Shown here: piece by piece, positions 1 to 46,197 of the stretch
Layout: each line of letters begins with the position of its first letter
How positions within the stretch are numbered: position 1 is the first letter of the stretch
The notes under the pieces: generated by a model
Seen by the model: only the letters and a program-made list of their open reading frames with translations
The model's database searches: none
What the model was told of the DNA's origin: nothing
Position numbers and translations under genes: made by a program
IMG/VR virus record: IMGVR_UViG_3300043122_000117
Span: 1 to 46,197 of that record
Reading direction: 5' to 3' (one strand)
DNA length: 46,197 nt
Source: a virus

Positions 1-127
1 GTAGGATGCGCAGAAATAACCACTGCTGCGGGAATTGCAGGTATTGGAGCTTCTGGTACAACCTTAGTCCACCCTCCGTTGATAGGATAAATAATAGTAC
101 TGTCAGTCCATGTTTCTCCATAATTCG
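1..127. repeat. Terminal direct repeat, left copy (circularisation overlap)
   Basis: These 127 bases are identical to 46071-46197. The fibre gene reads in frame across the join (codon phase at position 23 equals that at 46093). An exact overlap of 127 nt matches a common assembler k-mer length, so I read it as the overlap of a circular contig rather than a biological terminal repeat. Confidence 0.95.
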
Positions 128-692
128 CACCATCAGTTTGAATCCCTCGAACCTTGCCATAAGTTGTTATATTACCGACTGAATCGTTTGGAATGTCTGA
201 TGTTGCAACTCCTATGAAATACAGAATAGGAGTTGTGCTGAGAAAACTTGCTGGTTTTATTCTGATATTCCCACTGTTTCCAATAGACCCTGCATACATT
301 ACAGGTGTTCCGTTTGGGATTGTAGCCCCAGTGTTATTTTGTCCTGTGGCAAATAGTTCTTTATACCGCTGCCCAATTACATCGTTTTCTAATACATCCG
401 AGAATGTTTCTTCTTCTTTGTCCCAGTAACTCGTTCCTGTCGGCTCTGTTCCTGTTGGTGTGTAGTTTGTATCTAATCGCGTAGAATCGAAAGGGATAGT
501 CTGTCCTTTTTCGTTTGTCCACTTACCGCCTATTCTCTTTATAACCTCACCGTCGATTGGTGAATCTAAATAAAAATACTCACCATTTAACTTAATAGAG
601 TCTTTAGCCTCTACAACATATCCTTTCACGTCCTGTGAATTTGCACTTGCAAATAACGATATAGACAAAATCAATAATAATATTTTTTTCAT
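1..692 (-). CDS. Tail fibre with S74 chaperone domain, N-terminal part (continues at 46070)
   Basis: This is the 5' part of a 1,092-codon gene that starts at 692 and continues across the circular join to 43484. The N-terminus has a lysine pair, a hydrophobic stretch and an AxA-like end followed by Q (about residues 1-20), which looks like a Sec signal peptide. Such a peptide is odd for a virion protein but recurs in the next two downstream genes. The following ~200 residues (about 45 to 223) contain fibre-type segments rich in Gly, Thr and Asn. The gene follows the tail genes at 702-7889 in the same direction, so it is the expected position for a host-adhesion fibre. The start is the only ATG with a short AT-rich leader and lies 10 bases from the stop of the upstream gene. 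Confidence 0.85.
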   Translation of the reverse strand, partial: MKKILLLILSISLFASANSQDVKGYVVEAKDSIKLNGEYFYLDSPIDGEVIKRIGGKWTNEKGQTIPFDSTRLDTNYTPTGTEPTGTSYWDKEEETFSDVLENDVIGQRYKELFATGQNNTGATIPNGTPVMYAGSIGNSGNIRIKPASFLSTTPILYFIGVATSDIPNDSVGNITTYGKVRGIQTDGANYGETWTDSTIIYPINGGWTKVVPEAPIPAIPAAVVISAHP

Positions 693-701
693 AACTTTTA
701 T

Positions 702-1088
702 TTATTGTGCTTCAAAATATGCGTAACTAATAACAATCCCAGTCAAGCTCTCAGATGAGTCTATTTCCAATGAAAATCCTGCAAGTGATTCTACCAAGTT
801 CTTGTATAAAACGTCTTTAATAAAGGTATCTGTACCCTTTGTGACCTGTCGATATACTTTTAATCCACCAGCTAGTTGAGTGAACGGCTCCCCGAATGTA
901 AAAGATACGCTTCTGCTACCAAGATTTGTTAATCTTCCAGCCTCTACATTTGCAACATCCAATATACCCTCCAATGTTGACTTTTTAGGTTCAGTCCATG
1001 CCTGATTATCAACAGCATACCATGTACCGCTAATTTGCTCGCCATCAAAGGTATCAAGTTCATATATTCTTTTCTGAGTTATAGCCAT
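702..1088 (-). CDS. Small tail/fibre-associated protein
   Basis: The 128-residue product is not recognised. It has no signal peptide or membrane segment. It begins with a fibre-adaptor-like segment (ELDTFDGEQISGTWYAVD) and ends in alternating hydrophobic residues typical of beta-rich virion proteins. It sits 5 bases after the 850-residue tail protein and 9 bases before the fibre gene. From position alone, a structural adaptor between tail tip and fibre is a reasonable guess. Confidence 0.65.
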   Translation of the reverse strand: MAITQKRIYELDTFDGEQISGTWYAVDNQAWTEPKKSTLEGILDVANVEAGRLTNLGSRSVSFTFGEPFTQLAGGLKVYRQVTKGTDTFIKDVLYKNLVESLAGFSLEIDSSESLTGIVISYAYFEAQ

Positions 1089-1093
1089 ATCTT

Positions 1094-3646
1094 TTACATT
1101 TCATAATTACCAAAATCAAAATAAACATCTTCACTTACAATAAGGGCAAATCCTCCGAGTGAAGCCCCCGCACCATAGCTGTACATTATTGATATGTCGT
1201 TCGTGGTTTCTTTGTCAAGATCAATCGACATTGATTCCAATAGTCCAGTTCCTATCTTAGTGCTGAAAAACATTATATCATCACCATTACCGTATAAGCT
1301 ATAAACCCCACTCAAAGAGACAGAGCCGCCTTTTTTTGCAAAGATTGGCCTTTTAAAATTGTAATTAACACCATTTATCTTGCCGTTTGTCCATACCCCC
1401 TCGTAAGTCCAATATTTCCTTAGTAGGTTACTATATGCTAAATCACCATTTTCAAATACTTTGTTTGCGATAGGGACATTTGCTAGTCGCATACGACCAT
1501 CACTATATGCCACTAATAATATTCCATTTTCTAAATCTGAAAAATTTTCTAAACAATGCCTTACGTCTGTTGTTAATATTTCGGTAGTAATCTCATTTGA
1601 TATATCTTCATTTCTCTTATTTGATACTATCTTATCAAACTCAATTTTATTTTCTGTAAAATCAATGTAAGATGAATTTACAGAACCATACTTTATAAGA
1701 CTAAACATATTTGTCTTATCGTATGAAAAATTATATGTTTCATCTATTGTTTTTTTATCTGATATATCTACTGCTGGATATTTCAAGTCAAGGTATCTTA
1801 CATGCTCAATATGTAGAGTCCCGTCATCTTCCATAAACCAGAAAACAGGCCACAACCTTTTAATGTCTGCCATTAAATCTTCAAAAGTGATATTTATTTC
1901 ATTTTCATCTGTATCTGTTTTTGATAGTTCAGCATTTAAGTTTGTTGTATGAATAGACGCAATATCATTCAATACATTTGGCGATTCTCCTGTTACGTAA
2001 TTAGAACCAGAGTTTTCAGTAGTATAATACCCAAGAGCTCCCTCGTTGTCATTCCAAAAGAAAGTAGAAACAACATCTTTACTATTAAGCAAGTCGGAAG
2101 AGCCTCTAAAAACATCTGTTATCAAGTCTCTAAATGGTCGTGCTGAATTTATAGTTTTTGATGTTTCTCCGTTCGGATATGCCTTTATTGACGTTAATTT
2201 TTCCTGCCATTTCCATCCGTTTGGGAAAGTACCTCCGGTCGTATCTTTTGTCCCTAAATTCCAATCGTCAATAGTCCCGTTAAAAGGCTTTCTTGCCCAT
2301 AGTGTTTTCCCACCAGATGTATATACATCATGCCATCCGTCTCCACTTGGTTCTTCTCCGGCATCTAAAAGATATTCATCTCTGCTAAAAGTACATGTCG
2401 CATGGACACGTCTTTTCCTTTTTCGACCTGACCGGTAATATTCGCCTTTATATACAGTTACTGATGATATTTCATAATAATAACTTTCCATTGCATTTGC
2501 AATAGCATTCAATTTAAGCCCATTTATAACTTCGTATAGGTCTTTATTATTATTTAAATAGCCATAATTAGTTTCAGTCCTCATGCCAAACCCATCGTCC
2601 GCAAACAATCCATCGATAATCGGCAACCCATCATCATCAAAATAATCCTCTATCCCATTTATATCGTCTCTAAAATCGGTATATTTAGGACGAGCAGTAC
2701 CTAAATCATTTTCAGTCCATACTTCTAGTTGTGTAAGTTCAGACCCAAGGGTTGTTAAGTCTAATGTTAATGCATTGCTTGTTACGGAAGTGGCTTTTGC
2801 GTTTACTAGAACGTTCGAATATGTAACAAACGCAAAACTGTCTGACATATCTACCCACAACCTTAATGATTGATTTTGTTCTAATATTATTTCTTTATGG
2901 ATAGATGATACAAACCTGGTAGGCAGCCCAGCAAGCGAATTTTGAGACGTAATAAGTTCGCTTGATACCATATCTCCAACCTTATCAAATATCTGAACAT
3001 AAAGTTTAAATGAAGATGATTCTATAAGTACATCTAAATCTATTGTAAAATCAATTATATATTTTGCCTTTGTACTTTTAATGCAAGAATAATTCCATTG
3101 TGGAGCTATGCTAAATTGTGGCGTAACCGCCTCCGTTAGAGTACTATTGTCAAGAATTATAGGCAGAGCATGGTCGGTAGAATCGTGCTCTGTCGCTTGT
3201 GTATCTAGCTTCCAATTGGCGTAATAATTATTTATTCCACCCGAAGCATCTACCTCTGTTTTTCTGTTTTCTAAAACCTCAGTGTATTTGTCTAATACAG
3301 CAGGGGTTACTTTTATTATCTTTTTGTCAAAATCTATGTCGCAATCATTAACACCAAAATACCCCCTTATTGTTATATCATCATAAACAACCTTTATTCT
3401 TACCTGTTGTGAAGGATACAGTTCGAAAATTGTATCAAAAAGCATTTCTGGTGTATGTGGCAAGTTTCTTAATGTAACTTCGCCCCACTTATACCGATGA
3501 AAATACTCATCTTCATATCTTTGTTTTGTGAACTCAGACAAATTCGCAGACACCTCAACCCAAGAAGCTAAATTATCCTCATTCCACCACCAATCATCAT
3601 TTACAGTAGTGTCAATATAAACTTTATATCTGTTATCGAAATTCAC
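1094..3646 (-). CDS. Large tail-tip/baseplate-type protein
   Basis: The 850-residue protein lies two genes downstream of the tape measure, where siphoviruses encode the tail-associated (Tal-like) protein. The N-terminal ~130 residues are rich in aromatic residues and beta strands (for example the segment RYKVYIDTTVNDDWWW). A basic cluster (GRKRKRRVH) lies near residue 410. No peptidase or lysozyme motif was found, so the call rests on position and size. A continuous frame with no internal stop supports a real gene. Confidence 0.7.
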   Translation of the reverse strand: MNFDNRYKVYIDTTVNDDWWWNEDNLASWVEVSANLSEFTKQRYEDEYFHRYKWGEVTLRNLPHTPEMLFDTIFELYPSQQVRIKVVYDDITIRGYFGVNDCDIDFDKKIIKVTPAVLDKYTEVLENRKTEVDASGGINNYYANWKLDTQATEHDSTDHALPIILDNSTLTEAVTPQFSIAPQWNYSCIKSTKAKYIIDFTIDLDVLIESSSFKLYVQIFDKVGDMVSSELITSQNSLAGLPTRFVSSIHKEIILEQNQSLRLWVDMSDSFAFVTYSNVLVNAKATSVTSNALTLDLTTLGSELTQLEVWTENDLGTARPKYTDFRDDINGIEDYFDDDGLPIIDGLFADDGFGMRTETNYGYLNNNKDLYEVINGLKLNAIANAMESYYYEISSVTVYKGEYYRSGRKRKRRVHATCTFSRDEYLLDAGEEPSGDGWHDVYTSGGKTLWARKPFNGTIDDWNLGTKDTTGGTFPNGWKWQEKLTSIKAYPNGETSKTINSARPFRDLITDVFRGSSDLLNSKDVVSTFFWNDNEGALGYYTTENSGSNYVTGESPNVLNDIASIHTTNLNAELSKTDTDENEINITFEDLMADIKRLWPVFWFMEDDGTLHIEHVRYLDLKYPAVDISDKKTIDETYNFSYDKTNMFSLIKYGSVNSSYIDFTENKIEFDKIVSNKRNEDISNEITTEILTTDVRHCLENFSDLENGILLVAYSDGRMRLANVPIANKVFENGDLAYSNLLRKYWTYEGVWTNGKINGVNYNFKRPIFAKKGGSVSLSGVYSLYGNGDDIMFFSTKIGTGLLESMSIDLDKETTNDISIMYSYGAGASLGGFALIVSEDVYFDFGNYEM

Positions 3647-3676
3647 AATGACTTTTTACAAATTTATAAATAATAT

Positions 3677-4453
3677 CTATAAGCTATTCTTTGTTCTTAA
3701 ATAATCTTTTCGTTTTAATCTCAGCGAAATTATCAATATATCAGAATCACCATATTTATTAGTTACTTCTGGATTTTCAATATCATATACTTCAAATTCA
3801 TCACCTTTGTAAGTTAACGTAACTGTCCCATTTGCCCACAATACACGTAATCCAGAAAGAAAATCAAGTGTTTTTGAATACCCGGTTATTGTAAACTCGT
3901 TAAATTTCCTTCTTGAAACATATAAAGGAATATCGCCGTATGACTTTTCAACTCCATCTTCTGCTATCTCGTTTTCGTAATTAATTCCGTTTACTTCTAA
4001 ATATACATTATAATCGAATCCACTCAAATTCAACTCATAGTCGCCTATTAGCATATTGGTAGATTCTGCATGTATTTTTAAATAATCAGAAACAACAGAA
4101 GTCCAACAGAACACATCTGAATATATTTTTGTACCGTCATAAGTTATTTCAAGATAATAAAAGCCATCACTTTGCCCAGTAGTTGTTTCACCGTTAATTA
4201 TAATTCGGGAATACGGCGAACCTGCATCATTTGTTGTTGCTGTCTCGATACTGGCACTGCCTGTTTTAATTTGATTTCCACTATTGTCTAATAGCTTATA
4301 CGATGCCAAAGACACAGTAGCCGGAATTATTACTTGAACATCAGGTATATCATTTGTAATAAAATGATGCAATACCCGTTGATTTCCTGTATTATCAAAC
4401 TGTCTGTGTTCGATATCTGTGTAAAATCCTAATATGTTATAAGAATATATCAT
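3677..4453 (-). CDS. Putative distal tail protein
   Basis: The 258-residue protein is encoded immediately after the tape measure, with start and stop overlapping by ATGA. In siphoviruses this slot usually holds the distal tail (Dit) protein that joins the tube to the tip. The sequence is beta-rich, with no membrane segment. I see no diagnostic motif, so the function is inferred from gene order. Confidence 0.6.
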   Translation of the reverse strand: MIYSYNILGFYTDIEHRQFDNTGNQRVLHHFITNDIPDVQVIIPATVSLASYKLLDNSGNQIKTGSASIETATTNDAGSPYSRIIINGETTTGQSDGFYYLEITYDGTKIYSDVFCWTSVVSDYLKIHAESTNMLIGDYELNLSGFDYNVYLEVNGINYENEIAEDGVEKSYGDIPLYVSRRKFNEFTITGYSKTLDFLSGLRVLWANGTVTLTYKGDEFEVYDIENPEVTNKYGDSDILIISLRLKRKDYLRTKNSL

Positions 4454-7185
4454 CTGTAACGCCCTATAAATCCATTTCTACGAACTATTTTATATCCACC
4501 TTCATAATGTACCGATTCGCCTGTATTCTTCTCTATTCGCCTTAAATGGCTGTTTGTGTTAGACATATCAATAATGTCGTGAGATCTTGACATTGCCTGT
4601 GTTGCCAACATTCGTGTTGTTTCATCATGTGGAATAATATCTGTTCCTTTTGGTAAATCCATTAAAGTAGGGCTGTTAGGGGTAAGAAACATGTCACCAC
4701 TTGGCAAAATCCCTAGCTCAGAGCCACCAGCCGCGCTTGGATTACCTTTTTTATCGCCAACAATAGCCAAGCCGCCGGGGTGTCCTTCAACTCCTTCAGC
4801 ATACGTTGGGATTGGCTCTGCTAGAACCGTTGCTAATTGTATTCCCCCAAGGATACTAGCAAGTATAGCTTGTGGTGTAAAAAATCCATACTCAGCTATC
4901 CATTTTGATGTTTGTAATATAACGTTAAAGGCAGCATTCGCTTTGTCTGCAACAGCCTGTCTGTGTTCTAATTTAGCTTTTTCGTCTGCAAACCTCTGTT
5001 CTGCAACGGCTTGCTTAAATAAATTTTCACCAGCAGCAGCTCTTTCTAATTCATATCTTCGTTCTGCATTTGCTAAAGCTCTGTCATTAAGTGCCGCATT
5101 AAGATCAAAACTTGCATTCATTAACGCAGTTGTTTGATCTACTGCTTGTTTGAAGTCTTTCAACTTCTGATCTTCCATCTTTTTGTTTATGTCGATGCTT
5201 CTGCTTGCAAGCTGCTCTTCCAATTGGAGTTTCCTTTCTTCTTGTCGTTTCCATTCCTCTGTATTTTCGTCATAAAGAGCTTGAACCTCCATTGCAGCGT
5301 CATACTCTATCTGGAGAGTTCTAATTGCAGTTTTTCCTGTTGCAGCAATTTTGTCTCTTTGTCTTTTTTTGCTGTTTTGAAATTCCTCTTGATATTGCTT
5401 GGCTACTTCGACTCTTTCGATGTTGGCTTGTTCATATATTGCAGCAACCTGACTATCTCTACGCATATTGTAGTATTCGTCATCTAATTCCAATAATCGT
5501 GCATTTATCTCGGCCACTTCGCTAAGAGTTAAATTGCCGTATATCTTGTGCTGTTCTAATTCATTTTCAAGCTGTATCTTTTTTATTCTATTTAACGATT
5601 CAGCATTTCCTCTTGCAGCAGATTCTAAAGCGATATAATGAGCTTTATATGCTTCTTCCATGGTTGGCAAAAATCTTTCATATTCGTCTTTAGTTATTTT
5701 ATTTGAACCTTTTACGTTTTTTTCTGTTTTTTTAGGGTCAAACAAATATGATGATATATCAAACTCACCTCCAAGGTCTTTTATCCGTTGTTTAATTGCA
5801 TCTATTTCGTCTTGTACGTCTTGCGAAGTTGTGCCAAATGTTTCACGAATCGCATTGCCCTGAGTAGTCCAAAACTGGCTCCATCTGTTCCCTAGTTCGC
5901 CTGTTTCTTTTGCCTGTAATGCCTGTTTTTTACGCTTTAATTCTAGTATCTTTATATTATCTTCACCTATAACTTTTAATATTGCATCCGCTTTTGCTTT
6001 TGCCACTAAATTATCGGTAAGTGTTTTAATTGCGTCAGCGGCTTCTCCTGCAAGTATCGCTTCGTTTGTGTAGTTAGAAAGTGTATCTGGATATAAATCT
6101 CTTAGTTTTTCGGCAGCAGATATTTGTTCTTCTTTTGACAAATTAGCATCTTGCGTTGCCTTGTGTAGAATTGTTAATTCATATCTTTCATCCTGAGTGC
6201 CTTCTACAACCGATTTTTGTAGTTCTATTAATTTCTTTTGTGAGTTGTATATGTCATCTAATGCGGCTTTCCCTTTTACTACCTTAGTTATCCATTGAGC
6301 AATTTCATCACCATATAGTGTTATTAATGTAACACCTACAACTAAGGCAGTCTGCCATGACAATATAGATGTCGCTATTTGTTTAAAAACAGATGTTACT
6401 GGCTTACCCTGCTTAATTAATGCGGCATTAGCCTTTCTTACTTTGCCAATTTCATCAAACAACATCGACAAGTTATTTGACAAAGCCCCAATCCCAACAT
6501 TAATACCATAAGCAAAAGCTGGCATTTCACGGCTTACCTGCATAATCTGCCATTGCAGCATATTAAACTGCTTAGTGCCTCTTTGTGCTCCCATAGCCAT
6601 GTTTGCCATAGCCTTTTGGTTCATAAGGATTTTCTTGTTCAGGAAGTCGTATGTTTTAGCCTGAGCAGGAATAAGGACGTTCAGTTCCTTCATCCGAGCC
6701 TTATAGATGTTGTTTAAAGCGTTTAATCGTGATAGCGAACCAGATTCTGTGTTTCTTGCAGCAATTAAAAGTTTTGCCATTGCTGCCTGTTGCTTTTCTG
6801 CTGCGGCTGCCTCTCGCCTTGCTTTTGCAGCTGCCTTTTGTCCGGTTATTTCTTCCCTTAGTGCTGCATTCTTTTGTTTAAGGGCTTCCCTCCCCTTAAT
6901 TAGAACTTTGTAGTTTTTTTCTTCTGCTGCAAGGTTTTTTATGAATACTTTTTCTATTTCTTTTTGGATACGAATACGCTCCTCTTCTATCTTTTTTAAA
7001 GAAGATTGGGATTGTTCTATTTTTTTATTCGAGCTAACAAGTTTATCAAAAGAAAATGTTCCGCCTGCTTTTTTAATTTCGACAATACTTTTACCAAGTT
7101 CATCTAGTTTACCCGTAACAACAGTAAGCCCATCAACTATCTTTTGATATTCAAATACATCATCCCTTAGAATCTTCCCTGCCAT
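4450..7185 (-). CDS. Tape measure protein
   Basis: The 911-residue protein is the longest encoded before the tail tip. It has long Lys/Glu/Ala-rich coiled coils (about residues 20-190 and 500-760) and a hydrophobic stretch near residues 265-295. Near residues 795-855 is the Gly-rich tail typical of tape measures: GLAIVGDKKG, a glycine cluster, then LPKGTDIIP. The protein sets tail length and is ejected into the host envelope. At the usual ~0.15 nm per residue the tail would be near 135 nm, which is inference. Its start overlaps the end of the chaperone frame at 7160. Confidence 0.93.
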   Translation of the reverse strand: MAGKILRDDVFEYQKIVDGLTVVTGKLDELGKSIVEIKKAGGTFSFDKLVSSNKKIEQSQSSLKKIEEERIRIQKEIEKVFIKNLAAEEKNYKVLIKGREALKQKNAALREEITGQKAAAKARREAAAAEKQQAAMAKLLIAARNTESGSLSRLNALNNIYKARMKELNVLIPAQAKTYDFLNKKILMNQKAMANMAMGAQRGTKQFNMLQWQIMQVSREMPAFAYGINVGIGALSNNLSMLFDEIGKVRKANAALIKQGKPVTSVFKQIATSILSWQTALVVGVTLITLYGDEIAQWITKVVKGKAALDDIYNSQKKLIELQKSVVEGTQDERYELTILHKATQDANLSKEEQISAAEKLRDLYPDTLSNYTNEAILAGEAADAIKTLTDNLVAKAKADAILKVIGEDNIKILELKRKKQALQAKETGELGNRWSQFWTTQGNAIRETFGTTSQDVQDEIDAIKQRIKDLGGEFDISSYLFDPKKTEKNVKGSNKITKDEYERFLPTMEEAYKAHYIALESAARGNAESLNRIKKIQLENELEQHKIYGNLTLSEVAEINARLLELDDEYYNMRRDSQVAAIYEQANIERVEVAKQYQEEFQNSKKRQRDKIAATGKTAIRTLQIEYDAAMEVQALYDENTEEWKRQEERKLQLEEQLASRSIDINKKMEDQKLKDFKQAVDQTTALMNASFDLNAALNDRALANAERRYELERAAAGENLFKQAVAEQRFADEKAKLEHRQAVADKANAAFNVILQTSKWIAEYGFFTPQAILASILGGIQLATVLAEPIPTYAEGVEGHPGGLAIVGDKKGNPSAAGGSELGILPSGDMFLTPNSPTLMDLPKGTDIIPHDETTRMLATQAMSRSHDIIDMSNTNSHLRRIEKNTGESVHYEGGYKIVRRNGFIGRYR

Positions 7186-7843
7186 TTTCTTTCTTTATAT
7201 TTTTGAGTATTCCTATCCATTCGGGTAAGAGTAGTTCACTAGATACGTGATATCCGCGTTTCTGAATAAACCCCCACATCTCATAGAAATCAACGTTTTT
7301 CTGTTCAACATCAGCAGTTTTACCTTTACGAAGTTCGTAATTGGTTATCTTGGCTTTTATCTTTTGATTTGCTTGTTCAATACTTTCTGCATTTATACCT
7401 GCTTCTTTCAAGTATTCCCAACCACTATCAATACCTATTGAAACTAATTGTAAGCCTATTCTCATCAATAGAATATCAGCATTGAAAAACGTTTCCTTTT
7501 TAGTTTTCTTTAAGAACGAATTGAAGGCACCTTCATCTACGTCTTTATAGTATCTTTCAACTATCTTGCTCCACGCTTTTTCTTGTACTTTTTTTCTTGC
7601 GCTCCCGAGTAGATTTAATGCTTCTTTCTGGTTGTTCTCCGTCATCAGCTTTTGAATCTGGTAGAACGTCTTTGCTTTTATGGTCTCGAAACTTAATAAT
7701 CTCGACAAGTCCTTTTCCTCTTTCAACAGTTCCAGCTTCTTCAAAATCCCAAAGTCTGCCAAAGCCTCTTTGCGTCCACGTATGTATTTGCACATCGACT
7801 TCCATCGTCTCTGAAAACCTGATAGCACGTTTCTTAATTTCAT
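7160..7843 (-). CDS. Second tail-assembly chaperone frame (GT-type extension candidate)
   Basis: This 227-codon frame lies between the tail tube and tape measure genes, where phages encode G/GT tail-assembly chaperones. Its 5' half overlaps the 110-codon gene at 7557-7889 in another frame. In that overlap the upstream gene has the more AT-rich third positions, so the part of this frame up to about 7600 may be shadow. Downstream of 7590 it is the only open frame and encodes a Lys/Glu-rich helical protein. It may be expressed by slippage at the A7 run on 7595-7589, giving a fusion of about 243 residues, or from its own ATG at 7843 or near 7645. Confidence 0.65.
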   Translation of the reverse strand: MKLRNVLSGFQRRWKSMCKYIRGRKEALADFGILKKLELLKEEKDLSRLLSFETIKAKTFYQIQKLMTENNQKEALNLLGSARKKVQEKAWSKIVERYYKDVDEGAFNSFLKKTKKETFFNADILLMRIGLQLVSIGIDSGWEYLKEAGINAESIEQANQKIKAKITNYELRKGKTADVEQKNVDFYEMWGFIQKRGYHVSSELLLPEWIGILKNIKKENGREDSKG

Positions 7844-7889
7844 CCTTATCCTGTCGTATAGTATTACTACAATTGCAATTTCTAATCAT
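7557..7889 (-). CDS. First tail-assembly chaperone frame (G-type candidate)
   Basis: The 110-residue product starts at an ATG that overlaps the stop of the preceding gene (ATGATTAG), a translational-coupling arrangement. It contains CNCSN near the N-terminus and a basic Lys/Arg/Ser tail. Codon third positions are mostly A/T like the rest of the genome, which favours it over the overlapping frame. It ends 30 bases after a run of seven A, the layout of lambda-type G/GT genes. The family was not recognised; the chaperone role is inferred from position and frame structure. Confidence 0.55.
   Translation of the reverse strand: MIRNCNCSNTIRQDKDEIKKRAIRFSETMEVDVQIHTWTQRGFGRLWDFEEAGTVERGKGLVEIIKFRDHKSKDVLPDSKADDGEQPERSIKSTRERKKKSTRKSVEQDS
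7589..7595 (-). other. Candidate programmed frameshift site (A7)
   Basis: The minus strand has a run of seven A preceded by AAG and followed by GT. Passing from the 7557-7889 frame to the 7160-7843 frame needs a +1 or -2 shift, and AAA-on-AAA slippage is possible for both. Position near the end of the first frame matches known tail chaperone frameshifts. A -2 shift is known from Mu-like phages, while -1 is the usual type. Confidence 0.4.
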
Positions 7890-8364
7890 AACCTAAATGT
7901 TTGCGAATAGCTTTCATCATTTCAGGAAATATCTTCTCTCTTATTATTCCTAAATTTTCGTCATCTATTCCATAAATATCTTTCCACTTTTCATCAAAAC
8001 TAGCTCCCTTTCCTTTTGGTTCAATAATAAACTCATCGCCGACTATTTCTGCTGTAAGCATATCGTGAACTAAAGTACCCTTTATAAAGAAGTCTGGCGT
8101 TCCAAACCCCTTCTCTGCAAAGTAAGGATTCCTGTCTAATTTCGACTTAAAAACAGCATATCCAACAGCTTGTCCTCTTGACTTAAAATAGTCGTCATCA
8201 AAATAAGTAGGTGTAATATTTTCGCCCTTACTTGTTTTACCCTTTAATAATTGAATTTTATTCATTTCAACTATTAAAGAACTATTTACTTCAAGCTCTT
8301 TTAATATTATATCCCAAATATTAAGAGAATTAACCCGTGATATTTGCTGTTCAATCTTATCCAT
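7882..8364 (-). CDS. Conserved-looking morphogenesis protein after the tail tube
   Basis: The 160-residue protein has an N-terminal helical region, a segment KSRGQAVGYAVFKSK, then GTPDFFIKGTLVHDM and a C-terminal helix. This layout (basic middle, then a TP-DFF-GTL-type beta segment) resembles small tail-completion or morphogenesis proteins of Bacteroidetes phages, but I cannot name the family securely. It lies between the tail tube gene and the chaperone frames and is translationally coupled to the latter. Confidence 0.6.
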   Translation of the reverse strand: MDKIEQQISRVNSLNIWDIILKELEVNSSLIVEMNKIQLLKGKTSKGENITPTYFDDDYFKSRGQAVGYAVFKSKLDRNPYFAEKGFGTPDFFIKGTLVHDMLTAEIVGDEFIIEPKGKGASFDEKWKDIYGIDDENLGIIREKIFPEMMKAIRKHLGYD

Positions 8365-8398
8365 AAAATTAAGGGAGGCACAAACACCTCCCTATTTT

Positions 8399-9253
8399 TT
8401 AGATACCAGATGCTACTGCGCCACTTGAAATAACCATAACCGTATCTGAACGGTCAACTGGCGATGCCAAATCAACATCTCCTGCCATAGTTGCCCCTGC
8501 AATAGTATATCGTCCGCGTACTGTTGCACTTTCTGTTACTCCTGAGATTGTTCCTGAACCTACTGACCAATCAGTAATCTCAGTACCTAGACCAGAAATT
8601 TGTTTAGAATTACCGCCACAATCAGCAGACACATCTACTACAATTTCACTTGCAGTAGCGGTAACTATTGACAAACTAACCTCAGTGAGACCATCTAACT
8701 CATCAACATCCCACGACATTTCACGAGAATAATCATACTCATTAAGGTCTTTATCTGATTTAAGATCAATAACCACCCCTACACGCCCTGTTTCAGACAT
8801 AGTTGGGAGAGATTCTTTCATAATGTTGCATTGTTCAATGCGAATGGGCTTTACCGTAGTGCCAGCGTCAATAGAACGGCCACGAATAACATCTCCATAA
8901 ATCAAATAGATGCCTTCTTGGAATCCACGAAAGTTAAGAAGTTGTTTCTTAGTACATTCATTAACGTCAAACATTGCTGTAAATCGGTAATCGCCTTGCT
9001 CCATTAATCTACGTTTGCCACTATCATACTCTTGATAGGTAGGCTCGGTAGATTGATCTTCAAAGGATACCATTTCCATCAACGGGAATACTTGTTGCGC
9101 TTGGATGTCATCTTGCCAGCTAGCCTCCAGAAGAAAGTCAGCAGCAGTATTTGAATGTCCATCAATCGCAAAAGCAATGCCCGTTGGTTTGCCAAATCTA
9201 CTGTTCTTATCACAGTAGTTCTGACCTGTATAACCTGTTGTGCTACATACCAT
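8399..9253 (-). CDS. Major tail tube protein with C-terminal Ig-like domain
   Basis: The 284-residue protein sits two to three genes upstream of the tape measure, the standard place for the tail tube subunit. Residues 1-195 are beta-rich. The C-terminal ~90 residues (from about LTEVSLSIVTATA) are Thr/Ser/Gly-rich with the pattern of a bacterial Ig-like fold, a common decoration of tail tube proteins. It overlaps the preceding gene by 11 bases. Confidence 0.75.
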   Translation of the reverse strand: MVCSTTGYTGQNYCDKNSRFGKPTGIAFAIDGHSNTAADFLLEASWQDDIQAQQVFPLMEMVSFEDQSTEPTYQEYDSGKRRLMEQGDYRFTAMFDVNECTKKQLLNFRGFQEGIYLIYGDVIRGRSIDAGTTVKPIRIEQCNIMKESLPTMSETGRVGVVIDLKSDKDLNEYDYSREMSWDVDELDGLTEVSLSIVTATASEIVVDVSADCGGNSKQISGLGTEITDWSVGSGTISGVTESATVRGRYTIAGATMAGDVDLASPVDRSDTVMVISSGAVASGI

Positions 9254-9767
9254 AACAATTATTATTTTTGTAATTAATATTTAAAGTAAAACTAAAATTC
9301 AAATAGGGTTGCATATCCCTGTATTTTATCCTTTCTTGGTTAAAATCAGAGAATACACTTCTTAGAGTTGTTTTTATTTGAGTAATATTAGAACGGTATC
9401 CATTAACAGCATCATAGGCCATCATTATAGCCCTTTCATCCTCTCTTTGAAGTGAGCCGTTATCTATTTTGTCAAGGTTTATTGAAAATATTACATCGCA
9501 ATCTACATTTGCGTATCCATCAACATCTCTTGTATTATTAAGATAAAACCCAACTTCCCCTACTGCTTTATCATTTATGAATACCTCCTTATATTCCTTA
9601 TCTGAAAGAAAAGCAAATGGGGCGAATAGATCATTGACATCTCTTTCCCGATATATCTTGTGGTAAATATCTATTCCCCAAGATGGATTGAGTGCCTTAT
9701 CTATTTTATTGATAATAGAGTTAATCTCCTTATCAACACCAATTGCGTTATCTTTTAGATATTTCAA
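9243..9767 (-). CDS. Putative tail terminator / head-tail joining protein
   Basis: The 174-residue protein begins with a helical segment (KDNAIGVDKEINSIINKID) and continues with beta-rich sequence. It lies between the adaptor candidate (9764-10885) and the tail tube gene, overlapping the former by ATGA and the latter by 11 bases. Gene order suggests a tail terminator or head-closure protein. No sequence motif proves this. Confidence 0.55.
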   Translation of the reverse strand: MKYLKDNAIGVDKEINSIINKIDKALNPSWGIDIYHKIYRERDVNDLFAPFAFLSDKEYKEVFINDKAVGEVGFYLNNTRDVDGYANVDCDVIFSINLDKIDNGSLQREDERAIMMAYDAVNGYRSNITQIKTTLRSVFSDFNQERIKYRDMQPYLNFSFTLNINYKNNNCYGM

Positions 9768-10885
9768 ATTGAACTCCTCCTTATTTGAATTTTCTTACTT
9801 GATTTAATAAACCTATCAAAAGTTTTATTGATCGAGTTCTTTGCAATTTTAAGTTGTTGAGCATATCGCCTTGCTACGGTATTCCCTGTAAGATCGGAAG
9901 CATGATAGGTAAGTAAATTCTTATCTATTGCCCTTGCATCTCCGTGAACCCTTGAATTTGAATTAAGCTGCATCATTTGAATAAAATCCATCTCAAATTG
10001 AGATTGATACATCTTTGCTAAATCAACTAAATTGTTATCTGCATATTGTGATGAATCTAAATATACTGATACGTTGAAGTTTATGCCGTTGCCGTATGTG
10101 GTCTCATTGTAAACAGAACCCTCTGGTGTATCTCCGCTACCAACAACAGGGTAACAAACAAACCCATCATACTTTAATGGGTCATTATAAGCATTTTCAG
10201 AAAGCACTTCATGAGTCGGAATAACGAAGTAGAAACGACCTTTGCCACTTATAGTATAATCTACATCTTCAAACTCTAAAAGCCCGTTATTTGGGTTCAA
10301 AACAATCGTGTCAACGACTATGCCCTGATTAATAACAGACATTGTTACAGGCAAATCAGTGTTCGCCTGTAACGCAATCTGATTTATTCTTATTTTGACA
10401 TAATCTGAACCCTTTGGTTCAAATACCCAACCTATATAATCTTCATTTGCCGTATAAGCAGTTTCACCTACATTGTAGATATATTGATTCTCAATCAATT
10501 TTCTCGATAAAGACAGCGCAGATAATAGATTTTCTTTAACAGACCATATGAACGATTTTATTCTAAGGCTTTCTTCATTTGTTTCAAGCCAATCAGATGT
10601 CAAATCAGGCTGTTTATTTGTATTTACAGACAATGATTGATAAACCTTGCCATCATAAGTTACTATGTCTGATTTTTTCTTGCTTTCTTCAAATATTGTG
10701 TAATTAGCTGAACTATCCCATGCTGAGAAAGTAAAGTCTAACATAGGTAAGAAATCAAGTAAATTCTTAACAGTAACAAGTGGGAGAACCCCCCGATTCC
10801 AATATAAACCAGAATCGGGAGTACCTACCAAATCACTATCCAAATCAACTAAACTAGAAAAATCCTCTGCAAATGTCAGTATCAT
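9764..10885 (-). CDS. Head-tail connector candidate with carbohydrate-binding-like insert
   Basis: The 373-residue protein follows the capsid genes. Around residues 55-100 it has the pattern VTYDGKVYQS...W, with a conserved final Trp, as in small CBM5/12-like modules found in many phage virion proteins. The N-terminal region and the C-terminal region (basic, ending KKIQIRRSS) flank a long beta-rich part. The place in the operon suggests a connector or adaptor, and the carbohydrate-binding-like insert is a weak motif call. Confidence 0.55.
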   Translation of the reverse strand: MILTFAEDFSSLVDLDSDLVGTPDSGLYWNRGVLPLVTVKNLLDFLPMLDFTFSAWDSSANYTIFEESKKKSDIVTYDGKVYQSLSVNTNKQPDLTSDWLETNEESLRIKSFIWSVKENLLSALSLSRKLIENQYIYNVGETAYTANEDYIGWVFEPKGSDYVKIRINQIALQANTDLPVTMSVINQGIVVDTIVLNPNNGLLEFEDVDYTISGKGRFYFVIPTHEVLSENAYNDPLKYDGFVCYPVVGSGDTPEGSVYNETTYGNGINFNVSVYLDSSQYADNNLVDLAKMYQSQFEMDFIQMMQLNSNSRVHGDARAIDKNLLTYHASDLTGNTVARRYAQQLKIAKNSINKTFDRFIKSSKKIQIRRSSI

Positions 10886-10894
10886 AACTCTTTA

Positions 10895-11329
10895 TTAAGG
10901 TGCGGTAAATGTAATTGCAGCAGCAGTTACAGCATTACCAAACGCATACCAGTTTGTTCCATCAGAAACAACTTCAACGAAATCACCAGGCAGTGTTTTT
11001 GTTGCTACAAGAGAAATAGTATTCTCGTCAGCAGCAGGGACAACAGCTCCTGCTACAATTGCACTTCCCTGAATTACATTAGTCGCACTTACAATAGTCC
11101 AATCAGTTGTTGCGGTTGCAGCCGAACAAATAAATTTGAACTTCAAACCAGCAGCAACAGCAGGAAGTGTAATCACCTCACCTGTTGCGTCCAAAATGTA
11201 AGTTTTCCCTGAATCAGCGGCAGTAAGGGTAGTATCAGCGGTAATCGCTTCAATACTAGAACCCGCTCCGTCATTGGCTAAAACTTCAATAGCTTCACCA
11301 TTCGATTGTGTTTTTAAATACTTTTTCAT
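10895..11329 (-). CDS. Capsid decoration/head fibre-like protein
   Basis: The 144-residue product is very rich in Ala, Thr, Val and Gly. It has the pattern TLTAADSGKTYILDATG, then LPGDFVEVVSDGTNWYAFG, as in small beta-barrel capsid-binding proteins encoded beside major capsid genes. Its start is one codon away from the stop of the major capsid gene. Decoration of the head surface is inferred from these features. Confidence 0.7.
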   Translation of the reverse strand: MKKYLKTQSNGEAIEVLANDGAGSSIEAITADTTLTAADSGKTYILDATGEVITLPAVAAGLKFKFICSAATATTDWTIVSATNVIQGSAIVAGAVVPAADENTISLVATKTLPGDFVEVVSDGTNWYAFGNAVTAAAITFTAP

Positions 11330-11330
11330 A

Positions 11331-12407
11331 CTATGAAGTTTGTCCTAAAAGTTTAACAATTCCATTCTGACGAGTTGACAAACTCGAATTATAACGGTAA
11401 ACAACATAGAATCTGAACCACAATGCCATTTCTTGGAAAACAGTCATTTTAAGGTCAGTTCTTGAACCAGGAGTAACCAAAGCAGTTGCATCGGTTGCCT
11501 CGTTGTTCACATATACATTAGCGCGCATTCTCATATATGGAAGTTCCACATCTGAGATAGACCATTTTTTACCAGCTACTTCTGTTCCATTACGGAAATC
11601 GTAAGGGAAGTTTTCATAAAGACCAATATCTCCATCTTTCACGAAGAAGCCATTAAAATTAGCAGACGTAGAAATCTGATCCGAGATATAACGTCTGTCC
11701 ATTGGTACTGCACTTTGAGACCACATCAGGTCTTTAGTGTTGTTAGCACCATATTTAGCAGCCTCAACTTCGCTTACCAACAATCCACCAGGACTTGTAA
11801 CAATACGGTAATTGCCTCCCAATTGGTTAGCAATCATTAATTGTTTCAAATAGGTAAACATTGTATCTTTTTGAGCAGCTTTAGAAATCTGTAAAGTATC
11901 TGTTCCTGCATCAAAAGTAAAAGTACCATCACCCTGAGAAATCTGAGTGGTATAATTCAATACCTGAGTCTTGCGAGATTCAAGGTTAGTCTCAATGATG
12001 TCATCAGCAGTTGATGCACAAGCCTTTAACACGTTTCTTAAAACGTTATCAAAGTACCATTGTTTGTCTACTTGGTTTTCTGCAAAAGAAGCAGGGAAAT
12101 ACCTGAATCCTGAGAAAACATCATAAGCTGTGAAGTAGTAACTATCTGTTTCTCCTAAATTTACAGGGATATTTTCAAACCCCGGAGTAGTAGTTACCGT
12201 TACCGACTGATCTTTTAACACTGGAATTTTTGCATTCCGAGCGTTTGAAGATGTTGCCAACATTTCCTGTACACTAGGTGGTACATAGTCAACAGAAGAT
12301 GTTGAATCCTTAGCCAAATCCAGCATACCATAATTCGCATCGAACTTCTCATTGGTAGCTTCTCTAGCTTGGAAATCATTCAATACTGTATTATCCAAAT
12401 AAGCCAT
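11331..12407 (-). CDS. Major capsid protein
   Basis: The 358-residue protein lies directly after the scaffold candidate and before the decoration protein, in the canonical portal-scaffold-capsid order. It has alternating helical and beta segments with no low-complexity regions, including the aromatic-rich part ALWFRFYVVYRYNSS near the C-terminus. Size and composition fit an HK97-fold capsid subunit. There is no detectable N-terminal protease-cleaved delta domain, in line with a separate scaffold gene. Confidence 0.85.
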   Translation of the reverse strand: MAYLDNTVLNDFQAREATNEKFDANYGMLDLAKDSTSSVDYVPPSVQEMLATSSNARNAKIPVLKDQSVTVTTTPGFENIPVNLGETDSYYFTAYDVFSGFRYFPASFAENQVDKQWYFDNVLRNVLKACASTADDIIETNLESRKTQVLNYTTQISQGDGTFTFDAGTDTLQISKAAQKDTMFTYLKQLMIANQLGGNYRIVTSPGGLLVSEVEAAKYGANNTKDLMWSQSAVPMDRRYISDQISTSANFNGFFVKDGDIGLYENFPYDFRNGTEVAGKKWSISDVELPYMRMRANVYVNNEATDATALVTPGSRTDLKMTVFQEMALWFRFYVVYRYNSSLSTRQNGIVKLLGQTS

Positions 12408-12427
12408 TTTAAAATTATTTATTTACG

Positions 12428-13327
12428 TTAAGCAGTCTTTTGCGACAATATCAAAGAATTAAGTTTGGCAAATTCTTTTGCATATGCGCCAGAAGTCACA
12501 GCCAAACCTTTAGATGTCAAATATTCTTTTATCGCTTTATTCCTATCCTGTGGCGTGGCATTTTCAGGAAGTTCAAAAGGAACATCTTTAAGTTTTACTG
12601 TTTTTGCTTTTGCCCCTAATCCTCTAGTTTCACCTTTTACAAGTGAATTTATTCCTTCATCTTTTTTTAAGGCATCACTAAGTTTCTGCGTTTTGTATTC
12701 GTTTTCCTTATCTACCAAAATAGCTTCACCATCAACTATTTTAATATGATTTTTTTCAAGAATACTGTTTTTAAACTGCGCCCACTTATAATCCGCCTCA
12801 TATTTATTTACTGTTTCTGCAAAACTAGGTTTAACGCTGTTAAAGGCCATGTCTTGTTCCAAGGCACTCAACTTCTTTGTTGTCTCCTCGTACTTGCCTT
12901 TATAATCGTTTTCCTCCCATTCTGCAAATTTTGCTTCTTTCTCTTTTAGTGCATCTAATTTCTGTTTAAGGCTTTCTACCTCTGCCTTTGTAGCATCGTC
13001 ACCGTTGCTTATTTTTGCATCAAGTTCTCTTTGCTTCTGAGTTAGTGCCTCTCTCTCTTTTGCTAAAGCAGATTCTACAAACATTGGCGTTGCTCTTTGT
13101 AAGAAATCAGCATACTTCTCGCCTTGGTTTCTTTCAACGCCATTAATACCCATCTTCTCAATAGCTAACCTAGATGCACCCTCTAAGATACGTTCGGCAT
13201 TTTCGTTTGCTTTCCCGTCCCATCCTTTTTGAAGTTCGGATACATGATTGTCAACCTGCTCTGCGATTTTCGAAACTTGTTCTTCCGATAATCCATTCTC
13301 TTGAATAAAATCTTCTGAAAATTCCAT
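12428..13327 (-). CDS. Scaffold protein
   Basis: The 299-residue protein is highly charged and helical, with a long coiled coil (about residues 85-160, rich in Lys, Glu, Ala and Leu) and a conserved-looking C-terminal segment. It is encoded immediately upstream of the major capsid gene. Both features are typical of capsid assembly scaffolds, which guide procapsid formation and then leave the particle. The start overlaps the upstream stop by one base. Confidence 0.82.
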   Translation of the reverse strand: MEFSEDFIQENGLSEEQVSKIAEQVDNHVSELQKGWDGKANENAERILEGASRLAIEKMGINGVERNQGEKYADFLQRATPMFVESALAKEREALTQKQRELDAKISNGDDATKAEVESLKQKLDALKEKEAKFAEWEENDYKGKYEETTKKLSALEQDMAFNSVKPSFAETVNKYEADYKWAQFKNSILEKNHIKIVDGEAILVDKENEYKTQKLSDALKKDEGINSLVKGETRGLGAKAKTVKLKDVPFELPENATPQDRNKAIKEYLTSKGLAVTSGAYAKEFAKLNSLILSQKTA

Positions 13328-13812
13328 TATTCGTTAATTTTTTGTTTTAGTGTTTCAGCATCCCATCCGAAATATGCTTTTTTACCAACCTTTTCCTTAT
13401 ATTCAGCCCTTAATGACTCAATATCATCGGCGGCTTCTATTTTTGGTTCCCTTTTGGGTAATTCTTTTGGTTCATTTAATAGAGTTTCAAGTCTAAGCAA
13501 TCTTTCTTGAAGCTCATCGTTGCGTTTTTTCTCTAGTTCGTACTTATCAGCTAATGTAGGTTCTTCTTTGCCAATGTCTTTAATGGCATCTTTTAGTGCA
13601 TTTACCCAATCTGCTTTATCCAATTCTTTTTCTCCATCAAATACTTTTACCACTTCTAGTTCATCTTTAATAAAGTTCTGATAGGGTAAATACTTTAAGA
13701 ACTTCTCAAACTGAACACCATCTTGTAATGTGGTATTAATAGTTTCAAACTTCGGCATACCGCTACTTTCGTAGCTGTAAATCTTTTTCGTCTTGATCGT
13801 TATATGTATCAT
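13327..13812 (-). CDS. Small protein with C-terminal HeH/LEM-like motif
   Basis: The 161-residue protein ends with LRAEYKEKVGKKAYFGW followed by a short helix. This Gly-Lys-Lys...GW pattern resembles the HeH/LEM-type motif seen at the C-termini of several phage head proteins. The first 18 codons overlap the end of the portal gene by 50 bases. An alternative start at the internal ATG (13758) would remove the overlap, but the longer N-terminus looks like genuine beta-strand sequence. Its place between portal and scaffold suggests a role in head assembly. Confidence 0.65.
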   Translation of the reverse strand: MIHITIKTKKIYSYESSGMPKFETINTTLQDGVQFEKFLKYLPYQNFIKDELEVVKVFDGEKELDKADWVNALKDAIKDIGKEEPTLADKYELEKKRNDELQERLLRLETLLNEPKELPKREPKIEAADDIESLRAEYKEKVGKKAYFGWDAETLKQKINE

Positions 13813-15490
13813 TTCTCTCTGATATTATAATCCCTTTAATGAGATTGTTAATTAATAGTAATTTCTCTGAATTATCTTCTGTCATTAGGGTATAAAACGT
13901 AACTATGTCGCCATAAATAGCCTCAAATTTGCCAATCCAATAGTTAAATCTTGTTTGGTAGTCAAATGTAATTTCATCAACCCTATTGGCGTTAATTGCT
14001 GTTTCGAAGTCTTTGTCAGATACAAATGGGATTAAATCATAAAGTATGTTTTGCCTACTTAGCTTGTTTTGATTGCCCTTATATCTGTTTTGATTTATTC
14101 TTAGAAGAATGTTTTTCCGTTCTATTGGGTTTTCTGCTTTTTCTAAGTTGCTGTAAAGCATTGATTCAGTATCAAGAAAGAAGTCAGAACCATAAAATAT
14201 AGACACTTCTTGTACCAGATTGCCATACTTTAACATCAACATATCTTTATCAGAAAACTTTCTGATATAATTAAATGAATCAGCGAAATAGATAAGAGTA
14301 TTCTGCAATACTGTTAATGATTCCTGAACCTGAACTTCATTCTTACTGCCTTCTTTTACGCCATCAATAGTTCCACCGACCAAAGTATTCACTATTGAGT
14401 ATTCTATTTCGCTTATCCTGTTTTTGATGTAATTTAGAGATTCAACGGGTACATAGTGAAAATTAATGAAGTTTTTAACCGCCTCCATATCTATTCCACC
14501 ACCGTCTTTTTCAACTAATGGAACATCAAACACAGTTCCTGCCTGCAATACACTGTCGCCAGACGGAGGATTGTTAGAATGTAATTTTGCCCGCTGTGAT
14601 GACATTATATCATCTGCAATAGGCTCTGTATTTGAATCAATATCTTTTGAATCCTCAATTATATCAACATCCAACTTGGTTACAATAGGAATAGCCCCGT
14701 TCGGCTCAGTCATCTTTTGAAGCGTTTTAAGGAACGTGTATTCCTCTAACTCTTCACGAATATATGTGAATATAGATTCACGTAATATCCAGTCCTCTCC
14801 TACTACCTTGGGGCTTATAAAATGAACAGGACAATGTCCTAAATTATGATCGGTTGATTTTATCTCAACAAAATCTTTGTTGAAAAAAGAATACTTAACC
14901 TCATCAATATATACATATCCTTCTTCAATTACTCCGTCTATTTCAATTTCTCCTGTAAATGCAATTGATTTTACTTGTCCATTCATTGTTTTTTGAATAG
15001 ACTTTACATTCTTAATATCTACAAAATACCTGTACGGAGAACTGTCGATTATATCAGAAACGACTAACGAATTATGATTAAACAACATCCTGCCAAATAT
15101 TTCCTGTTCAAAATCAGGCACATTTAGCATTTTTGCGAAATCAGTATCATCATGTCCATCAACTACATATTTAAACTCTGAATTTTCAGCATTAAATACT
15201 CTCCTTAGCTGAGGGACTACTTTGTTATTTATTAATTTAGCAGACGGAAGGGGTTTACGCAAGAACTTAAAGAAAGCTAAGAAATTTTTAGTCTTAAATA
15301 TTGACTTGACGTAATTCAAAAAGTAATCATTACTCTGATATTTCCTTTCAGCCCACGCTTCGAGATATTCAGACGTAAGATAATCTTCCTGCATTGAAGA
15401 GCGAGTAAAATAAGACAACTGTCTCTCTTGTCTTACAGCCTTACCTATTAAATTCTTACCATACTGAGCTTCAATGAATTCTTTGCTCAT
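13763..15490 (-). CDS. Portal protein
   Basis: The 575-residue protein is encoded between the terminase region and the capsid genes. Its size and alternating helix/beta composition are right for a portal, the dodecameric DNA gate at the head vertex. A long helical region with basic residues (about 480-560) precedes the charged C-terminus. A candidate Bacteroidetes-type promoter lies 40-71 bases upstream, so the portal gene may begin a separate late transcript. Confidence 0.8.
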   Translation of the reverse strand: MSKEFIEAQYGKNLIGKAVRQERQLSYFTRSSMQEDYLTSEYLEAWAERKYQSNDYFLNYVKSIFKTKNFLAFFKFLRKPLPSAKLINNKVVPQLRRVFNAENSEFKYVVDGHDDTDFAKMLNVPDFEQEIFGRMLFNHNSLVVSDIIDSSPYRYFVDIKNVKSIQKTMNGQVKSIAFTGEIEIDGVIEEGYVYIDEVKYSFFNKDFVEIKSTDHNLGHCPVHFISPKVVGEDWILRESIFTYIREELEEYTFLKTLQKMTEPNGAIPIVTKLDVDIIEDSKDIDSNTEPIADDIMSSQRAKLHSNNPPSGDSVLQAGTVFDVPLVEKDGGGIDMEAVKNFINFHYVPVESLNYIKNRISEIEYSIVNTLVGGTIDGVKEGSKNEVQVQESLTVLQNTLIYFADSFNYIRKFSDKDMLMLKYGNLVQEVSIFYGSDFFLDTESMLYSNLEKAENPIERKNILLRINQNRYKGNQNKLSRQNILYDLIPFVSDKDFETAINANRVDEITFDYQTRFNYWIGKFEAIYGDIVTFYTLMTEDNSEKLLLINNLIKGIIISERNDTYNDQDEKDLQLRK

Positions 15491-15529
15491 AAATTGCCAC
15501 TAATTTATTAGACTGTCTCTAGTCAATAG

Positions 15530-15561
15530 CAAAATTAGATATAATTTATTGATTTAACAAA
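15530..15561 (-). promoter_or_regulatory. Candidate Bacteroidetes-type promoter for the portal-capsid-tail operon
   Basis: On the minus strand TTTG (15561-15558) is followed after 20 bases by TAATTTTG (15537-15530). This fits the -33 TTTG / -7 TAnnTTTG consensus of Bacteroidetes sigma factors. Transcription would start about 30 bases before the portal ATG. Confidence 0.55.
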
Positions 15562-15727
15562 TTGATAGATAATTTTTAATAGATTTTATCTATAAATAAA
15601 ATTGTACCTAATCAAGAATGGTTAATATGCTATAAATTTAATAACAAGAAATTACGAAACTTATAGCCAGTTAAACAACTATAAACCCATTAATCTTAAT
15701 ACGCAAATATTTGCCAATAGATAATAT

Positions 15728-15889
15728 CTATGAGATTGCACGAATGAATTTACCATCTATATCAAATTCGAATTGCATCTCTGTCATCTCTGAATAAACA
15801 GATATAGTAGAACCTACTAGAGTAATACACGATGTAAAATTACAGCCTATATCCAAAAGACAATTTTTAAACTTTACTAAATCTGTCAT
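15728..15889 (-). CDS. 53-residue protein coupled to the HNH endonuclease gene
   Basis: The start codon overlaps the stop of the homing endonuclease gene as TAATG, which suggests coupled translation. The product is small and neutral, with three Cys (positions 10, 16 and 21), and was not recognised. Its stop lies in a perfect 15-base palindrome (15717-15731, ATAGATAATATCTAT). From 15491 to 15727 no gene is visible; that gap carries the portal promoter. Confidence 0.55.
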   Translation of the reverse strand: MTDLVKFKNCLLDIGCNFTSCITLVGSTISVYSEMTEMQFEFDIDGKFIRAIS

Positions 15890-16455
15890 TATTTATTTTT
15901 AAATTCCCAGAGAAAACCTCCAGCATGATTTCTCTCGCCTCGACACACCTTTCCTATATTTGCTTGAAAAATACCAGTACTCCTTTCTGCTTCCATCTGA
16001 CCTGCAAATTCTCTTATAAAATCACCACTTATAGACCTTTGTATTATTGGCTTACTCGATTTGTTTTCATAACCAAGCCTACCGCTCCAATATCCAGTTA
16101 AATTACCAAAATCATACCCATGCTGAGTGTTTTCGCTCGGTGTACACCATTCTAGATTTGATACACAACTATTTGCCCTATTTGAGTCCTTGTGATTAAC
16201 TTGTGGCTTGTTTTTAGGGTTTGGTATAAATGCTTCTGCGACTAGCCTATGAACACGGTTTGTAGTTCTTTTGGATTTTTTATATAAATCGACCATCCAA
16301 TATCCTGCTTCATTTTTACTCATCTTCATTATCCTTTCGGGTAATTCAATTCGTACTCTATCGCCTACAACTCTATTCAGACTTTTAATCCTTCCAAAAT
16401 TACTAACTTCGTAATAATCTTCATAGCCTTTTATTGGCAACCAAATTTCTTTCAT
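15889..16455 (-). CDS. NUMOD4/HNH homing endonuclease
   Basis: The protein (188 residues from the ATG at 16455) begins with a NUMOD4 motif (EIWLPIKGYEDYYEVSNFG). A central HNH region follows: VHRLVAEAFIPNP, NHKDSN and NLEWCTPSEN. The C-terminal part resembles NUMOD1-type DNA-recognition helices. Such enzymes are site-specific homing nucleases of mobile group elements. The frame is open upstream to 16515, but the extra 20 residues look non-coding. The gene sits between terL and portal with untranslated flanks, consistent with insertion of a free-standing mobile gene. Confidence 0.9.
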   Translation of the reverse strand: MKEIWLPIKGYEDYYEVSNFGRIKSLNRVVGDRVRIELPERIMKMSKNEAGYWMVDLYKKSKRTTNRVHRLVAEAFIPNPKNKPQVNHKDSNRANSCVSNLEWCTPSENTQHGYDFGNLTGYWSGRLGYENKSSKPIIQRSISGDFIREFAGQMEAERSTGIFQANIGKVCRGERNHAGGFLWEFKNK

Positions 16456-16567
16456 TGTATTTACATTTTTAATACGCATTATAAAAAATATTGCAGCAGG
16501 AATGCGTAACCTCATTGAACGAGTTAATTAGACTCGACTGCATTATAAATATAATAAAATTATAATT

Positions 16568-17986
16568 CTAATATGCTTTAACCTTAAATTTCTTACCGCT
16601 AAAACGCTTTAATTCAAACATACACCTCATCATTATCGTATCATAATAATCAGGAGAGAAACCTAATTCTAACTTTGCCTGTGATTTCTTTATGAGTTTC
16701 TTTTTTTGAGTATCAGAGTCCAAATTGTCTCTTCTTAGGCATACACTCAATTCTTGTTTTATCCTTTCTTCTTGTTTTTCATCACAAATTATCTTAATCT
16801 CACGTTTATTAATTAGTTCTGCAAGTTTATATCCACACTCATCCTTTAAATTTCCAAAATCTTTTTTATTAATAGGTCTTGAATTACCCCTAAACGATCT
16901 TATATTTTTCAAATAACTAGAAAGATAATTTCCAAGCCCATCAGCATCACTAACAACATTAGAATTGTAAACTCCATGATTCTGAATTAATTTTCGTAAA
17001 TCAAGCTCAATTTCTCTAGCAGTAGCCTTTTTCTTGTCAAGTTTTACCTCTCCAACCATCCCCCTCCAAAGTATTCCAACAAACTTGTCTCTTCCTTGAA
17101 GTGCCAGGTCTGCGCTTATGTATTTCAACCCTTTTGCTTCTACTTTATCGTTTGCAAACAAGTCACAGATGGCATCGTACTGAACTAATGAATCAGGATT
17201 GTCATCATAGTCAAAATTTCCATATACTAAACGCTGAATCCTATTTTTGTCGCCTTCAGCAATAACATCTTCTATCCATTCTCTAACAGCCGGGTGCGGG
17301 TTATCACTTGGGAGTGCTGGAATAAACTTTCTCGATTTACCCTCTATGTTATCTCTAAACGGAGCATAAAAACGACTATAAACGTGACTTTTGTCAGGGT
17401 TAAAAGTTTCCAACATCTTTTTTTTTATGCCATACTCTATGTTTTTACGCCACCCACAACGGGTGAATAGCGTTCCAATAGCATCAATATTACTCTCATT
17501 ACTTTCGTCAACAGCAGCGGATGTTAATTCAAGTCCACCAAACCTAGTATAAAGCGGGTCACTTGGTTGATATGCCATGTCAATAAAGAATATCTCACTA
17601 CCATTAGCAAAGACCAACTTGTTTTTCTGTTCATAGTATTTATAGTCTTCCCCATCTTTTAACCGATAGTAGTTTAATAAGTTGAAAAGGGTAATAAGAA
17701 CAGTTTTTCTTAACACACTAAGTTCTTTCCTAGCTAAAGCATACGCAACCCCATCATAACTTAAACATTGGAAGATTATCCAGAAGCATTCTAGTACGGT
17801 TTTCCCGCTGCGGGCGCTCCCACCATATCCAAGGAACAGCGTTTCTTTGTCATGCAAAACCTCCAAAGCCTTAATCTGTTTTTCTGTCAAAAAGAAGTCA
17901 TTCCCTTGCCCATCATCCCCGATAGCAATATCGCTATACATCCGTTTTTTGTATGCTTCTATGTAGAATTTAGTAAGTATATCCAT
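16568..17986 (-). CDS. terL: Terminase large subunit
   Basis: The 472-residue protein carries an ATPase domain with Walker A GYGGSARSGKT (about residues 52-62) and a Walker B-like VDES near residue 158. The C-terminal nuclease domain has acidic motifs ISADLALQGRD (about 290), VSDADGLG (about 347) and SPDYYDT (about 446). It is the motor that packages DNA into the procapsid and cuts it. The ATG overlaps the stop of the upstream gene (TAATG). Confidence 0.95.
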   Translation of the reverse strand: MDILTKFYIEAYKKRMYSDIAIGDDGQGNDFFLTEKQIKALEVLHDKETLFLGYGGSARSGKTVLECFWIIFQCLSYDGVAYALARKELSVLRKTVLITLFNLLNYYRLKDGEDYKYYEQKNKLVFANGSEIFFIDMAYQPSDPLYTRFGGLELTSAAVDESNESNIDAIGTLFTRCGWRKNIEYGIKKKMLETFNPDKSHVYSRFYAPFRDNIEGKSRKFIPALPSDNPHPAVREWIEDVIAEGDKNRIQRLVYGNFDYDDNPDSLVQYDAICDLFANDKVEAKGLKYISADLALQGRDKFVGILWRGMVGEVKLDKKKATAREIELDLRKLIQNHGVYNSNVVSDADGLGNYLSSYLKNIRSFRGNSRPINKKDFGNLKDECGYKLAELINKREIKIICDEKQEERIKQELSVCLRRDNLDSDTQKKKLIKKSQAKLELGFSPDYYDTIMMRCMFELKRFSGKKFKVKAY

Positions 17987-18486
17987 TATTGATAGTCGAA
18001 ATTTTTAAATACATCCAACACTTTACGTTCAAAAACCTTGCGTTTCCTACAAATATAAGGATTCATCAAATAAATAACCCTTACTTTCCCATAAATAAGA
18101 CCCTTCATTTGATACAGAACGCCTACACTCATTAATCTTTTCACTAAACGTATAAACATCGCCTCGCTTCTAATCGCAAGATATTTCTGCAATGTCTTAT
18201 TTGTATGTGGTATTTTGTCGTTAAACAGGATATTTAACTCAGTCTTTAGTGTAATAGACATTTTCATCACTTTCGCTAAATCAGAATCATTTAAAACGTC
18301 TTGCAGGGCAAATACTGCTTCGCTGCTTATTATAGAATAATCGTCATATGAAACAACGGATTTCCCAGTATCTGTGTCATATTTTAATGAATCAAATTCG
18401 GAAGACATTACCTCCCCTGTTTCTATATTAACGTAAGATTCTAAATCAACAATGTTTTTTTGGGTTAACTTTGATGTTTTGGACAT
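17986..18486 (-). CDS. Winged-helix-like protein preceding terL
   Basis: The product (166 residues from the ATG at 18486; a longer frame opens at 18513) has a helical middle (residues about 60-120) followed by SVGVLYQMKGLIYGKVRVIYLMNPYICRKRKVFE. That last part resembles the wing and C-terminal strand of plasmid- and phage-type replication/regulatory winged-helix proteins. The 18486 start is preferred because AAAAATAAAAG, an AT-rich leader typical of Bacteroidetes, lies just before it. It is translationally coupled to terL. A DNA-binding role is inferred. Confidence 0.6.
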   Translation of the reverse strand: MSKTSKLTQKNIVDLESYVNIETGEVMSSEFDSLKYDTDTGKSVVSYDDYSIISSEAVFALQDVLNDSDLAKVMKMSITLKTELNILFNDKIPHTNKTLQKYLAIRSEAMFIRLVKRLMSVGVLYQMKGLIYGKVRVIYLMNPYICRKRKVFERKVLDVFKNFDYQ

Positions 18487-18576
18487 ACTTTTATTTTTGA
18501 TTAAATGTTCCAATGCATAATGGGTGCCAACTTGAAGGAGAGTTGACTTCTTTTACATAACACTCACAGCACAACC

Positions 18577-18933
18577 TTATCTTTTACGTGACTTCCATCC
18601 TTTAAATTCAGCAAGCATATCAACTCTACCCTCTAGCCATCCACTATAAAAACTTCTCCATTCCATGTTTTTATGTTTTAGCTCTTTAAATCTTTTATCG
18701 GCAAAACCAATTAATCCTTTACTCCCCCAATCCAAAGAATCAGCATCTAAATCAAATGTTGGCTTATCATTAAAATAACCCATATCAGAACAATCTTGAA
18801 TAAGATGCCTTAATTCTCTAAGTCTTGGGTAAAATTCAGTTCTGAATCTCTGCTTAGTTAATGATTCTCGCTTTTCTTCTATTTCGTCAATCCTCCCGAT
18901 CAACCACTGCATAACCTCTGTGTTGTTCATCAT
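18577..18933 (-). CDS. Hypothetical protein, 118 residues
   Basis: The protein is helical and charged and has no recognised family. It has the motif MGYFNDKPTFDLDADS and a basic C-terminus (KGWKSRKR). It starts directly after the stop of the 72-residue gene (start at 18933, stop at 18934) and lies 91 bases before the ATG of the winged-helix-like gene. The two short genes therefore form an operon with the terminase. Confidence 0.6.
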   Translation of the reverse strand: MMNNTEVMQWLIGRIDEIEEKRESLTKQRFRTEFYPRLRELRHLIQDCSDMGYFNDKPTFDLDADSLDWGSKGLIGFADKRFKELKHKNMEWRSFYSGWLEGRVDMLAEFKGWKSRKR

Positions 18934-19152
18934 TTAAAGTTTGTCAAATCCTGAAATTTCTTTTAATATATCAATATCCCTACAAATACGGTCATAATCC
19001 TTATTCGTTTTTACATTTTTAATCTGCTCATCCAATTTACTAAGCTCATCAAATATTTCGTCAGATGGTTTCATGTTCAATGAATCAATAACCATCTGGT
19101 TTAATAAAAGCAACCTCGATACCGATAATGAACTTATAAAATCTTTCACCAT
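18934..19152 (-). CDS. Hypothetical protein, 72 residues
   Basis: The short helical protein (mostly Leu, Asp, Lys) begins at 19152 and adjoins the next gene without a gap. No family was recognised. It is the first gene downstream of an 880-base non-coding region with hairpins and a possible promoter (TAGTTTTG, 19179-19172), so it may open the terL operon. Confidence 0.5.
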   Translation of the reverse strand: MVKDFISSLSVSRLLLLNQMVIDSLNMKPSDEIFDELSKLDEQIKNVKTNKDYDRICRDIDILKEISGFDKL

Positions 19153-19300
19153 AATCTAATTTTATACCAAACAAAACTACTACTATTTTTGTGCAAAAAC
19201 TACTAAAATAATCATTTTTTGACGATTATAGTAGTTTAAAGGCCATATAACTACTATTTTTAGTAGTAGTGCCAAATCGCTGCAGCCCACGTCACCAAAG
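19153..19300. promoter_or_regulatory. Hairpin-rich presumed control region upstream of the terL operon
   Basis: The region has repeats of ACTACTATTTTT (near 19177 and 19250). There is a perfect hairpin ACTACTA-TTTT-TAGTAGT at about 19251-19268. A second imperfect hairpin runs from ACTACTAAAATAATC to GATTATAGTAGT at about 19200-19236. A TAnnTTTG-like element lies at 19179-19172 on the minus strand. Operator or promoter function is inferred. Confidence 0.45.
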
Positions 19301-19962
19301 GCACACAGCCGTTTTTTCGAGAAATCGTGCTTATTATTATTATTTAGGGACAATATTTATGATTAAAAATAAGCAAAAATCAATAACTGCCACAAACGTA
19401 TTTTAAAGCATTTTTAAGCACTCTTAGGCAAAATCTATACATACATGCCAATTTGAGTAAAAAGATTGAAAATAACCGATTAAAACGACGAATAGGGCGG
19501 AATATTGGCAATCGAACAGCGATGGAAGATATTTGTGAATTTTTAGAAAATTTTATGTGGGGGGTATATGCGGGCTGCCAGACACATCAGGGGGGGGTGC
19601 TATGTTTTTTTGCCAGGCACACCCCGGCCTCCCTACAACTTACACATCGTAACTTTGTCATATAGTTGATATTGTGTTAAATAGAATCGACTGGTATCTA
19701 GCAATATGTGAGGACAATTTAGTCCTGTGGTTGGTTATCTTCGATATAATGGACTTTATTTTATCGGTGTGCAAATATAGCAGCCAGAATTTAAATCCCG
19801 AATATCTAAGGTAACAGGCATCTGTAACCGTTTGACACATTGGCAGGTAGATTTTGTAATATGGCAAATAGTTACGATTTGTTACTGCGCTGATTGATAG
19901 ATAGTTAGTAAGATGTTTGCACTGGCGGGACACGGGAGTTTTAACGATGTGGTTTTAGATTG
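19301..19962. other. Non-coding stretch with G-tracts
   Basis: No convincing gene was found. The plus strand has G6 at 19559-19564 and G8 at 19590-19597, and C-rich sequence near 19621-19632, unlike the AT-rich genome. Short repeats of TGCCAG flank the G8 tract. The two open frames present (19453-19665 plus and 19658-19933 minus) show low-quality sequence and no context. A regulatory or replication role is possible but not shown. Confidence 0.4.
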
Positions 19963-19995
19963 AAAATAAAAGCCGGTCAACCTTAATTAACCGGC
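19963..19995 (-). terminator. Rho-independent terminator after terS
   Basis: On the minus strand a stem GCCGGT/ACCGGC (19995-19990 with 19977-19972) is followed by TTTTATTTT. It lies about 40 bases past the terS stop, so terS appears to end its own transcript, separate from the terL operon. Confidence 0.6.
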
Positions 19996-20032
19996 CCCAG
20001 CCAAGTGATATATAATTAAAATAAAATGGAAC

Positions 20033-20542
20033 CTATTTTTTCCTGGCGTTCCTTATTGCCTCCATTGCTGCGCGTATCTCATCTTCATTCTTGCCTGTTG
20101 CATCTATGTTGGTTTGCTCAATCTCTTGCGTATCTTTAAGCCTGTTGAGCCTTGCGACGATCATAGGCTGGAACAAGCCAGACCCAGCTCCAGCAATCTG
20201 TGTTGACTGAATTTCATTTGTTGCGCGCGTAACTATGTTTAGAAACTTTACACGATTTTCCAGATCCTCCCCCTCTAATTCTCCATTAATCTCACCACTT
20301 TCGGCTTCATGTACCCATTCGTACCATGCTTTTCTGGTTACGTCGATATGCAAGCACAGACCGTCAATTGTAGGCATCTGGTCAATCTTAATTTTCAGTT
20401 CTTTGCCAGCGTCCTGCCCTGTTTTCACAACGTCATACTTATAGAATGGTTCCTTTGCTATCTTTGCAAAATATCCATTTTCGCCGTATATAAGCTCGTG
20501 TAATTGATCCGCATTGTATTTATATGGTCTGCCGTTTCTCAT
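20033..20542 (-). CDS. terS: Terminase small subunit
   Basis: The product (169 residues from the ATG at 20542) begins GRPYKYNADQL and has a GLCLHIDVTRKAWYEW helix-turn-helix-like segment at about residue 65, followed by an Arg/Asn-rich region near residue 100. This pattern is that of phage gp3-like DNA-packaging small terminases. A longer frame to 20575 would begin at or before the predicted transcription start, so 20542 is preferred. terS lies about 1.5 kb upstream of the terL operon start, separated by a terminator. Confidence 0.85.
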   Translation of the reverse strand: MRNGRPYKYNADQLHELIYGENGYFAKIAKEPFYKYDVVKTGQDAGKELKIKIDQMPTIDGLCLHIDVTRKAWYEWVHEAESGEINGELEGEDLENRVKFLNIVTRATNEIQSTQIAGAGSGLFQPMIVARLNRLKDTQEIEQTNIDATGKNEDEIRAAMEAIRNARKK

Positions 20543-20572
20543 TGCTTTAAAATTAAGTGTTTCAACATGGTA

Positions 20573-20603
20573 CAAAGTTATAAATTTTATCTATTAAATA
20601 CAA
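20573..20603 (-). promoter_or_regulatory. Candidate promoter for terS
   Basis: On the minus strand TTG (20603-20601) is followed after 20 bases by TAACTTTG (20580-20573), the Bacteroidetes -33/-7 pattern. Transcription would start near 20567, about 25 bases before the terS ATG at 20542. Confidence 0.55.
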
Positions 20604-20641
20604 TTTACGATAAATATAAACCATTAACATTTCTACCTACT

Positions 20642-20675
20642 TTTGTAGATTATTCAAATAATAGTTGTATCTTTG
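20642..20675 (+). promoter_or_regulatory. Candidate promoter for the rightward small-gene block
   Basis: TTTG (20642-20645) is followed after 22 bases by TATCTTTG (20668-20675). It lies back to back with the terS promoter, about 40 bases before the gene starting at 20714. The same -7 word TATCTTTG recurs at 34930 before the second rightward block. Confidence 0.7.
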
Positions 20676-20713
20676 AAGTATAGAAATTCAAAAACAAACA
20701 AAAAATTTATACG

Positions 20714-20878
20714 ATGAAAAACTTAACAAGTATTTTGACAGCGGCTTTAATGATTGGTTTTATAACCCTGGTAGTATCAGTTTTGATACACTCACAAATT
20801 ACTGCAATTGTAGCCAGTGGTTTAATCATTGGTAGTATTACAGTGAACGGCGTTCGTAACCTTATTGCAAAGGCTTAA
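20714..20878 (+). CDS. Small membrane protein, 54 residues
   Basis: The ATG at 20714 opens a 54-residue frame with two hydrophobic segments (about residues 8-27 and 30-43) and a basic N- and C-terminus (MKN, RNLIAKA). It is the first gene after the predicted promoter at 20642-20675. It is probably a host-takeover or envelope-associated peptide, but no family was recognised. Confidence 0.65.
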   Translation: MKNLTSILTAALMIGFITLVVSVLIHSQITAIVASGLIIGSITVNGVRNLIAKA

Positions 20879-20884
20879 TTTATC

Positions 20885-20940
20885 ACCCTGTTTAGTTGGT
20901 TGTAAACAGATCGGCGTAAATATCGGATATTTGACAGGGT
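20885..20940 (+). ncRNA. Structured leader/intergenic RNA candidate
   Basis: The gap between the 54- and 79-residue genes has an outer stem ACCCTGT/ACAGGGT (20885-20891 with 20934-20940). Inside lie inverted pairs CTGTTTA/TAAACAG and a hairpin AAATAT-CGG-ATATTT. The function is unknown, and the two inner folds partly exclude each other. Confidence 0.4.
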
Positions 20941-20974
20941 ACTAATTTTATTTATTAATTTAAAAAACAACGTT

Positions 20975-21214
20975 ATGAATATTAGTAGCATTGAACAAGC
21001 ATTAATTGAACAAGCATTAAGACTTCACATTGATTATAAAGGTATTCCAAGTAATGGGAAATATCTAGAAATTATGGATAGACTAGCCGCTGGGTATAGT
21101 GGCTCCTTATCTCAAAAAGTATCAAGATTGTTGGCAGATTATTATCAAAAAGTTGGAGTTTCAAATCTAGATGAGGCTATTAATAGGCTCCATAAAATTG
21201 ATAATAAACAATAA
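20975..21214 (+). CDS. Hypothetical protein, 79 residues
   Basis: The helical, mildly basic protein begins ISSIEQALIEQALRLHIDYKG and has no recognised family. It follows the structured intergenic region and starts the run of closely spaced small genes. The AT-rich leader AAAAAACAACGTT before the ATG is typical for this genome. Confidence 0.6.
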   Translation: MNISSIEQALIEQALRLHIDYKGIPSNGKYLEIMDRLAAGYSGSLSQKVSRLLADYYQKVGVSNLDEAINRLHKIDNKQ

Positions 21215-21263
21215 CAATTTCAAAAATACTTAAATATTATCAACAAAATAAAAAAATACAGTT

Positions 21264-21542
21264 ATGAAACGATTACAAAATACAACTTTATTAAAAGTGA
21301 AATTTTTGCCTGCAACAAGCACAAAATGCAACAGGATAAAATTGATACAAACAAACAACGGAGAAAACAGGATCTTATCAGCAAATTTTGATTGCGAGGT
21401 TATCGAGTTTATCTCTAATCTGCTCGAAAAAAACAAGGAAGTTAAAAGTTTTTCTCTTGCAGTTGACAATACACAAAAAGACTATTACTTGTTTAATGTA
21501 GATTCAATTGGTAATTCATTCCCTAACCTTTTAAACTTTTAA
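21264..21542 (+). CDS. Hypothetical protein, 92 residues
   Basis: A mixed alpha/beta protein with a pair of Cys (LPATSTKCNRIKL, ANFDCEVIEF) and no recognised family. Only three bases separate its stop from the next ATG. Similar small proteins are common in Bacteroidetes phages, but I cannot name one. Confidence 0.6.
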   Translation: MKRLQNTTLLKVKFLPATSTKCNRIKLIQTNNGENRILSANFDCEVIEFISNLLEKNKEVKSFSLAVDNTQKDYYLFNVDSIGNSFPNLLNF

Positions 21543-21545
21543 ACT

Positions 21546-21806
21546 ATGTTAAATTTAAATTCATTTACCTACTTAGTTAAATTTCAGTGGAAAAGTACAG
21601 ATAACCGTTTTATTGTACAGGGTTCAGACCTTTGCAAAGTTTTAAAAAATAACGATGGGCTCCACAATCCGGGAGTTGAATACATTAAAGAGTTCGATTG
21701 CAAGGACAATAAATTTAAAAGAGTTTCAAAACAGACTATTCTAAACCGTTACAAATGGGATACCGAAAGCTACCTATATTTAACAAATCATTACTTTTTC
21801 AGGTAA
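21546..21806 (+). CDS. Hypothetical protein, 86 residues
   Basis: A basic protein with aromatic residues at regular spacing (YLVKFQWKS, NRYKWDTESYLYL) and a conserved-looking single domain. No family was recognised. The gene is followed by a small GGCAG/CTGCC hairpin and the tRNA-like element. Confidence 0.6.
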   Translation: MLNLNSFTYLVKFQWKSTDNRFIVQGSDLCKVLKNNDGLHNPGVEYIKEFDCKDNKFKRVSKQTILNRYKWDTESYLYLTNHYFFR

Positions 21807-21841
21807 CGTTAAAAGTTGGCAGACCTTAAAAACTGCCTTTC

Positions 21842-21908
21842 GGCTCGCGTTGGTACGAAGATAAAGCCTACCCGCTTAATCTTGTTAGTTCGATTCTAAC
21901 CGCAGCCA
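21842..21908 (+). ncRNA. tRNA-like element with intact T-arm (degenerate, no anticodon arm)
   Basis: The 67-nt element ends with a canonical T-arm GTTAG-TTCGATT-CTAAC (21884-21900) and a 3' acceptor-like strand CGCAGCC followed by A. Its 5' strand GGCT(C)GCG pairs with that acceptor with one bulged C. In place of D and anticodon arms there is a 10-bp stem AAGATAAAGC/GCTTAATCTT (one A:A mismatch) closed by CTACCC. The layout resembles the tRNA-like domain of tmRNA more than a tRNA. It may serve RNase P or RNase Z cleavage of the polycistronic mRNA, which is inference. Confidence 0.45.
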
Positions 21909-21936
21909 CAAAATTATTCACTTTAAAAACAACATT

Positions 21937-22209
21937 ATGAAGGCACAAATCTTGATTACAGGACAAATTAGCGGTAATTATAAACTTTTACACGCTTGTA
22001 ACACAATTGACAGCGAAACAAACAAAACGATGTTTAACGGCTTCAAAATAGTGTTTAACACGATGCGAGAGGCGCGTAAAGCAATCAAAAATGCTTACAA
22101 AGAGTTAAAAAAAGATGAGCCAGACTTTTATAAAGCCGGCGGGATTGGGTTTTATAACGATTCATTAAGCTATGATGCAAGCACCGCGAAACTATCGAAA
22201 CTTGATTGA
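21937..22209 (+). CDS. Hypothetical protein, 90 residues
   Basis: The protein starts AQILITGQISGNYKLLHA and has a helical, basic middle (TMREARKAIKNAYKELKKD). No family was recognised. It lies between the tRNA-like element and the hammerhead ribozyme, 32 bases before the latter. Confidence 0.6.
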   Translation: MKAQILITGQISGNYKLLHACNTIDSETNKTMFNGFKIVFNTMREARKAIKNAYKELKKDEPDFYKAGGIGFYNDSLSYDASTAKLSKLD

Positions 22210-22241
22210 TTGACACATTCTATTTTTGCCCTGTTAACTTC

Positions 22242-22298
22242 GGTTAACTGATGAGGGTTTAATAACCGAAACCGGGATTCTTTGTCCCGGTCTTAACC
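22242..22298 (+). ncRNA. Hammerhead ribozyme (type I layout)
   Basis: All conserved core parts are present in order. Stem I 5' strand is GGTTAA (22242-22247), followed by CTGATGA (22248-22254). Stem II is 22255-22267 (GG...CC with a loop TAAT and one bulged G), followed by GAAA (22268-22271). Stem III is CCGGGA/TCCCGG with loop TTCTTTG (22272-22290), then TC with cleavage expected after C22292. Stem I closes with TTAACC (22293-22298). The pairing of stems I and III is perfect. Cleavage would leave a 22-base leader on the mRNA of the next gene. An overlapping GTTAAC-TTCG-GTTAAC hairpin (22233-22248) could compete. Confidence 0.85.
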
Positions 22299-22314
22299 AT
22301 TAATAAAAAATACC

Positions 22315-22518
22315 ATGGAAAATTTAATTTATAACGGCATGACAATTGAAGAAATAAAAAACAATCTGCCCAAAAACATGACTTCCTCCCACAAAAAAAT
22401 GTATTTAAACAACTGCGAAGAGGTTTATTTTAATGAAAAACACGGTATAAATTTAGGGTTATGCCAGGCGATACGGAACTCAAATTTTAATTTAATAAAA
22501 ATATACAATAGGCTATGA
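22315..22518 (+). CDS. Hypothetical protein, 67 residues
   Basis: A small basic protein (starts NLIYNGMTIEEIKNNL) with no recognised family. Its ATG lies 17 bases after the hammerhead. It overlaps the next gene by ATGA, so the two are co-translated. Self-cleavage upstream may affect stability or translation of this mRNA. Confidence 0.6.
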   Translation: MENLIYNGMTIEEIKNNLPKNMTSSHKKMYLNNCEEVYFNEKHGINLGLCQAIRNSNFNLIKIYNRL

Positions 22519-22649
22519 AAAAAATAATCAACTGGCTAAACAAGCCAACAAAAACCGAAACAATAAAAAATTGGCACGTAATCGTCGGAACTGGAGTTTT
22601 TATTTTTGCCTTAATTGGGGAATCAGTTATTAACAATTTAATAAAATAG
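22515..22649 (+). CDS. Small membrane protein, 44 residues
   Basis: A basic N-terminal half (KKIINWLNKPTKTETIKNW) is followed by a single hydrophobic segment ending GESVINNLIK. The end resembles the C-terminus of the 81-residue membrane protein at 34077-34322 (FGESLINHLIN). The ATG overlaps the upstream stop. A single-pass membrane role is inferred. Confidence 0.6.
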   Translation: MKKIINWLNKPTKTETIKNWHVIVGTGVFIFALIGESVINNLIK

Positions 22650-22651
22650 TT

Positions 22652-23002
22652 ATGAATAGTAAAGATTTTAACAAAAAAGGGAACGCCATATTGAAAAAAT
22701 ACGGCGTAAAAAATGGAGTTTTAAACACTTTTTTTGGTGAACTAACTATAAAACTGGATCCATCGCCAAAAATAAAAGTGTGGTCTGTTTTTATGAAGTT
22801 TACAAGTATGCAGGCAGAAAAAAACAAACTATTTAATGAATGGTTTTTAAATAACAAATTTGCAAGCCCTAATTTCAAATCGTATAAATGGAACATACAC
22901 TCAAATAGTGCCGAATTTGCACTTGATGAGCTGGAGGAGAGGATTGATAATTTAATTTATTTTGGCAATAATTACGGAAAAGAAAACAGCATTTATAACT
23001 AG
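22652..23002 (+). CDS. Hypothetical protein, 116 residues
   Basis: A Lys- and Asn-rich protein with a central beta-rich part (FFGELTIKLDPSPKIKVWSVF) and helical end. No family was recognised. The stop lies four bases before the next ATG at 23007, so the genes are tightly packed. Confidence 0.6.
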   Translation: MNSKDFNKKGNAILKKYGVKNGVLNTFFGELTIKLDPSPKIKVWSVFMKFTSMQAEKNKLFNEWFLNNKFASPNFKSYKWNIHSNSAEFALDELEERIDNLIYFGNNYGKENSIYN

Positions 23003-23006
23003 CATT

Positions 23007-23231
23007 ATGGAAAAAATAAACGCTTTACAGAATTTCGCCGATAATTTCGGGTTAACGGTAAAACATTACATTTTCCCGGATGCAAGAAAAAAAGTAAAAT
23101 ATATACTTGTAAAAAACAAAACAAGTATTTCACCTCCGTTAAACTATGAAGGCATTAACGCCTTTTTACTTGGAATGAAGGCCGCCGGGAAAATAGAGTA
23201 TATAGACTTCAAAAAAGAACTTTTATCCTAA
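23007..23231 (+). CDS. Hypothetical protein, 74 residues
   Basis: The frame is open from 22962, but the ATG at 23007 removes an overlap of 41 bases and has an AT-rich leader. The product begins EKINALQNFADNFGLTVKH and is basic. No family was recognised. Confidence 0.55.
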   Translation: MEKINALQNFADNFGLTVKHYIFPDARKKVKYILVKNKTSISPPLNYEGINAFLLGMKAAGKIEYIDFKKELLS

Positions 23232-23242
23232 AAAACAATACA

Positions 23243-23551
23243 ATGACGTTTGAACAATACCAAAAAATGAGAATGCAGTCTTTTGACTTTTATTATGAAG
23301 TTATAAATGACGCAAAACCTATTTCAAAAAATGAGTTTCTGCTTAAATATACAGAAACGGGTGCAGAAAAATACAGAGAAAAAATACTTCCTCACGTTAT
23401 TAATATAGGTAAAACGGTTGGAGAAAAAAACAGTTTATTTAATCCTATCCGAAAAATAACCCGCGTTGATTTCCATAATGGCGTTATTTGTGTGTTTTGG
23501 AAGGAACCTAGACAAAGAAACGAACGGTTTAAAGAAATATGCACCGTATGA
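23243..23551 (+). CDS. Hypothetical protein, 102 residues
   Basis: A basic protein starting TFEQYQKMRMQSFDFYYEV, with helical N-terminus and a beta-rich C-terminus (RVDFHNGVICVFWKEP). No family was recognised. It overlaps the next gene by ATGA at 23548. Confidence 0.6.
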   Translation: MTFEQYQKMRMQSFDFYYEVINDAKPISKNEFLLKYTETGAEKYREKILPHVINIGKTVGEKNSLFNPIRKITRVDFHNGVICVFWKEPRQRNERFKEICTV

Positions 23552-23772
23552 ACAAAATAACAACCCAAAAAAAAGAACTAACCAGTTCCGAAAAAAAGTA
23601 TTCGATTGACTTGGAGATAAACGGTAAGCGTAAAAAATACCAGGTTATAGTAACACATCTCCATAAAAAACAAACTAAATACCTTAGGTATTATTCAATG
23701 GATTTAATAAGACTAACCACTTCCGAAAAAAAAATAGTAATAAACTACTTTGAAAAACAATTCATAAAATGA
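23548..23772 (+). CDS. Hypothetical protein, 74 residues
   Basis: A very basic small protein (about one third Lys or Arg) beginning NKITTQKKELTSSEKKY. The ATG at 23548 overlaps the upstream stop (ATGA), favouring it over an earlier ATG. Two copies of the word TTCCGAAAAAA lie in this gene. No family was recognised. Confidence 0.55.
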   Translation: MNKITTQKKELTSSEKKYSIDLEINGKRKKYQVIVTHLHKKQTKYLRYYSMDLIRLTTSEKKIVINYFEKQFIK

Positions 23773-24011
23773 GAAACTTAATAACATTCAGAGAAAAACG
23801 CCCCGAAAAAAACGAACACAATAGGATTTACGCATTGAATAGTAAAAAACAACCCGAAAAAATAATTGCAGACAATGCTACTTTAAGCGATTTTGAGGCA
23901 GTTTGCAGCCAATGCGTACATTTTGCCGTAGCTCTTGTAAAAGTCCTTAAAAACGAAGGTAAAGAACAATACAAGCTAATTAAAATAAACTACTCAGAAA
24001 AAATAAAATAA
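23769..24011 (+). CDS. Hypothetical protein, 80 residues
   Basis: A basic protein starting RNLITFREKRPEKNEHNRIY with a central CSQC pair. It overlaps both neighbours by a few bases (ATGA and TAATG). Copies of CCCGAAAAAA lie near its start and middle. No family was recognised. Confidence 0.55.
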   Translation: MRNLITFREKRPEKNEHNRIYALNSKKQPEKIIADNATLSDFEAVCSQCVHFAVALVKVLKNEGKEQYKLIKINYSEKIK

Positions 24012-24271
24012 TGGAGCAGAAAATAACACCAGAAAAAATAATAAACCTTATGGCAGTTTCAGAACTACTCACAGGTAAAAAAAGAAACATCACTGGCTAT
24101 ATGTTGAAAACTGGAAGGGTATCCGAAAAAAACATAGAAAAAATAAACAAACTATATACCCACATCGAAACATGGATGCAAGAAATAGAGCCTGAGTGCG
24201 AATGCCTTGAATTTCACGGAACAACTTCCGAAAAAAGATGTAAAAAATGTGGGCTTAAAACTAGACTATAA
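24011..24271 (+). CDS. Hypothetical protein with C-terminal Cys motif, 86 residues
   Basis: The N-terminus (IINLMAVSELLTGKKRNITGYML) resembles a helix-turn-helix-like segment also found in the 52-residue protein at 34708-34866 (ISTASEILTGNTTQIRHD). The C-terminus has CECLEFHG...CKKCG, a CxC...CxxC arrangement that could bind zinc. Its stop lies inside the bidirectional terminator hairpin. Confidence 0.6.
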   Translation: MEQKITPEKIINLMAVSELLTGKKRNITGYMLKTGRVSEKNIEKINKLYTHIETWMQEIEPECECLEFHGTTSEKRCKKCGLKTRL

Positions 24272-24286
24272 AATCTAGTTTAAGCC
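24252..24286. terminator. Bidirectional terminator between convergent blocks
   Basis: GGCTTAAA(A)CTAGA (24252-24265) pairs with TCTAGTTTAAGCC (24274-24286), with a single bulged A and an 8-base loop. It overlaps the last codons of the plus-strand gene and separates it from the minus-strand gene ending at 24324. On the minus strand an 18-codon frame (MTEQELIELLSLRLFGLN, from about 24334) runs into it. Confidence 0.6.
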
Positions 24287-24323
24287 GAATAATCTCAACG
24301 ACAATAATTCTATAAGCTCTTGT

Positions 24324-24593
24324 TCAGTCATTTTTAAGCAGTATTCTAAATTCATTAAAATCTTTTGGTTTTAGGTGTTTTATAACAGAGTCATAATTAA
24401 AAAGCTCTCTGGTTGTTAATTTGCGTTTAAACCTGAATCTATTTTCATATAAAAAATCAATAGTACTCCCCGAAAAAAACAAGTCAGAGATAGACCTAAG
24501 CCAGAAAATATTTGGCTCACAAATGCTTTGAACGTGAGCCATTTTCATCATCAAATATAATTCCGCCTCTGGTTCAATTTCAATATGGTGCAT
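24324..24593 (-). CDS. Hypothetical protein, 89 residues
   Basis: The basic protein (starts HHIEIEPEAELYLMMKMAHV) was not recognised. It overlaps the end of the ATPase gene by 14 bases and is the last gene of the leftward block before the terminator. Confidence 0.55.
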   Translation of the reverse strand: MHHIEIEPEAELYLMMKMAHVQSICEPNIFWLRSISDLFFSGSTIDFLYENRFRFKRKLTTRELFNYDSVIKHLKPKDFNEFRILLKND

Positions 24594-25398
24594 CTGCTAC
24601 TGGTTTAAATTCGTCATAATATTTGTCAACGACAGGAACTCCATCTTCGATAGTAAAATAAATAGGGTCAAAATCCATACCTCGAACCATATAAGGCTTT
24701 ATAACGCTGTACTGTGGGCTATCTTTAACTTTCATCACTTCCAATACTGTTTCTGCCTTATTCATTAGCTCAGTACCTATATGTCCCCTTAATTTTCCAC
24801 CTCCCTCTAAAGATGGATTTTCATGTAGTACAGTTATTAAATGGATTCCACTTTCGGCTGTCCATTTCATGAGGTCATTAACTAAATCAGTGCTTTCCTC
24901 CTGGTTGTTTATATCCTTCATTAAGTCTCGAACACCATCCACCACGAAAATATCAAAATCCTTAAACTCTTGGAAGGCAATATCTATCATTTTTTTTCGC
25001 TGTAAGGAGTTCATATTCCGTAAGCAGTAGCAGAAAAAACCATCGTTAGTCATTTCTTCCCCAGCTATATGTTTAATCCTATCAACAATCTTTTTGGCAT
25101 AAAACGCACTTTGTTCGGTATCAAAATAAGCGACTTTCATCCTTCTTGGAGATGTAAATTTACTTTTTCTTACTAACTGAATAACATCGGCAACCAGCAT
25201 TGTGATAGCAAACGTTTTACGGCTCTTTGCCTGTCCTTTAACTACACTAATATTCCCCTTTGTCATTATAGTGACAGGCCATTGTGATAGATTATCAACC
25301 TGAATAACAGGAGGAGGCTCTTTTATATTATCGTGAATAGAGATTCTGCATTTTTCTAATGCTTCTAGCCATTCGTACTCTTTTAATATATCATTCAT
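24580..25398 (-). CDS. RepA/AAA_25-like replicative ATPase
   Basis: The product (272 residues from the ATG at 25398) has an atypical Walker A, GQAKSRKT (about residues 54-61), in place of GxxxxGK[ST]. The Walker B-like segment is FDIFVVDGVRDL near residue 150. KLRGHIGTELMNKAE in the C-terminal half matches RepA-type hexameric helicases. It likely unwinds or loads at the phage origin. The frame is open to 25443, but the shorter start avoids overlap with the neighbouring gene. It directly follows the RHH-like gene, at the end of the leftward array. Confidence 0.7.
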   Translation of the reverse strand: MNDILKEYEWLEALEKCRISIHDNIKEPPPVIQVDNLSQWPVTIMTKGNISVVKGQAKSRKTFAITMLVADVIQLVRKSKFTSPRRMKVAYFDTEQSAFYAKKIVDRIKHIAGEEMTNDGFFCYCLRNMNSLQRKKMIDIAFQEFKDFDIFVVDGVRDLMKDINNQEESTDLVNDLMKWTAESGIHLITVLHENPSLEGGGKLRGHIGTELMNKAETVLEVMKVKDSPQYSVIKPYMVRGMDFDPIYFTIEDGVPVVDKYYDEFKPVADAPY

Positions 25399-25408
25399 AA
25401 GATTATTC

Positions 25409-25612
25409 TTAATTATCATACAACCAGTCTGGTGCATTATCAATTTTTCGTTTGTGCTTTATCTTTATTTCCTTCCAGTCTCGTTGTAATTTTTCTTTTA
25501 TTGCCTGCCTAATAAACTGATAAATGTTTACACCTTTTGATTTTATAATCTTCAAACTATTAGCTTGAATTTCTGTTATCATAACTTCCTGTCTTACTGT
25601 ATATTGTTTCAT
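25409..25612 (-). CDS. Ribbon-helix-helix-like small protein, leftward-array end copy
   Basis: The product (67 residues from the ATG at 25612) begins KQYTVRQEVMITEIQANSLK, then ...NIYQFIRQAIKEKLQRDW. This strand-helix-helix layout resembles CopG/Arc-type DNA-binding proteins. It is a close paralogue of the gene at 40332-40535; the first 66 bases and 36 bases upstream are identical. A longer frame to 25642 would lie partly in the array-end core and is not preferred. A DNA-binding role is inferred. Confidence 0.65.
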   Translation of the reverse strand: MKQYTVRQEVMITEIQANSLKIIKSKGVNIYQFIRQAIKEKLQRDWKEIKIKHKRKIDNAPDWLYDN

Positions 25613-25648
25613 TTTATCAGGATAGAAGGTATGGTTCCACATACGTTA
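25547..25648 (-). repeat. 102-bp exact repeat at the leftward-array end
   Basis: This stretch is identical to 40296-40397 on the opposite strand. Identity begins at the TAAC of the last array core and ends at GAAGATT in the RHH-like gene, then similarity drops to roughly three quarters. The abrupt left edge at the core fits a recombination boundary. Confidence 0.85.
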
Positions 25649-25909
25649 GCAATCAGTTTGCTGTTCACAAATGATGCCTCCGCAGTGTTTACATTTACTG
25701 CCATAAAACACAATATCGATGTGCTTGCAACAGCAAACCGCCACTTCGTTACACTCGTTATTGCTAACAAAGTGCATATTTAAAAGTTTTATTACGTCAT
25801 CAATGGCTTGATTGTATCCATAGTACTTTGCTAACTCTATGTCTCTTGCGTCTCCATCTGGTAGTTTACCAATGTAAATGCGTCTTAATCCTTCAATTTT
25901 TTTAATCAT
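25646..25909 (-). CDS. Modular small protein with C-terminal Cys-rich module, 87 residues
   Basis: The N-terminal part (about 45 residues) starts IKKIEGLRRIYIGKLPDG. At residue 48 the sequence reads HFVSNNE, where the GTTAGC core is encoded. The C-terminal module is Cys-rich (VCCCKH...CKHCGG...CEQQTDC), a likely zinc-binding fold. The end QTDC is shared with genes at 35409 and 35810. The stop is part of the downstream GCTAAC core. Confidence 0.65.
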   Translation of the reverse strand: MIKKIEGLRRIYIGKLPDGDARDIELAKYYGYNQAIDDVIKLLNMHFVSNNECNEVAVCCCKHIDIVFYGSKCKHCGGIICEQQTDC

Positions 25910-25961
25910 TATTTATATTTTAAATTCCACAAAACTTCAAAACATGCACAAACCGTTAGGC
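25763..25961 (-). repeat. Arm pair enclosing the N-terminal part of the 25646-25909 gene
   Basis: The upstream arm (25961-25935, AACGGTTTGTGCATGTTT) pairs with the downstream arm (25786-25763, ending GTTAGC). They match over GTGCAT and TTT, with the upstream arm carrying G where the other has T (G:T pair). Confidence 0.65.
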
Positions 25962-25974
25962 ACAATAAAAATTA

Positions 25975-26187
25975 CTACCTAACAGCCAACATTGCATCAG
26001 CAAACATATATCTTACAATGGCTTGATATTTCATAGCCCATTCAATTTGAACCAGTGGATCATCACTCCATTCAAGCCCGTACTTTTCGTTTATTAATGC
26101 CATTGTTTTTTCATCGTTAATGGTTGGCAATGTTGTATCTCTCATGCTCATTGCAATTTCGTCTCTTAATGTTTTTTCGTTTTTCAT
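25975..26187 (-). CDS. Hypothetical protein, 70 residues
   Basis: The protein starts KNEKTLRDEIAMSMRDTTLP and has an acidic helical body. It lies as a complete gene between the GTT core at 26213-26211 and the AACGG core at 25957-25953, unlike neighbours whose cores are intragenic. No family was recognised. Confidence 0.6.
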   Translation of the reverse strand: MKNEKTLRDEIAMSMRDTTLPTINDEKTMALINEKYGLEWSDDPLVQIEWAMKYQAIVRYMFADAMLAVR

Positions 26188-26206
26188 ATCCGTAATTTTT
26201 ACAGAT

Positions 26207-26320
26207 GTCTAACATTTTGTATATGACATTGTGTTAAGCATCTAAGTTAATATTTATGTTATTTAATCATTTGTTTTTTAATCAAGCGTAGCATTCAACG
26301 CCACATACAAGTTACCGTTG
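26207..26320 (-). repeat. Compact arm pair without a gene between arms
   Basis: The upstream arm (26320-26292, AACGGTAACTTGTATGTGG) pairs with the downstream arm (26239-26207, ending GTTAGAC). There are G:T pairs at three positions. The arms are about 50 bases apart, so this site has the size of a classical attC. The region 26188-26524 has no other convincing gene. Confidence 0.7.
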
Positions 26321-26427
26321 TATTTCATTGCCTCCTACCGTCGGCTATGGCTCCATGCCGCTAATTTTAAAACAGGAAATTTTAAAATCAGATTCCGACA
26401 TTCCCGCCATACCATGAAATACAACGG
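26315..26427 (-). other. Gene-less hairpin element, copy 2
   Basis: The 113-bp element is bounded by inverted CCGTTGTATTTCA (26315-26327) and TGAAATACAACGG (26415-26427). Inside it shares CTCCATG, TCAGATTC and GACATTCCCG with copy 1 at 27908-28088. The two internal arms can fold into one long hairpin. It replaces a coding C-terminal module. Confidence 0.6.
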
Positions 26428-26475
26428 CTCGTGTAAACTTGAAAAGGTGTATAAGTAAACCGGAGGCAACGCAAA

Positions 26476-26758
26476 CACAACAAAGTGTAAACGTAATTTA
26501 ACGCCTGTGGCTTTCTGTCTCTTTTCAACTTCCTGTATTGTTCCCATCCTTAAAAAATAAATTAGGCCTGTACAGAACTATCAATAACAATGTGGTTGCA
26601 ATTATGCTCGCAACTGCATTAATCCAATTGGGGGTTATGTCCCAGCCAAAAGCTACTTCGTAAAAGAATATTATTAAAAAGCCAATTATCCATCTCATAA
26701 CATTTATTTTTTAATTATTCCACAATTCAGAAACTCCGTTTACACGAGCCGTTAGCGG
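26476..26758 (-). repeat. Arm pair enclosing the 57-residue membrane gene
   Basis: The upstream arm (26758-26728, AACGGCTCGTGTAAACGG) pairs with the downstream arm (26499-26476, ending GTTGTG). Identity covers GTGTAAACG and TTT. An inverted copy of the upstream arm also precedes the gene-less element at 26421-26436. Confidence 0.7.
26525..26698 (-). CDS. Small membrane protein, 57 residues
   Basis: The frame encodes two hydrophobic segments (residues about 3-17 and 30-43) separated by FGWDITPNWINA, and ends in a polar tail. No family was recognised. It lies between arms of the same attC-like pair, so it would move as one cassette. The frame is complete and has an AT-rich leader before the ATG. 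Confidence 0.6.
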   Translation of the reverse strand: MRWIIGFLIIFFYEVAFGWDITPNWINAVASIIATTLLLIVLYRPNLFFKDGNNTGS

Positions 26759-26826
26759 TAAGCTGAAAAAATATAATTAGTTTTCTGCTTAACTTGTGGC
26801 TGCATCGCTTTTAACGAAACAGCCAA

Positions 26827-27182
26827 CCGCTAACAAAGTGCAAAAACAATAAAATTTATTACTGTAATCGCTTAATTTCGCCTTCGTAAAAGTAAATGCC
26901 GTTAATTTTGTATGCCTTTACTGTCCCGCCACCTTTCTTTCCTCCAAACCGTCCTTCACTTGTGTAAACTGCTGCGGTAATTATTCCGCTTGTTGTCTTT
27001 CTGTGCCTTTTCCTGCAAATTACATTCTGTCCGATACTGTATTTGTGTTTAAATACTTTCTGCATTTTAGCGGTGGCTACTTTCGTGGGTTCATAAACGT
27101 GTCTTACATATTCAGAACCGTAGTAATTACCTGTGTATTCCATATCCATAAATTTTAAAGATTCTTGCACAAACCGTTAGCG
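26827..27182 (-). repeat. Arm pair enclosing the SH3-like small gene
   Basis: The upstream arm (27182-27160, AACGGTTTGTGCAAG) pairs with the downstream arm (26847-26827, ending GTTAGCGG). The whole gene lies between them, and the stop at 26859 is just before the GTT core. Confidence 0.65.
26859..27149 (-). CDS. Hypothetical basic protein, 96 residues
   Basis: The product begins DMEYTGNYYGSEYVRHVYEP and contains CRKRHRKTTSGIITAAVYTS and a Gly/Lys-rich loop (FGGKKGGGTVKAYKING), which suggests a small SH3-like beta fold. The ATG at 27149 is preferred over one at 27170, which lies inside the arm repeat. No family was recognised. Confidence 0.6.
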   Translation of the reverse strand: MDMEYTGNYYGSEYVRHVYEPTKVATAKMQKVFKHKYSIGQNVICRKRHRKTTSGIITAAVYTSEGRFGGKKGGGTVKAYKINGIYFYEGEIKRLQ

Positions 27183-27188
27183 GTAATG

Positions 27189-27524
27189 CTATTCTACATT
27201 TATGGTAAGTGTAACAATACCGTAACCACAGGCAATTTTGCTTTGATATTCTAACTTTTTATTGTTGTCTGAATCTTCGTATAGTTTCTTTAATAATTGC
27301 TGTATAAGCTCATTCTTGGAAGCACTACCGCTAACATTTTGTAAAGGTAATGCCGCTGTAGCTTCGTGCGAACTGTCAGCCAACGCTCGTTCGGAATTAA
27401 CTAAGTCATTTAGTTTTTGTTCCAATTCTTTTTCTACTCTATCAAGTTCTTGGTCGTCTGCACAAATCCAATGTGTACAGGTTTCTTTAATAATCGTATG
27501 TACTAATTCTTTAACATTTGCCAT
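27189..27524 (-). CDS. Modular small protein, 111 residues
   Basis: The N-terminal half (helical, Glu/Leu-rich) runs to LQNVSGSAS, where the GTTAGC core is encoded in frame. The C-terminal half is KNELIQQLLKKLYEDSDNN... ending GIVTLTINVE. The 19 bases after the core are identical to those after the core in the unrelated 38239-38634 gene. The start context AGCGATGG recurs in other cassette genes. Confidence 0.65.
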   Translation of the reverse strand: MANVKELVHTIIKETCTHWICADDQELDRVEKELEQKLNDLVNSERALADSSHEATAALPLQNVSGSASKNELIQQLLKKLYEDSDNNKKLEYQSKIACGYGIVTLTINVE

Positions 27525-27610
27525 CGCTATAATTTTTGAAAGTTATTTACTCGTATCAACCGTGTGCCAGTTTGGGTGGCGGCACATACCCTTACAATTT
27601 ACCGTTAGCC
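27328..27610 (-). repeat. Arm pair enclosing the N-terminal part of the 27189-27524 gene
   Basis: The upstream arm (27610-27578, AACGGTAAATTGTAAGGG) pairs with the downstream arm (27358-27328, ending GTTAGCGG). They share TGTAA, GGTA and GCCGC. Confidence 0.7.
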
Positions 27611-27865
27611 ACAATTGGCTTTTAAATAAATGTCTACAACAGCTTCAGCATCATCCATTTCGTTAAATCCAATTTCCTGCATTTCTTTAGCAAAAGCCAA
27701 CAGTTCACTTCGTTGGCTAACAATATGCAAATCCAAATTTTTAACTTTGTTAGCATATAATTCCGCAAATTCTATCATGTATTCCCAGTTGTAAAAATGA
27801 CATTCCACAGGCCACTTCATACCCTTACTTTTGCTAAATTTTTGTAATTCATCTTTTGTGTTCAT
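27605..27865 (-). CDS. Modular small protein, 86 residues
   Basis: The N-terminal part is KDELQKFSKSKGMKWPVECH and the core is encoded at HIVSQRS (GTTAGC read as Val-Ser). The C-terminal part is acidic-helical and ends KANCG, with its stop in the GCTAACGG core of the next junction. No family was recognised. Confidence 0.6.
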   Translation of the reverse strand: MNTKDELQKFSKSKGMKWPVECHFYNWEYMIEFAELYANKVKNLDLHIVSQRSELLAFAKEMQEIGFNEMDDAEAVVDIYLKANCG

Positions 27866-27918
27866 AATATTAGTTTTTAAACGTTAAAAATCAGCACTTG
27901 CATTCGACCGTTATAATC
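27715..27918 (-). repeat. Arm pair enclosing the N-terminal part of the 27605-27865 gene
   Basis: The upstream arm (27918-27882, AACGGTCGAATGCAAGTG) pairs with the downstream arm (27745-27715, ending GTTAGCC). They share ATGCAA and ATTTTTAAC. The upstream arm is also the end of the gene-less element copy 1. Confidence 0.75.
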
Positions 27919-28088
27919 AACTACCTCCGCTGCGCTCCGGTCATTTCTCCATGTCACTAAATTTAGACGAAACGCCACCATAATAAACTAATTATCAATC
28001 ACATTAAAATCAGGTATGTCTAAATAACTTATCTAATAATGTCTAAATTCAGATTCTGACATTCCCGAAATACCGTTGATTATAACGG
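27908..28088 (-). other. Gene-less hairpin element, copy 1
   Basis: The 181-bp element is bounded by a perfect 14-bp inverted repeat (CCGTTATAATCAAC at 27908-27921 and its complement at 28075-28088). Inside, GACATTCCCG and TCAGATTC, and CTCCATG-CACTAAATTTAGAC, are shared with copy 2. They can form a hairpin of about 20 bp. No open frame of interest is present. Confidence 0.6.
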
Positions 28089-28138
28089 TGCCGTGCCAAC
28101 TTAAAACTGCTTTCTACCTGACCGCTACGGTAGCAAAT

Positions 28139-28423
28139 CATAACAAAGTGCAAACGTAATTGCAGGGCAAGCATAATTGAGACGTTTTAAGTTACCTGCT
28201 TGTTCCCAGCCTTTAACTGAAATAATTCAGCATTTAAGATAATTACCTTTTCTTCGGCATTATACACTCGGTCATCAAGTAAATAGATACTTATTCTGCA
28301 ACTCTTTAATTGCTCCTCTAAGTCAGTAATTCTTTGTTTTAGTTTTTTATTAAACATGATAAAATTATTTTAGTTAAATTCTTACACAATCAGGCAACTA
28401 CGTTTGCACGGCACCGTTGGCGG
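28139..28423 (-). repeat. Arm pair enclosing the 56-residue coiled-coil gene
   Basis: The upstream arm (28423-28391, AACGGTGCCGTGCAAACG) pairs with the downstream arm (28167-28139, ending GTTATG). GTGCAAACGTA is shared. An inverted copy of the upstream arm occurs at 28084-28100, before the gene-less element. Confidence 0.75.
28187..28357 (-). CDS. Small coiled-coil protein, 56 residues
   Basis: The frame runs from the ATG at 28357 to TAA at 28187. The product begins FNKKLKQRITDLEEQLKSC and is a single helix rich in Leu, Glu and Lys with heptad-like spacing. It lies whole between the arms of one pair. No family was recognised. Confidence 0.55.
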   Translation of the reverse strand: MFNKKLKQRITDLEEQLKSCRISIYLLDDRVYNAEEKVIILNAELFQLKAGNKQVT

Positions 28424-28428
28424 TAATA

Positions 28429-28692
28429 TTAAAAATGAACATCATCATAAAACCATTCCATAAAGAACTCTAATTCAGGTCTTGTATCTTCTGGTAATTT
28501 ATTCCAAATAAAAAAAGCCCTATCACTTGTGAAAGATTTTGTTTTAAATTCTTCAAATTCTTCTTTTGATAATTTTAGCCTTGTTTTTTCATAAGCAATT
28601 AGCGGAACATTAAAAAAAATACTACCGCCAACATCGGCTATATGTAATGCCTTATCTGTGCTTAATTCATTGTTTTGTGTTTCTTTGCTCAT
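28429..28692 (-). CDS. Modular small protein, 87 residues
   Basis: The N-terminal part is SKETQNNELSTDKALHIAD. The core GTTGGC follows in frame (DVGGS, Val-Gly). The C-terminal part (KLSKEEFEEFKTKS..., DVHF end) is acidic and helical. No family was recognised. Confidence 0.6.
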   Translation of the reverse strand: MSKETQNNELSTDKALHIADVGGSIFFNVPLIAYEKTRLKLSKEEFEEFKTKSFTSDRAFFIWNKLPEDTRPELEFFMEWFYDDVHF

Positions 28693-28758
28693 TTTATTTT
28701 TAATTTAAAAGTTAGTGTATGTTTATACGGCACTACACATAGCCGTGATACGTTAGGC
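28626..28758 (-). repeat. Arm pair enclosing the N-terminal part of the 28429-28692 gene
   Basis: The upstream arm (28758-28725, AACGTATCACGGCTATGTG) pairs with the downstream arm (28655-28626, ending GTTGGCGG). CGGCTAT, TGTA and TGCC are shared, with G:T pairs at the differing positions. Confidence 0.8.
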
Positions 28759-28868
28759 ACAAGCGTAGGAAATGCAGTACATTTAATTAAGTTTCGTGCA
28801 GTTATTTAATTTATTTGTTTCAATCTAAGTCAGTTTTAAACGTTTGTTATACTAAACGTTGTAGTGCA

Positions 28869-29234
28869 TTAGCCCACGCACACATTGCCAGTAATTTCAT
28901 ATGAAAATCCTGCAAGTTCATCCGAAAGCAAATCGCCACTACTTTTATTTTGCTTATAGCTATTATCAAGCAACCAAGCCCCTATTTTAGAATCCCAAAA
29001 CACTTGCATCTTACTTTGAACTAAACCTTCGTCTGTTTCAGTCCAGTCGCTAAGTATATCCCCTTCGTATATTTCAATGCCGTGTTTATCGCACAATCCA
29101 GTAAACTGCTGTACGGTTACATGGTCAAGGCTAATAAGTTTATTTAGGTTCTTAAATCTCTGTATGTCCGCCCACAACATCATTTTTTTGCTTTCTTTAT
29201 TCCAAGCTCTAAATTTAAGTCGGTTATTTCCCAT
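28869..29234 (-). CDS. YopX-family protein
   Basis: The 121-residue protein has the YopX pattern: KFRAWNKESKKMM at the N-terminus, then the near-invariant QFTGLCDKHGIEIYEGDIL in the middle, and a C-terminal ITGNVCVG. YopX proteins are common in phages of Firmicutes and Bacteroidetes; their function is unknown. The whole gene lies between copies of GTTGTAGTGC (28858-28867) and its complement (29246-29255), as one cassette. Confidence 0.85.
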   Translation of the reverse strand: MGNNRLKFRAWNKESKKMMLWADIQRFKNLNKLISLDHVTVQQFTGLCDKHGIEIYEGDILSDWTETDEGLVQSKMQVFWDSKIGAWLLDNSYKQNKSSGDLLSDELAGFSYEITGNVCVG

Positions 29235-29245
29235 CGCTTAAAAAC

Positions 29246-29285
29246 GCACTACAACAATTTATATAAGTAATAGCCGTTGTAGTGC
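29246..29285 (-). repeat. Compact palindromic core at the start of the leftward array
   Basis: GCACTACAAC (29246-29255) and GTTGTAGTGC (29276-29285) form a perfect 10-bp inverted repeat separated by 20 bases. A third copy at 28858-28867 closes the YopX cassette. This is the shortest arm pair in the arrays. Confidence 0.7.
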
Positions 29286-29371
29286 AATTATTAGGGCTAT
29301 TTACTTTGTTCAACATTTGTGTTTATTTGTAAGTTTGTGATTCAAATCGGCTACTACTCATATAGTAACCA

Positions 29372-30046
29372 TTATTTCTTATTTTTTGCAAAAGTTCTAA
29401 GCGTACCTAAGACTGTTGTATTTTTAGATTTAGTATTTTTCATTAACCACGTTTCCATGTCAACCAATAATTCAGATATTAGCTTCCCTGAGTCATTTTT
29501 TATTTTATCTACTGATTTCATTTGATTAAATGAAACCTGTTCTTTCATCGCCAATACAGTATTTAGTTTTCTATCGAGAAGGTTTTTACCAAAAAGTATT
29601 TCAATAAACATCTTGTATTTCGGATCGTTATTTGATAGTTTTAATTGTTCATCGTAAAATTGATTATAGATATAAACAGGCTTTTCCTGTATATATTCTT
29701 CTTTATCTATTCCACTATCAATATCATTATCGGCTTTTTTGGGTTTCTTTGGGTTTCCATTTAACCCAGTTGGTTTTTTGGGTTTCTTTGGTCTTCCTCC
29801 TTTCAATCCGTTTATTTTGTTGCGTTCCACTATATTTTTGTATTTTTTCAAATCCCTTTTTAGTGATTGTTTTATGGGTTCAAATGCAATTTGTAATACA
29901 AAATCGATGCTTTCCAAGTCTGGATTTTCGTCATTTACATATGACAAAATCAACTTAAATAATTCTCCTGCCTTATCATTTGGCAACTTTTTCACCATTG
30001 GCATTATGTCACGATACAGCAGAAATGATGGTTTATTTTCTGCCAT
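29372..30046 (-). CDS. DUF6291-like phage replication protein
   Basis: The 224-residue protein begins KPSFLLYRDIMPMVKKLPND, with FKLILSYVNDENP and IAFEPIKQSLKRDLKKY following. That is the pattern of DUF6291 proteins, encoded near replication genes of Bacteroidetes phages. A Lys/Pro-rich linker (GGRPKKPKKPTG) precedes the C-terminal part. Replication or primosome function is inferred from gene neighbours. It lies just upstream of the leftward array. Confidence 0.7.
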   Translation of the reverse strand: MAENKPSFLLYRDIMPMVKKLPNDKAGELFKLILSYVNDENPDLESIDFVLQIAFEPIKQSLKRDLKKYKNIVERNKINGLKGGRPKKPKKPTGLNGNPKKPKKADNDIDSGIDKEEYIQEKPVYIYNQFYDEQLKLSNNDPKYKMFIEILFGKNLLDRKLNTVLAMKEQVSFNQMKSVDKIKNDSGKLISELLVDMETWLMKNTKSKNTTVLGTLRTFAKNKK

Positions 30047-30048
30047 AA

Positions 30049-30258
30049 CTAACTATTTGTAATTTGTGAAATTTGATTTTTAAGGTGTTTCGAAAGCCTT
30101 ATTGCAGATTGTTTATCAAGACATATATAAGATTCTTGCATTATGTCTGGTATATAAACAGAAATAAATATTTCACCCTCCCCGTTTTCAAACAATTCCA
30201 ACTCGTGATTATTTGTTTCACTTCTTTCTGTCCCCTTAAATAGAATGTGTACCGCCAT
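30049..30258 (-). CDS. Hypothetical protein, 69 residues
   Basis: The small protein begins AVHILFKGTERSETNNHE and has an acidic beta-rich middle and helical end. No family was recognised. Its stop is 3 bases from the next gene, so both are likely co-transcribed. Confidence 0.55.
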   Translation of the reverse strand: MAVHILFKGTERSETNNHELELFENGEGEIFISVYIPDIMQESYICLDKQSAIRLSKHLKNQISQITNS

Positions 30259-30281
30259 AATAATTTTATTTAAAAATTAAT

Positions 30282-30336
30282 AAAAAAAATCCGTAGATGG
30301 TTTCGGGCTTGCACTCCCTCCACCAAATACGGATTT
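30282..30336 (-). terminator. Rho-independent terminator
   Basis: On the minus strand AAATCCGTA (30336-30328) pairs with TACGGATTT (30295-30287) around a 32-base loop, and a T8 run follows (30289-30282). It lies between the deoxyribosyltransferase-like gene and the DUF6291 operon. The loop is GC-rich and may hold extra structure. Confidence 0.65.
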
Positions 30337-30400
30337 AAAATTTCTTTATGTTTGTCATTCTGTTGTGCAAGTCAAACGACATCACAAATATAAAAATAAA

Positions 30401-30754
30401 TTAAATATAACCAATCATAAGCGGCTCTTTTTCTATGCCAAAATGCTGGTTCAGTTCGTCAATTGAATAAACTACTGGGATATTCAACTCATTAGCTCTT
30501 TTTTCTTCCATGTCTGCACCTTTGCTTGTTCCGGGCAATCTTAACACAATGTCACAGGTTGCCAACCATTCTAAATCAAGAAACATCCACGTTTGATATG
30601 GTCTAGGATAAAGCATGTGCTGGAAGTGCATTAAAAGTGGAGAAAATGGCACATAACCTAATCCAATTAAAGTATTAGATGTTTGCATTTGCTTTCTTAC
30701 GTTCAACGCCTGATCTCCTACAGTATAAGGACTTGCTATATAAACTTTATACAT
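30401..30754 (-). CDS. DUF4406/nucleoside deoxyribosyltransferase-like protein
   Basis: The 117-residue protein has YIASPYTVGD at the N-terminus, GLGYVPFSPLLMHF in the middle and then LPGTSKGADMEEKRA. This matches DUF4406 and nucleoside 2-deoxyribosyltransferase-like folds, which act on nucleotides. The catalytic Glu region may lie in ADMEEK. A role in nucleotide metabolism or base modification is inferred. Confidence 0.8.
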   Translation of the reverse strand: MYKVYIASPYTVGDQALNVRKQMQTSNTLIGLGYVPFSPLLMHFQHMLYPRPYQTWMFLDLEWLATCDIVLRLPGTSKGADMEEKRANELNIPVVYSIDELNQHFGIEKEPLMIGYI

Positions 30755-30777
30755 GGGTTAGATTGAAGTTAATTAGC

Positions 30778-30802
30778 AAAAAAGCCCGACAAGTGCCGGG
30801 CT
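30778..30802 (-). terminator. Rho-independent terminator
   Basis: AGCCCG (30783-30788) pairs with CGGGCT (30797-30802). On the minus strand the hairpin is followed by T6. It ends the HNH/DnaA-like/recombination operon before the deoxyribosyltransferase-like gene. Confidence 0.75.
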
Positions 30803-30860
30803 AAAACCTATACGATGAAAAACAAAACCCTCTGGTTGTGTAGTGACACAAAGATAATAA

Positions 30861-31235
30861 TTAATCGTGAATAGCAATTTCATTCTTTAATGATTTTAAG
30901 AGCAATTCCTTTTCAAACTTTGAATATTTAATTGTCATATGAGCCTTTATTTTTAGTGTGTTCATAAATTCGGCTCCTTTTCTATCGTATAACCATTCGG
31001 TAAATTCTGTGGGCGATTTGTGGGCACAAAAACTTCCGAATGTATGATGGGCTACACAAAGACAAATCCCATTATCAGGGTTCCATCTTACTGATCTATT
31101 TGACCTTGAATAGATATGATGCGAATTTAATGTTGTTGTTTTTCCACAAACTTCACATGACATTCCAGCCCGTAGCTTTACCAATCTGCTCCATGCCTCA
31201 TCTAACTTACCGTCAACTCCTTTTAATTTTTTCAT
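30861..31235 (-). CDS. HNH endonuclease
   Basis: The 124-residue protein has CEVCGK near residue 27, SHHIYSRSNRSVRW near residue 43 and NGICLCVAHH near residue 56, which form an HNH-type metal and catalytic site. It resembles NinG- and McrA-like phage nucleases used in recombination or packaging. Its start overlaps the DnaA-like gene by ATGA, so the two are co-translated. Confidence 0.8.
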   Translation of the reverse strand: MKKLKGVDGKLDEAWSRLVKLRAGMSCEVCGKTTTLNSHHIYSRSNRSVRWNPDNGICLCVAHHTFGSFCAHKSPTEFTEWLYDRKGAEFMNTLKIKAHMTIKYSKFEKELLLKSLKNEIAIHD

Positions 31236-31651
31236 AGTTTATTATATTCCTTATATGTAAACTCGGACAGCCCCAAACTTCTGTGAAGCTCATTTATCTT
31301 CATTAAAAATAATTCTTTGTTTTTCTGTCTCCATCCGTTCAGAAAAGGGCTTGAATTTCCTTTTAGCGTATGAATTATAGTAGCCCTGTCTTTATTAAAC
31401 TTCTTAGCAATATCGCTGTGAGTATATGGAGTTGTAGAATATATGTAATGAATTGCAAGCCACCTTGAATTTACTATTCTGTCATTGCCTCGAATTGGTT
31501 TAATTATGTCATTAGCATCCACCTTGTTTATTCTAGCTGCTATTTTCAATACAACATTAAATGATAATCTATCTTGGTTGATAGCCTTATCAATTTCAAT
31601 AACCATCATCCCATTATCTTCACACATTTTTATAGCTTCTTTAAGTTCCAT
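31232..31651 (-). CDS. DnaA domain IV-like DNA-binding protein
   Basis: The 139-residue protein has SRWLAIHYIYSTTPYTHSD and IAKKFNKDRATIIHTLK, the helix-turn-helix signature of DnaA domain IV (Arg-rich helix then AxxxxHDHxTV-like helix). There is no AAA domain, so it cannot be an initiator on its own. It may bind DnaA-box-like sites at the phage origin, or regulate host DnaA. Confidence 0.75.
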   Translation of the reverse strand: MELKEAIKMCEDNGMMVIEIDKAINQDRLSFNVVLKIAARINKVDANDIIKPIRGNDRIVNSRWLAIHYIYSTTPYTHSDIAKKFNKDRATIIHTLKGNSSPFLNGWRQKNKELFLMKINELHRSLGLSEFTYKEYNKL

Positions 31652-31652
31652 A

Positions 31653-31802
31653 TTAATCTATTTTATCGTCTCCGCTTTGTTTTAAAAGGTGCTTCTTTAA
31701 CCTTTTACATTCTTCGCCAGTTTTTACAACTATTATTAATTGCCTATCTTTATTTATTCTGACTTCGTCAATACTGTCATGTTTTATTGTTACTTGTTTC
31801 AT
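31653..31802 (-). CDS. Hypothetical protein, 49 residues
   Basis: The ATG at 31802 overlaps the upstream stop by ATGA, which is preferred over the open extension to 31853.  The product begins KQVTIKHDSIDEVRINKDRQ and is basic. No family was recognised. Confidence 0.55.
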   Translation of the reverse strand: MKQVTIKHDSIDEVRINKDRQLIIVVKTGEECKRLKKHLLKQSGDDKID

Positions 31803-31996
31803 TTCAATATCTCTTTTATTTGTTTCAATTGTGCGTCCGATCCTTCTCCCCAAAACATATCACAACTACCGCCGCCATCATTAAACAGAAACGGAGAAGT
31901 AACAAGATATGATTGGGATATTGAAGGCTTTAAAGTGTATCTTTTACACTTATCCCTTATAGGGCAATAATCGCCTTTGCATTTTGTTATATCCAT
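31799..31996 (-). CDS. Cys-containing small protein, 65 residues
   Basis: The product has CKGDYCPIRDKCKRY near the N-terminus and a later CDMFW, so four Cys in a pattern that might bind metal. No family was recognised. It lies between the NinB-like gene and the 49-residue gene, overlapping both by a few bases. Confidence 0.6.
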   Translation of the reverse strand: MDITKCKGDYCPIRDKCKRYTLKPSISQSYLVTSPFLFNDGGGSCDMFWGEGSDAQLKQIKEILK

Positions 31997-32427
31997 TGTT
32001 TATTTTTGTCAATTTCGTTTTGAATATAGTCTAAAAATTGTTGTTCGTTTGCTTCTGGTAATCTAATCCCAGTATGTTTAACGCTCCAATTTTTAAACCT
32101 ATCAATCGCATCTGTCAGTTCTTTAGTACTTAATTCTGCTGAACTTCGCCAATCTTCTCTAATTTTTCCAGACTTTGGATTTTTTCGCTCAGTCTTAAAT
32201 AAATCAGAATTTACTTTCTTCTTAAATATATCCTGTTTAATAAATTCTAAAGTTTCTCCGACTTCCAATGCAAAGAAAGACAACAGCAGGTGCAAATAAG
32301 CGTTTTGTGGCGTTGTTCTTTTACCTCTTAACTCTTTTACCTCAATCCTTTTGTTCTTTGAAATAAGCCAATCTAAGCGATCTTTTGCCTGTTGTCTTTC
32401 TATCTCGTTTACTAAATTGTAAATCAT
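31987..32427 (-). CDS. NinB-like recombination protein (tentative)
   Basis: The 146-residue protein has KRTTPQNAYLHLLLSFFALE near residue 37, a pattern known from NinB/Orf-type phage recombination proteins (xTxxQNxYLHxxL). It is in the same operon as ERF and the DUF3127 protein. NinB proteins help load recombinases onto SSB-coated DNA; the call here is moderate. Confidence 0.5.
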   Translation of the reverse strand: MIYNLVNEIERQQAKDRLDWLISKNKRIEVKELRGKRTTPQNAYLHLLLSFFALEVGETLEFIKQDIFKKKVNSDLFKTERKNPKSGKIREDWRSSAELSTKELTDAIDRFKNWSVKHTGIRLPEANEQQFLDYIQNEIDKNKQWI

Positions 32428-32460
32428 CGTTTACCGTTTAATAATATCCAACCGTCATTC

Positions 32461-32802
32461 TCAAAATGGAAGCCCCGTATCATTATTGTCAGGAGAAGGT
32501 TCTTCTTGTGCTTCGTCTTTCGGTGCATCTCCTAATTTTTCTATTTTCCAAGCATTAACATTATGGAACCATTTACCATTGTACTCTCGGCTTTCCAAGT
32601 TGTAATAAACTTTAACATCTTCGCCAATATTTGGAGCTAAACTAACCTTGTCTCCGAATAACGTAAATGCAATTTTCTTTGGGTACTGGTCATCCGTTTC
32701 AATAACGAAATCTTTTTTACTCCAATCTTTTCCTGCATTGCTTATGCCTGATTCAATCTCTAGTACGTGTATTACTTTTCCTTCAACTGATTGTTCACTC
32801 AT
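32461..32802 (-). CDS. DUF3127 single-strand-binding-like protein
   Basis: The 113-residue protein begins SEQSVEGKVIHVLEIESG and has FTLFGDKVSLAPNIGEDVKV and YYNLESREYNGKWFHNVNAW, the OB-fold pattern of DUF3127 proteins found in Bacteroidetes. Its acidic C-terminus (DNNDTGLPF) resembles the tip of SSB. It likely protects single-stranded DNA during replication and recombination with the ERF protein. Confidence 0.8.
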   Translation of the reverse strand: MSEQSVEGKVIHVLEIESGISNAGKDWSKKDFVIETDDQYPKKIAFTLFGDKVSLAPNIGEDVKVYYNLESREYNGKWFHNVNAWKIEKLGDAPKDEAQEEPSPDNNDTGLPF

Positions 32803-32814
32803 TTTATTTGTTTT

Positions 32815-33282
32815 TTATTTTAATATAACTGCTACCGAAGTGGTAGAACTTTTTATAGCTGGTTTTAATTGTGTGCCGTCACTTCCGTAAACCTCCATTT
32901 CTGGAGTTATTGATTTCAGAAAATTTTCGCGTTCTTTTTTTGCTGCCGACAATTCAGCTATTCGATCACAAAGTAAATCATATTCATTGTCATCGCAATT
33001 TGTAAAATCGTATTTTACGCCAACTTCTTTAATCTGGAATTTTACGTTTTCTTTGTCAATCGTTTTAGACCCGTATTTTTCGGCTTCTTCCAAAATTACG
33101 TCCTTTATTAATACATCTGATTTAAGTCCTTTAAAAAGCTGCTCTAATGCGCTAATAATAGCTGCAAATTGCAATGGTTCTACTTCGCCATTCAATACTG
33201 ATTCTTTTATCAATCTTGAATAGTCTTTTATCTGTTGCTTTGTCTCGGGTAGTTGTTTAAATAAACTAATTGCTGATTCCAT
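32815..33282 (-). CDS. Hypothetical recombination-operon protein, 155 residues
   Basis: A helical protein with charged middle (ILEEAEKYGSKTIDKENVKF) and C-terminal beta part. No family was recognised. Its place between ERF and the DUF3127 protein suggests a link to recombination. Confidence 0.6.
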   Translation of the reverse strand: MESAISLFKQLPETKQQIKDYSRLIKESVLNGEVEPLQFAAIISALEQLFKGLKSDVLIKDVILEEAEKYGSKTIDKENVKFQIKEVGVKYDFTNCDDNEYDLLCDRIAELSAAKKERENFLKSITPEMEVYGSDGTQLKPAIKSSTTSVAVILK

Positions 33283-33284
33283 AA

Positions 33285-33887
33285 TTATTTGTCTATTCCG
33301 TTTTGAATTAAAATGTCTTTGCGTTTATTTATCTCTTTTTTGAATAAATTATCTGCTTGCAACTTTTCATTATTCTCCCACAAATTTTTCAAATCTGCTA
33401 ATGTGTTCGATTTTCTTATTGCAGATATAAGACTTTTTGTTGCCGTTAAATCAAGACCATAAATCAATTGTTCGTGTGATTCTTGTGTTTTTTTGGTATT
33501 TTCTGTTGTGTCAAAATCAAGGTTATTATCAACGATATCAAAAGCATTCATTAACAAATACCTTTTTGTATAAGTCATTGCCCCCCCTAACTGTTGGCTT
33601 ATATTTGTAGCCTTTATTTCAGGGATCGCTGATGCCATTTCAAACACAACAGGTTCTGCTTCGCTTTCAATGTCATAAACAGAAAGTTTCCCAGTAATAC
33701 CTAAGTCATTTCTAATTAAATCAAACTTAGGGAATAATTTTACCTCATGACAAGCCCATGTTGTAAGTTCAGCTACTTGATCTGGGGTATAGTAGTCATA
33801 TTTGCTAAAGGTATTTTTACCTTTTTTCTTTAAATTTTTTGACTTGATAAGCTCTATTGCTTTGTTTAATTTTGCAAGTGTTTTCAT
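33285..33887 (-). CDS. erf: ERF-family single-strand annealing protein
   Basis: The product (200 residues from the ATG at 33887) has an N-terminal AT-rich, Lys-rich region, YDYYTPDQVAELTTWACHE, and NISQQLGGAMTYTKRYLLMN near residue 105. That last segment is the ERF signature. ERF proteins anneal complementary single strands in phage recombination and could circularise or shuffle DNA with short repeats, such as the attC-like arms. That link is inference. Confidence 0.85.
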   Translation of the reverse strand: MKTLAKLNKAIELIKSKNLKKKGKNTFSKYDYYTPDQVAELTTWACHEVKLFPKFDLIRNDLGITGKLSVYDIESEAEPVVFEMASAIPEIKATNISQQLGGAMTYTKRYLLMNAFDIVDNNLDFDTTENTKKTQESHEQLIYGLDLTATKSLISAIRKSNTLADLKNLWENNEKLQADNLFKKEINKRKDILIQNGIDK

Positions 33888-33888
33888 A

Positions 33889-34074
33889 TTATACAAATTT
33901 TACTATAAAACATTTCGGACTTGTTGGATGAGGTATTAGTATTTGTTTTTTACCATCTTTAATCCATTTCTTTTCTAACCTTTCTCTTTCTGCTGCTAAC
34001 TTTATAGCCTGTTTGTGGCGTTCATTTTTATTTTCATCTGTCGCCCAGTTTGCTTCGTTTGTTGCTAGTGCCAT
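33889..34074 (-). CDS. Hypothetical basic protein, 61 residues
   Basis: The small protein (starts ALATNEANWATDENKNERHK) is charged and helical, with a basic middle and a hydrophobic end (SPKCFIVKFV). No family was recognised. It ends just before the ERF start (33887), suggesting co-translation. Confidence 0.5.
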   Translation of the reverse strand: MALATNEANWATDENKNERHKQAIKLAAERERLEKKWIKDGKKQILIPHPTSPKCFIVKFV

Positions 34075-34076
34075 AA

Positions 34077-34322
34077 TTAATTTATTAAGTGGTTAATTAA
34101 ACTTTCTCCAAACATTGCGAAAAGCAATACGAGTATAAATAGTATTACATGAATTGCTTTTATTCGCACTTCGTTTTCCTTTTCATATATGTATTCGATT
34201 TCTTTTACAGTCAACATTAAATGATGTCGACCGTTAGCGTACTTGTTTGAAAGAACTTGCTTTTTGTGTGGAGGCAATGCTCTCCATTCGCTTAATGCGT
34301 CAAATCTTTTCTTTGTAATCAT
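34077..34322 (-). CDS. Membrane protein, 81 residues
   Basis: A charged N-terminal ~55 residues are followed by one hydrophobic segment (VILFILVLLFAMFGESLI) and a short tail. The end is similar to the 44-residue protein at 22515-22649. It may be a single-pass membrane protein. The GCTAACGG word near 34230 in this gene has no partner arm. Confidence 0.6.
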   Translation of the reverse strand: MITKKRFDALSEWRALPPHKKQVLSNKYANGRHHLMLTVKEIEYIYEKENEVRIKAIHVILFILVLLFAMFGESLINHLIN

Positions 34323-34551
34323 GTCTTCTTAATTTCGTAAACATTTCATTTAATTCAGCTTCATTGACATCTTTAAACACGCCAAAACAAGCCCAGTAAA
34401 TTTCCTTAATAGTTCCATACTTCAAGTCATTATAATAATAACAAGAAGATAGTTCTTTTTCTATTAGCTCAATCGAGCTATCATAACCATTCCAAAAATC
34501 ATTAATCTGTTTTTTAAATTCTGGTTTTAACCTTTCAAGTAGTGTTTTCAT
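34300..34551 (-). CDS. Hypothetical protein, 83 residues
   Basis: The ATG at 34551 is favoured because the extension to 34587 looks non-coding. The product begins KTLLERLKPEFKKQINDFW and is helical. It overlaps the membrane protein gene by 23 bases. No family was recognised. Confidence 0.55.
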   Translation of the reverse strand: MKTLLERLKPEFKKQINDFWNGYDSSIELIEKELSSCYYYNDLKYGTIKEIYWACFGVFKDVNEAELNEMFTKLRRHDYKEKI

Positions 34552-34631
34552 TGTATAAAGTTTTAAATCCATGGTAAATGTATGCAAAATATTGTAATAA
34601 ACGAATTATTTAGCACGAAAATCTGGACAGG

Positions 34632-34721
34632 TCAAAATATTTGTTTTTTGTCTATAAAATATTTCTGCATTTTACATTTGTCGTTTTTCTTGCAGTTAAT
34701 ACACGCCCTATCTTTTCCCAT
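34632..34721 (-). CDS. Short Cys motif peptide, 29 residues
   Basis: The product GKDRACINCKKNDKCKMQKY... has CINCKKNDKC, a CxxCxxxxC pattern. The frame overlaps the 52-residue gene by 14 bases (ATGGGAAAAGATAG). It is too short to name and may be non-functional. Confidence 0.4.
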   Translation of the reverse strand: MGKDRACINCKKNDKCKMQKYFIDKKQIF

Positions 34722-34866
34722 GCTTCCCCCTCCACTGTTTTTCAAATTCCCGTAATTCATTAATTGCAGGAAGATACTTTCCTTTTTTATAATCATGCCT
34801 AATCTGGGTAGTATTTCCAGTCAAAATCTCGCTTGCTGTTGAAATGTTAATCAATCGCTTTTCCAT
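34708..34866 (-). CDS. Small helix-turn-helix-like protein, 52 residues
   Basis: The product begins EKRLINISTASEILTGNTTQ and is basic, with spacing like that of excisionase- or MerR-type helices. It resembles the N-terminal part of the 86-residue protein at 24011-24271. It is the first gene of the leftward block, after the candidate promoter at 34890-34921. Confidence 0.6.
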   Translation of the reverse strand: MEKRLINISTASEILTGNTTQIRHDYKKGKYLPAINELREFEKQWRGKHGKR

Positions 34867-34889
34867 AATTTAATTTTAAAATTTCTACA

Positions 34890-34921
34890 CAAATTAAATA
34901 CAAATATTTGTTATTTACAAA
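34890..34921 (-). promoter_or_regulatory. Candidate promoter for the leftward replication block
   Basis: On the minus strand TTTG (34921-34918) is followed after 20 bases by TTAATTTG (34897-34890), one mismatch from TAnnTTTG. It lies about 25 bases before the ATG at 34866. Confidence 0.4.
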
Positions 34922-34937
34922 CTTTTGCATATCTTTG
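34907..34937 (+). promoter_or_regulatory. Candidate promoter for the rightward array
   Basis: TTTG (34907-34910) is followed after 19 bases by TATCTTTG (34930-34937), the same -7 word as at 20668. It lies just before the gene starting at 34956 and overlaps the leftward promoter region, so the two blocks diverge from about 70 bases. Confidence 0.65.
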
Positions 34938-34955
34938 TTTTAAATTAATAACACG

Positions 34956-35330
34956 ATGAAGAATATTACACCACTTACTTACAAGGAATTAAAAGAAGTT
35001 TTAATCAGCCACATTGAATATATAGATGTTTTTTTATTGCATGGTTTTGATTTGGGCGATAATTGTTGGCATGGCAATATCTACGCTGAAATAAAACTAA
35101 AAGACGGTTCGTTAATATTATGCGAAAATTTATCTATTAGCTTTAGCGTATATTCCGATAATATTTCTGAAATAGAAATTTACGGTTTTGAAAATATTGA
35201 ACAAATTACTAAAGATGGCGAAAATATAAAAGAATTTGAATATTCTAAACTTTTTCCAGAAAACAATGAAACTGAAGAGTCTAAATTACTATTAATTAAA
35301 CATCTTGAAAGAATTGGTATTTCTTTTTAA
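34956..35330 (+). CDS. Hypothetical protein, 124 residues
   Basis: An acidic protein starting KNITPLTYKELKEVLISHIE with helical ends and a beta-rich middle. No family was recognised. Its stop lies inside the first array core (TTTTAACGG), so it marks the start of the rightward array. Confidence 0.65.
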   Translation: MKNITPLTYKELKEVLISHIEYIDVFLLHGFDLGDNCWHGNIYAEIKLKDGSLILCENLSISFSVYSDNISEIEIYGFENIEQITKDGENIKEFEYSKLFPENNETEESKLLLIKHLERIGISF

Positions 35331-35606
35331 CGGTTGGTGTTTGTGCTGACCGCAGATTAATAACCGATAAAATTAGATTCGAGATATAAACTTTTAAATT
35401 TTAATAGCGTGGTAAAAACAGTTAATGAAATCGAACAACTTGAAAGAATATTAGATAAAGAATCTATAACTTTCAAAGAACTTAAAGAAGGTATTTTGAA
35501 ATACAAAGCTAAAAGTGAGTATCAACAAGCTGCAATAATTATCATCCGAGGTGTTTTGGAGAAACGTTTGCACGAGAACAGCGGTTTGCATAAACACATT
35601 GTTAGC
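35326..35606 (+). repeat. Arm pair 1 of the rightward array
   Basis: The upstream arm (35326-35355, AACGGTTGGTGTTTGTGC) pairs with the downstream arm (35579-35606, ending GTTAGC). TGTTT, TGC and ACCGC are shared, with G in the upstream arm opposite T. The intervening part is the leader and N-terminal half of the 35409 gene. Confidence 0.75.
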
Positions 35607-35735
35607 AATAACGAGGTACTAGTGGCGGTTGGTTGCCATACTTGCAAACATAATCCACACGCTCCTTTTGTTCCCGAAATTTGCGATGAATGTAACCCTG
35701 GAACATTTAATAAATGGCAGCAAACTGATTGCTAA
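35409..35735 (+). CDS. Modular small protein with C-terminal Cys/His module, 108 residues
   Basis: The start is GTG in the context AGCGTGG, like other cassette genes. The N-terminal half is helical (NEIEQLERILDKESITFKEL). The core is encoded at HIVSNNE, and the C-terminal module has GCHTCKHNPH and ICDECN, then WQQTDC. Paired Cys suggest zinc binding. The stop is part of the GCTAACGG core. Confidence 0.65.
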   Translation: MVKTVNEIEQLERILDKESITFKELKEGILKYKAKSEYQQAAIIIIRGVLEKRLHENSGLHKHIVSNNEVLVAVGCHTCKHNPHAPFVPEICDECNPGTFNKWQQTDC

Positions 35736-35986
35736 CGGTTGTGGTATGCTTTGAACATGGAAACCACAACGAAATTTCAAACGAGAACTAAAACAAAATT
35801 ATACTAAAAATGGGAAAAGATGAAATTGATGAAATTATGGAAAATTTTAAACGAGCCTGCAAAGAAGCTGCAATTTCGTTTAATAGACTGGCTGATAGAT
35901 TAAATGCACAACACAAAAGGAAAAGAAAAACCACTAAAGCTGATACTATAGAAAAAAGAAAGGTTTTTAATATGCCTATTGTTAGC
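35731..35986 (+). repeat. Arm pair 2
   Basis: The upstream arm (35731-35760, GCTAACGGTTGTGGTATGC) pairs weakly with the downstream arm (35961-35986, ending GTTAGC). GGTATGC corresponds to GGCATAT on the complement. It is the least clear pair, though the cores are exact. Confidence 0.5.
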
Positions 35987-36100
35987 AACAACAAAGTGGC
36001 GGTTTGCGAGATTGAAGGATGCAACAGAGAGGTATTGAGTGACAGTACTATGTGTCCTCACCATTTTGCAGTTTCGCTGGATTCGCAAACTGATTGCTAA
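35810..36100 (+). CDS. Modular small protein with C-terminal Cys/His module, 96 residues
   Basis: The N-terminal part is helical and basic (AQHKRKRKTTKADT). The core is at PIVSNNK; the C-terminal module has CEIEGC and MCPHHF, then SQTDC. A zinc-binding fold is plausible. The last residues QTDC are shared with the modules at 25646 and 35409. The stop is part of the next core. Confidence 0.65.
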   Translation: MGKDEIDEIMENFKRACKEAAISFNRLADRLNAQHKRKRKTTKADTIEKRKVFNMPIVSNNKVAVCEIEGCNREVLSDSTMCPHHFAVSLDSQTDC

Positions 36101-36298
36101 CGGTAAATTGTAAGTTGTCGGAATTTTACGGATTTGAAATACAAAAAAAATAACAAAATGAAATTAGAAATAGTAAACTCAGGAACAGAAGAATTTCCAT
36201 TTTATCAGATAATGGAAGGAAATGTCGAATTATGTGCTTGCGATAATATTAATAAAGCAGAACGCATAGTAAAATTATGCAATTTACAAAATGTTAGC
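36096..36298 (+). repeat. Arm pair 3
   Basis: The upstream arm (36096-36130, GCTAACGGTAAATTGTAAG) pairs with the downstream arm (36269-36298, ending GTTAGC). TTGTAA and AATTTTAC are shared. The spaced G:T pair is present. Confidence 0.75.
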
Positions 36299-36457
36299 GA
36301 GTCGGTGCTTAATCAAATACAGATACAAGCTGATATATTTACCGAACGTGAAGCAAAAGCTTATGAAAGTGCTGCACACAGAGAAGCTTACGAAAATAGT
36401 ATAAAAGCAAATACAGTTAACGACATTATTTTAATGATAAGAAGCAATGAACGCTAA
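36158..36457 (+). CDS. Modular small protein, 99 residues
   Basis: The ATG at 36158 is preferred to 36134, because it follows the leader word ATTTGAAATAC and AT-rich sequence shared with other cassettes. The N-terminal part starts KLEIVNSGTEEFPFYQIMEG. The core is at LQNVSES and the C-terminal helix ends MIRSNER. The end SNER is shared with the 37868-38158 gene. Confidence 0.65.
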   Translation: MKLEIVNSGTEEFPFYQIMEGNVELCACDNINKAERIVKLCNLQNVSESVLNQIQIQADIFTEREAKAYESAAHREAYENSIKANTVNDIILMIRSNER

Positions 36458-36728
36458 CGGTTGGTGTTTGTGTAGTGCGTGAATAACCTACCGTATTTTA
36501 CACGAGAATAATAATTACAATAACTTAAATAGTGAACGGATATGAATTACGAAAAAGAATACAAAGAGTTTAGTAAATGGTGGGAAGAATTAACTGATAA
36601 AAATCCAAATTGGAAAACACTTGAAAGATTAGCTGCAAAAGACGCATGGATGGAAGCAACCAAAAGAGCAGAAGTGAACGGTGCTGAAACGAACCGCGAA
36701 CAAGCATTACATAAACACTTTGTTAGCG
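36452..36728 (+). repeat. Arm pair 4
   Basis: The upstream arm (36452-36482, AACGGTTGGTGTTTGTGTAG) pairs with the downstream arm (36701-36728, ending GTTAGC). TGTTT, TGTA and TGC are shared; G:T pairs occur at two or three sites. Confidence 0.8.
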
Positions 36729-36823
36729 TTGCGGTTTGCGGATGGTGTGGTAATAAATTATGTGATAGCCAGAAGTTTAATAACACTTGCTTCAAATGTG
36801 GCAAAAGCCCATATAGTAAGTAA
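36542..36823 (+). CDS. Modular small protein with zinc-ribbon-like C-terminus, 93 residues
   Basis: The N-terminal half (NYEKEYKEFSKWWEELTDKN, AWMEATKRAEV) resembles common phage small-protein helical domains. The core is at KHFVSVAV. The C-terminal module has VCGWCGNKLC and CFKCGK, a zinc-ribbon pattern. No family was named. Confidence 0.65.
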   Translation: MNYEKEYKEFSKWWEELTDKNPNWKTLERLAAKDAWMEATKRAEVNGAETNREQALHKHFVSVAVCGWCGNKLCDSQKFNNTCFKCGKSPYSK

Positions 36824-36830
36824 ACTGAAC

Positions 36831-36957
36831 ACTAACGGTAACTTGTTTGTTGTCGTTGCGTAAAAGTTGAACGTAATTATCAAATTTATAAACACTTACA
36901 TAAATGAACAAAGAATCGAAAACCACAGAACAGCAATGCAATAAACAAATTGTTAAC
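36831..36957 (+). repeat. Arm pair 5
   Basis: The upstream arm (36831-36860, AACGGTAACTTGTTTGTTG) pairs with the downstream arm (36931-36957, ending GTTAAC). TTGTTT and TTG and TTGC are shared. The arms are only 70 bases apart. Confidence 0.75.
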
Positions 36958-37113
36958 ACCCGTTTTGAATGCAAATGCGGATGTAACGATTTTTACTTTA
37001 TTGGAACGATACCAGAAATAAACACAGACGAAGGAACACAAGAAAAAGATGCCTTATATGGGTGCTTTGATTGCGGAGACAACTATTACCTATCTGAGAT
37101 AAATGGGTGTTAA
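36904..37113 (+). CDS. Modular small protein with Cys-rich module, 69 residues
   Basis: The N-terminal part is very short (NKESKTTEQQCNKQ). The core GTTAAC is read as Val-Asn (IVNTR). The C-terminal module has FECKCGCNDFYF and GCFDCGD, likely metal-binding. The end GC is shared with the array core sequence (GGTGTTAACGG). Confidence 0.6.
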   Translation: MNKESKTTEQQCNKQIVNTRFECKCGCNDFYFIGTIPEINTDEGTQEKDALYGCFDCGDNYYLSEINGC

Positions 37114-37526
37114 CGGTTTGCGTATGTTGCGTTGCGATTTATGAACCTAAATTTGATACGAAAACGACAGTAATAATTAAATATTTTAAGCGATGGATTT
37201 TAAAGGAACAAAAGGTAAATGGAATTTGATATATGATGATGATCATTATGTAGTTGAAACAGAAAATGAAAACATTTGTGCTTGCATAATAATGGATAAC
37301 GAAATGGAACAGCAAGTTGCAAATGGTAGATTAATTTCGTCAGCCCCTGAATTATTAGAAGCACTAATTAACATACGAAACAATGTTAACCCAGATGAAT
37401 TAAATACACCCGAAATTGATTTGCTGATTAATAAAGCGTTGGGAAAAAATATTTAATTATGGGAAATACGCAGAAAGTTAAATCGAAGCACCGACACAGC
37501 AATGCAATATTACGCTTTGTTACCAC
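37108..37526 (+). repeat. Arm pair 6 (spans two genes)
   Basis: The upstream arm (37108-37136, AACGGTTTGCGTATGTTGCG) pairs with the downstream arm (37498-37526, ending GTTACC). GCGTA, TTGC and TTGC are shared. The interval includes the whole 37193-37456 gene and the start of the next. Confidence 0.75.
37193..37456 (+). CDS. APELLEAL-type phage protein, 87 residues
   Basis: The protein begins DFKGTKGKWNLIYDDDHYVV and has the conserved C-terminal segment LISSAPELLEALINIRNNV, a pattern common in phage accessory proteins of unknown function. The start context AGCGATGG is that of other cassette genes. No core lies inside it, unlike most neighbours. Confidence 0.7.
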   Translation: MDFKGTKGKWNLIYDDDHYVVETENENICACIIMDNEMEQQVANGRLISSAPELLEALINIRNNVNPDELNTPEIDLLINKALGKNI

Positions 37527-37797
37527 CCGTTTTTCTTTAAAAGCTGGGGACGTGGTAATAGTGCGGTGGAACAAATACAGAGTGGTAGCAACCGTTGAAG
37601 GCTTCTATTGTTATGGGATAAAGATCAAAAATATGCCTGTATTTCCATTTAATGCAGGGCGTTTCTACGGTTGCGGATATAATAGCGAACCAGTTTATAC
37701 ACTTAGAAAAGATTGGCATTACATACCTGCTAAAATTTGTGAGTGGTGGCGGTTGAAGTTACCATCAAAACTTGGAGCGAGAATCTTCGGTTTTTAA
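37459..37797 (+). CDS. Modular small protein, 112 residues
   Basis: The protein starts GNTQKVKSKHRHSNAILRF. The core GTTACC is read in frame (RFVTTRF). The C-terminal part is beta-rich, with GDVVIVRWNKYRVVATVEGF and a basic aromatic tail. No family was recognised. The ATG follows the previous stop by 2 bases. Confidence 0.6.
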   Translation: MGNTQKVKSKHRHSNAILRFVTTRFSLKAGDVVIVRWNKYRVVATVEGFYCYGIKIKNMPVFPFNAGRFYGCGYNSEPVYTLRKDWHYIPAKICEWWRLKLPSKLGARIFGF

Positions 37798-37804
37798 ATG
37801 GGTG

Positions 37805-38004
37805 GGTAACGATAACTTGTAAGTTGTCGGTTTTTTAACGGATTTGAAACACTAAAAACAACATAAAATGATAAAAGCAAAAGATATTCAAAGAATTATT
37901 GCTGCTAATGAAACGGCACAAGAGGCAAGCATTGAGATAAAAGAAATGGTTGACAATTACGTAGAACAGCAGTTAAAAAAATGCAATTTACAAAGTGTTA
38001 GCGG
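37805..38004 (+). repeat. Arm pair 7
   Basis: The upstream arm (37805-37840, AACGATAACTTGTAAGTTG) pairs with the downstream arm (37971-38004, ending GTTAGCGG). TTGTAA, TTG and TTTTTTAAC are shared. Confidence 0.75.
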
Positions 38005-38158
38005 TTCGTTGCCAACAAAGGACGAAGCAGTTAACAAGGGCTACCAAATAGCATCGGACGGTGGATACAATTACAGGCGTGTGTTAAAAGATGGGAAGGA
38101 TGACATTTACTTTTCCGGGTGGATGGATTGCTTCGATTGGGTTAGCAATGAACGCTAA
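37868..38158 (+). CDS. Modular small protein, 96 residues
   Basis: The N-terminal helical part starts IKAKDIQRIIAANETAQEAS. The core is at LQSVSGS. The C-terminal part (GYQIASDGGYNYRRVLKDGK, then YFSGWMDCFDWVSNER) is beta-rich. The last residues SNER and stop are in the core region shared with the 36158 gene. Confidence 0.65.
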   Translation: MIKAKDIQRIIAANETAQEASIEIKEMVDNYVEQQLKKCNLQSVSGSLPTKDEAVNKGYQIASDGGYNYRRVLKDGKDDIYFSGWMDCFDWVSNER

Positions 38159-38510
38159 CGGGCGTGCGGTATGTTGGGTTGCCTGTTGAAATACCCACAA
38201 AAGTTAATGCGAGTAAATAACCTATAAAATATAGAGCGATGGAAAGACCAGAGCACATAAATGAAATGCTTTTAGAAATGGAACAAAGCAAAAACTACAA
38301 AGAGTTGATAGTTAAAAATCCATTGATGTACCACAACGGCAGACAACATCCATGCAATGTTGAACGAATGTTTTTAGGATTAAAAAATGCGGGGTATCAT
38401 CGTAACATGATTTGTATATACACAAAAAGTGGATATGAATGTTTTCATAAAAGTGCGCTGGATAAAGGCATACACGGGCTGGGGCAATCCAATATACCGC
38501 GTGTTAGCGG
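38153..38510 (+). repeat. Arm pair 8 (strongest long pair)
   Basis: The upstream arm (38153-38185, AACGGGCGTGCGGTATGTTG) pairs with the downstream arm (38479-38510, ending GTTAGCGG). GCGGTAT, TTGG and TTGCC are shared, with G:T pairs at the two differing sites. Confidence 0.85.
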
Positions 38511-38634
38511 TAGTGCTTCCCGCAAAAAACGACAGCCATGTTATTTTTGCGGAGTAGAATCTACTGGCTATTCAATGATTAAGCGCAACGGAATTGAAGA
38601 GAACTTACCTACTTGTAGCGACCATGCTGTTTAG
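38239..38634 (+). CDS. Modular small protein with Cys-rich end, 131 residues
   Basis: The start context is AGCGATGG. The N-terminal ~85 residues begin ERPEHINEMLLEMEQSKN. The core is at PRVSGSAS, and the C-terminal module has PCYFCGVES and TCSDHA. The sequence TGTTAGCGGTAGTGCTTCC after the core is identical to that in the 27189 gene. Confidence 0.65.
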   Translation: MERPEHINEMLLEMEQSKNYKELIVKNPLMYHNGRQHPCNVERMFLGLKNAGYHRNMICIYTKSGYECFHKSALDKGIHGLGQSNIPRVSGSASRKKRQPCYFCGVESTGYSMIKRNGIEENLPTCSDHAV

Positions 38635-38643
38635 ATAGCATTA

Positions 38644-38773
38644 CCGCTAACGTTGGTTGCAAGTTGTCGTAACTTGCCTGAATACGTATAAATTGAATTT
38701 GAAACACTAAAATACAATATTATGAAACAGTTGATTAAAAAATTAAGTTATGCAATTTGCATATTGTTAACGT
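38644..38773 (+). repeat. Arm pair 9
   Basis: The upstream arm (38644-38680, AACGTTGGTTGCAAGTTG) pairs with the downstream arm (38741-38773, ending GTTAAC). TGCAA, TTG and TAACTT are shared. Confidence 0.75.
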
Positions 38774-38916
38774 GCGTTATTTTATTATGCCAAAGGACAC
38801 ATGAAAAGGTTAGTAATGATTGGATCTTGATTGACAGCACTAAAATTATTCAAATTGCAGAAACAGATAGTGTTACTTATTATAGAATTATTCCAAAGAC
38901 TCCTAATGCACGTTAA
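38722..38916 (+). CDS. Small membrane-anchored protein, 64 residues
   Basis: A basic N-terminus (KQLIKKLSYA) precedes a hydrophobic segment (ICILLTCVILLCQ) and a polar tail (TKIIQIAETDSVTYYRIIP). The GTTAAC core is read in another frame here (LLTC), the one clear exception. It may be a short membrane or lipid-anchored peptide. Confidence 0.6.
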   Translation: MKQLIKKLSYAICILLTCVILLCQRTHEKVSNDWILIDSTKIIQIAETDSVTYYRIIPKTPNAR

Positions 38917-39882
38917 CGGGCTGGCGGTATGAAATGTGCCGTCAAATATGCACAAACGATGATTAAAAGTACAAACGTAAAAAAAGAAAAAAAGGGAGGG
39001 ATTTTTTATGATTCTTAGAAGATTAGGGAATAAATCAAAGATTGCAGCCGAAATACAAAAACATTTCCCGGCTCACAAGATTTATATTGAACCCTTCTTT
39101 GGCGCTGGAGGCATGTTTTTTAATAAACACAAAGCGCAGCACAATTTTTTAAATGACTTGGATTCTGATGTTTTTAACTTGTTTCAGGTTATTAGCAACA
39201 AAAAGGATGAATTTGTTGAATTGTTTAATATTATGCCAATACACAATGATTTATTTGATTATTGGATGCAAAACAAAGAGGAAGAGCCTGTAAAACGTGC
39301 AATCCGTTTTATCATGCTTTCAAATTTTAGTTTATACGGAAAAATGGACACGTTGCGATTTGGTTGCGTCACACCCAAAGAACAAGTTTTTAAATACCTT
39401 GATAAAACATTTGAATACATTAAAAACGCACAGTTTACGAACTGTGATTTTAGAAAAATGTTTTCGAGTATTTCGTTGCAACCAGAAGATTTAAACCAAA
39501 CGCTTATTTATTGCGACCCACCATATTTAAAAACAACTGATAATTATAACGGTAATTCTTTTACTGAGGCAGATAGTAAAGACCTGTTTGATTTTTTGCA
39601 AGAATCGGGCTGTAAATGGGCAATGAGCGAATTTGACCACCCATTTATATTAGAACAGGCAAAAGAAAGAAAATTGAACGTTACACAAATTGGTGAACGG
39701 CAAAGTTTAAAGAAAAGGAGTATTGAAATTTTAGTAACTAACTATAAGAACCATGCTACTTTATTCGATTTCTAAATGGTTTTGTAAAAACCAAAGCGGG
39801 CGGGCTTTTTTCTTTTTTGGATTAACCCACGAACGCTTATTAAATGAACGGACTAAGGCATTTTTTATACCGCATGTTATGC
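38910..39882 (+). repeat. Arm pair 10 (spans the methyltransferase gene)
   Basis: The upstream arm (38910-38940, AACGGGCTGGCGGTATG) pairs with the downstream arm (39857-39882, ending GTTATGC). GCGGTAT and TGCC are shared. The interval holds the whole methyltransferase gene, so a full gene moves with it. Confidence 0.75.
39008..39775 (+). CDS. D12-class DNA adenine methyltransferase
   Basis: The 255-residue protein has the SAM-binding motif YIEPFFGAGGMFF near residue 27, ending in the FxGxG-like turn. Its catalytic motif is YCDPPY near residue 168, followed by SFTEADSKDLFDFL. This is the Dam/D12 order of motifs (FxGxG, then DPPY), N6-adenine methylation. It probably protects phage DNA from restriction. 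The ATG follows a purine-rich stretch (AAAAGGGAGGG), an unusual Shine-Dalgarno-like site. It is the only enzyme in the array. Confidence 0.88.
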   Translation: MILRRLGNKSKIAAEIQKHFPAHKIYIEPFFGAGGMFFNKHKAQHNFLNDLDSDVFNLFQVISNKKDEFVELFNIMPIHNDLFDYWMQNKEEEPVKRAIRFIMLSNFSLYGKMDTLRFGCVTPKEQVFKYLDKTFEYIKNAQFTNCDFRKMFSSISLQPEDLNQTLIYCDPPYLKTTDNYNGNSFTEADSKDLFDFLQESGCKWAMSEFDHPFILEQAKERKLNVTQIGERQSLKKRSIEILVTNYKNHATLFDF

Positions 39883-39979
39883 TTTTCGTTGCGCCTGACG
39901 GAAAGTTCAAATCAAGGTATAAAATTTCAGGCGCAATGAAGCATAACGGTTTGTATAAGATTTGAAGGGCAAACCACTA
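39776..39979 (+). other. Remnant sequence between methyltransferase and array end
   Basis: No convincing gene was found. It holds a short hairpin AAAGC-GGGCGG-GCTTT with a T run (about 39790-39808), a likely terminator for the methyltransferase. It also holds the GTTATGC core at 39876, the GCATAACGG core at 39941 and an inverted pair (GCGCC near 39890 with GGCGC near 39930). Confidence 0.4.
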
Positions 39980-40039
39980 ATGATAATTAAGAGAGCAAAA
40001 GGCTATATTGCCCTTTTAATTTTATACTTTGTTATAGCC
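39941..40039 (+). repeat. Arm pair 11, compact attC-like site
   Basis: The upstream arm (39941-39975, GCATAACGGTTTGTATAAG) pairs with the downstream arm (40008-40039, ending GTTATAG). Identity is high (GTATAA, GAAGGGCAA on complement). Only about 30 bases separate the arms. Confidence 0.85.
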
Positions 40040-40045
40040 AGTTAA
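39980..40045 (+). CDS. Possible 21-residue membrane peptide
   Basis: The frame MIIKRAKGYIALLILYFVIAS is one hydrophobic segment. It starts in the loop of arm pair 11 and crosses the downstream arm, so its 3' half doubles as the recombination arm. It may be chance, but the GTT is in frame as in other cassettes. Confidence 0.3.
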   Translation: MIIKRAKGYIALLILYFVIAS

Positions 40046-40057
40046 TTTATTAGTACT

Positions 40058-40288
40058 ATGAAAATTGAAATGCAGAAAAGAAAGGCGGGAATATATATAC
40101 AATGGTTTATTATAGAAGGACTGAGCGGAGGAAAAAGAACTACTTACTCGATATACGCAAACCAAGCAAAAAACTATGCACAAGCTGTTAGGTTTTGGAA
40201 TAAAACGTGGGGTGGGCGTAATGGAAACAAAGCTTTTATATTGAGAAATGCCGAGCCTTATGACCAAAGTTTATGTTTAGCCTGTTAA
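40058..40288 (+). CDS. Hypothetical protein, 76 residues
   Basis: The basic protein begins KIEMQKRKAGIYIQWFIIEG and has GGKRTTYSIYANQAKNYAQA then a Trp-rich segment. It lies as a complete gene between GTTATAGCC (40031) and GGCTATAAC (40291). These are perfect inverted 9-bp copies, so it is a whole-gene cassette. No family was recognised. Confidence 0.6.
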   Translation: MKIEMQKRKAGIYIQWFIIEGLSGGKRTTYSIYANQAKNYAQAVRFWNKTWGGRNGNKAFILRNAEPYDQSLCLAC

Positions 40289-40295
40289 TTGGCTA

Positions 40296-40397
40296 TAACG
40301 TATGTGGAACCATACCTTCTATCCTGATAAAATGAAACAATATACAGTAAGACAGGAAGTTATGATAACAGAAATTCAAGCTAATAGTTTGAAGATT
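40296..40397 (+). repeat. 102-bp exact repeat at the rightward-array end
   Basis: The stretch is identical to 25547-25648 on the minus strand, including the core TAACGTATGTGG, the leader and the first third of the RHH-like gene. Beyond 40397 the copies diverge. Confidence 0.85.
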
Positions 40398-40535
40398 CTA
40401 AAGTCAAAAGGAGTAAACATTTCTCAGTTTATTAGGCAATCAATAAAAGAAAAAATAGAAAGAGATTGGAATGATATTAAAATAAAGCACAAACGGAATA
40501 TTGAGAATGCGCCTGATTGGCTGTACGATGATTAA
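40332..40535 (+). CDS. Ribbon-helix-helix-like small protein, rightward-array end copy
   Basis: The product is 67 residues, KQYTVRQEVMITEIQANSLK, then ...NISQFIRQSIKEKIERDW, with the RHH-like pattern. It is the paralogue of the 25409-25612 gene, which is followed by the ATPase gene. Here a terminator follows. Because both copies adjoin the array end, a role at that end (binding, or regulation) is a fair inference. Confidence 0.65.
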   Translation: MKQYTVRQEVMITEIQANSLKILKSKGVNISQFIRQSIKEKIERDWNDIKIKHKRNIENAPDWLYDD

Positions 40536-40562
40536 AAATAAAATATAAAAACTATTAGCAAT

Positions 40563-40595
40563 AAAAAAAAGCCCGTACTACACGGGCTTTTTTTT
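40563..40595. terminator. Perfect bidirectional terminator
   Basis: A8-GCCCGT (40563-40576) pairs with ACGGGC-T8 (40582-40595) around ACTAC. It ends both the rightward array and the leftward lysis operon. Confidence 0.9.
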
Positions 40596-40606
40596 ATTAG
40601 AACAAA

Positions 40607-40900
40607 TTAAATAAACATCTTCAACACTTTCAATGCTCTATCATCCCACTTAGTTGATGTTTCCTTAACTACTTTTTCGAGTACCCCAACAATTGCATTT
40701 TTCACTTCCTCATCTGTTGGGTTCAATGTGTCAACTTTTGAAAGTGCCTCGGCAATAACCTCTGATATTTCAGCCGAATTACTTACAATTTCGTCATCCT
40801 TAGTTGTTTCGCTTTTCTTGATCGTATAAGCCAGAATTGTAATTACATCTTGTCCCAGTTCGGATTCAATGTATTCTTTCATTTTTTCTTTTACTTCCAT
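40607..40900 (-). CDS. Hypothetical acidic protein, 97 residues
   Basis: An acidic, helical protein beginning EVKEKMKEYIESELGQDVIT. No membrane segment and no family was recognised. It is the last gene of the late transcript before the terminator at 40563-40595 and lies one base after the 77-residue gene. Confidence 0.55.
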   Translation of the reverse strand: MEVKEKMKEYIESELGQDVITILAYTIKKSETTKDDEIVSNSAEISEVIAEALSKVDTLNPTDEEVKNAIVGVLEKVVKETSTKWDDRALKVLKMFI

Positions 40901-40901
40901 A

Positions 40902-41135
40902 TTATTTATTTTTTGGGAACAGACTTTTTGCCCATTCGGTTATTTCTTTTCTATTCCTCCATGCTTTATGAGCCAATGTAGTCAAAAGCCCTGAGTTAAT
41001 TACAAGCCTTATGGCTCCTTTTGAATTTTCATCTAATAGCTCAGGTTTATAAATAGTTAAAGCCTCAAATAATACACTAATAATGCTTACGGCGGTTGTT
41101 TTCTTGCCGTTTGTTTTTTTGACTAATTTCTGCAT
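40902..41135 (-). CDS. Holin-like/lysis-region protein, 77 residues
   Basis: The protein has a hydrophobic N-terminal stretch (AVSIISVLFEALTIY) and an amphipathic C-terminal region with several Lys/Arg. It lies between the endolysin and the terminator, which is consistent with a lysis accessory protein. The membrane segments are weak, so the call is tentative. Confidence 0.45.
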   Translation of the reverse strand: MQKLVKKTNGKKTTAVSIISVLFEALTIYKPELLDENSKGAIRLVINSGLLTTLAHKAWRNRKEITEWAKSLFPKNK

Positions 41136-41199
41136 AACTCAATGCGAATGCGGCAATTGTAGCCGATGAGTAAATTATAAATGCTGTAAGTAAAATCAT
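41077..41199 (-). CDS. Overlapping 40-residue membrane peptide
   Basis: The frame starts at 41199 and ends at 41077, overlapping the 41135 gene by 59 bases in another frame. The product has one hydrophobic segment (ILLTAFIIYSSATIAAFALS) followed by a basic tail (QKNKRQENNRRKHY). A small holin or spanin-like role is possible from position next to the endolysin. Confidence 0.4.
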   Translation of the reverse strand: MILLTAFIIYSSATIAAFALSYAEISQKNKRQENNRRKHY

Positions 41200-41216
41200 A
41201 GTAATAAGTTTTTGTT

Positions 41217-41738
41217 CTATTTACGCAAATCTTGTGCCACGGTTACAGTTAATTTATTAATTCTCTTCTGAACTGATTTAAGCACGTTTAATATAGTCTC
41301 TTCGTAGTTTAACCCTGTTGCATATCCAGCGCGCGCAATCTCACTTAAATACCCCTCTGCGCTATCTTGAGTTAGTGCTTTAGAATATCTTGGATTGCTT
41401 TTTATAAAATCAGCATATTTCAGAAAACTATCTTTCGGGCTTAAATACGAATCAAACCATGTTTTACAATCGTATTCGTAGTAAGTTTTGCCGTTCTTTT
41501 CAAATGGTGTTACTGAATAGATTTCATGAAATTTAAGATCGGGGCTTTCTGATATTTCTTTTGTTCGGACCAGGTTCTTTTTCCCTTTAATTCCGAAGTA
41601 ATTGTTTCCTTTTACTTTTGTCCCCCATCCAGTTTCGAGCGCTGAATGTGCCAGTAGTGCCTCCGCAAAAATGCCCGTTTCCTTTTCTACAAAAAAGGCG
41701 ATGCTTAAAAACTGTTTTACAAATTGATCTGAATCCAT
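41217..41738 (-). CDS. Endolysin (GH73-type glucosaminidase)
   Basis: The 173-residue protein has AHSALETGWGTKVKGNNYFG at about residues 29-50, the catalytic Glu motif of N-acetylglucosaminidases (GH73). SYLSPKDSFLKYADFI, NPRYSKAL and GYATGLNYEETILNV follow as in that fold. It cleaves peptidoglycan for host lysis. No signal peptide is visible, so export depends on a holin, for which the 67-residue gene upstream is a candidate. Confidence 0.88.
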   Translation of the reverse strand: MDSDQFVKQFLSIAFFVEKETGIFAEALLAHSALETGWGTKVKGNNYFGIKGKKNLVRTKEISESPDLKFHEIYSVTPFEKNGKTYYEYDCKTWFDSYLSPKDSFLKYADFIKSNPRYSKALTQDSAEGYLSEIARAGYATGLNYEETILNVLKSVQKRINKLTVTVAQDLRK

Positions 41739-41740
41739 GA

Positions 41741-41944
41741 TTAAAATAGTTTTGAAATATCAGATAAAAACGCCGAAGCTCCAATCAGGAAGGCAATAAC
41801 CCCTATTACGATCTTGTACTTGACATTTAGATTATAAACATCTTTTTCAATCTTGTTTACTTTTGGGATTAAACCTTCTGTATATTCGTCGCCTACAACC
41901 TCGTTATAAATGCGTTCGATCATTTTTGCGTGCCTATCTTCCAT
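41741..41944 (-). CDS. Holin-like protein, 67 residues
   Basis: The N-terminal ~40 residues form a coiled coil (ERIYNEVVGDEY, VNKIEKDVYNLNVK). One C-terminal hydrophobic segment (KIVIGVIAFLIGASAFLSD) follows. This layout is that of XhlA-like holins. It lies directly upstream of the endolysin (2 bases). Confidence 0.65.
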   Translation of the reverse strand: MEDRHAKMIERIYNEVVGDEYTEGLIPKVNKIEKDVYNLNVKYKIVIGVIAFLIGASAFLSDISKLF

Positions 41945-42017
41945 TTACCAAAGTTATAAATTTAACGTAACTTTTTCAAATTGTCGTTACGTAATCCATT
42001 TTACAAAATTCACACTA

Positions 42018-42146
42018 TCAATAATTAATTTTCAAGTCCGAATTTCCCCACCAGATTTTTCTGGCACGTTTCCGTTCGAGCTTTCTTTTCCTCTTATGAA
42101 TAGCCTTATCAACTTGCTTAGATTCATTTTTATTTTCAAGTTCCAT
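42018..42146 (-). CDS. Small basic protein, 42 residues (or overlapping 52-residue frame)
   Basis: The frame from 42146 encodes a very basic peptide (ELENKNESKQVDKAIHKRKR...) with AT-rich third positions. An overlapping frame at 42032-42190 (52 residues, starts YENKTEKEFNSSIKW) has its ATG coupled to the upstream stop as TAATG. Only one is likely to be real; codon usage favours the 42-residue frame and coupling favours the other. Confidence 0.4.
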   Translation of the reverse strand: MELENKNESKQVDKAIHKRKRKLERKRARKIWWGNSDLKINY

Positions 42147-42189
42147 TTTATACTCGAATTAAATTCCTTCTCTGTTTTGTTCTCGTACA

Positions 42190-42633
42190 TTACTTAATAG
42201 TAGCCGGGTCAACTGCTACATCTGTTTTAACGTTGCGGAAGGAAATTTCAGGAGCTTTCCCCTTTATTAGGTTCATCCTTACTTCCTCATTTTGGCGGTT
42301 CCACATTCTCCCCTGTAATCTTTTAAACATTACTGCATATTTACCCAATGTTGCGTAAAAGTTATTGTTTGAATCCATCACTAATACTGGTCTACACTTC
42401 AAGGTGTCCAGCAATACTACACTGTCAGCCATTAGTGTAATCTTTTGTGTGGCATACTGATAATCGAGGGCTGCCATTATTGAATCGTTGAAGGCTTGCT
42501 TTTCGGCTTTTGCCTGAGCTTCTGAATCAATAATTTGTTGTTCATACTGATAGTCTGAATTAATTGTTGTTTGTGCGTGTGCGGCTGCCAATGCTACAAA
42601 GGCGAATACCGCTAATAAAATGTACTTTTTCAT
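42190..42633 (-). CDS. Secreted-type late protein, 147 residues
   Basis: The protein has a clear Sec signal peptide (KKYILLAVFAFVALAAAHAQ, with cleavage after AHA or AHAQ). The mature part is helical at first and contains several tyrosine and aspartate segments. It was not recognised. It lies between the tail-spike-like gene and the holin, so a lysis or envelope role (for example a periplasmic spanin) is possible. Confidence 0.6.
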   Translation of the reverse strand: MKKYILLAVFAFVALAAAHAQTTINSDYQYEQQIIDSEAQAKAEKQAFNDSIMAALDYQYATQKITLMADSVVLLDTLKCRPVLVMDSNNNFYATLGKYAVMFKRLQGRMWNRQNEEVRMNLIKGKAPEISFRNVKTDVAVDPATIK

Positions 42634-42645
42634 TGTTATTATGTG

Positions 42646-43494
42646 TTAATCTATAATTTCTAACATTACGCCATAGTACCAACAGGATGTTGAAAAATCA
42701 AAATCAATGGAAGGCGTGTCCTCCCCATAAGTCCTAGTAAAAACACCACCGCCCAAAGTTGAACTACCCGTCAATCCGGGTAAAGGCCTCCAATAATCAC
42801 TGCCACTTGAAAGTGTTGGGTTATTACCCACGTTTCTTGTAGCTATCATGGTGATATATGTAGAATTTGAGACATCTTGGATTATCGAAAGACTAGCACT
42901 CGTAGTTGCGGAAAGAGACACGAAACCCTGCCAATTAGACGATATTGGTATTGATGCCTGTCCTCTAATTAGATACATAGAAGCAAGATATGGCGTACTA
43001 GAATCAAAATAAACAGTGTAATAACTAAGTAGCAAATCTTGTGAGGTTACCTCTCGGGTATAAACTCCCAGATTTGGAGTACTTAAATACGCGTTATTAG
43101 TAGTTATAGCATTCCAAGCCAATGTGCCTATATTGGTGATACTTGTAGATGGTTGATAAGCAATAACCAATAATAAAAGGTCCCCTACTTGAGCAGATGT
43201 AAAAGCATCAACAGTAATAGTAGAGCCCCCTGAAAGATTTGTTGTTCCCCACGCGCTTACAAAATCAATATCACTTGAATTATAATTTCTAAATTCTAAT
43301 AAGTCGTTACCAGAGGAATAATAATTCAAATCAAATTTACTCTCATCAGCATCATTAAAACAATCCTGCAAATCGTTTGTAGTTGGGTTTACTTCATCCA
43401 CTACATCCTGTAATGTAAATGTTGTGGTGTTCGGAACTTGTGCAAACACGTTTAATCCAACAATTAATAGTATAATCAATAATCTACTTTTCAT
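42646..43494 (-). CDS. Tail-spike-like protein with signal peptide, 282 residues
   Basis: After a signal peptide (KSRLLIILLIVGLNVFAQ) the sequence has TFTLQDVVDEVNPTTNDLQD, then SGNDLLEFRNY. This pattern is common in Bacteroidetes phage tail/spike proteins. The rest is rich in Ser, Thr and Gly, with a beta-rich C-terminus. The gene overlaps the fibre gene by 11 bases, so it belongs to the tail module. Confidence 0.65.
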   Translation of the reverse strand: MKSRLLIILLIVGLNVFAQVPNTTTFTLQDVVDEVNPTTNDLQDCFNDADESKFDLNYYSSGNDLLEFRNYNSSDIDFVSAWGTTNLSGGSTITVDAFTSAQVGDLLLLVIAYQPSTSITNIGTLAWNAITTNNAYLSTPNLGVYTREVTSQDLLLSYYTVYFDSSTPYLASMYLIRGQASIPISSNWQGFVSLSATTSASLSIIQDVSNSTYITMIATRNVGNNPTLSSGSDYWRPLPGLTGSSTLGGGVFTRTYGEDTPSIDFDFSTSCWYYGVMLEIID

Positions 43495-46197
43495 TCATTA
43501 ACTCCTCCACTAATTTAGTTAGTTTTTCCACCTTTTCATTTAGCTCTTTTATCTGCTCGTCTTGTCTGGCTGTTTTGGCAATAAGCAAGTCTATATAAGC
43601 CACAGAATAATAGCCATCTTTGTCTTTACGGACTAGGTTAGAGTTTATTTTTTCTAAATCCTGAGCGATAACCCCGTACCTCTGGTATTTTCCGTCTGCT
43701 TTCATCTTGAACTGAACAAACTCAATATCATCGTAAATGGATAAGTCGTCAATAGCTGCAATATTTCTTTTCAATCGCTTGTCAGATGTTAGTGTAAAAT
43801 TGCCTGAATTAACATTGCCAGTTCCATTTGTTGCGCCTACTCGTAAATTTAAGCCATCAAATGTAAAATCAGCATCGCTTGTAATGTTTGTTGTGCTGTT
43901 CCAATAAGATACTCGGCCTGATACACCTGTACCTGTTGCTCCTTGCAAATCCGTAAAACTAGTCGTAATCGTTCCCCCATCCTGCTGATTAAGGGTTATT
44001 GTTTTTGTTGTGGTTCCTGTTACTGATGCTGATGTTATCTTGTTGTTGTAGGCATCGTTCCATTGGGTTGAGTTACCTTCTATGTCTGATACTGTTCCTA
44101 TAAAGTTCCATGCGTAATTGCTTGAAGCATTTCTTGTTACAATTAAAGCATTATCACCTGCACCATCTTGTCCATTAACGAACATTGTTGTTTGTGTTCC
44201 GTCGCTAAATCCAAGCCTTAGACCTCCATTGTAATTATTTATGTTCAGTCTACCATTGATTTTTAAAACATCGCCAATATCGTTCCCATACGTTTGCGGG
44301 ATGTCATATCTCATATAGTTTGTGTAAAATTGACCTCCTAGCAAGTCAGCATCTAGTCCGCTGCCTGCACCATCTACTGTTTTAATTTCAGTTAGTAATT
44401 TCGATGCAGATGTAAGTGATTTCGTGTAGGTTAGAACAGTTGGGTCAGATTCATAAGAATTTACTTGTGATTGTGATAGTTGCGTATTTTCGTCAATAAA
44501 GTTAAATGTTTCGTTAGTGGTTTGATTTAGTGTAAAATTGCCAATGCTTAAACCGTTCCGTTGAAGTGTTATGGTTGAATTATTAACTGTTGGAATTGTT
44601 GGTTTGTTTAATAAATCGTTATAATCACCTGAAAAATCATCCGAAACATTTTTATCCCAACCATTAAAAATACTTTCATTCCCTATTAAAAGGTCTTGTT
44701 TTGTTGACGGGTCGAAGTTACCTGAATGCCATCGTTGGTCAGGAACAAAACTAACCTCTATTGAAGCATCTGTTGGTTTTTCTGAACTGCTTACATTAAC
44801 TGCTCTATTTATCGTTGATTCCGAGGAATTACCTGCGAATACTTCTACATTAAATGTTTGATATGAGGCTGTTACAGGAAACCATATATAAAGATAACCT
44901 CCTCTTATTTGATAGTAAATAGTTTCGTTGTAATTATCGGCGATACCTTTTGATTCCAATATTGTGCCCAACGTTGAATAAACATATCCTTGCGTTGATA
45001 TATTGATTTTTTCATCGCCACTATATCCGTTCGCTGTCACTTCCATTGTAAACATTGTTTCTGATGGATATGGAATGTCTGTTTGTACTAACAGACCACT
45101 ACTCGCATTGTAAAAAGAGCGATGCGTATATCTTAAAGAATTATAGCCGCCAAATAAATCAGCATCTAATCCACTACCTGAACCATCTAATACGTTTAAC
45201 GTATTACCTGAAAAAGATAATTGATTACCTGCTGTTAATGCGTCCTGTTTGGCGTTCCAAGCCGAAGCACTAGCAATATTCCCATCAGGTAAAAGTCCTG
45301 TAACATCTGTGGTTAAATTAATCTGGTCAACTGTTAGTATTTGGTTGGCTTCGTTAAGGGTTACATAAGTGCCTGTTCCTGTTTTTGTTAAAAGTGGGTG
45401 TGAACTACTTTCTAAAGTCGCAATGTCATAAGCATTTTGATTAATGTCCGAGCGATGTGCAGTAATTGAATCAGCATTAACGGCAATACCTGAAATATCC
45501 TGTATCTCGTTATTGGGGTCGTTATCATTATCAGCGACATTAATAGTTACTCCTGTGCCGCTTGAAATATTTACAGGGATACTAGTTCCTGATTGTATTC
45601 CTAGACTTAAATTTTGCAATTCGTTTGTAATACTATTATCAGCATCATCAACCTCATCTGTAAAACTACCTCCTCCATTGGATAAAGTTACGGTACTGCC
45701 TACTTTTGAAATAGTTTGTAATTCATTCGTATTATCCAAATCATTATCTGAAAGCCTATGAGTTGTGTTTAAATCAATCTGCCCTTGCAAACTAGCTGAA
45801 CTGTCAATTATTGCTTGTTGGTTGGTGGAGATGTCGGTCTCCAATAAAAAAAACTTATCGCGAAGGTTATCGAAAGTAGCAATAACTGAATCTTCCCCAT
45901 CCCATGTTTCTGAATATACTTCATTTGAAATTTTATAATTGAAATCAAACACTCTTCGGGCATTGTCCCAAACAGGGAATTGGCCTGTTTCAGTTAATGG
46001 TGTTCCGTTTACATCTGCCAAATCAGTCAATCTTTGTGGAAGTTCTGGTCTAACTAAAATAGTCCCATTCGTAGGATGCGCAGAAATAACCACTGCTGCG
46101 GGAATTGCAGGTATTGGAGCTTCTGGTACAACCTTAGTCCACCCTCCGTTGATAGGATAAATAATAGTACTGTCAGTCCATGTTTCTCCATAATTCG
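43484..46197 (-). CDS. Tail fibre with S74 chaperone domain, C-terminal part (start at 692)
   Basis: The coding frame is open to the window end and continues in frame from 1-692 (the last 127 bases repeat 1-127). The middle has two repeats of GSGLDADL-GG and several NEIQ/NELQ segments typical of trimeric fibres. The C-terminal ~100 residues begin SDKRLKRNI, the Peptidase_S74 intramolecular chaperone motif with Ser and Lys five apart. They end with a coiled coil (LNEKVEKLTKLVEELMNEK). The chaperone trimerises the fibre and cleaves itself off. It is the likely host-receptor binder. Confidence 0.92.
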   Translation of the reverse strand, partial: NYGETWTDSTIIYPINGGWTKVVPEAPIPAIPAAVVISAHPTNGTILVRPELPQRLTDLADVNGTPLTETGQFPVWDNARRVFDFNYKISNEVYSETWDGEDSVIATFDNLRDKFFLLETDISTNQQAIIDSSASLQGQIDLNTTHRLSDNDLDNTNELQTISKVGSTVTLSNGGGSFTDEVDDADNSITNELQNLSLGIQSGTSIPVNISSGTGVTINVADNDNDPNNEIQDISGIAVNADSITAHRSDINQNAYDIATLESSSHPLLTKTGTGTYVTLNEANQILTVDQINLTTDVTGLLPDGNIASASAWNAKQDALTAGNQLSFSGNTLNVLDGSGSGLDADLFGGYNSLRYTHRSFYNASSGLLVQTDIPYPSETMFTMEVTANGYSGDEKINISTQGYVYSTLGTILESKGIADNYNETIYYQIRGGYLYIWFPVTASYQTFNVEVFAGNSSESTINRAVNVSSSEKPTDASIEVSFVPDQRWHSGNFDPSTKQDLLIGNESIFNGWDKNVSDDFSGDYNDLLNKPTIPTVNNSTITLQRNGLSIGNFTLNQTTNETFNFIDENTQLSQSQVNSYESDPTVLTYTKSLTSASKLLTEIKTVDGAGSGLDADLLGGQFYTNYMRYDIPQTYGNDIGDVLKINGRLNINNYNGGLRLGFSDGTQTTMFVNGQDGAGDNALIVTRNASSNYAWNFIGTVSDIEGNSTQWNDAYNNKITSASVTGTTTKTITLNQQDGGTITTSFTDLQGATGTGVSGRVSYWNSTTNITSDADFTFDGLNLRVGATNGTGNVNSGNFTLTSDKRLKRNIAAIDDLSIYDDIEFVQFKMKADGKYQRYGVIAQDLEKINSNLVRKDKDGYYSVAYIDLLIAKTARQDEQIKELNEKVEKLTKLVEELMNEK
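46071..46197. repeat. Terminal direct repeat, right copy (circularisation overlap)
   Basis: Identical to 1-127. It lies within the fibre gene, so counting both copies would double part of that gene. The circular genome is 46,070 bp long. Confidence 0.95.

Follow-up and report, generated by a model that had tools for sequence, protein, structure and literature searches.

Two orphan arrays of integron-like cassettes in a Bacteroidota phage genome, and a XerA-like recombinase clade found beside such arrays in related phages

How do long rows of small genes framed by inverted arms come to stand in a phage genome without an integron integrase, and what could move them? We addressed this question for IMG/VR record IMGVR_UViG_3300043122_000117, the whole 46,197-nt stretch of which is referred to herein as the window. 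The record is complete, carries a direct repeat of 127 nt at its termini, and represents a siphovirus-like Bacteroidota phage whose terminase is nearest, among named phages, to those of Bacteroides phages, Flavobacterium phage 11b and Polaribacter phages P12002L/S. Megablast in phages and single-protein searches of IMG/VR with its Erf-like protein and RecA-like ATPase retrieved no relatives, and an Rfam search of the window gave no match. A first-pass annotation had described eleven arm pairs on the plus strand and nine on the minus strand; the same counts of modules running from a GTT core to an AAC core were found herein, in two arrays:

35329..40297, plus strand: array 1, eleven AAC-to-AAC cassettes, defined by R and L arm pairing and a chain scan
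AAC cores of array 1 (plus): 35329, 35734, 36099, 36456, 36834, 37112, 37808, 38157, 38649, 38915, 39945, 40297
GTT positions of array 1 (plus): 35601, 35981, 36293, 36722, 36952, 37519, 37997, 38503, 38766, 39876, 40031
25647..29278, minus strand: array 2, nine paired GTT..AAC modules, defined by arm pairing and sequence
AAC cores of array 2 (minus): 29278, 28860, 28754, 28418, 27912, 27606, 27178, 26753, 26319, 25957, 25647
GTT positions of array 2 (minus): 29255, 28632, 28144, 27721, 27335, 26834, 26481, 26213, 25768

Within array 2, the stretch 28860-28754 has no GTT partner. Both arrays were found in pieces by the automatic chain scan, with scores of 38 and 35; shuffled 46-kb sequences reached a maximum of 11, but with a simpler scan than that used on the window. 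The octamer GYTAACGG occurs 11 times in the window against 1.46 expected. An ungapped crude scan, which missed bulged stems, was replaced.

The units of the window are best read as bounded by AAC, a delimitation that goes beyond the first-pass annotation, in the order AAC, GG(T) spacer, L'', leader, gene, L', GTT, R', rest of the gene, R'', AAC, with GTT-R' usually lying within an open reading frame and the stop codon often being the TAA of TAAC at the unit end. The placement of the gene varies, in that it may stand entirely before GTT, entirely after GTT or across it, as exemplified by the first two of the following cargo genes:

26859..27170, minus strand: 103-aa cassette gene of unknown function, wholly in AAC..GTT between L'' and L'; no Pfam match
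28869..29234, minus strand: YopX-family protein cassette gene, wholly inside GTT..AAC (PF09643, E 1.4e-11)
39008..39775, plus strand: D12-class adenine DNA methyltransferase cassette gene (PF02086, E 6.5e-23; phrog_56)

A Pfam scan of ten cassette proteins returned the D12 methyltransferase, YopX and one weak zinc-finger match, and nothing for the others.

The annotation had further proposed that the arms follow the R''-L''...L'-R' layout of integron attC sites, and this was borne out by permutation. The pairing of R' with R'' across GTT..AAC had a cognate mean of 10.2 versus 4.3 off the diagonal, and that of L'' with L' across AAC..GTT a cognate mean of 10.8 versus 5.1, each value being reached in 0 of 20,000 permutations. 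Because the sites in the window were picked manually while looking at R pairing, the R test is to some extent circular; L pairing played hardly any part in choosing the cores, so that the L test is hardly affected. Both arm types thus demonstrably pair with their cognates, and the imperfect inverted arms R''-L''-L'-R' of an attC-type site are present in the window, as in these examples:

36456..36722, plus strand: L''-L' pair, AACGGTTGGTGTTTGTGTAGTGC ... GCATTACATAAACACTTTGTT; L score 13 versus the off-diagonal mean of 5.1
38503..38649, plus strand: R'-R'' stem, GTTAGCGGTAGTGCT / GCATTACCGCTAAC, with a G.T mismatch at pair 8; a near-copy stands at 27335-27178 (minus)
35601..35734, plus strand: SNNEV-family R'-R'' module, GTTAGCAATAACGA... 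/ GCAAACTGATTGCTAAC, recognized from sequence

When scored across a GTT..AAC module, the L arms fell to background (5.6). This bears on a reading of the modules as transposase-mobilized, MITE-like elements with terminal inverted repeats, for which it can be said that R'..R'' modules recur with the same ends and different contents. L arms that pair within AAC..GTT and not across the module (10.8 vs 5.6), arrays that run head-to-tail with a fixed end, and the absence of target duplications at the junctions read leave that reading barely tenable.

Further copies of the SNNEV family lie at 35981-36099 (plus) and 25768-25647 (minus), and exact matches to its R'' were obtained in five IMG/VR contigs and one Bacteroidales MAG locus. 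Its arms are conserved at 35601 and 35981 (plus) and 25768 (minus) of the window and in loci L005, L006, L007 and L009; the R' GTTAGCAATAACGAAGTGGCGGTTTGC (or variants) and the R'' GCAAACTGATTGCTAAC form near-identical DNA across several otherwise different phages, and the flanking protein parts differ. Locus L009 (Bacteroidales MAG UBA5536) carries at 3389-4060 an array of the window kind within what seems to be an integrated virus that encodes a packaging-type ATPase. IMG/VR contained no exact copy of the general motif TAACGGTTTGYGTATGTNGCG, and three of the four matches to GCAAACTGATTGCTAACGG in cellular genomes were attributable to chance. Open reading frames that cross GTT mostly read it as a codon (37/49 in related arrays, among 155 related cassettes), a bias that arises in part because GTTAG/GTTAA yields TAG/TAA in one other frame. 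Because of this codon reading, and because the SNNEV C-part is shared, domain shuffling at GTT was considered; it was set aside as the main function, the isolate junctions described below lying at AAC, where whole genes move, although GTT junctions do occur.

No tyrosine recombinase was found in the window by a PF00589 search, in agreement with the first-pass annotation, and no serine recombinase was found either. What the window does have is a common end to its arrays:

40297..40535, plus strand: common end of array 1, AAC followed by GTATGTGGAACC..., with a 77-aa gene (40302-40535)
25409..25647, minus strand: common end of array 2, AAC followed by GTATGTGGAACC... as in array 1, with a 77-aa gene (25409-25642)

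The two ends align with 104/105 identical nucleotides from AAC on and 16/60 upstream, and the genes of the plus-strand array are directed towards the array end. Similarly, both arrays of another phage (L144) finish in a common sequence that starts at AAC (37265 and 29239, as at 40297 and 25647 of the window), and a recombinase was detected in neither phage. An attI-type site beside an integrase gene is accordingly absent from the window, which has only this common end.

Searching with an R'' motif of the window led to two phages in which a short tyrosine recombinase is encoded near the array. A profile built from this recombinase together with those of phages Freya and Ingeline gave 80 IMG/VR loci. 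A chain score above 25 was observed in 41 of the 59 recombinase loci scanned and in none of 70 terminase-selected loci; as the two scans cover different genome regions, the latter controls the scoring but not the phage type. The arrays of the inspected loci stop 29-91 nt upstream of the recombinase gene, nearly always with AAC followed by TAnnATATAT and with a variable left side. A primary site of attI type beside the integrase gene is thus met in the relatives, by this conserved anchor and by an insertion at the anchor in Freya_6, whereas the array end sequence of the window is unlike the anchor. The first-pass annotation had foreseen neither a XerA-like recombinase at the array end behind a conserved anchor nor cassette genes that point towards it.

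In a quick tree, the array-associated recombinases, including those of Freya, Ingeline and locus L145, grouped in one clade (99% SH-aLRT), to which neither the other chromosomal relatives nor true IntI (separation 100%) belonged; one divergent array-associated enzyme, L014, fell outside it. All the array recombinases tested were below every NCBIfam cut-off. Their best profile was that of XerA (NF040815; 129-196 bits, all below the 220-bit cut-off), and the integron integrase model TIGR02249 was not met (92-163 bits for the relatives vs a cut-off of 265). From the catalytic R to HxxR, the array enzymes have 84-87 residues and true IntI has 131. Among 20 chromosomal homologues (43-50% identical), no array was found by scan, and one of them, L145, has an array when read by eye; the homologues were dropped as a clean negative set, as L145 carries an array with introns. 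On the reverse strand of L145 (G109:C1:248600-257000), copies of one group II intron interrupt the array, with 5' junctions at 6524 and 4355 and 3' junctions at 6968, 4670 and 2501. Both introns with resolved 5' ends were inserted between GT and T of the GTT core, which by analogy resembles the attC-targeting group II introns of integrons.

These comparisons bear on whether the arrays might be ordinary integron attC arrays (CALINs) moved by a true host IntI, the phage merely borrowing host cassettes. True IntI genes do occur in Bacteroidota, exceeding the TIGR02249 cut-off in six of ten tested genomes (chosen for a XerA-like match), and a site of P12002L works with IntI1 in Escherichia coli (PMC9892861). 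The cores, however, are mostly GTTAGC/GCTAAC, and the classical GTTRRRY fits only one of the 20 window cores (26213, by direct reading) and 16 of the 155 cores in related arrays, so that the departure from the consensus remarked on in the first-pass annotation was upheld. Moreover, a crude scan found no evident cassette array of this kind beside the true IntI of G007, G012, G061, G163, G299 and G300, a different recombinase clade stands at the anchored array end, and 257 Gb of cellular genomes contained the exact SNNEV R'' in a single related locus (one arm searched). We thus regard service by a host IntI as improbable.

Do such arrays actually move? The first-pass annotation had taken an absence of rearrangement at the cores in related phages as what would refute its cassette reading; in fact, relatives gain and lose whole cassettes, exchanged exactly at AAC cores. 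Freya_1 to Freya_10 are plaque-purified isolates of Polaribacter phages with genomes of 44.0-48.9 kb, called potentially temperate, and the words "cassette" and "variants" are absent from the text that describes them (PMC8776804). In the seven of ten isolates compared (F1, F2, F5, F6, F8 and F9 against the reference F10), only 0-4 SNPs per 42,985 nt were found outside the array, and the array, which fills the interval from the last early gene to the integrase gene, was different in each. All six variant junctions were exactly at AAC. F1, F2, F5 and F9 have deletions that join a cassette AAC to the fixed anchor AAC followed by ACCCCTATAAC before the integrase gene (the fixed AAC there reading AAC followed by ACCCCTATAACAACAATAAG); F8 lost one internal cassette from AAC to AAC with the anchor untouched, and F6 has a 472-nt cassette, absent from F10, inserted at the anchor. 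In Freya, the cassette genes run in the same direction as the integrase gene, upstream of which the array lies.

In Danklef, where the integrase is truncated, the array is nearly constant, and three of five isolates (Danklef_2/3/4) lack a 781-nt methylase cassette from AAC to AAC. Danklef_5 (L029, about 7970-8040) has lost the N-terminus of the integrase and the anchor, and a duplicated cassette start (AACGTGCGATTGTAAGG...) is fused to the gene. A 1,169-nt cassette, beginning at AAC and ending at AACGT, is common to Freya_10 and Danklef_5 with 99.6% identity at different array positions. Junctions at GTT occur as well, since two block edges of the Freya/Danklef comparison are located at this core or immediately next to it. 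The window relatives P12002L and P12002S, whose two longest common blocks are 99.6-100% identical, are distinguished by cassettes, mostly with boundaries at AAC cores and with a single junction that falls within L''; both arrays of P12002L finish in the same end sequence, and no recombinase matching that of Freya was found in P12002L (P12002S was not included in this search). In the IMG/VR pair L067/L068, whose recombinases are identical, the junctions were likewise at AAC. Gain and loss exactly at the core, as in integrons, was thus observed in relatives only; because no second isolate of the window phage is known, its own arrays have never been seen moving.

These junctions also bear on whether the recombinase might be a lysogeny integrase, with an attP beside its gene that accumulated DNA in tandem through successive integration events, in the manner of tandem islands. 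The anchor does lie just upstream of the integrase gene, a frequent place for attP, and the potentially temperate nature ascribed to Freya would suit such a history. On the other hand, the units are single small genes without an integrase of their own, the cassette-specific complementarity of R and L is not predicted by tandem integration, and the internal loss in F8 leaves the anchor untouched. We consider this reading unlikely, although it cannot be dismissed.

To see which strand might fold, we turned to the mismatches within the stems. In 186 R stems of related arrays, pairs 1-6 were Watson-Crick in 88-99%, and pair 8 was G.T in 74% and A.C in 0%. At other positions, 52 G.T mismatches were observed versus 12 A.C (p 5e-7, a value that is too small because the cassettes are related). 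The score gave both mismatch types equal weight. In the window, pair 8 was G.T in 10/20, and the other mismatches (8 vs 4) decide nothing. This bias of G.T over A.C favours folding of the gene-sense strand and does not separate single-stranded DNA from RNA. The folding check proposed in the first-pass annotation gave a mixed result: with single-strand DNA folding, the compact site 29278-29255 was better than its shuffles (z -4.1), and the other two of three tested sites were not clearly so (z -0.8 to -1.8), for which reason folding energy alone was not used as evidence.

As the same bias suits RNA, the arms might instead form RNA hairpins that serve as terminators or regulators between small phage genes and are reshuffled by general phage recombination (ERF/RecT), and the window does encode an Erf-like annealing protein and a NinB-like mediator. 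The Freya and Danklef junctions, however, share only AAC or TAAC; an overlap of 3-4 nt is too short for annealing, and the ERF-driven annealing suggested in the first-pass annotation is accordingly not supported. Furthermore, the junctions recur at cores in unrelated phages, and the anchor beside the recombinase would be left unexplained. We hold this explanation to be very improbable.

We consider it highly probable that both arrays of the window are orphan members of an integron-like system found in Bacteroidota phages, with cassettes joined by a tyrosine recombinase. In the mechanism we propose, each unit would consist of a single small gene and its leader between two AAC cores; pairing of R'' with R' and of L'' with L' would allow a single strand to fold into an attC-like hairpin with an R stem, an unpaired spacer, an L stem and a large loop. 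A tyrosine recombinase would then cut at the GTT/AAC core and join cassettes to each other or to the fixed anchor at the array end, the putative enzyme in relatives being that of the distinct XerA-like clade encoded directly behind the anchor. The window phage, in which no such enzyme was detected, would probably be served in trans by that of a co-infecting phage, a prophage or the host. That the XerA-like enzyme does the joining is an inference, as no recombination assay links it to the junctions; the folded single strand as substrate, circular intermediates and the probable service in trans are likewise inferred. Several observations speak against this mechanism, namely that the Danklef and P12002L/S differences arise with a truncated or no detected enzyme, that L014 falls outside the clade, that the G.T bias is also expected for an RNA hairpin, that the window end differs from the anchor, and that one L'' junction and two GTT-side breaks exist. 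The observation of the first-pass annotation is nevertheless confirmed as real, and its interpretation is supported.

More broadly, we favour, with less assurance, the existence of a second, phage-centred cassette system parallel to integrons, in which a XerA-like enzyme rather than IntI captures and shuffles single-gene cassettes at an anchor via folded sites of the gene-sense strand, and in which orphan arrays, common to unrelated Bacteroidota viruses, are served in trans. With mobile and chromosomal integrons, the phage system shares arrays of promoter-poor single-gene cassettes, sites of the presumably folded type R''-spacer-L''..L'-R' with a GTT/AAC core, and a fixed attI-like site beside a tyrosine recombinase gene at which insertion occurs. 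It differs from them in its XerA-like recombinase without the IntI spacing, in genes that point towards the recombinase (cassette genes leading away from the integrase being a feature not met), in an R stem of about 12 bp with a conserved G.T at pair 8, in cores that rarely fit GTTRRRY, and in AAC..GTT stretches of median 110 nt, up to several hundred, that may hold coding sequence. As IntI and the GTTRRRY core were tested and not met, we do not file the system as an integron, although it works like one.

In reverse integrons (e.g., that of Treponema denticola), the orientation of integrase and cassettes also differs from the usual arrangement; they share this unusual orientation with the phage system but use an IntI-type integrase, unlike its enzyme below every NCBIfam cut-off. 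Archaeal XerA and XerC/D provide the best profile match of the array recombinases, all of which remain below the XerA cut-off. The role of Xer is to resolve chromosome dimers at dif, and no cassette array goes with it.

Phage CALINs, P12002L among them, are known already (Qi et al. 2023, PMC9892861), and P12002L carries arrays of the window type by our scan. That paper reports predicted attC sites together with an IntI1 assay in which one P12002L site recombined with attI1, and, as here, lytic phages whose cassette sites have no accompanying integrase gene; because the tested site lies between methyltransferase genes, it is likely one of the sites we scanned. The passages considered describe no dedicated recombinase, anchor, extended R pairing or natural turnover among isolates. 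In the open-access literature searched, neither the recombinase clade nor the anchor nor the isolate-level turnover had been described, although a subscription-journal paper or preprint may have been missed.

If the proposed system holds true, folded-site cassette capture would not be exclusive to IntI or to bacteria, and phages would own a version of it with which they swap small accessory genes, methyltransferases being frequent cargo, within a few plaque generations. The arrangement of many unknown small phage genes would thereby gain a reason. Since Freya and its host are cultured, direct tests of the mechanism, of which strand is used and of what the recombinase does are possible. The system also bears on the origin of integrons from Xer-type recombinases.
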